A stretch of 64,000 nucleotides of DNA from Antedon mediterranea. Taxonomy: Eukaryota; Echinodermata; Crinoidea; Comatulida; Antedonidae. How positions within the stretch are numbered: position 1 is the stretch's first letter; each line of letters opens with the position of its first letter. The notes beneath the pieces were generated by a model. The model saw nothing but the letters and a program-made list of their open reading frames with translations, was not told the origin of the DNA and did no database searches. A program made the position numbers and the translations under genes. The stretch is taken from assembly GCF_964355755.1 (NCBI RefSeq), contig NC_092673.1, positions 23,441,001-23,505,000 on the forward strand, written 5' to 3'. This document shows, piece after piece, positions 1-64,000 of this stretch.

Positions 1-120
1 TCTACCTACCGATCTATCTACCTACCGATATACCTACATACAACCTACCTACCTATCAACCTTTCTAACCCTACTGACCTAGCTACCTACCTACATATGT
101 ACCGAACTACCTATCTCAAT
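1..120. repeat. degenerate CTAC microsatellite
   Basis: The first ~120 bases are an imperfect run of CTAC/CTAT tetranucleotides. They lie in the intron upstream of the first visible FBXL6 exon. Confidence 0.8.
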
Positions 121-327
121 GTTGGATATTATGTGAGGTAAAATATTTACAGGTGGATAACAAATAGAGGATACTTAAGCACCTTGTTGCAAATAGGATG
201 TAAAGCTGATAATTATCATTCAGACTATAATTTCTCAAATGTCTCATTAACAAATGAAATTCTCATGACTAAAAATACCTGCATTTTCAAAGGAAATACA
301 TACATAATTGTTTTAATTTTTCTACAG

Positions 328-2681
328 ACTTGCTGTAAAAATTTACGGTTACTAGATTTATCCAATTGCAAGTTTTCTTCCGATTTTCTTATGATTCCAA
401 TTGAGGAGTTTCAAGATGGTTGTCCTAATCTAGAGATTCTTCGTCTCACAGGGTCTAAAGTACGAGCTAACCAAGTCTCAAAAAGAGTTAAGGTAAAACC
501 CTGTCTACACAATCAAACTAGTTTGAAAAAAAAGGGGTTATATGCCCAAATATGGTAGTGATATCACATCATCATATCCACATATAGGCGCATCACATTT
601 TGTTGTCACATAAAGTTTGATAGTGTAGACAGAGCTCTAGAATACTTTTCACTAAAAACACATGTAATACCCTTTTCACATCTGGAAAAAGTAACCATTT
701 TTCTTTCTGGTTTTAGGAAGAATCTTTAGGTTTTCCTAAACTAAAAGAAGTAAGTGTAGCAGTGAACATAACCACTACTCTAAGCATCAGTCTAGGAATT
801 ACTGATGAATTTCTACTTCGTTTGCTAAAGACTTCAAGCAAGTTAAAACACCTTGATCTACGTGGATGCACACACATTACAGCGGATGTCCTTCAGGTAG
901 ATAGTGTGAATGTGGGGTAATAAGCTGTGATTTGCAGCCTTACTGGGCTGAATTGCACACATGTGTAAACAGCACATACAATAACTTTCTTCTCCCCCCA
1001 AAGGTTCCTTCATGTTGAGTACAGCCACCAAACAGTGGCGTTCGTCTGTCCACGACAGGGGCTGAATGGACCAGTACACTGGGGTAACCCCCTACTCATC
1101 GAGCCAGATGTGTACACTGGACCTTCAGGTGCAACACAAGGAAAATTGCATTGCAAGTGATAAATCATGACACAATGAATGATTCGAACTGTCAATTTGC
1201 GTTGCATGTACTCTTTGCATTGCGACCAAGAGAAACAAGCTTAAAGCTCTAAATACACTATCAAACTAGTTTGACAAAAAAAGTGTGATGTTCCCAAATA
1301 TGGTAGTGATATGACGTCATCATTTTTTTGATACATAAAGTTTGATAGTGTAGACAAGGCTTTACATACAACTGTTTATTCAAATATGGTACTTTTTTTC
1401 TCCTAGAAATTATTGTTAGATGCTTTGGAAGAGCTGTTTATCTCACAATGTTCGGTTTCTAAATATGAAGGCATTGCAGTCATTGTACAAAAGGTAATAT
1501 ATATAATGTACTGGAATTTTTTGCAATGTTAAATTTTTTTTGTAATAGGTAGATTTAAATGGCTTCGTATTACAATGTACCCCGCTTTTTTTTTTATTCA
1601 GTTTTATGACAAGCTATCGATTAGATACACAGGACATGTAAGCAACTGGATAGAAAAGTCGCCTTTTAACATATATATTTCTAAAATTTCTTATCATTAA
1701 GCGCAATGAAGTATTAATATACAGTGTAATGATTGTGCTATATAAGCCTAAGTAATAAGTAAAGGCTACATTAGTCCATTATACATATCATAGTGTACTA
1801 ACTGATTCTCATTACTGTATACTGTATATAATTTGTCCAGTATCATAGGCAGATTCTGTAATGCAGTGTCACATGTGTATCACACGTGATATCTAACTTT
1901 TCTAATTAACTTTTTCTGCTTTTTTGCTAGTGGATGCACAGCTTGATAGAGTTGGATTTATCATGGAATGTGTTTCCTGGCATGTCACTTGATATAGCCA
2001 TGAAAAAGTTATCAAGTACACCTCAACAATCAAGCCTTCGCATCCTAAACCTAAGTGGCACGTCCATAACGGCACACAGAGTCAAGTAAGCTATCAGTAT
2101 TTTTGTTAAATATCATTGTAGCATAATGATGCTATGTGGATATAATGATACAGCACATAGCAATAGTAAAGTTGGATTGTCTAATAACATTCAACTGCAA
2201 GGATGTGACAATGCCTAACTATTAATTGTCGGCACACCGGGAACAACAAGGCTGTTATTGTTACCAGGTTTTTTTTGTTAGCTTATGAACAGTTTTACAT
2301 ATAATGATGTGCATGTGCAGTGGCGTAATCTGAGGCCCCTGGTTTAGGAACCCTGAGTGGCCCTCTAACACTGGAGGCGTGGGGTGTTTTTAGCCTTTTC
2401 GACATATTTTAATCCCTGTTTTTTCGTCTGGGCACTGCTCAGGCCCCATAAGCCTGAGCAGTGAGAGAGTCCTGGAATTGTATTTATTTGAATAATTCTG
2501 AACCTATTTATACTTTTTTCTTAGATCATTGCTAGAAGGCTGTCCACGTCTTTCAAGCCTTGACTTGACCTCGTGCCGTGGCTTGCCTCGAGGAATGAAG
2601 CAGGAATATGAAGGAGAACGTCTTGTCAGCCTAAAAGAGAATATTGATAGTGTCATTGAGGAAGATGAGCCTGGTTCGTGA
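328..2681 (+). CDS. FBXL6: FBXL6-like F-box/leucine-rich-repeat protein, C-terminal exons (5' part outside window)
   Basis: Five spliced exons: 328-492, 717-896, 1407-1493, 1931-2085 and 2525-2681 (stop TGA 2679-2681). All have AG/GT borders and join in frame, giving 55+60+29 codons, then a split codon (AA|A) between exons 4 and 5. The product shows repeated LRR units, e.g. LRLLDLSNCKF, LKHLDLRGCTHIT and LSSLDLTSCRGLPRGM. The C-terminal LDLTSCRGLPRGMK block and the preceding CP-L unit match what I know of the end of animal FBXL6. Family role: substrate-recognition subunit of an SCF ubiquitin ligase, with Skp1 bound through an F-box that would lie upstream of this window. An in-frame ATG at 184 is intronic and is not the start. 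A MITE begins about 5 nt after the donor at 492. A candidate poly(A) signal AATAAA lies near 3995. The exon chain is certain; the FBXL6 name is likely. Confidence 0.85.
498..636. repeat. MITE family A, copy 1 (Harbinger-like), in FBXL6 intron
   Basis: Terminal inverted repeats of the form CTGTCTACAC-ATCAAACTAG and its complement at the right end (AGTTTGATAGTGTAGACAGA). The inner part contains the family's hallmark GCCCAAATATGGTAGTGATA once. It begins only a few bases inside the intron. Confidence 0.85.
1243..1364. repeat. MITE family A, copy 2, in FBXL6 intron
   Basis: Same inverted ends and inner CCAAATATGGTAGTGATATG motif as copy 1. TTA/TA is present at both borders, fitting a TWA target-site duplication. 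Confidence 0.85.
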
Positions 2682-2707
2682 TGCAATATCTGTGAAATTT
2701 AAGTCTT

Positions 2708-2867
2708 AAGCTCTGTCTACGCTATTAAACTAGTTAGACCAAAAAAGTGTAATGTGCCCAAATATGGTGGTGATATGCCCAAATATGGTAGTGATATGAG
2801 ATCATTATGTCCATATTAGCACATCACATTTTTTTGTCACATAAAGTTTGATAGTGTAGACAGAGCC
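2708..2867. repeat. MITE family A, copy 3, just after the FBXL6 stop
   Basis: Both inverted ends are present and TTA flanks each side. The inner GCCCAAATATGGTRGTGATAT unit is present twice in tandem. It starts about 27 nt past the stop codon, so it probably lies in the 3' UTR. Confidence 0.88.
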
Positions 2868-3477
2868 TTACACATTTTAAGTATATGCAATTTTATACAC
2901 TATATAATTATTATAACAAAGCTAAGGTGAAGTAACACAATTAAATTAAAGGCAAAACCGTGTTAAACAGGGCACTGTGTGTAAGTTACAATGGTTCCGC
3001 TTAGCATAGCTCACAAGGAGATTCTAGACGCATCGTAGGCATGTTATCACACGACCAATTTATGTGACTTTATAGTTATGTTCAGACGGCCTTAAACACT
3101 GTATTACTTTTGTTTATATCTATTTTACAATGCAATATAGGTTATATATGCAAGGTGATATATATCCTTGTTTTATACCGCATATGGAATTGATTGGGGG
3201 AGAGAGAATAAATGCCAATGGCGTCGGTAGAGTTGGCATTGAAATGTATTCGTTAAATTTTATGGCATTTTTTTTCCTCTTTTTTTTCAACCAATTTGTA
3301 TTAGTTTATAATGAATTAATGAATTTTAAATTATGTTCTTGGTATTCCATTTTTAAACCTTTCCTTTATATTTTGTAATTACATTTCAATTGAAGGAAAT
3401 AATGTTTTGAACTAGTGTTACAATGTATGTGTAGCCTATCTATTCCCTTTACTATGGGAACAAGTATTAGTTATTCA

Positions 3478-3735
3478 CTTTGACCAAAAATTGGATCGAA
3501 AATATTAATAATGTACCTAGAAAAAAATAACTAAAGTAAAAAGTATTTATAAAAAATTAGTTTTTTAGTTGTGTGCTAACGCGACTCTACAGCTCACTAT
3601 GTCGGTCGGTAAACACTAACTCAAATTTGGGCAGGTGGCTGCAACCATGTATATGGCCTTGTTTTCCTACAGAAGTGAATGACTTTATTAAAAATGCTAA
3701 ATAGCATATTATTCAAAGTGTGATTTTATTAATCT
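3478..3735. repeat. MITE family B, copy 1, interrupted by element E
   Basis: TTTGACCAAAAATTGGATCG on the left and the ATTCAAAGTGTGATTTTATT..GAGGAC right half match the order seen in the full-length family B copy at 46873-47196. Between them sits the 106-bp element E at 3561-3666. Confidence 0.65.
3561..3666. repeat. short palindromic-ended element E, copy 1
   Basis: About 106 bp: GCGACTCTAC, then GTCGGTCGGTAAACACTAAC and TCAAATTTGGGCA, ending TATATGGCCTTGTTTT. A second copy is at 62524-62643, where the ends AGTCGCGTGC and GCACGCGACT are perfect inverted repeats. Confidence 0.7.
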
Positions 3736-4174
3736 TCTTAATGTTTTGAGGACAAGACCTTTCTGAAAACACTATTTCACAATATGTATACAGTATTTGT
3801 ATTTTGTATATATTGTTTCATTTTATTACCATTCTGTTGTAAATAATTTTACTTTTTGATTGAAAATCATTGTTACTGTATTTGAAGATTTTAATTTTGT
3901 CATTGTTTTGCATTTCTAGAACTAACATTTTGTTATCATTTTGGCCAGTATTGGTTATGTATTATGTTTACAATGTTTTAACTTATTTTGGGGTAAATAA
4001 AAAAAAGAAAGTATACTGGTAATACTTAAGCCCTCTTTTGCAATGTGAATGTGCTATTTTATTTGAAGTAATAAGCTAATTATAATGCCATCATCAGATT
4101 ATAACTACACCGGTAAAGGTCAATTTACACAGACGAGCGCTGAATAGCGGTAGGAATAAATACATTATACATTA

Positions 4175-4294
4175 TACATTATCAATCTTTGTTACAAAAA
4201 AATGTGATGTGCACGATGACGTCATATCACTACCATATTTGGGCACATCAAACATATTTTTTGTCAAATTAGTTTGATAGTGTAGACAGAGCTT
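4175..4294. repeat. MITE family A, copy 4 (left end degraded)
   Basis: Reverse-oriented inner block (ATATCACTACCATATTTGGG) followed by an intact right end, AGTTTGATAGTGTAGACAGA. The left end is eroded. Confidence 0.75.
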
Positions 4295-4436
4295 TATCAA
4301 TAGAAATAGATACGATTCACATCATGAGTTGATTCCCAATTTCACAAGCTGATGACCCAATGTTCACCCCTACACAGAACAAACAATACAAAATGTTTTA
4401 TAATCTGAAATGAGGTACAAAAATACAATTTCATTA

Positions 4437-4560
4437 GAACCCCTATTAAAGGAGAACATAGCAAACTTTTAGGCCAAACCAAAAGTATCCCTTTAATAGG
4501 GGTTAAGCACAGTGTTAAACAAATATTTCTCTTCGTTTCACATGAAAGAGTCGTCCTCTA
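4437..4560. repeat. MITE family C (AACCCCTATTAAAGG type)
   Basis: ACCCCTATTAAAGG is followed by its reverse complement CCTTTAATAGGGGT within 60 bp, then CACAGTGTTAAACAAATATT, which recurs in the other family C copies. Confidence 0.65.
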
Positions 4561-4861
4561 AATTAAAAAAAAAAAAATACTGAATCAGAATTGGCCGATA
4601 TTCCAACCTGCCCCAAAGTAGAGCATAATGACTACACAGAGACACACAGACTATACTATATCTAAAAATAGGTTTAAAACCAATTATTTTAGCTGATCTT
4701 AAACTTTCCTGAATAGGCCTATTGCATGTCTCTGAATCGATTATTGTACTACTATTCACATACAATTTATATACACAGTATTCGCCGAAACTCACGTAAT
4801 ACCACCACGTTTATACATTCAATAAGTTTACCAAGACGGTTACAAATTACGTTTAAAATTC

Positions 4862-4972
4862 GCGCCCTAATGCTTCGTTCTCAATAGAGTCTGACGCAAC
4901 GTAGGGATTTGACCAATCAAAAGCGATATGATATCGCGTACTGGTAAACTTGCTTGTGTTGCATCTATTTAT
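4862..4972. repeat. diverged MITE family D relative
   Basis: Contains GACGCAACG, GACCAATCAAAAGCGATATG and ACTTGCTTGTGTTGCATC. These are the internal words, in the same order, of the family D copies at 18720-19092. Confidence 0.45.
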
Positions 4973-5791
4973 TTAATTTTTTTTTTATTATTTAGCTGGC
5001 GGGATTGTCATGCTCGAATATAGATGCGCTATCTAAACCCCTGTCTTAGAGATGGAACATATATCGTCAATCTATGACTGTGATGTTGTTGTCACTTGTG
5101 ACGATGATGATGACATAAACACAATAATTTGTAGATAATAATTGAGATAATTTACCTGACCTTATTAAACACAATTAATTGACGATATCGCTTGATAATA
5201 ATTACTAGTTATTTCTAATTAGCTCGAGTGAAACTTGTTCAGCTAATTATTTCTTTTCATTGAAATCATGGACGAATCATTTTGTGTTCTAATTGATGTA
5301 GGAACGTAACTACCTAATTATTATCCATTTACCTTCCATTAAAAAAAAGACCTCTTATAATGAGTGAATAGGTCTTGAATCTGTACGGTGGAAGCTCAAT
5401 ATCATATAGATAGAACGAAATTTTCGCACCAAACCACCGGGGCGTCAACTCCGGAGGGTCTCCAGAGTTTTGCTATTGGTGTGAAAGGGGTAATAGACTG
5501 GCTTGGGCATATCTCTGGGATTTAGAGAACATAATAACATCAAAGCAAGCTTTTACACGACGGATAAAGCAAAACAATATGCTGTCTAGATCGATTGTTT
5601 ATACTATATCGGAAACCAAACTAAAAAATGTCCATATCGTTAACAAAATTATTGTTCATACTAGAAGTATATCAGGGGCGGTATTAAGTATGCGATGTAT
5701 TACAGATACTGTATATTATCCCTTTGAAAAATAATGTGTAAACATTATTGCAAAACCAGTAATGCAAAGAACAAGAAACCTATTGTCTGTA

Positions 5792-6058
5792 AAGCTCCGT
5801 CTACACTATCAAACTTTATGTGACAAAAAAATGTGATGTGCCCATATATGGACATGATTATGTCATATCACACTGTATTATATTTAATTAAGTTTCTCTT
5901 TTGTATATTTTGATTAAGACATGACCACAATGTAAAACAGATACACTGTTATCTGATTGTTTAATCCTGTATAAATATATAATTTATTATTATTATTATT
6001 ATTATTATATCACTACCCCTATTTGGCCACATCACACTTGTTTAGTGTAGACAGAGCT
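5792..6058. repeat. MITE family A, copy 5, with nested insertion
   Basis: The inverted ends are intact (CTCCGTCTACACTATCAAAC left; AGTGTAGACAGAGC right) and TAA flanks both sides. The MITE is split by a ~135-bp insert at 5872-6006. Confidence 0.85.
5872..6006 (+). mobile_element. 5'-truncated retroposon tail nested in MITE A copy 5
   Basis: The insert ends in a TTA/ATT trinucleotide run preceded by CTGTATAAATATATAATT, which is typical of LINE or SINE 3' ends. It is flanked by the 7-bp direct repeat ATATCAC at 5865-5871 and 6007-6013, read as the target-site duplication. The parent element was not identified. Confidence 0.75.
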
Positions 6059-6772
6059 AAGACAACGAGTGAGGAGGGGGAAGAATTATTAGGGTATAGT
6101 CTGTGGGTGATTCAGACACCAAATCATGGGATATTGGTTGTCACCGATCACATTCCGTAAAGAGTGTCAGCCAGAGTCGACATTCCTGATCAGATTTTTT
6201 TCTGTTTTATCTTGTTCTTTGTATCATGATATCACTTTCATATTTATTAGGATATTTCTTGGTATCGGCATCACAGATTAAATTACTTTTGAAATTCATC
6301 TTTTATAACAATTTAACAACTCAAGGATTTTTATTCTTACATTACTCATCATATTTAATCATATTTAATATATTTAAATACAAATATATGTTGGTGCGTC
6401 ATTAAAAATGTGATTTATTACTATAATTGTGATACGACATTCTATATAAAACTTTTCAAACAGCTCTATTTACTTGGTTCTTGGGGTCAGTACATATTTA
6501 TGCAAAAATATTTTGGCATCAAAAATATTGATGCCAAATGTGTCTGTCGTTAGGCCTATATCTTTTTTTTTTGTTCTAAATTTTGATTTCGTATAATTTA
6601 AAAAAGAAAATCTATTAACTTGGTTCACATGAGGGAGGTGTACATTGACAATGAATTAGAACAAAAGCCAACTTGTGCGATAGGGCAATTAACCAATGGT
6701 TACGAAGTATCGATTACTTACTACGACATGAATGATGAAATGTTCTCACTCGACTAATGTTAGTCTTAATTA

Positions 6773-7145
6773 CATACTGCAGCGAACAGGACATAGACAA
6801 TAACAATAACAGGTAATGTTAGTTAAGTTGGTCTAAGCTTTTCATTTCCATATAGAAAATTAGTACAATAATATACCTGTAGTTTTACTGTGTTCATTTT
6901 CATCTTTGCAATTGCCGACAAAAAATTTTTACAAAGTATTTGAAATATATTAATATTGTATTATTTTTCACATACAGCAGGGAACAGGACAGAAATAATA
7001 ACAGGTAATTTTTGGTCAAAGCTTTTCTATTCAGTACAATAATATAATGATAGTTTTACTGTATTCATTTTCATCTTTGCAATAATTGCCAATATTTTTT
7101 GAAGAAAAAAAGTTTGCAAAATATTTAAAATATATTATTCTTGTT
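6773..7145. repeat. imperfect direct duplication (~190-bp unit, two copies)
   Basis: Two successive blocks share GCAG.GAACAGGACA, AATAACAGGTAAT, CAAAGCTTTTC, AGTACAATAATATA and ACTGT.TTCATTTTCATC in the same order. Confidence 0.7.
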
Positions 7146-7370
7146 ATACAACTGATTGTGGATTTCTTAATGATAACAACTTGTTTGGGCCAGAATCTAT
7201 TCAAATTGTACCGAATTTTAAAAAATACTTTTATTTATTATGAAAAAAAAGGGTAATGTATGATTTTCCACATACAATTAAACGACATGTAACTGGTACA
7301 TTTTGGGAATGTTGAAAATGACCCTACTGTAATTTTAACCAAAACATGCATACAAAAACTTAATATCAAT

Positions 7371-7592
7371 TAAAGATGTATTGTTCCAATTATTTTTATT
7401 TTTGTTGTTGAATATGTCATTTTAATGTTCCATAATAGACCAAAAATTGGATCGGAAAAAGATTTACCTGAAAAACTGTACATAATTTTTTTCGGGATTT
7501 TTTTTCTATTTTCTCTACAAAAACGCCCATTCAAATTATTATTGAAGTATTCTTAATTTTTTATGTTTTTTTGGGGGAAATAAATCTTTAAA
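7371..7592. repeat. MITE family B, copy 2
   Basis: Begins TTAAAGATGTATTGTTCC and ends GGGGGAAATAAATCTTTAAA. It contains GACCAAAAATTGGATCGGAA and TTTACCTGAAAAACTGTAC as in the other copies. Confidence 0.75.
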
Positions 7593-8526
7593 GGCCAGGT
7601 GCGGGCAAAAAATTCTATTGATCATACATTCCAATAATTATCGATCTATAGTTTCCCCTATGTTTCATAATTTGTTGGGATTTTATTTGTGTTACACGAG
7701 CTTGTTGAAAATAAGCACTTTCATATCAGTGGGGGGATAGTTCAACTTACACAGTAAAATCTCTATTCTTTTGTACACAAATTGTGTAAATAGAGAGGCA
7801 TTTTAAAAAGCTATGAAAAATAAATGGTGTGGTAAAAAATGTTATCAGATGACTAAATATAGGTAATATAACTTGAATATTACATTTCTGATATTTTTAT
7901 TCAACTTCAGATTTTTATTTTCATGCTATAGCAAAAATTATCCACCGTATATCTACCATCTTTTTTCACCGTCTAGGGAGTCACCAGACATCTTATTACA
8001 TTAGGTTAACTACCTAACTACTGAAAAAAAGTCTTCCTGGTTTTTATGGAAGAATTTTGCCAAATTTTGTATTTGACCATATTAAGGGAAATTCATGTTT
8101 TTTCGTCTCGATTTCTGTTACAAATATTTGATTTATGTACAATTAACAAAATATTATATTTAAAATTTATGCCTGTACCTGAGCTTTAAGCTTTATATAT
8201 TGATGCCAAATGTGTCGCTATATGTTAGGAAGCAATTCAACACTACCACATGCGCGTAGGTTTTTTTGTTCTAAATTTTAATATTGTATATTTAAAAAAA
8301 CAAATTCAATCACACTTTCTCGATGTTTCATTTTTAATGTTCACAAAAAATGTGTGTTTGTTAATGCCAACACTAAAAGACGGATCTAGATAGATATGTG
8401 GCCACGGACGACTCCAGTAAATGAATTAGAGGTAATCCTGACCAGGATCCTAATTTTTTAAATTTTACTTTCTTTTATTTAAAAAAACTGCAATAATGTA
8501 CTCCTTATATAGAGTACATTACATAG

Positions 8527-9027
8527 TTAAAGAACAGCTTTTACCAAGAACCATATTTTGATCGACAACCTATTAGGGATGTAGGCCTATTGCGAGTTTT
8601 ACGATATCGTCGCGGGCGCTCGTCGTGCTTAGCAAAATCTACCTCATGAGTTTTCACTGTTGTTAACATACAATAGATGGGTACCTGTCATTTTAATTGT
8701 TAATTTGATCTGCATTAGACTTAAATTTGCCAAATGTTTAGTCTGTTATTTTGAAGAAACACATATATATCCAGATAGGCAAAAAGAAACAATAACAAAA
8801 TCAGCATTTAAATTTTTTTACGATTGTTGTGTTTATTAGAAATGTATGCGCTTTACGAAACTTGTCTATTGACACCCACGAAGCACACTTGACGTCACAG
8901 CAATTTACGGCAACGGCTGTACGGCGAGCGCGCGCGGATATATGGTAAATCTCGCAATTGTTATGAAATCATATGTACATCCCTAATATGTTGTCAAAAT
9001 ATGGTTGTCGGTAAAGTTGTCCTTTAA
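8527..9027. mobile_element. non-autonomous DNA element with long inverted repeats flanked by TTAA
   Basis: The left arm (TTAAAGAACAGC..ACCATATTTTGA..TATTAGGGATGTA..TTGCGAG) is mirrored by the right arm (CTCGCAATTG..TACATCCCTAATA..TCAAAATATGGTTGTCGG..TCCTTTAA). The arms are over 80 bp each, with no transposase between them. TTAA at both outer borders fits a piggyBac-type target site. The core is unusually GC-rich (GCGAGCGCGCGCGG). Confidence 0.75.
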
Positions 9028-9344
9028 ACATCTTTGAATGCACATGTATGCATACAATGAATAATGATATTGGATCTGAAAAAGTATCATCTTTTCGACA
9101 AACCATTCCTAACTATTTATTTGATTGTTTGTTATTAATTGTTAGTAATGATTTATTATCTTTTATGGAAAATATCTTTTAATTAACAGATCAAATAATA
9201 TTTGGTCGTGTGCAGGCTATTATGAATACTGACTTCCATGGCTGCAACATAATGGGAGCATATTTTTGAAAGGCAGTTACCATTCATATAAGCCTGAACT
9301 CTCTTTTAAATCCCGATTTGATTTTGTTTAGATTTCAAATCAAG

Positions 9345-10256
9345 ATGGAAGTGGAAGTTGTTGCAACAGTGTGTACCGTCATCTTGTTCGTGTTTGGTTT
9401 AATCGGAAATACCTCAATCATAGCGTTGTTCTTTAAAGTTCGTAGTTTACAGACTGTCTCCAATACGCTAGTGACGTGTTTGGCCGTTACTGATCTCATT
9501 GCTACGGTGTTATACCCAATACAATGTCTGGTGGACATCAAGGTACTGAACAACAACCCAGAATGCATGGCGTTCTTTTCTGTTATTATACTCGTATCTA
9601 TAGCGCATACTTTCTTTAAGTTGTCATTATCCGTTGAGAGGTACATCACCATAAGTAGGCCACTGACTTACTCTACCATCTTAACAGAGAGAAGATGCTA
9701 CATTGCCATTGTCATATTTACTGGATACTCTGTCACGATTGGTGTTCTTCCGGTTATGATGCCGCTATTTGGAAACACAGGTTCTCTTGAAACCGACTGC
9801 CGATTGGCAACCGTATTCATCAACGGCTATACTCCATGGATTTTCGCGAATTGGATTATTCCTCTTCCAGTAATAGTCGCCCTGTACATCCGGGTGTTTA
9901 TTCTTGTAAAACGTCACGTCAAGCGAATACAGGCATCCGAAGTAACTTCTCAAATATGTGCGCAGAATTCTGGATTTAAACTAAGACGGGAAGCGAAGAC
10001 TGCTCTTTTGTTGTTCTCTATGGTTGTGTATTTCGTTATAGTGTGGATTCCATTGATTATCTTGATTTTGAATACAGATCCTTCCGAAAGGGTCATGGGG
10101 TATATAATAACGCATTTTTTAACATACAGTACATCTGCCGTCAGTCCGCTTATATTTGGTTTTGGTAATAAACAATATCGCAGGCATTTCCTATCGATTT
10201 TGAAAAGAAGAAACATTGATGAAAATCAAATAGATTCTGTTTACCACGCGAGCTAA
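9345..10256 (+). CDS. orphan rhodopsin-class (class A) GPCR, tandem copy 1
   Basis: Intronless, 303 residues. The ATG at 9345 (ATCAAGATGGA) was chosen over the in-frame ATG at 9318 because the ATCAAGATGG context is shared by all three copies, and copies 2 and 3 have in-frame stops just upstream. Seven membrane segments: TM1 with GN at 21-22, TM2 with LAVTD at 46-50, Cys74 and Cys152 for the TM3-loop 2 disulfide, ERY at 98-100 in place of DRY, TM6 with W-I-P at 234-236, and TM7 ending SAVSPLIFGFGN. The usual NPxxY is therefore SPxxF. There is Tyr, not the retinal-binding Lys, at 7.43, so it is not an opsin. The extracellular N-terminus is only a few residues. The ligand is unknown. It resembles the intronless, tandemly expanded, possibly chemosensory GPCR families described in sea urchin; this link is inference. 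A TTTAG just before the ATG could be the acceptor of a non-coding 5' exon. Confidence 0.92.
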   Translation: MEVEVVATVCTVILFVFGLIGNTSIIALFFKVRSLQTVSNTLVTCLAVTDLIATVLYPIQCLVDIKVLNNNPECMAFFSVIILVSIAHTFFKLSLSVERYITISRPLTYSTILTERRCYIAIVIFTGYSVTIGVLPVMMPLFGNTGSLETDCRLATVFINGYTPWIFANWIIPLPVIVALYIRVFILVKRHVKRIQASEVTSQICAQNSGFKLRREAKTALLLFSMVVYFVIVWIPLIILILNTDPSERVMGYIITHFLTYSTSAVSPLIFGFGNKQYRRHFLSILKRRNIDENQIDSVYHAS

Positions 10257-12370
10257 AACTTATAGTTCAAATTAATTTTCAAGTTCGTTTCAGTTGCATA
10301 TTGTTTTAGTATGAAGGGTAAATATTATGCAGTTGCCATTGGGACATTTTCTGATGTCACTTGGTGGTTTGATGGAAAAGACGGAGAACATTGATCGAGT
10401 AACCTGCGTTGAAAATTTAACAATATGGTAATTGCGAATACAATGTTCCTGTTGGTAGTAAACCTAAACATCAGGATCAGAAGATGCATTTTTCTTCTCT
10501 TCTCTAAACGCCACTTTATTCACATTAATACATGTCGTCACCATAAAATCATATTATTTTCATTATCATCACATTTGTGTTAATTTGATCAACTTCATCA
10601 GTAACATTTTAAATCTTGTAAATCCACTTTGTATTTGTTATAATCTTTGTATTATATTTACCGCAATTTACACTTCCAATAGAAGTTTAAGAAGTTAACA
10701 CAAAGACGATATGCCTAAATAACTGCATCGTTAAATACAGAACTTAACTAGCAACAGCGCGTTTGACGAATACAATATAAGGCTGAACAAATATATACAA
10801 TGTTAAACCACCTGCCGGCCTCTGTACAAAAATACTGAAAAATAAAAATGTAGTGATTCATTTGTTCATTTTTTATAAAGTTGGGTCAGCTTAATAAAGT
10901 AATAACAATTACAAAAAAAAACGCTCTCTCTCCCTCGAAATGTATTCAGAGTTTGACAATTGAGGGCTACATATCCCCTTTTTCTTGGCCTAATACAAAC
11001 TTTTCATCTGGGAGCTAAATTGTTTTGGTGAGGTTCCCTACTTTTGGCTATACCTACTCCACTCCTACCTTAAACAAATATTTGAATAGTACAGAGAAGT
11101 ATAACTTGACAGTTTTTCAATGCTGATCACGTACCGTAACTAAAAGTATGAATCTATACCGTAAATTAAAGAATCAATATTTTAGATACATATTTAATAA
11201 TATGTATCTAAAAGAAAGGACATGTTGTAAAAACTTTAAAATATTTAATAAATCTGTTAAAAAAACATATATTTCCAAATATAATCATAATGACGAATGT
11301 GCCGTAGTTAAATTGGTATTAAATGAAATATCTTGAAAAAATTTTTAACATTAGAAAATGATGTTGTTGTTTATTATTTCTTCTGTTTAGGGATTGGTAT
11401 AAGTTAATTTACTTCTATTTCTGATCCCTGAAACAGTTCCTATTATTGTTAACATTTAATTTATTGTAAATGTAAATGTATGATTTTTACTTTTATTGGT
11501 CTGTTTTCAAATAAATGTGAATAAAATGACCAATGTTAAAATAAAAATTGAATATGTATTTGAATAATTATAAAAAATTTGTCTAAAGTTAAAAAAATTT
11601 GTGTAAATATTATTATTAACTGAGTGTCACACTGTGTGACAGTTGATTAGTATTGAATTTCAACAGGAAGTTTGGAGTATTTAAAACCATAATATGGTTT
11701 TGAATACTCCAAAATTCCTGTTTTATGAATAAATATAGCTGAATATATATTATATGGGCCTATTCAGCTATATTTATTCATAAAAAAGGAAATCAATAAT
11801 ACAACGGCAGCCAAAAGGCTGAAAAGTAGTATTTTACAATATTTGATAAAAGAATATATAAAATGTATAAATAGTAAATTTTTAAACTAAAACATTAAAT
11901 ATTAGTTCAGCGGTAAGTTAAATAGTGCCAGCCTATTCAATATTCATTGAAACATCATCATTAATGAGTCGGGCTAAGAAAGGGACTGGTGAAGATCTAA
12001 ATCTCTCTGTACGACCAAACGGGATTTCGAGTCTAAGCTTACACGCAGACCTTAGGGTTCTGCTAATGTCACGAACAGGGAGAAGAATACTTCTCTAAAT
12101 GTATCGGACATTATTAATCCTTTACATATAGGCCGTTATTGACGGTACAACAGTGTTTTGGCATTATCTTATATATGGGAAGGGATATACATTGCGGACT
12201 CAATTCCAGTTAGGCATAATTATTATATTGAATATCTTCCTTAATACCGTATACTGGACAACAAGAAATAGGCGTTGTTTATTTGTTTATTTCTGTCTGT
12301 TACGCTGTTGGCTTCTTGGTTGAACAAAGTATGGTGGTTGCAGCTAATGTTTTGCCAAGGACTTTCTCTA
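10257..12370. other. spacer between GPCR copy 1 and the first LINE
   Basis: AT-rich. No gene is supported; a 62-codon open frame at 11148-11336 has no recognisable features and biased AT codons. The notable structure is a pair of adjacent hairpins at 11662-11784, listed separately. Confidence 0.7.
11662..11784. repeat. two back-to-back perfect or near-perfect hairpins
   Basis: Hairpin 1: arm 11662-11690 (AACAGGAAGTTTGGAGTATT..) pairs with 11694-11722 over 29 positions with about two mismatches and a 3-nt loop. Hairpin 2: arm 11722-11744 (TTTATGAATAAATATAGCTG..) pairs perfectly with 11762-11784 around a 17-nt AT-rich loop. Confidence 0.85.
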
Positions 12371-14152
12371 AAAAGCAGAAAGACGGTGCCAATTTTGAGT
12401 GAGCACATGATCAAATTTTCCGTGCCCTGTTATCTTTAGATACTAATAAATCCCCTGGGCCCGACGGGATTACCTCTATGATGTTGAGTATGGCTGCACC
12501 TGTTATATCCCCAATTTTGCTTAAAATTCAAATGTCAAATGTCCCTTGACCAAGGCATAGTGGTGAAGGAATGGAAATTGGCCAATGTTGTGCCAATTTA
12601 TAAATCTGGTAGTAGAAATGATATAAGTAATTATAGACCAATATCACTTTGTTCAGTTGTTGGTAAAATTCTAGAACGTATTGTGGCTGATAATGTTTTA
12701 TTTCATCTTCAATGTAATGGGTTTGTTAGTCCTGTACAGCACGGGTTCTATCCTGGAAGATCTTGTGTTACACAAGCTTCATCCATATACCACGAATGGT
12801 CCAAAATATTAGATGGTACGAACCAACCAGTCGTCGATGCTGTATTCCTTGAATGGGAAATAGCATTTGACCGTGTGAGTCACCCTAAACTATTACGTAA
12901 GCTCCACAATTTTGGTCTATGTGGTCCTATTTTGAAATGAATGGGCTCCTTTCTTACTGATCGTTGCCAACAGTTTGTCCTCAATGGACTGATATCTGAC
13001 CGTACACCGTTTGTTTCAGGTGTACCTCAAGGGTCGGTACTTGGCCCATTACTTTTCAACTCGTTCGTTTTTGACCTCCCTATGTCGATCACCTCTCAAA
13101 TTAGACAATATGCCGACGATACGGTGGTGTTTAGGCCAATTAGATGTGAATATGATGCGATATTACTTCAGAAAGATCTAGATAACATCGATGAATGGTG
13201 TCAAAATAACATGATGAGACTTAATGCTAAAAAATGCAAAGTTATCCATATTACTCGCAAGCGTAATCCCATTCATGCTCGTTATCATATTCACACTAAT
13301 GACCTTCAAGCAGTTACCTCCTACAAATATCTTGGTATTCACTTTGAAAGCAATCTCTCTTGGTCAACGCATGTGTCCGCAATTACCACAAAATCTTTCC
13401 AAATTGTCGGATTCATAAAGCGTTTTGTGATATTTAACGACCCTGTAATTTTGATGAGGCTTTTTAACGGTTTATGTAGGCCTATACTTGAGTATGCTGC
13501 CCCTGTTTTGGTGCCTCATCAAAAACAACATATTACTAGCATAAATAAACCTCTTCGAAGGATCACAAAATTGTGTGCTAAGGGCGATTACGAGCAACGG
13601 CTCGAACATTTAAATTTACCATCTATGGACGTGACCAGAGAGTTTGTTTTCTCAGTATACTTTTTATTATGAAATGTTTGTATGGTTGAATTGATCTTAA
13701 TATTTATTATATGATTTTGTTGGTTTTTATCCAAGATATTCTGAATCAGTTATTTTTAAACACAAATATGCCAGAACCAATTCTTTTAAATATTCATTGT
13801 ACACTAATTTTCCCGTGTATGGCAAGAGATTCCTAATTATTATTAGAGAACATTCTTTATTTAGTTTTAACACATATGTGACAGCTCTCCGGTATTTTTT
13901 TTTTAATCTTTAAACAATCACTTTTATCTGTACATAATTTTTAGATTCAATTTTAACGATTGTTCAATTTGATGCCTTGCAATTTTTCAATTTTTATATC
14001 TTTGTATTTTTATTGTTTACTTATATGTTCAAGTGCAGTATATGGAGAGCCATCTCGATAGTGCTTTGCACTCATTGCAATCCTCAGGGTGCTGCACCGC
14101 TGCATTTTTGTGCCTGAAAATTGAATAAAATAAAATAAAAAAATAAAATAGC
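12370..14152 (+). mobile_element. non-LTR retrotransposon (CR1/L2/Jockey-like), 5'-truncated and disabled
   Basis: Reverse-transcriptase blocks in order: SPGPDGIT (codons from 12451), WKLANVVPIYK, NYRPISL, GVPQGSVLGPLLF, YADD in QYADDTVVF, and the C-terminal YLGI and YAAP regions, open to 13672. Two disabling changes are visible. A 7-bp tandem duplication (AAATGTC, 12530-12536 and 12537-12543) shifts the frame. A TGA at 12938-12940 sits where relatives have Trp just before the GSFLTDR block. The coding remainder after 13672 is further decayed. The 3' end is an A-rich tail of ATAAA units ending near 14152. The endonuclease and ORF1 are missing. The clade assignment within the Jockey/CR1/L2 group is approximate. 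Confidence 0.85.
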
Positions 14153-15328
14153 ATGAAGACATTTTAGGGGGCGCTAAGCATGTATTGCCAGCTCTTTGCC
14201 TTACGATGGAGTGACTTGATCTGATGAACTGGTTCAATTATTGGGGTTATTATATAATAATTAAGAGAGATTATAATATAGAGCTCTCTCGGATTTTCAG
14301 GTAAAGTCTTTTCATATTCAGCCGAATGATGATCATGTAAGTCTTATAATGGATTTGGTGACGATGATGTTGAAAATGGGCTTTCGATGCCATGACAGGA
14401 CAAGTGGAAAATGCTTAACACGATGACAGTACACAACACGCCTTGGTAATGGACAACATAATTCTATTTTATTAAACTGACCTAGAACTACGTTAATTGG
14501 ATGTTTAATTTCTCTGCTTTTTTCTATGATTTTTGCGATCTTTTAAAGGTCTTGATATTAAATTTGAAAATCTAATTGTTATCGCTTTATTAATAATTGT
14601 TATAGACACCTTATTAGTTCTAATGAGTTCCAGCGTCAATACTTCAGTTAATAATATTAATGTTGTACTGTAATGACGGAGGACATTGCTTTGTGCTTTA
14701 TAATTAATATCATATCTAGACTATAATAAATAAATTATCATTCACCGTATTGGTCGAGAAACAGACCCAAGGCAAACTTCATCAGACATACTTTGAAACA
14801 CGTATAAAGGCCTACAAGTTTACCTGAAAGTCTATCATGCAAGCTGTTCTCTCGATAGTCTGGCTGCTGCTGCACAACATAAATGTGGAAGGTTTAGACA
14901 AAGAATAAGCGTAAGTCAAATCTGGCAATTATTGTTCTACTGATTGGGAGTTGCCTAATGGTAGGAAGTTGTTTAGTTTAAGTGTGGTGCCACTGCGAGC
15001 CCGTAAACAAAGTATGTCATATTGTGATATTGTTGAATAAAATGGGACACATAATTAGATCGGGACAACGTTTCTTGTTTTGCTGGACTCATAGACTCTC
15101 GTTAATCAGTAAATGAGAAAGTATATTATGTTGATTCTCATTTCTACAAATGATAATTTAATTGTTGTCTTATATTGTGCTTCTTAACCGTGACGAGTTG
15201 TAAACAATCCTAATTTAGCATATGCATAATATGTACTCATGGTTTGAAATCTTTGTTTACTTTCGCTCGTGACGATTTTCCAGATAATAATAATAATAAT
15301 AAATTAACCTAATTAGGCTATAATCAAG
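14153..15328. other. spacer between the first LINE and GPCR copy 2
   Basis: No gene or recognisable repeat, apart from a short ATA/TAA trinucleotide run at about 15285-15302 close to the GPCR copy 2 start. Confidence 0.65.
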
Positions 15329-16186
15329 ATGGAAGTGGTTGTTGCAACAGTGTGTACTGTTACCTTGTTCGTGTTTGGTTTAATCGGAAATACCTCAGTT
15401 ATAGCGTTGTTCTTTAAATTTCGTAGTTTACAGACTGTCTCCAATACATTAGTGACTTGCTTAGCCTTTGCAGATCTCGTTGCTACGATGTTATACCCAA
15501 TACAAAGTCTGGTGGACCTCGATATACTGACCAACAGCCCAGAATGCATGACGTTTGTATGCGTTATAATAGTCTTATCTATAGCCCATACTTTCCTTAA
15601 GTTGTCACTATCCGTTGAGAGGTACATCACTATCAGTAGGCCACTGACTTACACTACCATCTTAACAGAGAGAAGATGCTACATTGCCATTGTCATAATT
15701 ACTGGATACTCTGTCACGATTGGTATTCTTCCGGTTTTGACGCCATTTGGAAACACGGGTTCTCATGAAAGCTACTGCAGGTTAGAGACCTTGTACACTA
15801 AAGTGTATGTTAGCTGGATTTTTGCAAACTGGATTATTCATCTTCCAGTAACAATCACCCTTTACATCCGGGTGTTTATTATTGTAAAACGTCACGTCAA
15901 GCGTATACAGGCATCGGGATTTAAACTAAAACAGGAAGCGAAGACTGCTCTTTTGCTGTTCTCTATGATTGTGTATTTCACTATAGTGTGGATCCCATTA
16001 ATTGCCTTGATTTCGTCTACAAATCCTTCTGAAAAAGCTATGTGGTATATAATAACGCATTTTTTAACATACAGTACCTCTGTCGTTAGTTCAATTGTCT
16101 TTGGTTTTGGTAATAAACAATATTGCAAACATCTTTTCTCGATTTTGAAAATAAGAAATACTGAGGAACATCAAATAATTATATAG
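15329..16186 (+). CDS. orphan rhodopsin-class GPCR, tandem copy 2
   Basis: Intronless, 285 residues, start in ATCAAGATGGA; a TAG lies five codons upstream in frame, supporting this ATG. It has the same motif set as copy 1: GN in TM1, ERY after TM3, WIP in TM6. TM7 ends VVSSIVFGFGN, so the residue before the VFGF stretch is S-S and even the TM7 proline is lost. The third intracellular loop is about 11 residues shorter than in copies 1 and 3: the EVTSQICAQNS stretch of copy 1 is absent between RIQAS and GFKL. One residue is missing at PVLTPFGN. TM1-TM4 are closest to copy 1. Loop 2 (SHESYCRLETLYTKVYVSW) differs strongly from both others, which suggests a different ligand or relaxed constraint. 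The frame is intact, so it is not an obvious pseudogene. Confidence 0.9.
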   Translation: MEVVVATVCTVTLFVFGLIGNTSVIALFFKFRSLQTVSNTLVTCLAFADLVATMLYPIQSLVDLDILTNSPECMTFVCVIIVLSIAHTFLKLSLSVERYITISRPLTYTTILTERRCYIAIVIITGYSVTIGILPVLTPFGNTGSHESYCRLETLYTKVYVSWIFANWIIHLPVTITLYIRVFIIVKRHVKRIQASGFKLKQEAKTALLLFSMIVYFTIVWIPLIALISSTNPSEKAMWYIITHFLTYSTSVVSSIVFGFGNKQYCKHLFSILKIRNTEEHQIII

Positions 16187-17217
16187 ATTTCATTTTATAC
16201 TAACTACAGTACTTTTATTTATGCAATACAAACTGTACTTTCCAATTGCATATGGTTTGGCATGCCATTTTCTAATCGATGGAAAAAATGGAGAACAATG
16301 AAAGAATGATAATTACGTCAAAATTAAGCTGAGCTGCTTCGGAGATCAAAGGGTTTATCTGTGGCTGCGATAGATAAGTTCCACTTATTTATATATAAGG
16401 ATATATTTTAGGACAGTTTACTAGTTTCGATTTTATTTACTTGGACATCGGTCTTTTTTATTTCAGAAAATTACTGGAATATACTCGGCTTCATTTTTTA
16501 ATCAATTTAATTAACGATTTTTTATGCATCTGTAAAATACCCACACTTGGTTGTCCTACATTGATTATTAATTTACACACGTGACACCTGAAGCAATCTA
16601 TTTACAGTATAATATGAAGCATCTAGTACCTATGGTAACGCCGACGATCTTCGTTCCTCCGTGGTCAAGCTAGACTAGTCACGGGCGTCCGTAGTCTATT
16701 TTTTTGTGATAAAACTCCGGTGAAATAGTGGCAAAGCATTCATACTACCGAGGACACTATACAAAGACGTTGTTAACCATTGGAAAACTATTGGTAAGTT
16801 GCTGTGACATGAGCTTTTTTTTTCTCTATCATTGACTTCGTTCATATTAGCTACTTACCTAGATATCGCTAACTTTTGTGTGGGTAGGAACCAACTTACT
16901 TTCGTTACTTACTAACGGGTCAATTGAAAGCAAACGAGACAAGTTTACTTTTTTGCTTTTCCTAACATTGTATTCACTGTAAGTAATTAAGTATGCATAG
17001 CCTATGTGACAAAATAAATGTTTTATGTATACAGGTTGGTACAGTAAAATAAAAAAATATTTATGATTTTAAATGTCTGTAGTACTAAATTAATTTAGAT
17101 GGAAAACTTAAATGGTAAAAGTTATTGATACAGACTGTTAATTGATCAGACCAGGAAGAGTAGGCCTATGAGATTGTAATATATTTATATCAATTTGATT
17201 TATATCGCATGAATCTT

Positions 17218-17447
17218 AAAGATGTATTGTCCCTAAAAAACATAAAAAATGAAGATTGAGTTATCCACATATGTAAAACAAAAACAAAAATAAACGGTTA
17301 AATTTAACGCAACATATTTTGCTTTAAATTACATTTTTTTTCCAGTTAAATACAGTTTTTGGTCAAAGTGAATAATTATTACGTGACATTAAAATGGCAT
17401 ATTCAACAAAAAATAATTTAAAAAAATAGAGGACAATATATCTTTAA
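17218..17447. repeat. MITE family B, copy 3
   Basis: TTAAAGATGTATTGTCCC at the left is mirrored by GGACAATATATCTTTAAA at the right. The inner words GCTTTAAATTACA, TTTTTGGTCAAAGTGAATAA and TACGTGACATTAAAATGG match the other copies. TTAA at both borders suggests a TTAA target site. Confidence 0.85.
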
Positions 17448-17460
17448 ATGTAGGCCAATG

Positions 17461-17932
17461 CTTTCTTACGCGTTGTTCCCACTAGATATTTCATTTCATT
17501 TCATTTCACATTTATTCAATTAATGAAAACTTAAACAATGTAAACAATATAAACAAATAATGATTTCATTAATTTGGATCAGACTTAGAGGCCAAGGCCT
17601 GTCTCAGAAAGACCCAACAAAACATAAATACAAAATAAAAATGTGTACAAATTAGATAAAAGTGGCATAATAATAATGATATATTTATGAATGATAATTT
17701 TCCAAATAATTAAACTTAATTTGATGTCTGAATATTTTTGCATTTTCACATTTTTTTTAGATTCTCTTTTAAGTTATTCCACAATTTAGGTCCATGAACT
17801 GTAATAAAAAATTGGCTTTTGCTAAGTCTTACAAAAGGAACGCAAGATACGTAACGCAATGACGTACGCGCAACGCCCAATGACAAAACGTTGCGTTATG
17901 AACTTACGTTGCGTCAACCAAGCTTTAATTAC
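17461..17932. repeat. MITE family D, interrupted copy
   Basis: The left fragment (CGTTGTTCCCACTAGAT) and the right fragment (CGCAAGATACGTAACGCAAT..GTTGCGTCAACCAAGCTTTA) are the two ends of family D. They are separated by a LINE tail. Confidence 0.6.
17488..17835 (-). mobile_element. LINE 3'-end fragment inserted in MITE D
   Basis: On the minus strand it reads as the C-terminus of a CR1/L2-type reverse transcriptase, RLSKANFFITVHGPKLWNN, and ends in a repeated GAAAT-type tail (TTTCATTTCATTTC on +). It is strongly 5'-truncated. Confidence 0.65.
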
Positions 17933-18719
17933 GATTTTGTTACACTTTATATTGGATGATCTACTAAAACATTTGATGAATCGAAATGATTTGATGAATC
18001 GAAATGATTTATTGCGTAAATGTCATACAATGTTTAGTGACGCGTTAGGCCTGTCAACCTCATTCTTTATGTTCTGTGTATTACCATGCAGCGGTACATT
18101 AATCTGTTGTAGGCAAATTGTAGGTCTGAGCAATTTCATCCGGTTTAATCTCTCTCTCAAATACTCAAATAGTTTCCTATAGTCAACACTAAGAGGTAGT
18201 AAAACGCAACAAAAAAAAACCGGTCACAAGACGCACTATCGGCGGCCGAACTTCTTGTTAGCGGACGACACACACCCCCGGACACCAGGGTGTTTGACCA
18301 GTATAATTTAAAGGGGTATAATTTACTATTACAATATAAAAATTGTAAGTATTGGCAATAACTGATACTTCCAAGTACAACAAAAAATGATAGAGAACAT
18401 TTGTTAAAATCAATTATTAACAAAGGAAGTTAGAATGCAGCTATTAAATTCAGCACAGCACTTAATATTGATTATAAAAAATGGGTTATGCTTTTACATT
18501 ACTGGCCTTATTGTGAAAAATGTATAATGACATCCATTGGGCCAATTGTGTCTAATGAACATTTTCTAAACATCACTCAGTTATTTAGTGGTTTGTAATG
18601 TGTCTTGAAATCAGAAACTAAAAAAAGGTCAATGACTGGTATATTAATTAATTTATAAAACGGAAAATTAAAAATAACTATATCAAAGGCAGGAGCGCGC
18701 CACTGCATTTTTCATTACT

Positions 18720-18984
18720 AAAGCTTGTTTCCAACTAGAGACGCAACGCAAGACGTAACGCAACGTAAATGATTTTACCAATCATATGCGATGGATTATT
18801 CGAAAAGTGGCTTGTCATTGGTCAACTTGTCTGCGTTGCGCGTACGTCTTTTCGTTGCGACTCCAGTGGGAATCACGCTAAAGCTTGGTTCCCACTAGAA
18901 CGTAACGCAAGGATGTAAACGCAACGCAAGCGTTTTAACCAATGACCTTGTGTTGCGTCGCTAGTGGGAACCACGCTTTAACTC
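18720..18984. repeat. two adjacent MITE family D copies
   Basis: Copy 18720-18882 and copy 18880-18984 abut. Each begins AAAGCTTG.TTCC(A/C)ACTAG, carries CGCAACGCAA-type motifs, and ends in the complementary form TAGTGGGAACCACGCTTTA. The short copy is nearly a pure palindrome. Confidence 0.8.
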
Positions 18985-19092
18985 GCTTGGACGCAGCGAG
19001 AGCGTAAGCAAACTGCAACTGACCAATCACGACGTGATAGATCATCCGAACTGTCGCTTGTGATTGGTTGTTGCGGTGTAATTGCTTTTAAG
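18985..19092. repeat. diverged family D-like palindrome
   Basis: CTCGCTTGGACGCAGCGAGAG, GACCAATCACGACGTGATAG and CTTGTGATTGGTTGTTGCGG repeat the internal inverted words of family D. It directly abuts the previous copy. Confidence 0.5.
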
Positions 19093-19311
19093 TGAAAACC
19101 AAGTTTAATCTGACGTCGACATTTCCTAGTTATATGGTCGCGTATATCCAAGCTGTCAAACTTTTGAAATTGAGCTTGTGGACCACTCCGACCGGAGCAA
19201 ACCATAACGTTGTCGAGTCCGGGACAATAATTACGTTGTCGAACTACGTGTAACATTTTACAATTCTCGATGTTGTTTTAGGCCTATTGGGTAAAATACA
19301 CAATATACATA

Positions 19312-19620
19312 TTAATGATGTATTTTCCCCAAAAAAATTGAAAAATGAAGATTAATAAAATCAGACTTTAAATAAGCTATTTTGCAGTTTTAATATTAAT
19401 AAAGTTATTCAATCCTGTAAAAAAAAAGAATTATTTCACTTATAAAAAGACAAACGAAACAATTAGCCTAAATTTTAACTAAGAACCATTGTCTGACAAA
19501 CAATTTAAGTAAATCTAGTAAATTTAGGTAAATCTTTTTTTTTCGATCCAGTTTTTGGTCAAAGTGAATAACTACTACGTGACATGGTAATGGCATATTA
19601 AAAAAAAGAATATCTTTAAA
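19312..19620. repeat. MITE family B, copy 4
   Basis: GATGTATTTTCCCC, AAAATCAGACTTTAAATAAG, TCGATCCAGTTTTTGGTC and GAATATCTTTAAA occur in the family's usual order, with diverged ends. Confidence 0.75.
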
Positions 19621-20284
19621 TTTAGTATGAGGTAAAAAATTTTTCGTTTATTTGTCTTTATTTAATATAGTATAATAGTACAATAGTGATAAAACAAAGT
19701 ACAAATTGTATCAAAATGCTTTGTAAATTTTAGATTATCTGCAGTCAATAAATGCTATAGATAAAATTGTTATTTGACTATACACAAAGAAAATCGGTTA
19801 CAAAAGAATGATAGATCCACTGTCACGCCAAGATCTTAATTCGTATAAATCAACAATTCAACTATTTCTGTTAGACCTATTGTACTTCGGTTTAATTATA
19901 GTTCATTCGGCGCAACGAGTTGTAAAGCAGAAAATTAATACAAAAACACAAATATTGTTACAAAAAATAACATTTACAACTAGAGATGGATACTTGAGTT
20001 AAACAAATACGAGGATATATGAAATCAAGAGTTTGAATAACAATATTATTAAATAGACAAACATCGATGTTTTCATTGTTGTTATTTTAATTCCAAAAGT
20101 TTTTTTTTTATACACCTTTATCATTCCAATATTAGTGATTATATTACTCCTGAGAGACTTCTTTCACACTGAGGATCGGTGATTGGCAGTTTAGCACAGA
20201 TAGCAGTTTGTTTAAACATTAATTGAGAACAAATCTAGATTGGTTTTTTTAATTGTCTACACGCCATTGGGCAGTCTAAAAAAT

Positions 20285-22900
20285 TTGGATTCAATCAAAA
20301 TCTTTATTTATTCACGAAATTCTAAAATACAAAAGTACAAAATATAAAACTTGTTCACCATGAAATAAAGTTCGTGATAGGTAATATAATATATACAAAA
20401 AAATACAGTGTATACACATTTATACAAAAATATTAAAAGAAAGAATTTATAAAATAATACAGCATTAGGCTTCCAGTTTAATTTTGTTTTGCAATTTCTT
20501 TTTTGAATACGTTCAGAGATTGTGGCATCTTATTGATATCAATATTATGTTTATTCCAAGTTATAACCCCCCTATAAGAAATACTACGTTTTTTATACTC
20601 AGTGCGAGGTTTCGGAACATAGGTTTGTATCATTATGTCTAAAGTTATAATTGAAATTATTTTGTTTAAGTAGATTTGATAGATATGTGGGTGCACGCCC
20701 CGTCATAACTTTATAAATTAACATGCAACATTCATACTCATCTTTAGTTGAGAGGGTAAGCCAATTTACTCGCTGAAGTGCATCTTTACTTGGTGTGTCC
20801 CAAGATAGGCCAAATATGATTCGGGCTGTTCAATTGTGTACAGTTTGTACTCTTTTTAGAAAGTTCGAGCCACAATTACCCCAGATTACACTACAATAAG
20901 TTAGATGTGGAATAATAATAGAATTTGCAATATCTCTTAATATAATATTTTGAAAAATGTGTCTACATCGTTTAAGCATACCTAAACCTTTTAGAGCCTT
21001 CGCACGAGTATATTTCATATGGTATTTCCAGCTTAGCGTTTCATCAATGTTTACACCAAGATATTTACTGTAGCATACTCTAGGAACTTGAACATTATTT
21101 ATGTGGACAGAACGTTCTCCGTTTTCAATTTTGGAGAGTTTCTGATTTGATTCTATTAGCATAAATTCTGATTTTAAGATGTTAAGACTTAGTTTGTTAT
21201 TCTTCAGCCAATCATAAATGTGTTCAAGCTCATAGTTTATTGTTTGATAAATTTCATTTTCATTTTCTGATGCATAATATACAATAGTGTCGTCTGCATA
21301 CATACTAAGTTTACACTTTTAACAACACGTGGCATATCATTTATATATATAAGGAAAGCCAAAGGGCCGACGATTGAACCCTGCGCACCCCGCATTTGAT
21401 GACCGTACGTTCAGATAACATATCATTGACATTTGTGAATTGGGATCTTTCAGAAAGGTAGCTTTTAAACCACTGTATTGTATAATTATTAAGTCCATAT
21501 AATCTTAATTTACTCAATAATATGTGATGGTTTACCGTATCAAATGCTTTTTTGAAATCAAGCATGCATAGACCGACCATCCTACCCTGATCGATTTCAC
21601 TGTACCAATTTTCAGTAATGTTGGCAAGTGCTGTAGATGTAGAGTACGATGGACGAAAACCAGATTGATTTACATATATTAGGTTATTAATAATTAAATA
21701 TGTATATAGTTGATCAACGACAGCACGCTCTATAATTTTTGAAATTACGAAGGACGATAGTTACTTGGGTTCGAGTTATCACCTTTCTTAAATATGGGTT
21801 TTACCTTTGCAGTTTTCCAATTTGTAGGAAAACAGCATGTAGTAAACGAGTGATTTATAATATGCGTAATAATTGGGGAAATTGTTTGAGCAGCTATTTT
21901 ATAAATATATGGGGGTAAGTTGTCAAACCCAGTAGCTTTATTTGTTAGAAGATTTCTCGGATAGCTAAAGACCCATTCACATGACACGGGTTCAAAATTG
22001 AATACATTGTCTGTGAAGGGTTCTCTTCCATCATAATCAATTTTACTTTTGGGTTTATCTATACCTGCTGCAAGACTGGGACCTACGCTTGAAAAAAAAT
22101 TGTTCATGACATTTGCGATTTCTTTATTATCCATTGATTTTATATTATCATTTCAAATACTTTGAATGTGTTGACTTTTCTTATTTGATGGTATGATATG
22201 TCTTATTACATTCCATGTTTTTTTTAACATCGTTTTTATTTTCGTTTATTTTGTATTTAATAAAATCTGACTTACTTTTTAAAATCAATTTGTTGCATGC
22301 ATTTCGACATTTACGGTATTTTTTTCAAGGTTTTTCATCATTAGAATTATTACCTATTGTTTTTAATTTATCTCGTTCTCGCATCTTTTTAATAATATCT
22401 TTACCAAGCCAAGGAGCCGTTTTCTTTCTTATTCTATGTTTTTTCAAAGGAGCGTGTTTATCAATTAGATTTATAAGGTGATTTTCAAGTAGTTGAGCAC
22501 TTTCGTCCACATTTCCACTATTTATGATTTCATTCCAATTTATATTTTGGAGATCAGAGATAGTCATTTTCATTAAATCTTTTAAAATTTCGAACAAATT
22601 TGTACTTGTGTTTCTGTTTATTTACCGTGTTATGGTTTGTTTTCCCAATATATAGCGTATATCATGGAGGGGTCACTGAGACCAGGCATGTATAACGCCG
22701 GATTGTGAGACCTTTGAAACGTTGCTAAAGAACATTACATCAATAAGCGTTGAACTATCTTTGGTTATACGAGTAGGTTCATGTATGACGGGCTCAAGTT
22801 GAAAGTTCGTAGAAATTTCATTTAATCTTTTGGTGCAACAATGTGGTTCGATAGATAGGAGGTCGCAATTGTGTTTAATAAGAGTATATTAACTTTGAAC
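20285..22900 (-). mobile_element. second non-LTR retrotransposon (CR1/L2/Jockey-like), decayed
   Basis: Read on the minus strand from high to low coordinate: the end of an AP-endonuclease domain (HEPTRITKDSSTLIDVMFF near 22780-22720), a linker (DKHAPLKKHRIRKKTAPW in the open frame 22597-22325), and RT blocks (KVKPIFKKGDNSNPSNYRP ending 21745; MLDFKKAFDTVNHH in 21580-21341; YADDTIVYYA and SKYLGVNIDETLSW in 21303-20830). The C-terminus follows at 20696-20478 (PKPRTEYKKRSISYRGV). At least four frame breaks or stops separate the pieces, so no functional product is possible. The 3' end is near AATCTTTATTTATTCACG at about 20298. The sequence differs from the LINE at 12.4 kb, so it is a separate family. 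Confidence 0.85.
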
Positions 22901-23566
22901 AATTCAACCACACGCGCTGGTTTCACCTAATTTGACATTTATTATATTTGCCAATGTATTTAGGTCATTTGACACATTTTTAGGCCTCATCGGCCAAGCT
23001 AATAAAATCGATCTGTGCGCTTGCATTACATCTTTTATATAATGACAATTCCATAATTTGTTATGATCGATGACGTCAAATGGCTTTGATAAATCCATGT
23101 ACGTTGCGAATTAATTTATTAAAATTATGTTAACTATGTTAATTATGGTGGAGTGTTTGTAACTTCTAGTCATTTAAAGTACATATTGTATTTCAACAGG
23201 TAGTTATACAATCTGACGGAATTAACAAAATAGTTGTAGAAATAGTAGTAGAAATAGTTAATAGTTACGGTATAAGTTGACTTACCGATGTTCAAAATAA
23301 AATTTGTAGCTTATAACTCCTTCCCGATTGTTTACAATATTTTCCCAGACTTGAGTAGATCGGACTTCCCCGGGAAGAATTCAGCTTCGATCCAGCTCGG
23401 TTTTCGTACACATGATTTCGTGTGGATTTCTCAAGACAGAGGTTTCAAGTTCAAATCTTTGATCGGGTGTCTGTCGGACATTGTATATATAACTTCATTA
23501 TGTACAATTTTTAATAACATAGTATTATTTTATATGTTTGTATTTTATATAGATTTTTAAATCAAG
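22901..23566. other. spacer before GPCR copy 3, with a small RT fragment
   Basis: A minus-strand open frame at 23098-22904 starts MDLSKPFDVIDHNKL, which is the RT motif 'DLSKAFDVIDHN'. The rest of the frame is not RT-like, so only a LINE scrap of about 45 bp (23054-23098) is supported. Nothing else is recognised before the GPCR. Confidence 0.5.
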
Positions 23567-24436
23567 ATGGCAGTGGAAGTTGTTGCAACGGTGTTTACGG
23601 TCTTATTGTGTTTATTCGCTTTCATCGGAAATACCTCAATCATAGCGTTATTCTTCAAAGTTCGTACATTACAGACTGTTTCGAATACGTTAGTGACATG
23701 TTTAGCCGTTATCGATGTTGGTATCGCTTCTTCGTATCCCATACAATGTTTAGTGGACCTCAAGAAACTATCCGATAATCCAGAATGTATAGCCTTCATG
23801 TGTATCATCATGTGCTTATCTGTAGCTCATACATACTTTACATTGGCACTATCAATTGAGAGGTACATAACCATCAGTAAACCATTGAAATGCTGTACCA
23901 TCATAACAGAGAGAAGATGCTACATTGCCATTGCCATAATTTCTGTAGTCTCTCTCGTGATTGGTATTCTTCCGGTTATGATGCCGCTATTTGGAAACAC
24001 AGAATCTCTTGAAACCGACTGCCGATTAGCAACCGTATTCATCAACGGCTATACTGCATGGGTTTTCGCAAATTGGGTTATGCCCCTTCCAGCAATAATA
24101 TTCCTGTACATCCGGGTATTCATACTTGTAAAACGGCACGTCAAGCGGATACAGGCATCCGAGGCAGCATCTCACTTGGGTGCGCAGAATTCTGGGTTCA
24201 AACTAAAACGAGAAGCGAAGACTGCTCTTTTGTTGTTATTTATGGTTGCATATTTCATTGTAGTCAGAATTCCGTTCATTCTCGTGGTTGCTGTTACAGA
24301 TCCTTCTGAAAGTGTTATGGCGTATATAATAACGCATTTTTTTGCATACAGTACCTCGGCTGTTAGTCCATTCATCTTTGGTTTTGGTAATAAAGATTAT
24401 AGGAAACATTTTCTATCAATTTTGAAGATAAAGTAA
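23567..24436 (+). CDS. orphan rhodopsin-class GPCR, tandem copy 3
   Basis: Intronless, 289 residues, start in ATCAAGATGGC. A TAA three codons upstream in frame rules out coding sequence ahead of it, while ATATAG just before could be an acceptor for a 5' UTR exon. Motifs: GN in TM1, LAVID in TM2, ERY, TM5 MPLPAIIFLYIR, TM7 SAVSPFIFGFGN. TM6 reads VVRIPFIL, with Arg in place of the Trp of the WIP motif seen in copies 1 and 2. That is a drastic change at a key activation-switch position (6.48). The segment from the end of TM4 through loop 2 into TM5 (MMPLFGNTESLETDCRLATV onward) is almost identical to copy 1, whereas TM1-TM4 are much more diverged. The C-tail ends soon after the TM7 helix (SILKIK). 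Confidence 0.9.
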   Translation: MAVEVVATVFTVLLCLFAFIGNTSIIALFFKVRTLQTVSNTLVTCLAVIDVGIASSYPIQCLVDLKKLSDNPECIAFMCIIMCLSVAHTYFTLALSIERYITISKPLKCCTIITERRCYIAIAIISVVSLVIGILPVMMPLFGNTESLETDCRLATVFINGYTAWVFANWVMPLPAIIFLYIRVFILVKRHVKRIQASEAASHLGAQNSGFKLKREAKTALLLLFMVAYFIVVRIPFILVVAVTDPSESVMAYIITHFFAYSTSAVSPFIFGFGNKDYRKHFLSILKIK

Positions 24437-25032
24437 CAATAAAGTATTCAACTAAATTTATCTAAATGCTGTCACAAGTTGATTTCAATCAAGTTTAAGT
24501 TAACCCTTCACAATAGTGGCATTATGGATTGGCCACTAAATTATTGATAATAATGTAGGCCTAAATTGGTATATTATATATATTCGTAATATTTTGTAAA
24601 ATTATTCCGTAGTATTTGTAAAGTTGCACACTGATATGAAGTGTAAATCTTATTTCCACGTGTGATTCCAAGTGTGTTGTATGTAAAAGAAACAGTATGC
24701 ATATGTGGTTTTGAACCTCTGTCAATGATAGATTGAACACAATACACATAATAAATATCTAAATGTATGCAAATAACACTAGTAAGGTAAGGGTTGTGGT
24801 ACACAAAGTGATTCCAAAACACGAATTAAATGTAATGTTGAGAATGTCGTTTTTTTAATCGTAGTCTACAATTGGCAAACTTTGCCAAACATTTATTTGC
24901 AAACTCCAGTTTTCCACAGTTTGAAGAAGATACTGGAGGCCACCAGCAGAAACCCACGATTACAAACTAGTGTGGCCTGTAAACTAGTTTTCTGCAGTAC
25001 ATACTTTCTCGGACTATAACCTTCTCTTACAA

Positions 25033-25290
25033 TGTAGTTTTAGAAGTATGTGTAGTTTTAGAAGTATGTGTAGTTTTAGAAGTATGTGTAGTTTTAGAAG
25101 TATGTGTAGTTTTAGAAGTATGTGTAGTTTTAGAAGTATGTGTAGTTTTAGAAGTATGTGCAACATGAGAAGTATGTGCAACATGAGAAGTATGTGCAAC
25201 ATGAGAAGTATGTGCAACATGAGAAGTATGTGCAACATGAGAAGTATGTGCTGCATGAGAAGTATGTGCTGCATGAGAAGTATGTGCTGC
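25033..25290. repeat. 18-bp minisatellite with three ordered variants
   Basis: Units of AGTATGTGTAGTTTTAGA (about seven), then AGTATGTGCAACATGAGA (five), then AGTATGTGCTGCATGAGA (about three), with no intermixing. 18 bp is six codons, so long open frames appear on both strands; these are artefacts of the period. Confidence 0.95.
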
Positions 25291-25322
25291 AACTTTTCTT
25301 TCTTTTCTTCAATTGAATTGTA

Positions 25323-25432
25323 TTCATCTTATTGGCAACATTTCAGCAATATCGTAATATTCTTTTTGTTGGCAACATTTCAGCAATATCGTAATATTCT
25401 TCTTATTGGCAACATTTCAGCAATATCGTAAT
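25323..25432. repeat. ~37-bp tandem repeat, three copies
   Basis: TTGGCAACATTTCAGCAATA followed by TCGTAATATTCTT occurs three times in tandem directly after the minisatellite. Confidence 0.9.
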
Positions 25433-28044
25433 TGATACAAAGCATGTGGAATTAAAAAAAAACAAGTCCTTCGGTGCATAGCAGATTTTAAACTGGCATT
25501 ATTGACCACCACACCCTCACCTTTATAAAAATGAATAAAATCAAACTGTGAATATACCATTTTATAGCCTTAGTCAATATAATAAATATTTCAACGGTTA
25601 ACCAAAAACATGTTGTCTAACAGCCAATGCTTTAGGTAGATCATATTTAGTTTGATCCAATTTTCAGTGTTATAATGTTTATTTCTTTTCAGAGGAATAT
25701 AGACCTATACTTAGGTTTATTGCAATTTTAAAATAATATTTGTATGTTTTGTAATCTGATCCACCATGTAGTTAAATATTGAATGAACAATACGAGTGTA
25801 TGAATGAATGCAAGTGTCACTATCACTACTATTATATATTAACCTAAATAAATTCCTCGGCGTTGCCTCGTTGATATGTAACATTTCATCATTCATCTCA
25901 TGCCATTATTTGTACCATTACTCATAAAAATTCATTATTTGTATATTATTGTTAGTCTCGCCGAATCACATAACACGTTCACAGATATTATTTCAAGATC
26001 TAAATCAATCAATTAAAGTAACATTTTTTTCTCTTATAAGTTCATAATAATAAATTATCAATAATTTGATTAAACTAAGAGAGGCAAATAAAAAAAAAAG
26101 AGAGCGAAGCTTGTGTGAGGCAGCACATGCAGCTTAAACTAAACAAACTAAATAAAGATATGTAATCAAGAATGGGCCTAGATGTTTTGGAAAAATGGAG
26201 CAGATGGGTTGTCGTAAATATAAAAATGAAAATGTGTATAAAATGAAATTCAAATGATAGTGTTAAGTGGCTTTTCGTTCGAAATTTAAGGACAACAGAA
26301 AATAAATATGTTAAGGAACACAATGCAATTATATGCAAATTAGCAAGCAATCCATGTGAATTCCGAATTTAGTGAATACGGTACACGTTGTTTTTGTAGT
26401 GCATTATTATAAATATAGCCTATATATTGTTGAATGAATTAAAAATATATATGTGGAGTAAAATGTTCATAGCGTTTTCTTTAAGTTAAACTTGAGATTT
26501 ATGTCAAATTATTAAATGAGCTAAGCAGGCCTGTTATCTGATGGTTTATATATTTCACTAAAAAGTTAACAGAGATGGCGAGATAAGAATACAAAATTCA
26601 CCGCGCACGCATGAATATTCTAATCAATGAATGCTTATATTTCTAATTAATGACAGTCCCAACACGAATACCTTCGCATCAGAATATAGGCAACGGTGAA
26701 TCAGCCTGGCTTCTACAACATGATGGTTTAAATTGCAATATTCTTCGGTGTACAACCACAACCATAACACTGCAACTAAACACTTCTTTAGTATTCTAGG
26801 ATTGCATAATAAATACTATACTTGCAATACATGTTTGTTAATAGTATAAGTAAATGAGAATAGTCGTACTTACAATGGTCACACTGGCAGAGAAGTGACA
26901 TCTCCCTTTATCGAAATGCGAGGCGTAGGCCTACCCGTTAAATTCTATAACGTAGCTTGCACCTGATGGAACATATTATGCAAATCATTATTGTCACCTG
27001 TTATACACGTGACGTATGACCCGGACTGTGACAATTAGCTACACAAAAAGTATACTACCCAACAAACGTAATCATGCAATCGCCTGATTTTGTGTTATTA
27101 TATACATAACCACTTAACTACTAGGTCTAATGTGGGAGAACCGTGCTAAAAGTAGCACATAGTTATATGATAGATACACTCCCGACCCCTTCTCCAACAG
27201 AAGGTTTTGTTTGAGATCTGCATTAAAAAAATATTTGCCGCTCAAACATCCCATACCAATGCAAGCATTTTCTTTGTCGTTTATTTTTACCTTTATGTAG
27301 AACGTTCATCTGCTGGTGTAGAAATTGCGATTAATACATATTATCGTAATTTTTAAAAATCATTACTCAATTAAACATTGTGTTTAAATTAGTAATATTT
27401 CACAATCGTCTTGGGTGAAGATAGTTTGCAAGAGTAAACTTGAAATAAAGCCCACCCAAGAGTAATAATATAAAAGAAGCCGATGGTTTTGTTGTTTTTC
27501 TCTGATAAACAAATTCAATCATGTAGAGGAACAGGTTGAATTCAATTAAATTCAATTCGTCAAAGTTCAACAATAATGCTACTTTTATTTTTTTACCATA
27601 AACAAGGACAACACAGGAAACTTGCTCGATCGTTTATTTACGGATATGACGTCAATTATTATTTAAGGACAAGATAAAGTAAACATCTTATTAGTTACGT
27701 AAAATGACAAAAATAAAAGAAACACCCCAACATTTTATAGCCTACTTATTTGACACACTTTTCATTAAAAGAATAGTAAGCAATAAACTATTCTGAAACA
27801 ATTTGCATTGATTTGCGTAAAATAAAAACAATGTAGTAAAATTATACATTAATTTGATCAAATAGCGTTAATTTGTAAGTGTAAATCGGTAAAATATAGG
27901 TAAACAGTTTTGCATATTATAATGAATCACACAGTATTGTGATAGTTAAAACATGCAAGTACCGTGTGCTTAGTGATACAACTAATTATAACTCCTGAGA
28001 AATATGAACATGAATAATGAAGGATATCTTAACTGAAATATATA

Positions 28045-28205
28045 ACTATACAGTAGAAACTGTAGAAAACCCTCCTTTGTGACACCCCACATTTTCCAGT
28101 GAAATATATGTGTTAACTCTATGGCCAACCCTTATTCAGGGGACACCCTAGTAAGAAGACGCTTGGTTGGGGCCCAAAAGTTTTCCTTTACTGGTTGTAC
28201 TGTAC
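28045..28205. repeat. MITE family C copy (diverged)
   Basis: TACAGTAGAAACTG at the left, then CCTCCTTTGTGACACCCCAC, GTGTTAACTCTATGGCCAAC and ATTCAGGGGACACCC. These words recur in the family C copies at 42.3, 44.1 and 50.8 kb. Confidence 0.6.
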
Positions 28206-29996
28206 AATGTTAAACTTAACAACATTACATTCCAGTTACTACAGACCCACCACAGCAACCACAGTTCCAAACACAATCTAACCCTAAAGTGTAATGTGCA
28301 CATTTATGTACACAGGACCAGTGGCTAAACGTCCTTCCTGAAGGACAAGACAAAAGAGTAAAGCATTTTCAGGAAGCAAAAATGCACATGCTTGTTCAAT
28401 TCAATTACCATTGCTTCATATCTCCTAACTAGATATATTTATTATTTACACAATACACATAATTATACATGTACAATGAAATCTCTATGAGATAACTTTA
28501 CCCCAAATTTACCTCCCTCAAGTTCCTTGTTATAACAAATATACATCATATTTTATTGAAGAAGACAAGATAATTAAAACTATAACTGCAGCATCAAACT
28601 TATTATGGAAACATCACTAATTTGTACATTATAAACAACACAGTGGAGTAAAAACAAAAACAATCCGATATTATTAGTATTGTTTCATGACTGGCAAAAA
28701 TAATACAGATTGATGACTAAAATAACATTCATATCAATTATAGTTTTTATAATATATATTGTTATATGACGTTCCCTGTATGAGATATTTAGGAAAACAT
28801 TTAAAATGTACTGTATTACGTTTCACTATATCATATTATATTTTTTTTTTAAATGTGTACATATATAAAGCAGGCATATACAGGCCTTTTCTTTTGAGGC
28901 GAGCGAGTGCGATCACTTACCTAACACACTCCTAAACTGCCCTTGAGGCACGTAACACACTTAAATTTGATAAACTTACCTACACACGGAAACACAAACG
29001 GCACACCTACAGCACCCCTGAATGTATTGAGGAGTGCAATTTGTAGCACACTTGCACTATTTGTTTTAAAAAAAGGCCTGCACATAGGGAGAAATCAGAT
29101 CTATTGCTTTTTTTGGACTCAGTGTGTGAAATAAAAAAATAAAAAAAATCCAGCTATGGTTTAGGCAGTTCCAGAATTGTTGAAAAATACTATTAGATTT
29201 ATTGCTAGCTTCTCAATATCACAGTATTTCATTAAAAAAACATCCTATCCTAAATAGTTTAAATGCTTTACTTATATCTCCAAAACTACACCAATGTGTA
29301 CAATAAGTAATTTGGCATAAAATATATTATTCTAACATAATAAATAAAAAAAACAATTATAAGTAAAAACAATCTAAAATTTGGCACCCAATTTATATTA
29401 GAATAGATTAAAAAAAATAAAGGAATATGAATAATTAAGAATTATCAATTATGAATTATTATAATCAATAAATTAAGCTTGGGATAGAGTTTTGTCGTTT
29501 AATTGAACAGAAAAAGAACATTTCATCCTTGGAAATGAAAATTATATTATGAAAATGTGGTGTGTGGTGTTGCGTTTGTTCAATCTGTACATAATTAGTT
29601 CTTTTACTTATTTATAATTACTTTTGATTTACTTTCATTTAATGTTGTTTTGTTCATTCTTCTCCACCACCGATATATAAAGGTGTTATTGTCAAAGATT
29701 ATAATTCATTAGGTTAAGTAATTAGGCATTAATGCAAAGAGTAGTCTAGCATTCCATATATGATTAGTTATGTGACATGGGAATACAACTATATATTGCA
29801 TTAGTAGGACATTTTGCATTACCTAGCTATTTAACATGTGGATGTATATGTTAAATAAGGTTTAGTGGGAATGGAAGAAAATCATATAAAGTAAGAGAAT
29901 AGTCACGCAACACCATTGCGGCTTGGATAGGTCATAGGTCATGTTGCCAAACACTCACTTGCATAGTTGTTCTTCATATCATATTAACATCGATGA

Positions 29997-32900
29997 TCAA
30001 TCGCTGGAAGTTGGAGTAGAGTTTAGTTTGTTGCGTGGCACAAAGTTGCGTGTATTTGTGTCGGATTCCGAGTCCTCTACATCCACATCACTTTCATCAT
30101 CGTAACTGACTTCATCTACGGTAGGCATTGAGACTGTTACTGGAAAATCTTGTCCCTCCATTTCAGCCTCTGTGAAGTAAACCATTGGTAAAATTAAATT
30201 TTGATTTGATTTCCAGAACATAAATTTGATCTCATTTGTAATTAATTTGTTAATTGTTAAAATCTTTATGGCATTATATAATAAATAATGTAATCTCTTT
30301 AGTCGATGAGGACTTCACTTATTTTACAAATGATTTTATTTTAGATTAGTTTTTCAAGGACTATCTTTTGCATTTGTTTTGCTGCTATTAAGGCCATAAC
30401 ATCATCTGATGCCAATTCAAAATGTAAATGATATTTGAATGTTTGTAGCATTAATAATCAACTGACTTGTTATTCCAGAATCATGACCTTTTGTGAAATT
30501 GTAAAATAAAATAATTGTAAACCATTATGCCTATAAAAATTAGAAATACAAAAACAAAATTGGTCGATATATTGTGAAGGCTAGGAGGTTTAAGCGCATC
30601 ACAAGTTTGAAATCTCTAAAAAAATAAAACAGAATTGTAACTCTCGGTGTACACAATTGAGAATTCTTATGTTAACATACACAGTGAATATTGTAAGGTC
30701 AAATAATGCAATCATTAATTAGGGTTGTTCAGATCCATGAAGTTATGCTTTGTATCGCAAGCAATGTCATATTATAATTAGTGTCGTAACAGCAAAGTGT
30801 CACCGATTTGGGCGAACATCAGGGGTGGATTGCTATAAAACAGTCTTAACTGATGGGATGGTCTAACTCCCCGATTAAAGATCAGATAGACGGTCTTACT
30901 AAAGCCACCCCTGTTAGACCATTCCTATAAAAAAGGGCGTACTTTGCGCGTAGAATACCAAATAAGGTAATGTTCGTCATGCTTGTTCAATTCACAATCA
31001 TAACAGTACGTACGTTTCTACGCAAGAAAATCTATTCTAGGCATAAGAATAAAATCACAGTTATTATTTGATTTAACACTTAAAAACTCGTTCAATTGGT
31101 TGTCTTTGATAAATAATACGTAAAAGCAACAAAAAGAGAAGTTTCAGACTGTTTTAAGAACCTTCGAGTAGGCTTTAATTTTAAAGGCCGCTTACAGGTT
31201 AGACCGCGGTATAGCAATGGTGTATAAATAAAGACTACTTGCTACGTCACGAATTATAGCCGGCTAAGTGCTAAGACAGCTTATAGCAATCCGCCCCTGG
31301 TATGCAGGATCAAATTTGATAACTTATGTGTTTCATGTGAAACTGTCCCTTAATAGGAGTGTCTACTGAATACATGTGTCCCAAAGGAGGGTATCTACTA
31401 TAAGGGAAAAATAATAAATATATTGTCCCTCAAAAACATGACAAATGACGATTAATAAAATCAGACTTTGAGGAAGCCGGTTTGCAGTTTTAATACAAAC
31501 CTACAAAAATAATGATAATAATAATGAACTTTACTTCACCGTAACGCCCAAAGTGGTGTATTTTTTAAGCTGATTTATTACAAATAGGTAGTTCTAATGT
31601 CAAAATAAAATACTGGGGTAATTTAAAAGCAGTGTTGCCAGAAACATAGGCATTTTTATAGATTTATTAAAAAAACAACATGGTATATTAGTAAAAACAT
31701 TTTATTTTCTTTGATTATCTGATTATAAACTCATTAGTCAGAACAATTCTTAATGTTTTATATAATTCTAGTTGTGTTGTGAGAAAAAAAACCAATATTT
31801 CTAATTATAGATTCTGTAATTCCCAGTTTTAATGTCATTTTCTAAGTTAGATCCTCTTGAAATTTGAATAAATTATCAGATCGTTGTGAATTTTAATATT
31901 TGCAACAGATTTCTCCTCTCCTATTTTGAAGCTCCTCTTTTATTTTTACTTCTTCTATTTGCCAACCTAAGCAGATCCCACATGCCCATCCATCACCACT
32001 TACCTCCCCAAAATCAAACGTCAAATGATATACTCAGGTATGTTAATGCTACGTAACAAATATTGAGGTCCTGATGTGAAATGCATTTTTACCATTTTTA
32101 AATTTAACAGTTTTTGATACCATTTCATTTAAGGTCAGCATGTAAAATATCACATTTTATATCAAATATTGGTTTTAAATCGTTTTTACTGTGATTGTTG
32201 GATTCAGTAGTAATTATTAATTGATTATTAATTATATGATAGTTATTTAATTTCCCTTAGTTATGCATAAAAACAGTTACTAAAATTGAGATATTCTGTT
32301 GATTTGTCATACTATCTTATAAAAATTTTAATTTGTAGATTATTAGCAGGCCTGCCTTATTTGCATTTTCAAAATACCATTTAACAAAGTCATATTCGTA
32401 AGGACTTTCTTCTGTGATTATTTTTATTCATGAAAACCCCATATTTTATTTACAGTTGAACATCCCATAAGCGGCCGCACTTTAAAAAGCCTGTTTGTTC
32501 TTCCTATCTAATTAGTGCATTTGGTACTTCCCGTAAGCGGCCGCAGCCACTTTTTTTTAACTAAAACGAAAAATTCGTATTTAAAATAATGGTATCAACC
32601 AAACTCCATTTTGTAATTTGTTTATACATTAAATGGAACTCAATACAGTACTTGGTTGTTTACACTGCTATAAACAAAAACTGCGTAAAAGTTTTTTTGT
32701 TTAAAATAAGTATACAAGTTTGTACTTCTTCACTATAGAAAATCCGTGAAAAATGGCAAAAACATCAACATTTGGATAATTGACCGTTGTCATGGCAACG
32801 AAGGATAAACATTAAAATGAATGTTGTAGATATGCTTTTTATTCAAGTGCCTATTCATGGTCAAAATTTGAGAGAAATCCATTTTTTTACATCTGCCACC

Positions 32901-35537
32901 AAATCTTTGATTTTTACAGACAAATGGCTATTAAATAATTTTTGCTTTAAATTAAATTTTTTAAGGTAAATAATTTTTTTCGATTTTTTTCAATGTAAAT
33001 AACTATTATGTGAAATTAACAACAACAACAAATTTTTAGGGGGACAATATATCTTTAAGAAGTCTCACCTGGTTCTGGTGTTGGGACTTCAAAGATTACT
33101 CGTCTGGCTGGTACTGGTTCAAGACGTGAAATCATGGCAGCAAGATCTGTGAATTGAGTAGGTATTTGTTTCTGCTTTGTCTGCATCTATTTAAAAAAAA
33201 CTAAATAGGTTAGTTTTATTTTGAATACAAATGATAAATAACAAATCCAGTATAATTTGTTTGTTTCCTTTTGTCTGTTTGTTTTGGAGTCCCTGACACA
33301 AGCATTTGCTTTCTTGGTGATGCCACCATTATTTTGAAATAACTATTATTATTATGATGATTATTCTATCATCATCATCATAATCTTCTCTTCAGAACCT
33401 CATTTTGGGTAGTCACACATGTGACTCCCTCTTTTCGGTACTTCAACTGTCCATGACCAGGGCTACTGGTCTGAAAGATGGACAGGCGAGACGTGAGTAA
33501 TAATCAAAAACAATCAATCAAACAAATGTATTAATTTAACAATTGAAAGATGCAATATCAAGAAATGTAATCATTTTTTTTTGTAGGTTTGTAGCTTAAA
33601 AATGTTTACATTTAAAAAAAATAATATTTTCACTTTTTAACAACAATTGCAACACAGAGATCATAAATAAAAAAACATTTATATACAGTACCTAACCTAA
33701 ATACATGCATAAAAAAACAATTATTTTCGATAAAAAATAAATAAATAAAATCAAAATAATAGGACACCTTATTGGAAACCACTTCTCGCTTCTCTACAGA
33801 ATCTTCGCCAGTAAGTTCCGCTAAGAGTCCACTCTTACCCCAGCCAGACAACACAGTCTGTGCATGCTGATACCCTACATCTTTGATCTCCTCAAAACGA
33901 TTGAAGTGAAGGGTCTTGAATCTGAAACAAAATCAAAATAATGAAGCAAAAAAAAAACAAACAAACAATTGCAAAACAGTAGGACCTCTATTAAGGGACC
34001 CAACAAAGTTTTCCTGAATATAAGTTTGCTTAGTTTAGACACATTTTAAAAATCCCAACAAACTTTTTCATCCTTTAAAATTAATATTAAAAAGCATCTG
34101 GTCTCGGTGTATGGCAGGAAAGCATTCTGTTCTGGTTTATTTCTCTCTACTTCCTTTTGAATCAATTGGAACCCATTTTCCTCCATCTGAATTATGTCGA
34201 TGACATGTTCAGTCAAAGAAGATATATGTTATAAACCACTCTACCATTATCTTTTTTCTATTTATTGAATTATTGTATAGTAACCTCATTGTAATATTTT
34301 TTCCTATTTTCTTAATGGTGGTCTCTGCTTAAAGTCTATTTCTAGAATTATTTTGACCATCATCCACATTTATGTAATACTTAATGATTTATAAAAAAAT
34401 TATTATGTATTACTTGTGGAAATCAAACAACAATAGTTGTATATATAAATAAATTGTATAATTAGCGTTCTAAAATGAAAAAAAAATATGAAAAACTCAC
34501 AAAGAGAAATTGTTCTTTCTGTGTAAAATATTTTAAATTGAGATGGATAATAATGATCATGTATAATGAAAGTAATATGTTATAATGAGGTTTGGAAACA
34601 AAGAGGTTATTTAGACCAAACTTCTTTTGTAAGTGTATTGTAAAATATAAGAAAATTAATGAAGAAAGGAGGTACTGTAATACGGATTTCAAAAATGTTA
34701 CTGATGAAGGATGTTATGATTGTAAGTAATGACATGAAAGATAATATGAATGTGAATAAAAGTGGAGTTTACGCCAAAAAAGAAAAAAAAAAAACAATAA
34801 AAGTGGGCTGTAGTGTTAAATAAAACATTTTCATTTGTTTGATTCATATGAAACTGCCTTCTTAATAGTTTTGTTCCCTGGTCATGAGATAAATTATAGT
34901 GATATTAATGCCTGGTTTTTGCATCACAGAGGGACACTTAAATCTCTATGTCCGATATTAGAAATTATTTTACATACAAAAAATAATATACTCTGACGCT
35001 ATAATAATAGAAAAGAAAATCTTTCTTATTTTCATTAGTGAATTTGTATTTTGATAGGACTGTAACTGTTTGCACAACACAACAAAAATAATGATAATGG
35101 TTGTAGCTATAATAAGAACTGACAGAAAATAATTTTATAGATCAGTGAAACACAAATGGAGTATATAATGATTACAGAAGCAAAAAAGTATTATACACGG
35201 CTGGGTGTTTGAGCCTACACTATAAAACTAGTTGTGATGTGCCCAAATATGGTAGTGATATACCCAAATATGGTAGTGATATGACATCACATTTTTTTTG
35301 TCACATACAATTTGAGAGTGTAGACAAAGCTTAAGATATTATGCCACACAACCGTACATAAAAGTATGTTATAAATGAGCAAAGTGAGATGTACCTCTAT
35401 CTAACTAGTACATTATATTTTTACCTATCAATTGGAGGTCTTATATATTCACACATATCATTCTTCATAAGCTCTTCTTTCTGTTTCATACATGATACAT
35501 AAGCTAGTCTGCTTTGGATGTCACTCATGTCAGGGAC
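29997..35537 (-). CDS. PNPLA6/7: PNPLA6/7 exons 26-29: C-terminal region and stop
   Basis: Exon 26 35537-35425 ([29 protein letters not shown]), exon 27 33921-33768 ([33 protein letters not shown]), exon 28 33186-33069 ([18 protein letters not shown]), exon 29 30169-29997 ([20 protein letters not shown], stop TGA). The acidic tail is typical of the family in composition, not in sequence. Long introns contain MITEs, a 42-bp-arm hairpin and an hAT-like element. Confidence 0.92.
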
Positions 35538-38500
35538 CTAAAACGAGAAAATGAAAAACAAAGAAATGAATTAAGCTTTTCTTGTTAGCTTCAACTCAGA
35601 GCACTAAATACATTTTTTGAGTTTTTTTAATCATTGTTTTTTTTTATTGTCAATTTTATTAATTTTCAATTTTATTATTTTGTCAAGGGTGCAAATTAGC
35701 TTAAAATATGCATCCTCCATGTACATGGATATGTTGGACGTTTATGTAAAAAATATAAAATATTGAATTGAAACAAAACAGATTCAAATTCATTTGTGAC
35801 AAATGCAACACAATGAGGGGGTTGGAAATACTAGTAACTATTATAAAGATATTGACTGCTTGAGGTTAAATATAAGATTTGACATCCCCGAGGGAATGAT
35901 ATTATGTTCGAGGAATATTCCCAAGAACTTAATATCATTCCCGAGGGGATATCTAATCTTATATTTTACCGATATAAAAGGCGATATCTGTTATATTACA
36001 TAGCCAACAACAAGTAGAATATCTGCTGGGCCGGGTAGCTAGGCTAGGCCTCCTTTTTGTATTGTATGTATGTAAACAAGATGCCCAGACACCTTACCTT
36101 TCGAAGAATAATATACAGATAATTACTACGGTAATTAATGATTCCTTGGCAATGAAATATTCACTAGCCTAGGTCGTTTAAATAATAACAGAAGAATTTC
36201 CATCAATAAGCCTACATTAATAATAATATTATCAGGTAGGCCTAGGCCGAATAAATAATAATTCGTCTTCATACTTCGAGCCGAATCACCGGATGTTCAG
36301 TGCGTCGCGCGCGTACCAGTTACTACTGTGAGTATTAACCAATCAAGAAACGGTGTTTCATCACATCTAGGGAGGACTAAAAATAAATGAGGGCGCTATG
36401 TATGCATAGTTTAAATAGTTTAGATGATTAATTTCTTCAAGCAAGTTCCGTGGCGCAGCGCATGAAGCGTTGTCTTGTGATGTAGTGACAATTTCATCGC
36501 GAGTTCAAGACCCAGTAGATGACTTTTGTTTATTTATCGGCAAGCGCGAGTGTTGCCACACGAAATTTACTCAGTCAATATCATCGTTCTCGAGGATATA
36601 TACAATTTACAATCCTTGCAGTGGTAGTCATGTGATGCAGTTTCAACCAATCACGTTCGCGTATTTACATAGGCTATGTAATATAACCTAGTAGTTTGTA
36701 ATGTTAGGTGTTTTGTATAATATTACACTTTTACAGTATTTATATTTGTATACAGTAGTAGAACCTGTCCTATTAAGGGGGCACTTTTTTGGTCCTGTCC
36801 CTTTTATATAGCTTTTACTGTAATTATTCTAATGTGGCAATGGAAGTCAAATCTACTGCAAATGTTACCACAATATGTTTTTAAAAATGTCTTACTTTAA
36901 TTGCCTCTGACCAAGGATTCCAACGTTTCCAGAGAAGCCACCAACCAGATAGTTCATCTCCGTAATTGGTGAGATTGGTCTCATCTACACTGCCGACATC
37001 TACAGCAATCACGGTCTGTGCACCCATCGCCTTCATAATGTCAGCTGAAACAAAGAAAGAAAGTTTTAATAAATCCAAAGACAGATGCTGCAGTATTAAC
37101 TATTTTTTTTAAATTTTTTAATATTTTAGACGATGTAAAAAATATTTAACAGACCCAATAGCGTCCAAGCAAAAAATTACTATAGTAATAAATAAAACAA
37201 ATAAAATAAATTTTTATTCTTATTATTTTAGTCGATGTAAAAAAACATTTAACAGAGCCAATAGTGTCCAAGCAAAAAAATTACTGTAGTAATTTAAAAA
37301 AAAAATGATAACTAACCTAAATAAAACAAATAAAATAAAGTTTTATTCTTATTATTTTAGTCGATGTAAAAAACATTTAACAGAGCCAATAGTGTCCAAG
37401 CAAAAACATTACTGTAGTAATTAATAACAAAAAAAATTGATAACTAACCTAAATAAAACAAATAAAATAAATTTTAATTCTTATTATTTTAGTCGATTTA
37501 AAAAACATTTAACAGAGCCAATAGTGTCCAAGCAAAAAAATTACTATAGTCATTAAAAAAAAAAATGATAACTAACCTAAATAAAACAAATAAAATAAAG
37601 TTTTATTCTTATTATTTTAGTCGATGTAAAAAACATTTAACAGAGCCAATAGTGTCCAAGCAAAAACATTACTGTAGTAATTAATAAAAAAAATGATAAC
37701 TAACCTAAATAAAACAAATAAAATAAAGTTTTATTCTTATTATTTTAGTCGATGTAAAAAACATTTAACAGAGCCAATAGTGTCCAAGCAAAAAAATTAC
37801 TGTAGTAATAAAAAAAAAAAATGATAACTAACCTAAATAAAACAAATAAAATAAAGTTTTATTCTTATTATTTTAGTCGATGTATTGTAAAAAACATTTA
37901 ACAGAGCCAATAGTGTCCAAGCAAAAAAATTACTGGAGTAATTAATAAAAACAAATAAATAAAAAATAAATAGATAAATAAAATAAAACAAAAAAAACTC
38001 CCTTTAATACAATTATTTAGCAAATATAAGCATATTTTTCCCACATCAGTATTACTGTACTTAAACACTGTGTATGCAGGGAAATTATAACAACATGTAC
38101 AAATAAATTGTGCAATTGGAATATTAACCAACTAGGCAATTGAATAGCACTAAGAATGTAAATAAAACAGCTCAGAATTGCCTGTGAATTAATTGCTTCA
38201 TCATGATTTTTATTAACCATTGACTTTATATATATTTAGCTTTTGTAGTCGGATGAAAATATGCTATGATGAACATTGAAAAGTCGTAAACTATAGAATT
38301 TCTACATATGGAAATGATCATCTGATGGTCATCATGCAGATTGTAAATGAAACAAATTATTCATTTCAAAACATGTAGCAGTATTTTAATGAAATAAAAG
38401 CATGCTTAACAAGAATATAAATTTGAATTTGTAGCCAAATGTTTTTGTTACGGCCATGAAGTTTCTATTGGAACACAAAACAATGGGATGGGGTAGAAAC

Positions 38501-41500
38501 GGTTTTCAAATTTGAATTTTTGTATCACAGTCTGATCTCTAAGATAGAAACCAGTAGGTGACATGATGGATTAGAAATGCATTAGGATTGTCTATGTCCA
38601 CACAACAATCTGTAGACAGTGCAAAAAGGTAGAGTAGTGAATTTGAAAGCGTAATCATAAAAAGTAATTAGAGAGGAGGATATACAGGAATAGCAAAGAA
38701 TGTAAGCTTGGCTACAATAGAAAGGAGAAACCAACAATACAATACCCACATAATTATAACAAAGAGACTAAAATTAGTGCTGCAAAACATGCTTATACAA
38801 TTGCACCAATAAAATTGAGGCGAAGATGTACGACCTGGTGACAGGAAGCGATCAATTGATCTCACCTGGTAGATTATTCACATAACCTCCGTCCAAAAGC
38901 AGATGACCGTCTTTTGGGTCACATAACGGTGGCAAGTAGCCAGATAGCGACATACTGGCCCGGACATACCTCCAGAGGGAGCCTGCAAACATAACAGTTG
39001 ATTAGCATAAATAAGACATTTGGTATCTTATGCAAATTAGTCCTCACCTGGCAGATTATTACAATATGCACCGTCGACCAAAAGGTGGCCGTCACGGGGG
39101 TCACACAGTGGCGGCAGGTACACTGCCACCGACATGCTGGCTCGGACATAACGCCAAAGCGAGCCTGAAACAGAACAGGTGATAGGGTGTGAATGTTGTA
39201 ATGCATGTTAGTACATTGTGATAACAAAATCGACTTCAGTTCGAACAATTTGAAAAAAAGGATTTGGAATAATTTACAAAATGTCTTGATTTTAACTTTC
39301 TGTGTGTTAAAGGTAACATTCATAAGATAATGTATTATGTTTATTTTTTAATCACTGTATGATAAGATTATGTTGTTTATTACATATAAATCGAAAGACA
39401 AATTACTGAAAAAATGACAATTCTGTGGGTATTAGTGGCTGGATCTTAACGAAGATACAAAAAAAAAAAGTGAAAGCTAAATCAAACGATAAAGTAAAAG
39501 AGCCAGAAAAGTTAGCAGAGCTTTCAGGCAACACTAGCCCTTCATTAGTGCAAGTATACATATTATTATTACATATGACCTCTGTTTCATAAAATTCAAA
39601 CAAATGTTAAAATAATACAAAAAAAATAGAATGAAACAATTTATCAGATCTGCTTTATAAAATGTGTAATAATGCTAACATAAGCAAAACAACAATAAGC
39701 TTGACATTGGCAAATTACTAAAGTTGTAATTGTTTAACAAACATCATTACTAAAACAGTGTTTTCAAAGTATTGCGCTTTCGTCACACTCAAGAAAAATT
39801 CTTAATTTTGGATTAAATTGACGTGTTAGTTGCTATGGTGACACAATAAATTCAAATACAAACAATAAAAATTAAACAAATATTGTTTCTGTAAGTATCT
39901 AGTAATAGTATGTACAATCAGTATTACGTATAATTTGAACTTAAAAGTTAAAAAAAATGCCATGCTAAAGTGGTTTATCAGAAAAGGACTTTGAAGAAAA
40001 ATAGATATTAATTAAATCAGACTTTGAATAGGTTATTTTGTAGTTTCAATCAAGTTAATCCCTTCCATAAAATAAAAAAAATGTTTTGTCACATAAAATG
40101 ACAAAATAAATGGTAAAATTCAACCAAAAACCCATTGCTGGCAGCCAATTTGACTATTTTTTGCTTTAAATTACAGTTTTTCCAGGTAAATTTATTCAAT
40201 ATTATGTGACACTAAAATGGCATATTAAAAAAAAAAATTTTTAACAATTATCTTTTCAGGTACACCCTTTATTAAAGGGACACTTTCACATGCAATGAGC
40301 AATATGTTTTAATTAATACAGCCTACTAAGGCTACACTTTTTAATAAGGGGACAAATATTGTTGTGGTCCCTTTAATAAGGATTATACTGTATTTATGTC
40401 TAGTTATGCATGGAAATAGTAGTAGTACCTATACACTCAGAATATCACTAATATAAACTGCGTTAAAAGTTAAAAGGTGATCTGGAAGTTATTACTGTCC
40501 CTCAATATAGAGTTTAATACATATTTACAATTGCTCATTTGATGTGTCCCAAAGCAAGGGTTGTATACTGCTTGACTTTGTCACAATATAATTGTTTTAC
40601 ATGCCACATGCCACCAGCCAAACCACAAAGCTACTGATTCTCCTAATCTGCAATCTGAGTTACCATGAACGCAATTTTAATCAAGTAATCTGTCGCTGGC
40701 TTTATAACTATAATTCTATTATTTTTTGTAGCACATTTTCTACATACAGACTCATACAGTTGATAATGTTATTGTGCATCTCATAGATAAAACTAATTAG
40801 TTATATAGCTACAAATTTTCATTAATTTGTTGAAAAGATTTCACATGAACATTTAGTTGCCATGGTGAAAAAATACATTAAACTGCAATAAAGATCAATA
40901 TTGTTTCTATATATAAGTATTTAGTACATCCCAATGCAGCATAATTTAACCTTAAAAGTAATAATAATAATAATATCAGTTATAAAGACAACATGAAAAG
41001 AAAAAACACTATTGAAATATGCGAGTTTTTAGGAGAGATTTAAATTGAAAAGGGGATGAAATGTAACGGATGGAACAAGGAAGTTGGTTCCAGATCTCAT
41101 GTGCTTGAGTAGAACCCCCCTCCCCCTTAAGACACCTCTATTCAGCAGGTAACCCAATTAAGAACGCAATTTAAAATGAAACAAACAAGTGAAAATATAT
41201 GTTTCAACAATCGCTATTCAGGGGATATTCCAATTCAGGGGATATCCCAATTTAGGGATATCCCAATTCAGGGGATATCCCAATTCAGGGGATATCCCAA
41301 TTCAGGGGATATCCCAATTCAGAGGATATCCTAATTCAGGGGACAATTCATTGGGTCCTGAAGTAAACATTTTACTGTATAGTGTAAGTTTTAAAAAAAT
41401 GACTGGAAACCAACCTGATGTATGGATCCTCATTTGTGAGACACTGATATCTGTTGTGATCGTAAAGTATGGAATCCACAAGTCTTCTATTTGTTTTTCT

Positions 41501-44500
41501 GCAAACACATCTTTGATAGTTCTATTAAATCCCCGTCCTAATAGAGAAAAAAAAACAACATTGATATTTTGAGTAACAGATTCATTTTCTATTCATTTAT
41601 TTTATTCAGCCAGTAAAAACAATACAAAAAATACAATACAAAGATGAATTTCATTGTAGGCCAAGGACGCCAAAATTAAACCAAACAGCGGGCCTGGCAG
41701 TCTAAAACCCTTTTCACATCTGCATAAATTGTTAAAACTTGTGACAACTTGTAACCAGGTTTGATCTCCCGATTTATTACACGTTTTTATACAAGAATTC
41801 GCGAACCCTGAGAAATCTCGGAAGAAGAATTATCATCAAATGCTCATTTTGATGAAGCAGTCTAAACACCTGCATTTTAAAATGTCATAATTTTAATAAT
41901 CTTTCAATCCAGTTTTTCAGGTCTGGAGCACAAATAAAAACATACCTGAAAACATAGCTGTGAATGGATATGTAAGATCAGCCAATTGCTTCCAGAATGA
42001 GGTCATGACCTTTGACCAGTTCTTTGCTCTAACCTCCATCTTCTGCCAGCTTAGGTCCTCACAGTACAATGCACCATTAAAAGCACCGATACTGACTCCT
42101 CCTACCATGTCAATTGGGATTCCATATTCTTGCAGACCTCGTATGATGCCAATTTGCGAGGCACCTCTGTAACAATGAAGCATGTGGACTTTGTTTTATA
42201 ACATTGCAAAATATTTTAAATAAATCATGCGCTAAAAAAATATCTTGAAAATCGTGTAAAGAAACATAAAAATCAAGTAATAATAAACAGCAGAACCCCT
42301 ATTGGAACAGATTAAAACCCCAAAAAAAGTGTTCCCGGAGTAGGGATTGGCCATAGTGTTAAAACATATATTTCTCCTTGTCCATTTGACAGGAGTGTCC
42401 GCTTAATAGGGGTGCTCATTGAATAGGGGTGTCCTAAAGGAGTGGTTCTACTATACTACTTAGTATTTTCAGTCCAAGAGCATTAGTTCATAAGTATAGG
42501 CAGACCTGCAAATTTTTTGTAACAAGCTGATTTTTTCAGAAAAAGTTCAGAACTCCAACTCCATCTTAAATTTCTCGGAGAGCACAAGGAGGATTTTTTA
42601 AGACTTTTAGTATGATGTTCCAATCATAGTTCTGGACCTTTCCTGAAAAAATCAGCTTGGTATGAAAAATTTGGGGTCAAACCCTAAATGGTCTTGCTCT
42701 CTATTTGCCACTAATAAAACATATACTTACTTAGCCCCACCACCACCAAGCACCAATCCTATTGAGGTACCAGTTAGAAACCGTGCCACTCTTGAGAAAT
42801 CTGAATGACGATCTGGTGGTTTTTGAAAAAGTTTGTCATAAGTTTCTCGTTGCTTTGCCGGAGACTTTTTTGAGAACATCCGCCTAGGACATCGGATGTG
42901 ATGATGAGTAACGCACCAGCCGCGAGCATTGAGCCACTCAGCCGTTCTCGTCGGCGGCTTGTATCTTGAATCTTTTTCTCGGTGGAGCAACATCAGTTCT
43001 TTTTGAGCACGAACTGCAAGGTTTTCTAATTGTTCTTCCATCTCACTGATATCATTTGGATCTTTATCTGCTAATGCCACAATTAAAATGCAATCAGCCT
43101 ATTACAATAAAAAAAGAATATAACACATTACCAATAGTACATATTTCACATATTAATGTTATAATTATTATTATTTATTAATAATAATATAATCAAGAAA
43201 ATAAACAATGGAACATTAGAACACCAGCATATATATATTATATTTTACATATTTTAAATAAAGAAAATTTAAATCATGATTATAACATTAAAAAATACCA
43301 TATACTAAATACACAATTCTAAAACATCCATATTTAAACTAAACAAAGCAATGAGATGACTAAATAAATAATTGGACAATATAACAATTAATAAATAAAG
43401 CAATTAAATTAATGCAAATCTTTCATGTATATTTGTTGCTTTTTTCTTTCCCCTGTCTATAATGATGTACAGCTATTTTTTTTAACTTGGTGATTAAAAC
43501 CATATGGGCTTATTTGTATTCTACAGACACAATAATATTGTTCAAATTTTATTATAATAAAATGTATAGGATAAATCTATACAGTATATTCTCTCACCTG
43601 ACGAATACACCTTTGTGTCCATGGGGTCATCTTATAATCAGCCTGATAGAGGACAATACGATGAAAGTCTTCCTGTAAACCTAACCAACTTGTTAACCGG
43701 AACTCATGTATACTGTCAATGTTGTGAAATAAAGTCTTAATTAAATAATAATAATCGGATTCCATCAAAGCTAAATTGTTTATCTAACTCAGTAGGAGGA
43801 GCTAATTACTTAATTAGACCTCAATTAGCATTTCCTGTCACCAACTTTGGTGCTTAGTGCACATAATTATTATTGTTTTGTATTCACTTGATCTTGAAAA
43901 TGGTTCTATGATGGTACCGAAACGTCGATTTCTCTTTTTGTCATTAAATTTTATATTGAAATTAAATAATAACACAATTATTTAAGGCTTAATAGTACAG
44001 TAATTATGAAATCAGATGGGCAGAGTCTTTGAAATAAATAAATAAAACGTCAATGTGTGCATTTCTAGTAAAAGGACACCTTTCATACGGAGGAAAATCT
44101 GGAATAGAAACCTACTTTGTAACACCTCGAAGGACACACTAATAAAGGGACACTTTTCTGTAAAATGAATGACACAAGGGGAAACATATGTTTGACCCCT
44201 ACTCTGTGGTCATCCTTATAAAGGGAATACTTTTTAGGTTCCGAAAGTGTCCCTTAATTGGCTTTCCACTGTAATTAATGCTTTTAGCATCTCTTGTAAA
44301 CAGTCACCCAAAAAGTTGTTGACAATGAATTCAATTACAGTATCAAAATTGATCGGCTTTTTTTTTCATTGGGAAAACCATAAAATATCGGTTAAAGCTC
44401 AATAAACTCAAAGGCACTCAGTCCACTTAGTTTCAACTGTATACTCTTTCTTGTTGCAATTAAGGGTTTATTAAAAATATGTTACCTATCAAGAGCAGCA

Positions 44501-47500
44501 CTACCAAGTGTCTTTAATATATAGTCACTGGTTAATCGAAGACATGGACCTGCAAGTAATGATAATCGATCAATTTATTATATTATTCCAGATATTATCA
44601 AAATAATGAATGTTTATGAGTTGAAATGGAAGCATAATGTATAGTATAATGCATAATGTATTTGAGGTGTTGCGTAGCGGTAGACGTTTACGAATCCATC
44701 ATCTCTCATCAAAATAGATTTTGTATCAGCTTTTATCCAGCTGCCATTCGAGCACTAAATGCTTGTCAGTATACAGTACGAGAGTGATGTGACATTTTGT
44801 AATTGTTTTTTTTTAGTTTTTCATCTGTTTTTGTATATCTCAGAGCAAACATAATATCTATGTATATTTTATATGCAGATTACAATAAATGGAAGTCATT
44901 TTCCACTTATGAATGAATTAATATTTGTATGCGGAAAATTGTTTTATTCAACAGTAGAACAGTCATGCTTTCAATGAATGAAAATATTCTCACCATTCAA
45001 TGATTTCAAACCATTCATTATTTGTTTTAACACACCTACTTCTATAGTAAAACTATTCAATTAGGCCATTTTCATCTTGAAACTGATATTAAATGATAGG
45101 CCATGTAAACATTTGGTGCTTAGATTTTGGCCGTGGTACAGTGCAGTGGCCTTTTACAGTTAGGTTTCTCATTGCATAATAGTCATGTTGCACAACAATT
45201 TTAATTTTTTTACAGAAAGCTGCAACAGTAGGCCTACCTTCACTTTTTTTAAAAGGAACGTACAGCATGTGATACCAAATCATCAAATGGTACGTTTTCA
45301 CTCAGGGACAGGAATATATTTTTGTGTTGTATTTTTTTACAGGCTGTTAGTCTACAATTACTATTAAATTTTTCGTTTTTATACATTTAGGAAAATTGCA
45401 AATGATAACCATAAGCGAATTCATTCACTATCCTTCTTAAAGATGGCAATCCCATTCACAAAACAAACATATACTCAAGATACTCTACATAAACAAAGTC
45501 TTATTACAAGTCTTTGGGAGTGAACTTGTAGTTTTGTCATTAGAAAAAATCCTGACATATTGACAGGATTTGAACACAGGACCCTTGGATTGGTAGCCAA
45601 GCATCATAACCACCAGACCACAACTCCACTCCACTTCATGGATAATTGTTCATAAATCATAACTTACCTATTGCACAAAGAGAATGGCAGAGTTCTTGAG
45701 CAAAGTTTGAGAGAGGTACTTGGTCTGAGGCAGCTATTATTGCACACGTTGACAAGTTATCAACATTTGGGGGACTACCACGGACACCGACATTTTGGGA
45801 AATTGCTGAAGGAATATAATAAATAATATTTTCTATGTAAATTGGAATTGTAACACCAAATGACTGAAAATTAAAAATATAATATTTAAATTATTTCATT
45901 ATTATATTTCAACAGTTTGACTCTGAAAATCTGTGGGTGTGCGGTCATCCACAAAAATGTTAACACAACACAAAATGTGCTCAGGCGAGTAATTATTTAT
46001 TTAAGTTTTTAAGTGTTTACAACAAGACCAGTCAATTCTGGCTTATGAGTGTACAAATATATTATATAGCAATAGACAGATAAAAACAAAATAACAAGTT
46101 TTAATGTTAAAATAGTTGACTAAAGTGACAGTGGTAAATCAAATAACTATGCATTGCAGCTAAAAGTTGCACAGTGATAACCAATTAAATAGTGTTTAAC
46201 ACAATTTATTTTGAATGAATTGAATGCTATTTTTTATTTTCCATAAGAAACAGGCCTCTAAAAATGTTGATATTACTCAGAAATACAATTGAATATGAAA
46301 GCTATAACAGTCAGGGGAAAATGGCAAAAGGTTTTCTACTTTCTAGAATTTTTATCAGATAATCTATATTGTTTTGACAACTCTTGTAACATGATCATAT
46401 ATATTACGTCTGTAGCAATAAAATATATTGTTTACCTCTGAGTGGATTTGATACATTTTTTTCTTTCACCTGTCCAACAAGTTTCTGACCAAGTATCTCA
46501 ATGAGTCTGGTGACAACCTGAGGGAACTTCCTCTTTATAAGAGTCAGCATACCAGATGGTAACATTGCCAGCTCAGTATCTCTAAAAAACGCAATGTCAA
46601 TAAGCCTGTATTTCTTCACCTAATTGTTCTTGACATGCTATCCCTTAAACCAATACTTTCCGTTTCTTGTTTCTTAAGCTCTTTCTGCACCATCAAAAAA
46701 AGTGTGATGTGCCTAAATATGGTAGCGCTATGACATCATCATATCCATATATAGGCGCATCAAATTTTTTGTTTGTCACATATAATTTAATAGTGTAGAT
46801 AGAGCTTTAATCAGTCAGGGTCACCTTTTAAGTAAACCAGCCCTTTTGAAACCAGACTATCCTGGCCTATAGTAAAGATGTATTGTCCCGTTTAAAAAAT
46901 AATTCTTACACATTTTTTTGTTAAATATGCCATTTTAATGTCACCTAATAGTTATCCACTTTGACCAAAAATTGGATTAAAAAAAATGTTTTTACCTAAA
47001 AAACTGTAATTTAAAGCAATAAATAGTCAAATTGGCTTCCAGCCAATGGGGTTTTGGTTGAATTTTAACATTAATTTTGTCTGGTTTTTTTTTATGAAAG
47101 TGATTAACTTTATTAAAAGAAAAAAATTAATCTATTCAAAGTCTGATTTTATTAATCTTTATTTTTCATGTTTTTGGGGGACAATACATATTTAAATTGA
47201 TTCTGACTGATTGAGATAATGTATACGTTACCTAATAGCATGTACTGTAGTAATTCTTTCTTTCTGTGTAAGAACTTCAATCATGCCAACCATCTCGCCA
47301 CGACCAAATTCTCCTAGCAATTCTTTCTTACCATTTGGTAGTGTGATAACAGACCTCAAACGTCCATTCAATACAATGTATGTGCTGTCACCCTCGTTAC
47401 TTTGCCTGCACACAAAAAAAACCCCAGAAAAACAAACAATAAGTCACCTCTGTCTAACCAGGATAAAGTACCTTAACAGCAATTTTGCTGTTTTGGGATT

Positions 47501-50500
47501 GGCCAAAGTTCAAAATGTCAACTTCAAATTTATGTAACTAAAAAGAGATTGGTACGTTATTTCACAATTTCTAAACTGAAGATTTTTTGTTGTTTACAAA
47601 AACTACTATTCAACATCTGACTGAATCTTGTTTTTTATAGGTGACACAAAACACTGGTCAACAAATCTTGTTCAATGTAAAGATGACATCATTTCACAAT
47701 ATTTGTTCAACATTTTTAAAATGAATTTCCTTAAACAACTGCACTGAAAACGTCATTCTATTTTTGACATATCTCCCACAATGCATAACATAAACAAACA
47801 TAATTTCTAATGTGAGGTCAACAAATCTTGTTCAATGTAAAGATGACATAATTTTAAGATATTTGTTCAAAATATTAAAAAATGGATTCCCTTAAACAAC
47901 TGTATTGAAAACATTTTTGACATACCTCCCACAATGCGTCAGGACATAATGAATACATTCTAATGTGAGAATTAACCATGTTTCACTGACCTATACAGGG
48001 CTTTACCGGCTTCTATCATCATCCAATCAAGAGCAAAGTCAGTCTGCCGAACAAATGATGAGAGCTTTCTAACCACAAAATGACCAATCTTTAAAACAAC
48101 TTCAGGTTTATTCCTCATAATACTGTAATAGGAGATATTTTGAATCAAAGATAAAGTAATGCATGACAAGTTAACCAATCAAATGGCTCAGATGTGTTTT
48201 AAAAACTTGATAAAATAGAAGTGGAAGAATTGTAGTGGAGCTGTAGCTTGGTGGTTAATGTGCTTGCCTTCCCAATTCCAAGGTCCATGGTTCAATCCTG
48301 AGCTAGTGCCAGGGTTGTAACTAACGACTCTTTCAACTCCACATCGTATACCTCAAATGAGACTTATTATAAAATAGTTTATCCATCCTGTAATTGGCGA
48401 GTTTGTGCTCGCTGTTGGATACGTATGCGATAGACATATGAATTTAAAAAAAAAAAGTTTGTCCTCGCATTCGTAAAACCAGGTTCAGTTTTTTCTCACT
48501 GATTGTACTTAAACTATAAACAAAAAATAATGTCATACCTGTAAAAACTGGTCTTGCTAATTACGACAACTCTAGAATAAATAAGTGCTTTAACAGTAAA
48601 GAAAGCAGGCTCTCCAGTAAGGACAGCTAACTCTCCAATGAATTCACCTGGATGTGCTTTAAATACACCCTTCTCTTCAGCACTGTCCACCGTCTTCTGC
48701 ATCATGCCAAGTTTACCACTGACGATGAAAAATAAGCTGGCATCCTACACAAAAATTAATACAATATATTATCATTAATAATAATATCCTGGATTTATAT
48801 AGCACCTAATGTTGTGAAATCTCTAAGAGTTGAACTTTATCACCTCGGTCAATTTTTGCATCAAACACGTATGGAAACATACTCCCATAATGCAGCTAGT
48901 AATCAGCACAAAATTGTGTCTTGATTTAACAGGGGATCAATTTTTACACCTGGGTGGAGAGAGGCAAAGGTAAGTATCTTGCCTAAGGATACGAGCAATG
49001 CGGTGAGAGTTGGATTCGAACCACAGTCTCATGATCAGTAGTCCAACATCCAACACACTGCGCCACACACCCTTACATATATATAGATACATTTGTTAAT
49101 TATCCAATTTAGAAATTTACTAAACATTCCCATAAAACATTATTTTTTTACATACATATGCAAATAATATGTTAAATAAAGTCCCACTTTTTGGACACCA
49201 TTATTCAGTAGACACATTTATTAGGGGAATATTTTTGTGGGCTTGACGGTTCTACCCTTTTCGGGTCCTAATATATGGTGATCAAATTATAAAAATTTAA
49301 GATGCAAAAAGTTAGAAAGTAAAATTGATTCCAATTGAAACTTGTGTTGGGTAAGCCATTACAAAACAATTATTGCAACATACATCTGATGCATTTGTTT
49401 TGCAGACAAATGAAACAGAGTATTCTCACCTGACCATGTGTGATCGTATATTCAAACGAAAATTACATGGACTTAACAAAGCGAATGCATTACCTGATCA
49501 CCTTCGTGGGTTAAAATGCTACCAGCGTCAACATGAGCTAACTGAAGATGTCCATCCAGATAGGCCTCATCCTGACAATAAATAAACAAAAATTACAACA
49601 ACAAATGTTACAGTATTATTTATAATTATTTAAATCTGTAGTTTATGGTCAAATTACATTAATATATACTCTCTATGGTACAATTTATTTGAATAAATAG
49701 GAAAGAAAATATGCTTAAAATGATTATGTTTCACAAAGTTCTGACTTACATCACAAAGTTCTGACTTACCTCACAAAGTTCTGACTTACCTCACAAAATT
49801 CTGACTTACCTAACAAATTTCTGACTTACCTCACAAAGTTCTGACTTACCTCACACATTTCTGACTTACATACCCAAAGTTCTGAATTACATCACAACAT
49901 TTTAACTTGCATCACAAATTTCTGACTTACATAACAAAGTTCTGACTTTACCTTACAAAGTTCTGACTTATCTCACAAAAGTCTGACTTACATCACAAAG
50001 TTCTGACTTACCTTACAAAGTTCTGACATAATCTCACAAAGGTCTGACCTTCATCACAAAGTTCTGACTTATACATAACCCAAGTTATGATTTACAGTAC
50101 ATAACCCAAGGTATGACATGCAATACAAAGTTCTAACTTACCTAACCAAAGTTCTGACTTACATAACCAAACATTCTAACTTGCATCACAAATTTCTGAT
50201 TTACACCACAAAGTCATGACTTACATTACATAGTTCTGATATACTATACAATGTTGTGACTTACATCAAAACCAAATAGTTTTGTTAGATCAGTCTGTGC
50301 CAAGGCCAATATATCATCATCTGAATACATGCTATCACCAGACTTGGTTCGAGATCTTGTAGTTGTTCCTAGTTCCTCACTTATCTGTGTTGCTAACTTT
50401 CTTGGTTTCTCTAGTGGTTTTCCATCAGCATCCTATAAATAAAAAAACAAACATCATCTTTAAGCTCTGTCTACACTATCAAACTTTATGTGACAAAAAA

Positions 50501-53500
50501 ATGTGCTGTACATATATATGGACATGATGATGTCATATCACTACCATATTTAAGCATATCACTACCATATTTGGGCATAAAGTTTAATAGTGTAGACAAA
50601 GCTTTAAGCTCTGTCTACTAGTGTGACAAAAGAGTGTGATGTGCCTAATGGTAGTGGTATGCCCAAATATGACATCATCATGTCCATATAGGGGCAAATA
50701 ACATTCTTTTGTCACATGAAGTTTGAGCTTTAGATTGCTTAAGTAATTCAGTGAAATCCTTTTCTTCGGACACCCCTATTAAGGGGACATTTTCCTGTGA
50801 AACAAACATTGAGAAGTATATCATTATACACTTTGGCCGACCCCTATTCAGGGGGACACCCCTTGGACACCCCTTGGACACCCCTTTTTTGTGTATGAAA
50901 GATGTCCACTTATTAACAAGGGTTCTTCTGTATTGAAAAGGTTTTCAATTTAAAGTATCATTTTTCTTTTATAATATTTATAATGAATCAACTGCAAAAT
51001 ATATTATTAAATATTAACATTCTGATCTCTATCAGTGAAGTTCATTGGAAAAAAAAACCAAAATTTGTTAAATTCTTGTTGGTTATAAGGCAACACATTA
51101 AGTTTTTGCAAAGATATTTATCGACTAAATAAATCTAACTGGCCTTTACAAAAGTCATTCAATTCACATTTTTCAAAGAAATTTACTAATTTAAAACGAA
51201 ATTTGAGTTGATTGATTGTGTTTGCTAAAGTTATTAGAGCACCATCTCAAATAAACTATCTCACACTCACTAATGTATATCACATTTGTAATTGTCTGTG
51301 TGGGATTTATTTTTAATTATTCGAACGAAATAAAATGGTCGTGATAATATCAAATGATTAAGTGTGGTCTAAATATTGAGGTATTATAAATTGGCTAGAT
51401 TGGTAACTTCAATGTTATTGCAGTTGAAAAAGTGATTCACTGTGGAGAGGGTGCACAGAATTTGGCTGCAGCAATCAGCCAATCAGATACAGCCAGTCAC
51501 GCCCACTACACAGTCACGCACCACTACACCTGTATTGAATGTATCAACGAAAGAGCGAATTCCTTGCACGTACAAATGTACATATCAAGAAATTATCCAA
51601 TTCATTGCTATTAACAATATAATTGATTCAATAAAAATTGTGCTGTGCTTTAACAATAATATTGTTACATATAAGACATATTGTGTGTTATATATATGAA
51701 GTATATATATTGTAGGATTATACTCTTTACACTATTTTTGAAGAAATATAAATCAACCATTTTGAAAGCCCTATCCCTGTGTTTATCACTTTGCTGTCGG
51801 TCTATCCTTACCCTAATATACCTCAATGGGTCTAAACCATATCTATGTCATTGCGGTAAGGATTTTTGACAACAGACATACTGCTGAAATTGAATGATGT
51901 CCAATAAACTTTGTTTTTAAAAAACTGAAATTTTTAAACTTTGGTTTAATAATATTCTTCTAGTCTATGTTTTTTTTATTACAAAATTGTCATACCTTGG
52001 GTACATCTTCAAGATTTAGTACCCTAGCCCTACCAGCCGCTGCTTCAAAATCTGATGGACTCATACTCATTCTATTGTGACCAAGTTCAAATGCAGTTGC
52101 TCTTCTGATCAATTTTGATGTGGAGGCACCCTCTGTAAAAACAAAACACAAATAAAACAATGTAATTAAATCCGAGGGAATATAGAATTAAAGACTTATG
52201 AACACTCCAGTAAAGTTATTCTACACTCTGAATAAATGCCCTATTCCCATGAAAGTTGATAGTCTCAACAAATATGAGCCTTACACATAATTAACGAGTA
52301 CAAAGGTATTGGAGTATATCCATTTTGATTATACACACAAAAAAGAATTAACCAGACACATAGAAGTTATTAGGGAGCTTTTGTATTGACCTAGTACCAA
52401 ATGTTAAATCAACTTGTGTATACAGGGACCTTTTTCTTCCTTGACACCGAATTCTATGACCAGACAACCACCATTAATGCATAGGTCATTAGTCCTAGGT
52501 TGTAGCTAATCAGAAACTCTCTATTAATTATTTAAGAACTTACGGGATGATGTTCGTTTCACACGACCTTCATTTTCACTATCTGAAGTTGTACTCATGT
52601 ATCTTTCTGTTAAAAAAAACCAAAAAGATAATCATTATTTATATACTACAGAATATTTTACATACAAAAACAAAATACAACAAATCGTCAATTTGTTATG
52701 TACAAAATTTGGCTCATCACCAAAAAAGTTCATCTTTGTTTTTAATCCAGAGATAGATGGTGAAAAACAACAATGTGGAAATATTTGTATTCTCTTCATA
52801 TACCCTACTCTTTAGGGAAAACCTCCTTTATTAAAGACTTCACGCACAATACAATTACATAGCATTTGATTATTGACCAATAGATAGGCCTAACATTCTT
52901 GTTTTGGCCATGTTCAATTTGGCCATTTTTTTATTTTTTTCTTTAATTTGAAAGAATTTACAATTTGGGGGAAAAAAACCCACTTTTCGCTAGTTCTGAC
53001 CTTAGAGTGAGCGTATTTGACCTTAGCATGATTGTATAAATTTTTGATTAAGGTTTACTGTCTGTTCACAGGATTATATAAAGCTTTTAAATTCTGGAAA
53101 CACCCAATAATAAGTTTACCTCCTCCCTTAATGAGTAACTCTCGTATTTTCTCCTCATCTTGATAATCTATGACTCTTGTAACTTTTTCACTGCTACTGG
53201 AAGAGCTTGCTAGTGATTGGATGCTTATTTTCTTACTAGGGCTAACTTTTGGTGATAGTTGATGGATAGATAGTTTTGGATCGCTTGTGTCTTCCTATAT
53301 ACAAAGTGGGATAATAAAACTCATTATTCACATACTTTTCTTTTGTTTAGTTTCTTTTTCATTATCGAACCAAATGCTACATTTTATCTTAATGTGCTAC
53401 TCAGTAAAAGGGGAACGCTGGCTCTTAGAATTTAGTTCCTTTTTGTGTGATCCTGCTACTTTTACTTCGTGGTTCTTCTGTTGTTGTGTTTGTGATGTTT

Positions 53501-56500
53501 TGGCAATAAAATAAATAAGAATAAAACCATTGCAACATCAATCATAAGCAAACAAAAGATATGACTATCCAATTTACAGGCAAGGAAGAAACCTACGCAA
53601 TTTCAACTACTTTCCTAAGCGAATTTTTTTGAAAAAACCAAGGATTATATATCACCATTTAAGTCAAATTGATAAATCGACCTCTGGTCCGAGAAAAGAA
53701 ACAAACAATACAAAGTTAGTTAAAATCAAAATCGTATGGCATTTAATGAACAGGCAAACTGCCTTAAAATACTGACTTGTTTCGATTTTGATCTTAACTC
53801 GAAAGTTTGGTATCATACATGATTTATCTGACAAAGTTAGTTATTTTTAAATTTACCTTATTGATTAACTCATGTGATAAACCTAGATAGTTATGAAGGG
53901 TCTGGAATGTTACTCTCTGAAGACGCACCATGATCATCTGAACGACTCGAACCATAGACTCAGGATATCGTTCAAAAACATTACTGAACGCAATGGCTGG
54001 AAGACGAAGGACCACGGTGTCTTCTGCAGCTCTTGCCGATACAGTTTTATAAGGTGCAAGATGACCCTAGTAAAATTTATAAATGAAAATAAATGTTTGA
54101 ATTAAGCTCTATCTACACTATTAAACTTTATGTGACAAAAAAATGTGATGTGCCCATAAATGGACATGATGATGTCATATCACTACCATATTTAAGCAAT
54201 ATCACTACCATATTTGGGCACATCATAATTTTTATCAAACTAATTTGATAGTGTAGAAAGAGATTTATATGCATGTTGAAAGTAAAACAAAATTGATTCA
54301 ATATCATTGTACTGTATAAATATATTATATAAATATTGAAACCCAAACAATGCAATGGAGAATTATTTTTTACCTCCGCCAAGGAGGTATATGTAATAGG
54401 TCGTGTGTTTGTTTGTTAGCAGGATTACTCAAAAAGTAATTACAAGATCTTTACTAAAAATGAATACACATATAGATATGTGATCAAGGACCATTCCATT
54501 AAATTTTGGGACCATGGTCCTAATTCTGGACCACTTTTTAGTATACTTTTCAGACCTGCTAGTGTTAAAAGATAGGACAGAATTTTTCAAAAGCTGGCGA
54601 GCAGTCTTAAAGTAACAAGTAAACTGAAATTGCATTTTCTCGAGAACTACTTGTCCAAAAAAGAGGCAAGAGTTATATTTGTGATTTTTAATTTTAAAAC
54701 ATAATTTGATTCAATGTGCACGTTTTTTGATGCGAGTAGTTTAAAAACCCTATTTCTTTTCAAACACAATCGTTTGATTTTCGCATTGCTGTTCTATTGT
54801 TAGTCAACTGAAGCTAATTGTTAATTGAAAGGCTTGTTACATAACCATTGCACCAAACTCGCATACATGCTTGTAGTGAAATTAGCCTAAATAAGAAACA
54901 GCATTAAGACACACACAAATATATATATATATATATATATTTTTTCCCGGAGAAATCTTATGTAGGAGAATTTTACAGTAGGCGGAGGTATGCACTCTCG
55001 GAGTGGCTTTCTAGTTTTTAGTAATTTAATTGATTTTTTAAATTTCCAGATGACTTTATATTAAGTTTAAAATTTATGTTTAAAAACTTAATGTATGGTT
55101 GATTAATCGGAAATTGAAAACAATTTCAGTATAGTGGATCATCCAATGTGAAACAGTTTCTTATTCAAGTGTATACACCAATCAGTGTTCATTAGCATCT
55201 TTGCGCAAATAAAAATAAATCTATTTACACATTTAATCAAGAAAATGTACCACCACATGAATGTGTGGGTGTAGCATTAATTGTATTGTAATTTTTTTTT
55301 TTTAATGACCATAATAAATACTCAAAATGTGTTATTCAGACAACAATGAACTTGCTTTGATGTACAAAAGATGAGTGGGTAACTATTTATAAAAGTGTCA
55401 ACATATTTGACAGTGATAATAAATTGTACATACTGTTAAAACATCGAGTATACTGAGCAGGCTGTGAACACTGTCACCCGTTGTGACCTGTTTTACTTCA
55501 AACTCTTCACCGCTCTATATAATGATAATAATAACATTTTTATTTTAAAACAGAGGCTCGTTCACAACATAATGTGTTCTTCCACAAGGCCGTATGAAAT
55601 AAATAAAACTACTATATCAAGAGTAAAAACAAATTTAAACAAAAATGAGATTACTCTATGTTTTTGATTTAACTTATTAATCATATTATATTATACTGAA
55701 TATGAACATGAGGTAAAATTAGGGGTCAGAAGATTATACTGATACTAGGTTTATCGCAAATAGAGTGCACTGCGCATGATGGGAAGGAAATGAGGGCACA
55801 CACGTTTACGAGATTTGTTTACATTTTGCCACCATGCATTGTGCAATGACGTTCCTCGTAATAACGAGTTATTTGCGATAAACCTTATGTATTAAAAGTC
55901 TGAATTTAGCTTAAAATAAGGGTGTAATTTTCATTGAAATTAATGATAGAGAAAGCATATGCATGAATAAAAATGAATTCCAATAGAAATTACATGATGA
56001 TTAAACTACGTTTAGGGAGCTTTAAATGAATGAAAAAAGAACATACTGGCTCTGTGATGTATACTTTAAGTCGTCCACTCTGAACTACATAGATACTGTC
56101 ATCACTCTGTCCCCTCCGGAATAAGGAAGCTCCGGCCGGAATAAACTTGGATTCAACTGACCGACATAACTCAAGAAATAAAGGTTTTTCAAAATGTCCA
56201 AATACTCTTTAAAAAAGAATAACAAATAAATACTGTACATGATCTATTAGTATTAACACAAAAGAAGCAAATTGTTTCAAATTAATTAATTAAATTTCAG
56301 TATATCACTGGGCGGTTTCGAATTAATGTTCATTGCCTAATGTGTTTATATATATAAATTAAAAGTATTTCTTCGGAGATCCCGCCTATAAAAAATACTG
56401 AAAGATGAGGGCGTATCAATTTGATCTCCGGTGCGCATGCGTACAACTGAGGACTAGTGCTGTTTCGCACTTTATTAGTACAATTCTAATGATTTTGATA

Positions 56501-59500
56501 CCCCATGTGTGCAATTAGCAAACATTTTTTATAACAAAAATGAAGATTCCGACACAATTTTTGCAGCAATATTGGATCCAAAACAGAGGATAATTGTCTA
56601 ATTTATAGTAGTTTCAAACCTTTCCAGTACAAATTGGGTTATTTTGATACCCCATGTTTATGGATGCTTGCAATAGGAAAAACTACAAAACACATAATCA
56701 TACAATACCATCTTCAACGTTCAAATAACATAAAACAATAGAATTAGTATCATTTACAATTATAGTGCAATTTAAATAGGTGGAATAAAGGCATAGATAA
56801 TATTACTTGTCAAATTTATAAATGAGGTGATTATCTTACAAGGTTACTGGTAATTTTTGTACAGTATTACTATTAAATCTGTGAACCAGCTTGGATTTCA
56901 GCAGGTATAGAATATCTGTTTCATTTTAGGGAGTACATAAATTAATGAGAAGTACAGTAGTATCAAGAAACAAAAATGAAATGCCATAAACCATTCTGGG
57001 ACAGAAAAGTATTTTTTAATATTTTACTTTCCTTATATATTCGGATTCCCAGAGAGCACCGTCACAGCGTTTTTTATAAAATTGTTTGTTATTTCACGCA
57101 TTTGTACATAGTGGAGCGGTGGGGGGTGGCGGGTATCAAAATGACCTGGGAAGGTTTCTTTCATGGTATCTTTTCTAGTTAACTGTAACTTTATGGATGT
57201 CAAAATTATTCTACTGCAGTTACTGAAGTAACTATAATAATAATAAAAACTTTATTTAATCACGGTAACACTTGTTCACCTCAATGGTGTTTTTCGACAA
57301 GGCCGTATACATTCTTTAATTGCAGATGTATGATTTTAGTTTGTTTAAAAGTTTATGAGTGTATAACACCAGAAACAAATAATAACTTCCCGTTAAAAAT
57401 TAAACAAAATGTAGTTTACTACAGTAACTGCAGTACAATCATTTTGAAATAGTCCTATTTCTTTTGACACATACCTTACACTTTTTAGCATGTAAAGAAC
57501 TTCATTAGGTATATGTAGTTCTGGCGGTAGTTGCATCTCCTGCCAGTCAGCCTCCAGGATAGCAGGAGGAGGTTCTTTAACCTGCAAGACTGGCTGATTC
57601 TCACCAGTTTCGTGCAGCTTTAGTATACTAAAGAAAAGAATGGAAGTAGATGTAGAAAGATCAATGAATGATCTACTGTAGATTACAAAATACAATCTAC
57701 AAAATATTCGACAAAATGTTTACTTATTAAAGGTCTATCTACACTATCAAACTTTATGTGACAAAAAAATGTGATGTGCCCATATATTAACATGTCATAT
57801 CACTACCATATTTGGGCATATCACTACTATATTTGGGCATGTCACTACCATATTTGGGCATATCACCACCATATTTGGGCACATCACACTTTTTTTGTCA
57901 AGTTTGATAGTGTAGACAGAGCTTCGGGTGTCCCCTGAATAGGGGTTCGCCATAGTGTTAATAATTCCTCTCGTTTGATATCTCCTCAAAAGGGGTGTCT
58001 TAAAGGAGGTGTTATACTGTCCTAGATCTATTTTTCCTCTAGATTGAAACAAATAATAAGGTAATGTACATTATTATTCTGTTTACCTATACTCAAAATT
58101 AATAATCACATTGTAGAGGTTTTTTTTTAAAGATATTTTTTGTTTGTACTGACCCATTGTGATAAGGCACCTACTTCTTTTAATTTATCTTCTTGTTATT
58201 CAATAAACAGGTAGGTAAAGAATGTAAAGGTCTAAAAAGATAAATGTAAGTAATAAATCGTAACTTCACAGCTTACCTTTTAAGACCTCTGGCAAGGTTT
58301 ATAATATCTCTTTTCTTTTTTAGTCTATTACGTGCAGACAGATCACCATAATGCACCGGCCCCGAAAAAGACTTCACCTGCAGGCAAAACAAAACATTGA
58401 TAAATAACACCCTTTTCACACTGACACCATTAAAAAAAATATATATTTTTTTGTAATTAGTGTGTAAAGGGAACTTCTTTGAAATACAGAAGAATTTCTA
58501 TTAAATTAAAATTGGTTTTCTTATAGTATAAAATATAATACAAAAATGATATTAATGAATCTTCAAGAATCAGCAAAGTGTCCGAATAGATGTTGATCAT
58601 AGTGTTAAGACATTGGTTTCCCCTCATTTTTCATGAGCTACAGTAGCCTTCACCATTTGATTCAAGATTCATTAAACATATCATTATCATTTATGTATTA
58701 TATTTTACTAGTATTAGTACCCATCTTCGACAGGTATGAGCCCCGCTGATTAACATATTTTTCAACAGCGCTGAGGAACCTTGTCAAAACATGGAGGAAA
58801 TATATTTCCTCCATGGTCAAACGTATAGTGCAAAATTATAATATATGCAGGAGTTGAAGTCTCATTTTCTAAATCCATTGATACCAAAAGAATTGAAATT
58901 AAGTTTAACATTACATACGTCTAGTAGGCTAAATGCTTATTATAAGTATGCAATGTATGCGGTCAGTACAATTCATTGTACAAAATAAATACAGAACATT
59001 TTACACTATATATGTATATATACGTTTTATACTGTATATATAAAACGCATTTCATCATTTCTGTTTAATAACAATTGTAAACACTGCACTATTTTTAATG
59101 TAAATGATTATGTGATGTGATGAATTCAACTTACAAATTCATTATTTGTATACCGTTGCATGACATTTGACATTAATGCAAAATCATTTAATTAGTGCAT
59201 ATTATATTATCATTTAAAAGTCTCAAGAAAAATCGTTCGTCAAGGAAATTTCTGACACAACTTGGAATAATCTTGCCTGTTTGTTGCAATTAATAAATAA
59301 ACTGCTCCATTAGCAGCTGTAATGAAAAAGTTGCATTTAAACTGTGTCAAAGTATGCAAAAACATGCAGGCTATTAACAATACTACACCTGTCAATCTAT
59401 GTGACTCATTTTACATAAGAAAAATGCAGTAAAATGGGTCATAAGATCTAGGTACCATTATTATTAGAAATACACACTAAAATTAAGTCTTGTATTTTTT

Positions 59501-61760
59501 ACTAGAGCTTATAGATTAATATGTGGACAATTTTAAAACAGTTAGAAGGTCATATACTATGACAGCAACGATCAATACACAGACCAAAAGAGGAAACTCA
59601 AGATTATTTGTAAGGCTTCATTAGAACATAGACATTTTCACCAAAAGGGTGTGTTTGTGGTCAAATTTAACTTTCTGATAAAAATATGATGTATAATAAT
59701 GGATTATCATAATTTAGAAATATATTTACCTTTCGTAGCATTTTTCTTCCATAAAATAAAACTTTGTCTCTTTTTCTAAACCTTGGTTTAGGTACCGCTG
59801 CTGCTGCCTCTTTTTCTGAAAAGGTGTTAAGAAAAAATAATTAATACAACAAAAATAAATAATTGACTGTTCTTGTAAAAAAATACTTTCATAAAAATAT
59901 TTACCCAAGGAAAACATTGTATATTGTAGAACCTCTTTTTAAGGGAAACCTCTATTCAGAGAGAACATATTAATTATTATGGGGTGTGTCCCCTTGATAA
60001 GCATTCTATTTTACTGAATATATTACCCTTTTGTTTATTTTTCTCCATAGTGTTAAGTATATTCATGACGACAGTTACTCCAATGACCACAGTACTAATT
60101 ATCGCAATCTGCAAGAACAACAATTGATATCTATAAAATGAACTGGTTTAACCCTTACCACATCCATAGCATCTACATTAAAGTTCATCAGTGTTGCTGT
60201 CCAGGTCTAAAATCATGTTTAAATTAGGTACTGTACATTAACCTTGTCAAATTGTATAACTCACTATACGACTCCCGGAGAGGTGCGTCATTTGTCCGAT
60301 GTGCGTCATACAGTACCTTATAAATACCATGATGCACCCCTGCGTCAAAAAAAGTGAATTACCTTTTGGTAACCATGATGCACTGATTTGAAGAACAATT
60401 ACCATGTTGTTCATGATATGGCGGGTGGTAAAGTGACGGACATTGACAAACCTTTTTATATTGATGTGACGTACCATTTTGTTTTTTTGACGCACCCCTG
60501 CATCAATATTTGTAAATTACAAACCTCTCCCGGAGGTCATATAGTGTGCCATATAAATTGAGTGTATTAACCTAGTAAATAGCTTACTATCCACTATCCA
60601 CTTACTACTGTGCTAGTTTTTTTCAGTCAAATATCAGTAAAGTTGACTCAAATTTCATTATCTTAGGGCTAATAATAATCAATAGTATAAGATATTTTTG
60701 ATAATTCAGCACAGTTAATTTGATTCGATTTATTTGCATCTCTTTAAAAAACATACAGGTCTACCTTCTAATTAACACACTTCTCATTTACAACTCTTCT
60801 ATTTTACCAACGGTCTCTATGTAAAGTATTTTTAACTTTTGTTAAAGTTAAATTACAATGTTTTGTAGTATAGCAATTAGTAATCACTACTATTAAACAA
60901 ATTAATTATTTTAATACTTCCAAGTACTGATGATGTACTGTATGTAGGGTTTTCTTCTAAACTTCTCATTTACAAACTGCTTTCAGACTAGGGAATTGCT
61001 ACACTAGTTGGCAAAGACGATGGTAGAGGCGTTTCAAACTCAAATGATCAGGTCAACTAATTAAGATAATGGATTAGATAATGTATAGTTTGATGTTTGA
61101 TGTTATACAACAATTAAAAAATAACCATAAGCTTAAAAAGACTAAATAGAAATGCAGGATTTATAGCCCATTAAAACATTTTCCAATATGGGGAAAAAAA
61201 AGAAATACAATTACAAGTACTGTAACAAACAAATAACAATCAAAATCAAAACATGTAAATAAATATAAATATTAAAATAAAAATTAGATACTACTAACTA
61301 GGCCTAGATATTTCATATGTACATAAATCAGACAGTCAACAAATAATAAATAGGTCTATCATATCAATATTATTGGTATGTGACATGCTAGGCCAGCCTG
61401 TTGAGTGTTGTCTTAGACTTAGACTGGGCATATCTGTACAGTATACTCTAGGCCTAGTGAGAGTAAAGGAGTAGGCCTCCTGTCATGTGGTATTGTTTTC
61501 CTTTTAGCCTGCATGCGAGGCGTGCGCCCTCCTCCTCTTTCTCTGTCTGTCTTTCTGCGGACGGGTAGGCCTAGCATTTAACCAGGCCTAGGATATCAAT
61601 GCATTATTATATTATATACAATTTTAACGTATTGCACTCTAGAAAAAATATGTTATAAACATACCGAGATTCCTTTATTTTCAAAGCAAAGGGACAGAAC
61701 ATTTGACAGTGTATTGACAACACTGTCAAATACGAGCCCCAAAATTGTCCCGTCTGCCAT
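29997..61760 (-). CDS. PNPLA6/7: PNPLA6/PNPLA7-type phospholipase (neuropathy target esterase / Swiss-cheese orthologue), complete, 29 coding exons
   Basis: Twenty-nine exon positions with GT..AG borders join without a frame break into 4,101 nt (1,366 residues plus stop), the usual length of this family. Order: membrane anchor (about 33-50), [14 protein letters not shown] juxtamembrane block (about 74-87), three cyclic-nucleotide-binding-like domains (about 165-320, 505-620, 640-745), and a patatin domain (about 965-1180) with oxyanion loop GGGGAKG, nucleophile GVSIG (Ser about 1003) and catalytic Asp in DGG (about 1123), then an acidic C-terminal tail. Known role of the family: ER-anchored serine esterase that deacylates phosphatidylcholine and lysophosphatidylcholine. 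Start: ATG 61760-61758 (AAAATGGC). An in-frame ATG 15 codons upstream (61805) is possible. Exon 24 exists in two versions. Invertebrates usually have one gene for vertebrate PNPLA6 and PNPLA7, so the two names cannot be separated here. Confidence 0.95.
30820..31300. mobile_element. non-autonomous DNA transposon, ~480 bp, in a PNPLA6/7 intron
   Basis: The ends CAGGGGTGGATTGCTATAA and TTATAGCAATCCGCCCCTG are inverted repeats with one mismatch. Subterminal inverted words (ATGGTCTAAC / GTTAGACCAT; CAGTCTTAAC / GCTAAGACAG) lie inside. CAGGGG ends resemble hAT elements, but I could not find a clear 8-bp target duplication. No transposase. Confidence 0.75.
31423..31500. repeat. MITE family B fragment (left half)
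   Basis: TATTGTCCCTCAAAAACATG, GATTAATAAAATCAGACTTT and GCAGTTTTAAT match the left half of the family. A right-half fragment lies at 32940-33058 in the same orientation. Confidence 0.65.
32940..33058. repeat. MITE family B fragment (right half)
   Basis: TTGCTTTAAATTAAATTTTT, AAATAACTATTATGTGAAAT and GGGGGACAATATATCTTTAA correspond to the right half. It ends about 10 nt from the exon 28 donor. Confidence 0.65.
35211..35332. repeat. MITE family A, copy 6 (intron of PNPLA6/7)
   Basis: GCCCAAATATGGTAGTGATA occurs twice in tandem, followed by a right end of the form TTTGAGAGTGTAGACAAAGC. The left arm is short (CCTACACTATAAAACTAG). Confidence 0.8.
35866..35967. repeat. long hairpin (about 42-bp arms)
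   Basis: The left arm (AAATATAAGATTTGACATCC then CCGAGGGAATGATATTATGTTC) is mirrored by the right arm (GAACTTAATATCATTCCCGA then GGGGATATCTAATCTTATATTT), with about a 13-nt loop. Few mismatches. No coding content. Confidence 0.85.
36444..36510 (+). repeat. tRNA-derived SINE head
   Basis: A box A-like TGGCGCAGCGCATGAAG and a box B-like GCGAGTTCAAGACCC lie at tRNA spacing. There is no clean cloverleaf acceptor stem, so it is a SINE promoter head rather than a tRNA gene. A body of uncertain extent follows. Confidence 0.5.
36752..36826. repeat. short MITE family C copy
   Basis: ACAGTAGTAGAACCTGTCCT, ATTAAGGGGGCACTTTTTTG and GCTTTTACTGTAA form the family's two ends with almost no interior. Confidence 0.65.
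36896..37044 (-). CDS. PNPLA6/7: PNPLA6/7 exon 25: end of patatin domain
   Basis: Encodes [20 protein letters not shown], then [20 protein letters not shown] and [10 protein letters not shown], among the most conserved NTE segments. Its acceptor (TTTGTTTCAG) lies close to the end of the 128-bp tandem array at 37100-37945, which occupies the intron upstream of it. Confidence 0.95.
37100..37945. repeat. ~128-bp tandem array, about seven units, in the intron before exon 25
   Basis: ACAGAGCCAATAGTGTCCAA recurs near 37252, 37381, 37514, 37642, 37769 and 37901, with a variant near 37150. Spacing is 127-133 bp, the first interval being shorter (~102). Each unit also has GATAACTAACCTAAATAAAA (missing in the first) and TTATTATTTTAGTCGATGTA. 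Units are over 90% alike by eye, so the amplification is recent. Confidence 0.93.
38866..38982 (-). CDS. PNPLA6/7: PNPLA6/7 exon 24b: canonical catalytic-Asp exon (DGG version)
   Basis: 117 nt with acceptor TGTTTGCAG and donor GTGAGA. Encodes [20 protein letters not shown] and then [18 protein letters not shown], the form conserved in vertebrate NTE. It begins 65 nt after the end of exon 24a. Joining exon 23 to 24b and then 25 keeps the frame. Confidence 0.93.
39048..39164 (-). CDS. PNPLA6/7: PNPLA6/7 exon 24a: alternative catalytic-Asp exon (DGA version)
   Basis: 117 nt with acceptor CTGTTTCAG and donor GTGAGG. It enters with one base from exon 23 and leaves one base for exon 25, exactly as exon 24b does. 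It encodes [20 protein letters not shown] and then [18 protein letters not shown]. The catalytic Asp is kept, but DGG becomes DGA, and the SLSG of the canonical exon becomes SVAV. About 31 of 38 residues match exon 24b. Some 35 of 117 bases differ, and more of the changed codons are synonymous (about 16) than replacing (7), so the exon looks old and constrained rather than decayed. The family pattern allows DG[GA]. Use in transcripts is inferred, not shown. Confidence 0.85.
39985..40245. repeat. MITE family B, copy 6
   Basis: AAATCAGACTTTGAATAGGT, CAACCAAAAACCCATTGCTG, TTGCTTTAAATTACAGTTTT and ATTATGTGACACTAAAATGG occur in family order. The ends are eroded. Confidence 0.7.
40255..40398. repeat. 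MITE family C copy
   Basis: ACACCCTTTATTAAAGGGAC, TTTTTAATAAGGGGACAAAT and GTCCCTTTAATAAGG, ending TATACTGTA. Confidence 0.6.
41215..41345. repeat. 18-bp minisatellite, about seven units
   Basis: The unit CAATTCAGGGGATATCCC repeats, with one unit lacking a base. It lies in the intron between exons 23 and 24a, about 70 bp past the exon 23 donor. It resembles the CCTATTCAGGGG word of family C and may have grown from such a copy. Confidence 0.9.
41415..43098 (-). CDS. PNPLA6/7: PNPLA6/7 exons 21-23: patatin domain with oxyanion loop and catalytic serine
   Basis: Exon 21 43098-42731 ([40 protein letters not shown], ending in the Gly-rich loop GGGGA). Exon 22 42166-41946 ([20 protein letters not shown], then [12 protein letters not shown] with the nucleophile Ser in GVSIG). 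Exon 23 41537-41415 ([38 protein letters not shown]). The donor of exon 23 is GTTGGT, a weak match to the consensus, directly upstream of the duplicated exon pair. Confidence 0.93.
42291..42472. repeat. MITE family C, well-preserved copy
   Basis: Starts AGCAGAACCCCTATT and ends GAGTGGTTCTACTATAC. It contains GGCCATAGTGTTAAAACATA and GCTTAATAGGGGTG between. Confidence 0.7.
42487..42672. repeat. palindromic MITE with ~50-bp inverted repeats
   Basis: CCTGCAAATTTTTTGTAACA..AGCTGATTTTTTCAGAAAAA..GTTCAGAACT at the left is mirrored by AGTTCTGGACCTTTCCTGAA..AAAATCAGCTTGGTATGAAA..AATTTGGGG at the right. Confidence 0.8.
43598..45805 (-). CDS. PNPLA6/7: PNPLA6/7 exons 18-20: domain preceding the patatin fold
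   Basis: Exon 18 45805-45668 ([20 protein letters not shown]), exon 19 44549-44486 ([20 protein letters not shown]), exon 20 43712-43598 ([20 protein letters not shown] then [19 protein letters not shown]). These match the Rossmann-like linker of NTE proteins. Exon 19 is only 64 nt. The CATTGACAG just before exon 20 is the acceptor, not coding: the Asp-Ser codons come from exon 19 plus one base. Confidence 0.9.
43870..43960 (+). mobile_element. possible Penelope-like element 3' fragment
   Basis: CTTGATCTTGAAAATGG..CTATGATGGTACCGAAACGT..CGATTTC resembles the conserved ATGATG..CCGAAACGT word near the ends of Penelope-like retroelements. Only this short patch supports the call. Confidence 0.3.
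44066..44276. repeat. MITE family C copy, expanded interior
   Basis: AAAAGGACACCTTTCATACG, AATAAAGGGACACTTTTCTG, GACCCCTACTCTGTGGTCAT and GTGTCCCTTAATTGGC, ending TCCACTGTAA. Confidence 0.6.
44670..44895 (+). mobile_element. LINE 3'-end fragment in the exon 18-19 intron
   Basis: CAAAATAGATTTTGTATCAG onward reads as the C-terminal FxPxAIRALN motif ([12 protein letters not shown]) typical of CR1/L2-like ORF2 ends. It is followed by a 3' UTR ending GATTACAATAAATGGAAGTC. Confidence 0.55.
45562..45636 (-). repeat. tRNA-derived SINE head (relative of the one at 48.2 kb)
   Basis: On the minus strand: TGGTCTGGTGGTTATGATGC (box A region), CTTGGCTACCAATCCAAG (anticodon-arm-like), GTGTTCAAATCC (box B). 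The acceptor stem does not pair well, so a functional tRNA is unlikely. Confidence 0.5.
46436..49571 (-). CDS. PNPLA6/7: PNPLA6/7 exons 13-17: second and third cyclic-nucleotide-binding-like domains
   Basis: Exon 13 49571-49494 ([11 protein letters not shown]), exon 14 48744-48539 ([33 protein letters not shown]), exon 15 48122-47991 ([20 protein letters not shown]), exon 16 47405-47232 ([27 protein letters not shown]), exon 17 46581-46436 ([36 protein letters not shown]). [14 protein letters not shown] is the phosphate-binding-cassette-like segment of domain 2. The third domain's [13 protein letters not shown] lacks the Arg expected of a true cAMP binder, in line with the family's degenerate domains. 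Confidence 0.93.
46677..46806. repeat. MITE family A, copy 7 (intron of PNPLA6/7)
   Basis: TTAA flanks both sides. Inner TAAATATGGTAGCGCTATGA and right end TTTAATAGTGTAGATAGAGC. About 95 bp upstream of the exon 17 acceptor in the transcript. Confidence 0.82.
46873..47196. repeat. MITE family B, copy 7, full length (reference copy)
   Basis: About 324 bp. TAAAGATGTATTGTCCCG at the left, GGGGGACAATACATATTTAA at the right, and all internal family words in order (TTTGACCAAAAATTGGATTA, GGCTTCCAGCCAATGGGG, TATTCAAAGTCTGATTTTAT). Used here to define the family. Confidence 0.85.
48235..48455 (+). repeat. tRNA-derived SINE
   Basis: Head with GTAGCTTGGTGGTTAATGTG (box A) and GGTTCAATCC (box B), a body CTAGTGCCAGGGTTGTAACT.., and an A-rich tail ending AATTTAAAAAAAAAAAAG. 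The head closely resembles the minus-strand one at 45562-45636. Confidence 0.7.
48776..49072 (-). repeat. tRNA-derived SINE, near full length
   Basis: Minus strand: head GTGTGTGGCGCAGTGTGTTG (box A) and GGTTCGAATCC (box B), body with CTCTCCACCCAGGTGTAAAA and AACTCTTAGAGATTTCACAA, LINE-like tail GGTGCTATATAAATCC and an ATT-rich 3' end. This tail type is common in echinoderm and other deuterostome SINEs (family knowledge). It lies just upstream of exon 14. Confidence 0.8.
49740..50264 (-). repeat. ~20-bp tandem array derived from the exon 12 splice donor
   Basis: On the transcribed strand the unit is GTAAGTCAGAACTTTGTGAG, about 25 imperfect units. The unit nearest the exon begins exactly at the exon 12 donor (GTAAGTCACAACATTGTATA). 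About 13 further units keep a perfect GTAAGT. Divergence is greatest near the exon and least at the distal end, where units are almost identical. Confidence 0.92.
50265..53294 (-). CDS. PNPLA6/7: PNPLA6/7 exons 9-12: variable linker
   Basis: Exon 9 53294-53120 (Ser-rich: [12 protein letters not shown]), exon 10 52606-52544, exon 11 52132-51996 ([20 protein letters not shown]), exon 12 50432-50265 ([20 protein letters not shown].., ending LTKLFGFD). This linker is the least conserved part of the family, and exons 9-10 are low-complexity. Exon 12's donor GTAAGT at 50264-50259 begins the donor-like tandem array. Confidence 0.9.
50463..50730. repeat. MITE family A, copies 8 and 9, end to end
   Basis: Copy 8 at 50463-50604 and copy 9 at 50606-50730 meet at GACAAAGCTTTAAGCTCTGT, sharing the TTAA-like target. 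Copy 8 has the inner unit twice (ACTACCATATTTAAGC and ACTACCATATTTGGGC). Copy 9 is shorter, with a damaged right end. They lie just upstream of exon 12. Confidence 0.85.
50750..50938. repeat. MITE family C copy next to MITE A
   Basis: CGGACACCCCTATTAAGGGG, GACCCCTATTCAGGGGGACA and a triple CCTTGGACACC, ending AGGGTTCTTCTGTATTG. Confidence 0.65.
53857..58377 (-). CDS. PNPLA6/7: PNPLA6/7 exons 4-8: first cyclic-nucleotide-binding-like domain
   Basis: Exon 4 58377-58277, exon 5 57627-57475, exon 6 56206-56047, exon 7 55514-55434, exon 8 54066-53857. Landmarks: [14 protein letters not shown] at the exon 5/6 joint, [13 protein letters not shown] (beta-roll) in exon 6, [15 protein letters not shown] in exon 7, and [16 protein letters not shown] with [20 protein letters not shown] in exon 8, which is the most conserved stretch. 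Whether the domain binds a nucleotide cannot be judged. Introns hold MITE A copies (57730-57924, 54104-54265) and the 54369-55020 element. Confidence 0.92.
54104..54265. repeat. MITE family A, copy 10
   Basis: Left CTCTATCTACACTATTAAAC; inner ATATCACTACCATATTT.. present twice; right end TTTGATAGTGTAGAAAGAGA. It sits just upstream of the exon 8 acceptor in the transcript. Confidence 0.85.
54369..55020. mobile_element. 'CTCCGCCAAGGAGGT' element, ~650 bp
   Basis: Begins ACCTCCGCCAAGGAGGTATA, GTGTTTGTTTGTTAGCAGGA and TTACTCAAAAAGTAATTAC, and ends GGCGGAGGTATGCACTCTCG then GAGTGGCTTTCTAG. I recognise these words from repeats seen in many unrelated marine animals. It carries an AT dinucleotide run near the right end and no open frame of note. 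Confidence 0.65.
57730..57924. repeat. MITE family A, copy 11, with four internal units
   Basis: Intact inverted ends (GTCTATCTACACTATCAAAC; GTTTGATAGTGTAGACAGAG). ATATCACTACCATATTTGGG-type units are present four times in tandem, against one or two in the other copies. Confidence 0.9.
57926..58020. repeat. MITE family C fragment abutting MITE A
   Basis: GGTGTCCCCTGAATAGGGGT, GCCATAGTGTTAATAATTCC and GTCTTAAAGGAGGTGTTATA. It directly follows MITE A copy 11, as at 50.7 kb. Confidence 0.6.
59730..61760 (-). CDS. PNPLA6/7: PNPLA6/7 exons 1-3: N-terminus and membrane anchor
   Basis: Exon 1 61760-61665 ([18 protein letters not shown].., 32 codons). Exon 2 60108-60027 encodes the hydrophobic span [18 protein letters not shown]. 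Exon 3 59815-59730 encodes [20 protein letters not shown], the conserved basic block just after the anchor. The family is anchored in the ER with the catalytic part in the cytosol. Intron 1 carries a palindromic MITE at 60258-60556. Confidence 0.92.
59928..60018. repeat. short MITE family C copy
   Basis: GTAGAACCTCTTTTTAAGGG, CCTCTATTCAGAGAGAAC and GTGTCCCCTTGATAAGCATT, ending TTTTACTG. Confidence 0.6.
60258..60556. repeat. palindromic MITE in PNPLA6/7 intron 1, ~300 bp
   Basis: The ends CTCACTATACGACTCCCGGA(GAGGT) and (ACCTC)TCCCGGAGGTCATATAGTG are inverted repeats. Inner ATGATGCACCCCTGCGTCAA and TTGACGCACCCCTGCATCAA are also inverted. Confidence 0.8.
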
Positions 61761-62064
61761 TTTGAATGCACATAGGGCGCCACCAATGGCATCATTTATC
61801 ATCATCTTTAAAACTTTTTTATAAAAATAAGATCTCTCGGCCCGATGGTGGTAGTTGATTTAAATGTTAGATTTGAGTTATATTATGTTTAAATATAGGA
61901 TCAGGTGCCGTTTTTGGCCACCTCGACTTTATATTCTTTTGTGACAGTGATCTTGTATATAGTTTGTTATAGATTAAATTATCTATATATTGTATAACTT
62001 CACACTTAATTTCAATAGTATAGCATAGGACGTTCGGTCTACAAAAAAATGTTTATAATTAATA

Positions 62065-62165
62065 ATATAATATAACAATTTATATAGCGCACATATCCAC
62101 TAAAAGTGCTCAAGGACTACTTCTAAACACTTGGATTTATAACTCCATGCTTGGATCATTTTATG
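62065..62165 (-). repeat. SINE tail fragment
   Basis: The minus strand reads GCGCTATATAAATTGTTATA, the same tail class as the SINE at 48776-49072 (GTGCTATATAAATCC). Upstream of it is CACTTTTAGTGGATATGT. No tRNA head is visible. Confidence 0.5.
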
Positions 62166-62523
62166 ACGTTCACATTACAATGTAAAAGGGCACACTAGAA
62201 ACAGAGACTATGCCACGATAATTTAAAAAAATGGCATTCGCATAGTATTGCGGATGTGTACAACATTATTACGGTTCGTCGTTTGTTTGTATGTAGCCCT
62301 AGTACCAAAATGATCGATTGACAATTGTATGTGCGCCGTCAGAGTCGAGACATTTTATACAATAGTGTACACGTAAGCCTCACTGTTATACATTCAGCCG
62401 TCACCATAAAATTGCTTTAGTGATCGTTCGATAATATGTTGGCGGTCTTGTTTGCTTGATTTCTCCCGATTCCTCTCAAAGCGAGGCCTAAATTCATTGT
62501 TATTTACTTGATGTATGCCTACT

Positions 62524-62643
62524 TTTTTAGTCGCGTGCAAACGCAACTCTACATCTCATTATGTCTGTCGTTTGGTTGGTCGGTCGGTAAACACTAACTC
62601 AAATTTGAGCACGCGACTGCAGCCATATATATGACCTTGTTTT
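62524..62643. repeat. element E, copy 2
   Basis: AGTCGCGTGCAAACGCAACT, TCGGTCGGTAAACACTAACT and CAAATTTGAGCACGCGACTG, about 80% like the copy at 3561-3666. The ends AGTCGCGTGC / GCACGCGACT are perfect inverted repeats. Confidence 0.8.
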
Positions 62644-64000
62644 ATAATGTTTATTTATAAAGTTTTAAATAATTTTTTTTTTTGTTGGAAACCGGCGCGC
62701 AATATAAGATTTTCTTATTATTGTTATTGCTACTATGAATGAATAAATAATATACACGACAAACAAAGTGAAATTTGACATTAATCATTTGATGCGATTT
62801 CCGTAATATAAAAACGGTGATTCCGACCACGTTTATACACTTTGCGAAGAATGAGCGACTAAAAGTTCACTTGAAACCATGATAAATGATATTACGCCTG
62901 CTTTATCGTTTACTAAAACGTGATTGATAGAAAAAAGAAATTAAGACAGATTGTAATTAAAACAAAACATTCATCAATTTTGTTTACCAAGATGATAAAA
63001 AAAAAAGCTAATACGAAACGATTTGTTGTGATTTAAAAAATAGGCTAGGTCACCGTAGTGAAATATACACTAGGCCTGGCCGGCTAGCCAGATTATCTTA
63101 TAACGGTTTTGTTTGTCCTCTATCAATGATTTGATATTTATTAGACCTTTTTATACAGGAGAGGAGAAGGCTATTAACGTGTGTTCTTTAAAAACATTAT
63201 TCAACTAGAAAATGTGACAGGCAACATGTCTACATTGTTGTGATTTACAAAAGAAAACCCTGTTTACCGTATCTTTAGATTAGAGGTCGAACAATGTACA
63301 GACCGAATAAGACAGTATATTATGTATAAGAATGAAGGGCTTTTATAGGGCACAACTTACAGTTTTTATATAATTTCATAAATAGCTATTTATACGTTAT
63401 AAATCAATTTGTTTTATATAATATTAAATTCAATTGAATTAGGCTATACTGTGCTTATAAGGTTTAGTAAATCCAAATTACTATCATACAGCTTTGAACA
63501 CTACGATGTTCAGGCACATTAAAAATAACCCGACCTAGTTACCACCACTTGTCACAATAAGGACAGGCAATACTATAACAATAACCTAATATAGGCCTAC
63601 TATAAGTATACATATCATGAACCCTCTAAACTGGCAATAATTGACGTCACGCGTGACGCTGCAAAACAGTTTTAACATTGGTGTCTTTCTTTCATATTAA
63701 TTATTTAGATACTATTCTATGTACGGAGAGAATAATTTTAAAGTAATTCATCCACGATTATCGCGGGTAGGCCGACATAAATTGGCTATCGGTAACCTAC
63801 AACAATTCTTGAGATATTATTTCCTATACTGCTTATATTCATCAGGTGTATTTATCCCAGAATTCCCCATCGGCTTCATATTCTATAAACATGGCAAATT
63901 GATGACATTATAGTCGAAAAACAAAAACAAAAAACATACTGCAAAATTGGCAAATTTATAACAGAATTTCGCCTCTTCCACCAACGAAAAAAGTTTACCG

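Follow-up and report, generated by a model that had tools for sequence, protein, structure and literature searches.

Neighbouring exons can be kept mutually exclusive by the spacing of their splice signals, as described for alpha-tropomyosin, where the branch point lies too near the upstream 5′ splice site (Smith and Nadal-Ginard, 1989, via PMC6692369). In mammalian extracts the branch site has to lie at least about 50 nt from the 5′ splice site, and a test intron with 46 nt in between was left unspliced (PMC6692369). This limit holds for those extracts, and shorter introns may be spliced in other animals. A duplicated exon of a metabolic enzyme, OGDH exons 4a and 4b, is likewise held exclusive by a donor-to-branch-point distance below about 50 nt; in that case calcium control is changed, and distant branch points lie in a longer intron (PMC7969005). 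Muscle myosin contains MXE cluster-3, a mutually exclusive cluster described in molluscs and in an annelid (PMC3912159). For the family dealt with here, the catalytic centre of human PNPLA6 is formed by Ser1014 and Asp1134, PNPLA6/NTE counts among the human disease genes and is what organophosphates target in the delayed neuropathy they induce, and Drosophila swiss cheese (sws) has two isoforms, both of 1425 residues (PMC9025805).

We have analysed a duplicated catalytic-Asp exon (exons 24a and 24b) in a PNPLA6/7 gene of the crinoid Antedon mediterranea. Alpha-tropomyosin is an unrelated gene whose mechanism was tested experimentally, whereas exclusion in PNPLA6/7 is proposed from the spacing. 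Unlike OGDH, the exchanged segment of PNPLA6/7 contains a catalytic residue, and the whole spacer between the two exons measures 65 nt. Myosin cluster-3 and the PNPLA6/7 pair have in common adjacent homologous exons in the same frame, a short spacer and changes near the active site, but myosin has many described clusters (PMC3912159) and the spacer of the candidate pair in this genome is 84 nt long, against 65.

The genome comprises 354 Mb in 18 contigs, and the window, that is, the whole stretch of 64,000 nucleotides under study, corresponds to C4:23441001-23505000. Spliced alignment of the gene's own exon peptides located a gene of the neuropathy target esterase type on the minus strand (Table 1); its first exon and some small exons are unconfirmed. 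Exon numbers 23, 24a, 24b and 25 are those of an earlier sequence-only reading of this DNA, and the numbering of the gene model differs from them. The regulatory half of the protein showed three cNMP_binding domains in Pfam comparisons (54.0 bits for one domain and 120.5 bits for two; cut-off 27.5), followed by NTE_Ploop (93.4 bits; cut-off 27) before the patatin domain. In a context of 405 residues, Patatin scored 103.3 bits with exon 24b and 102.4 bits with exon 24a (cut-off 27.7), and the motifs of the Ser-Asp catalytic pair were present as GVSIG and DGG or DGA. Judged by this domain content (Patatin, NTE_Ploop and three cyclic-nucleotide-binding domains), the gene is a member of the PNPLA6/7 family. 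The window also contains tandem repeats. The intron that separates exon 24b from exon 25 includes 5.9 copies of a 128-nt unit with 94% matches (37189-37956); the intron 3′ of exon 23 holds 7.6 copies of the 17-nt unit ATTCAGGGGATATCCCA (41216-41343); and at 49731-50268 a 20-nt unit is present in about 26 copies (75% matches), which extend to the 3′ side of exon 50265-50432.

Table 1. Features of the PNPLA6/7 locus, listed in the direction of transcription (positions within the window).
Feature	Position	Strand	Description
PNPLA6/7 (neuropathy target esterase type) gene	30000..60120, approximate	(-)	Spliced alignment of own exon peptides
Exon with nucleophile motif GVSIG	41946..42166	(-)	Spliced alignment; Pfam Patatin match inside the exon
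Exon 23	41415..41537	(-)	Ends TCA G, then GTTGGT; phase 1
Exon 24a	39048..39164	(-)	Upstream copy in the gene; variant catalytic-Asp exon, SVAV ... VDGAYC
Spacer 24a-24b	38983..39047	(-)	65 nt
Exon 24b	38866..38982	(-)	Family-typical catalytic-Asp exon, SLSG ... LDGGYV
Exon 25	36896..37044	(-)	Entered in phase 1; spliced alignment

The sequence-only reading had described two same-phase exons of 117 nt around a 65-nt intron, and this anatomy was confirmed: both exons are in phase 1 at both ends and are bounded by GT-AG sites. In a repeat search the pair aligned with 72% DNA identity over 128 nt. The two exons share 31 of 38 residues, as first counted, or 32 of 39 when the glycine codon shared with exon 23 is included, and both keep the catalytic Asp (DG[G/A] motif) and the NNLP segment. 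Exons 23 and 25 match each of them in phase, and also each other when exon 24 is omitted. A search of the genome with the 24a peptide at E values up to 10 returned two matches, 24a and 24b themselves, and the joined 23+24b+25 sequence, searched to E 1, matched at four places within this gene and nowhere else; neither further copies of 24a nor retrocopies showing a spliced form were thus found, although divergent ones may escape such searches. When the 26 exon peptides were compared with the minus-strand frames, no other pair like 24a/24b was found in the gene; besides 24a and 24b, there were two weak hits among the exons of the cyclic-nucleotide domains and a further hit at E 0.049.

Adjacent homologous exons of equal length and the same phase, with intact frames and splice sites and with signs of constraint, characterize mutually exclusive pairs, and all of these features were found here. 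The reading that best accounts for them is that 24a and 24b are probably spliced in a mutually exclusive manner. The patatin domain would receive its 39-residue stretch with the catalytic Asp from either exon, so two phospholipase isoforms would arise; ahead of the Asp the loop would read SLSG with 24b and SVAV with 24a, and at the Asp itself LDGGYV and VDGAYC, respectively. Both exons would be transcribed, and their splicing would be regulated by cell type.

Constraint on the two copies was apparent from the pattern of their differences. They differ at 35 of 117 nucleotides (9, 4 and 22 at codon positions 1, 2 and 3), and 16 of the 23 changed codons are synonymous, which upholds the earlier statement that most changes are silent and that both exons look selected. 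Ten of the 15 fourfold sites differ, corresponding to a Jukes-Cantor distance of about 1.6. With 32 of 39 residues kept in spite of these silent changes, 24a/24b is an ancient tandem exon duplication of which both copies look selected. In 20,000 simulated neutral copies of 24b carrying 35 changes, none showed seven or fewer residue changes (mean 20.8, minimum 12), and 31% contained no stop. The test weakens when only part of the changes is assigned to the 24a branch: seven or fewer residue changes were then obtained in 33%, 3.2% and 0.06% of 5,000 runs with 12, 16 and 20 changes, respectively, so that with 12 changes neutrality is not rejected.

The fit of each exon to the family profile was compared in a spliced context of 212 residues, where Patatin scored 105.1 bits with 24b and 104.2 bits with 24a. 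When seven residues of 24b were changed at random, the nine resulting versions scored between 86 and 101.1 bits, all of them below 24a. The bacterial RssA model gave 107.6 (24b) and 104.8 (24a), both under its cut-off of 272. Because 24a scores close to 24b and above the random versions, it looks like a working alternative patatin segment. These scores bear on the rival that fares best, namely that 24a is a decaying or already defunct duplicate, seldom or never included in transcripts. Such a copy would agree with the family-typical residues being those of 24b and with the weakness of the branch test if few changes fell on 24a, but 24a contains no stop, its splice sites are intact, its profile score exceeds those of all the random versions, and its residues are largely kept even though two thirds of the fourfold sites have changed. 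We consider this reading unlikely.

The second rival is joint inclusion of 24a and 24b, either constitutive or as an optional cassette, which would add 39 residues, double the Asp segment and yield an altered or inactive enzyme. As noted in the sequence-only reading, a form with both exons stays in frame, 117 being a multiple of three; for the same reason, a frame shift would remove neither double inclusion nor double skipping. The strong donors and ordinary acceptors of both exons would also allow joint inclusion. It would, however, require splicing of the 65-nt spacer as an intron, and the tandem Asp segments would be expected to misfit a single patatin fold, for which Pfam then gives two stretches. 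The length of the spacer was set against introns counted in the same genome. Among 143 introns, which come from few gene families and leave out both the 65-nt spacer and the 84-nt myosin spacer, none was of 65 nt or less; the shortest measured 83 nt, and the 95% upper bound on the share of such short introns was 2.1%. The count includes 19 introns of the PNPLA6/7 gene (minimum 408 nt), taken between well-supported exons, so that others, including introns of 51 and 108 nt beside dubious exons, were left out. It also includes 65 supported introns of seven myosin genes (minimum 113 nt), a set from which the support filter dropped 21 of 86, among them a 32-nt one taken for an alignment artefact, and in which a few of those kept may be misplaced. 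The remaining 59 are kinesin introns, obtained from 134 rows as estimates based on match ends; three were read out, with lengths of 83 (the minimum), 91 (estimated 88) and 140 nt. Five kinesin matches carry 33-69 extra nucleotides, which leaves room for a hidden short intron; by eye none was found in two of them, two others have no internal stop, and the fifth is the match at C9:4157282. With the spacer shorter than every one of the introns counted, joint inclusion appears slightly less probable still than a dead 24a.

Mutually exclusive splicing would find its mechanism in the same spacer. The sequence-only reading had pointed to a branchpoint-like motif 42-45 nt from the donor. The best branch-point candidate is a CTAAT with its A at intron nucleotide 46 and 19 nt after it, but it is not unique, as a second CTAAT places its A at nucleotide 11. 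The motif by itself is thus poor evidence, and more weight falls on the spacer being just 65 nt long. If about 15 nt are reserved between branch point and 3′ splice site, at most about 50 nt are left in the spacer between the 5′ splice site and the branch point, which equals or falls short of the distance needed in mammalian extracts. U1 and U2 would then lack the room to assemble together and joining of 24a to 24b would be hindered, so that transcripts would read 23-24a-25 or 23-24b-25. An RNA hairpin in the spacer was considered and rejected, its folding being ordinary (z = 0.32; 120 of 200 shuffles folded at least as well).

Splice sites were scored with a matrix built from 84 introns of the same genome, a reference set to which the 24b donor itself belongs. 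The donors of 24a and 24b fell at the 81st and 87th percentiles and their acceptors at the 46th and 36th, respectively. The exon 23 donor (CAG|GTTGGT) had been called weak; at the 38th percentile of 84 donors it is not unusually so. The strength of these sites bears on a third rival, that splicing is not strictly exclusive and yields 23-24a-25 and 23-24b-25 alongside an in-frame 23-25 form; the protein from this last form would lack the catalytic Asp and act as a catalytically dead regulator. Exons 23 and 25 are phase-compatible without exon 24, which would permit this, but with strong donors and ordinary acceptors on both copies double skipping is unlikely as a main form, and we regard this mixture as quite improbable. 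That the pair is an assembly artefact can practically be dismissed, given the 35 differences in 117 nt, a spacer that resembles neither flank and a window without N.

Under mutually exclusive splicing, the choice between 24a and 24b would be set by cell-specific factors acting on two similar acceptors. The acceptor tracts of 24a (39165-39184) and 24b (38983-39002) agree at 17 of 19 aligned bases with one gap. None of the 168 comparisons of either tract with other introns scored so high, and the same score was reached by 133 of 3,486 pairs among the other introns. Both acceptors contain TGTTNTGTTT, which also occurs in the last 25 nt of two of the 84 other introns. This element is possibly the site of a common regulator; because common descent explains the sharing too, we take it as a lead only. 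A single Rbfox-like GCATG was found, 73 nt downstream of 24b, in a scan of 300 nt upstream of 24a, the spacer and 300 nt downstream of 24b.

A muscle myosin heavy chain gene on contig C1 of the same genome (L004, about 8540-8830) offers a parallel. It contains two adjacent homologous exons separated by the 84-nt spacer, covering the stretch up to NDNSSRF, which we take to be switch-1; the closest solved structure is 3i5f. As this candidate pair stands at the place of cluster-3, short-spacer anatomy with homologous exons occurs here in a kind of gene known for such splicing.

As for the enzyme, the swapped segment, by its motif, holds the Asp corresponding to Asp1134 of human PNPLA6. The only solved structure covering the segment is that of bacterial PlpD, and in the alignment to it the differences lie mostly ahead of the Asp and at its immediate neighbours. 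Among patatins, DGA is accepted in place of DGG, and the profile scores obtained here agree. Since the family profile accommodates the DGA exon no less readily than the DGG exon, catalysis may survive the swap. Some functional difference between the isoforms seems likely, and a changed substrate or inhibitor preference is plausible. A selected natural alternative to the Asp segment would show which residues adjacent to the active site can vary while the fold is kept, and the isoform pair would be ready material on what sets substrate and inhibitor preference. If the reading is true, this would be a clear instance of splicing in which the exon around a catalytic residue is replaced yet the residue itself is retained.

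Mutually exclusive exons are a known kind of arrangement; at this site of PNPLA6/7 we found no description of them. Literature on PNPLA6, NTE, patatin, sws or CG2212 (presumably the number of sws) was searched together with exclusive or alternative splicing, and the pair was not described in the titles and abstract openings among the matches listed, a body of text that mostly excludes subscription literature. Fly SWS, as we assume, reads SIAG... at this place and shares with 24a the A, the R and the departure from DGG. The sws gene is orthologous, and its equal-length isoforms are what an equal-length exon swap would give; PMC9025805 does not locate the difference between them. Should the other fly isoform carry DGG, the pair would be of ancient origin and would already be annotated in the fly. 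We offer as a tentative proposal, with the odds rather against it, that the swap of the Asp exon may be an ancient NTE/SWS switch, common to many protostomes, between an SLSG/DGG loop and an SVA/RDG/DG[A,C] loop, which would alter substrate range, rate or organophosphate sensitivity and be chosen by tissue, the fly SWS isoforms being its insect form.

A minor observation concerns the myosins of this genome. Spread across 5.5 Mb of contig C3 (C3:19614624-25122537), one myosin-head exon (Pfam positions about 342-408) was matched 19 times, 18 on the minus and one on the plus strand, and another (about 563-641) twelve times, which points to a myosin gene that has expanded or forms a large array.
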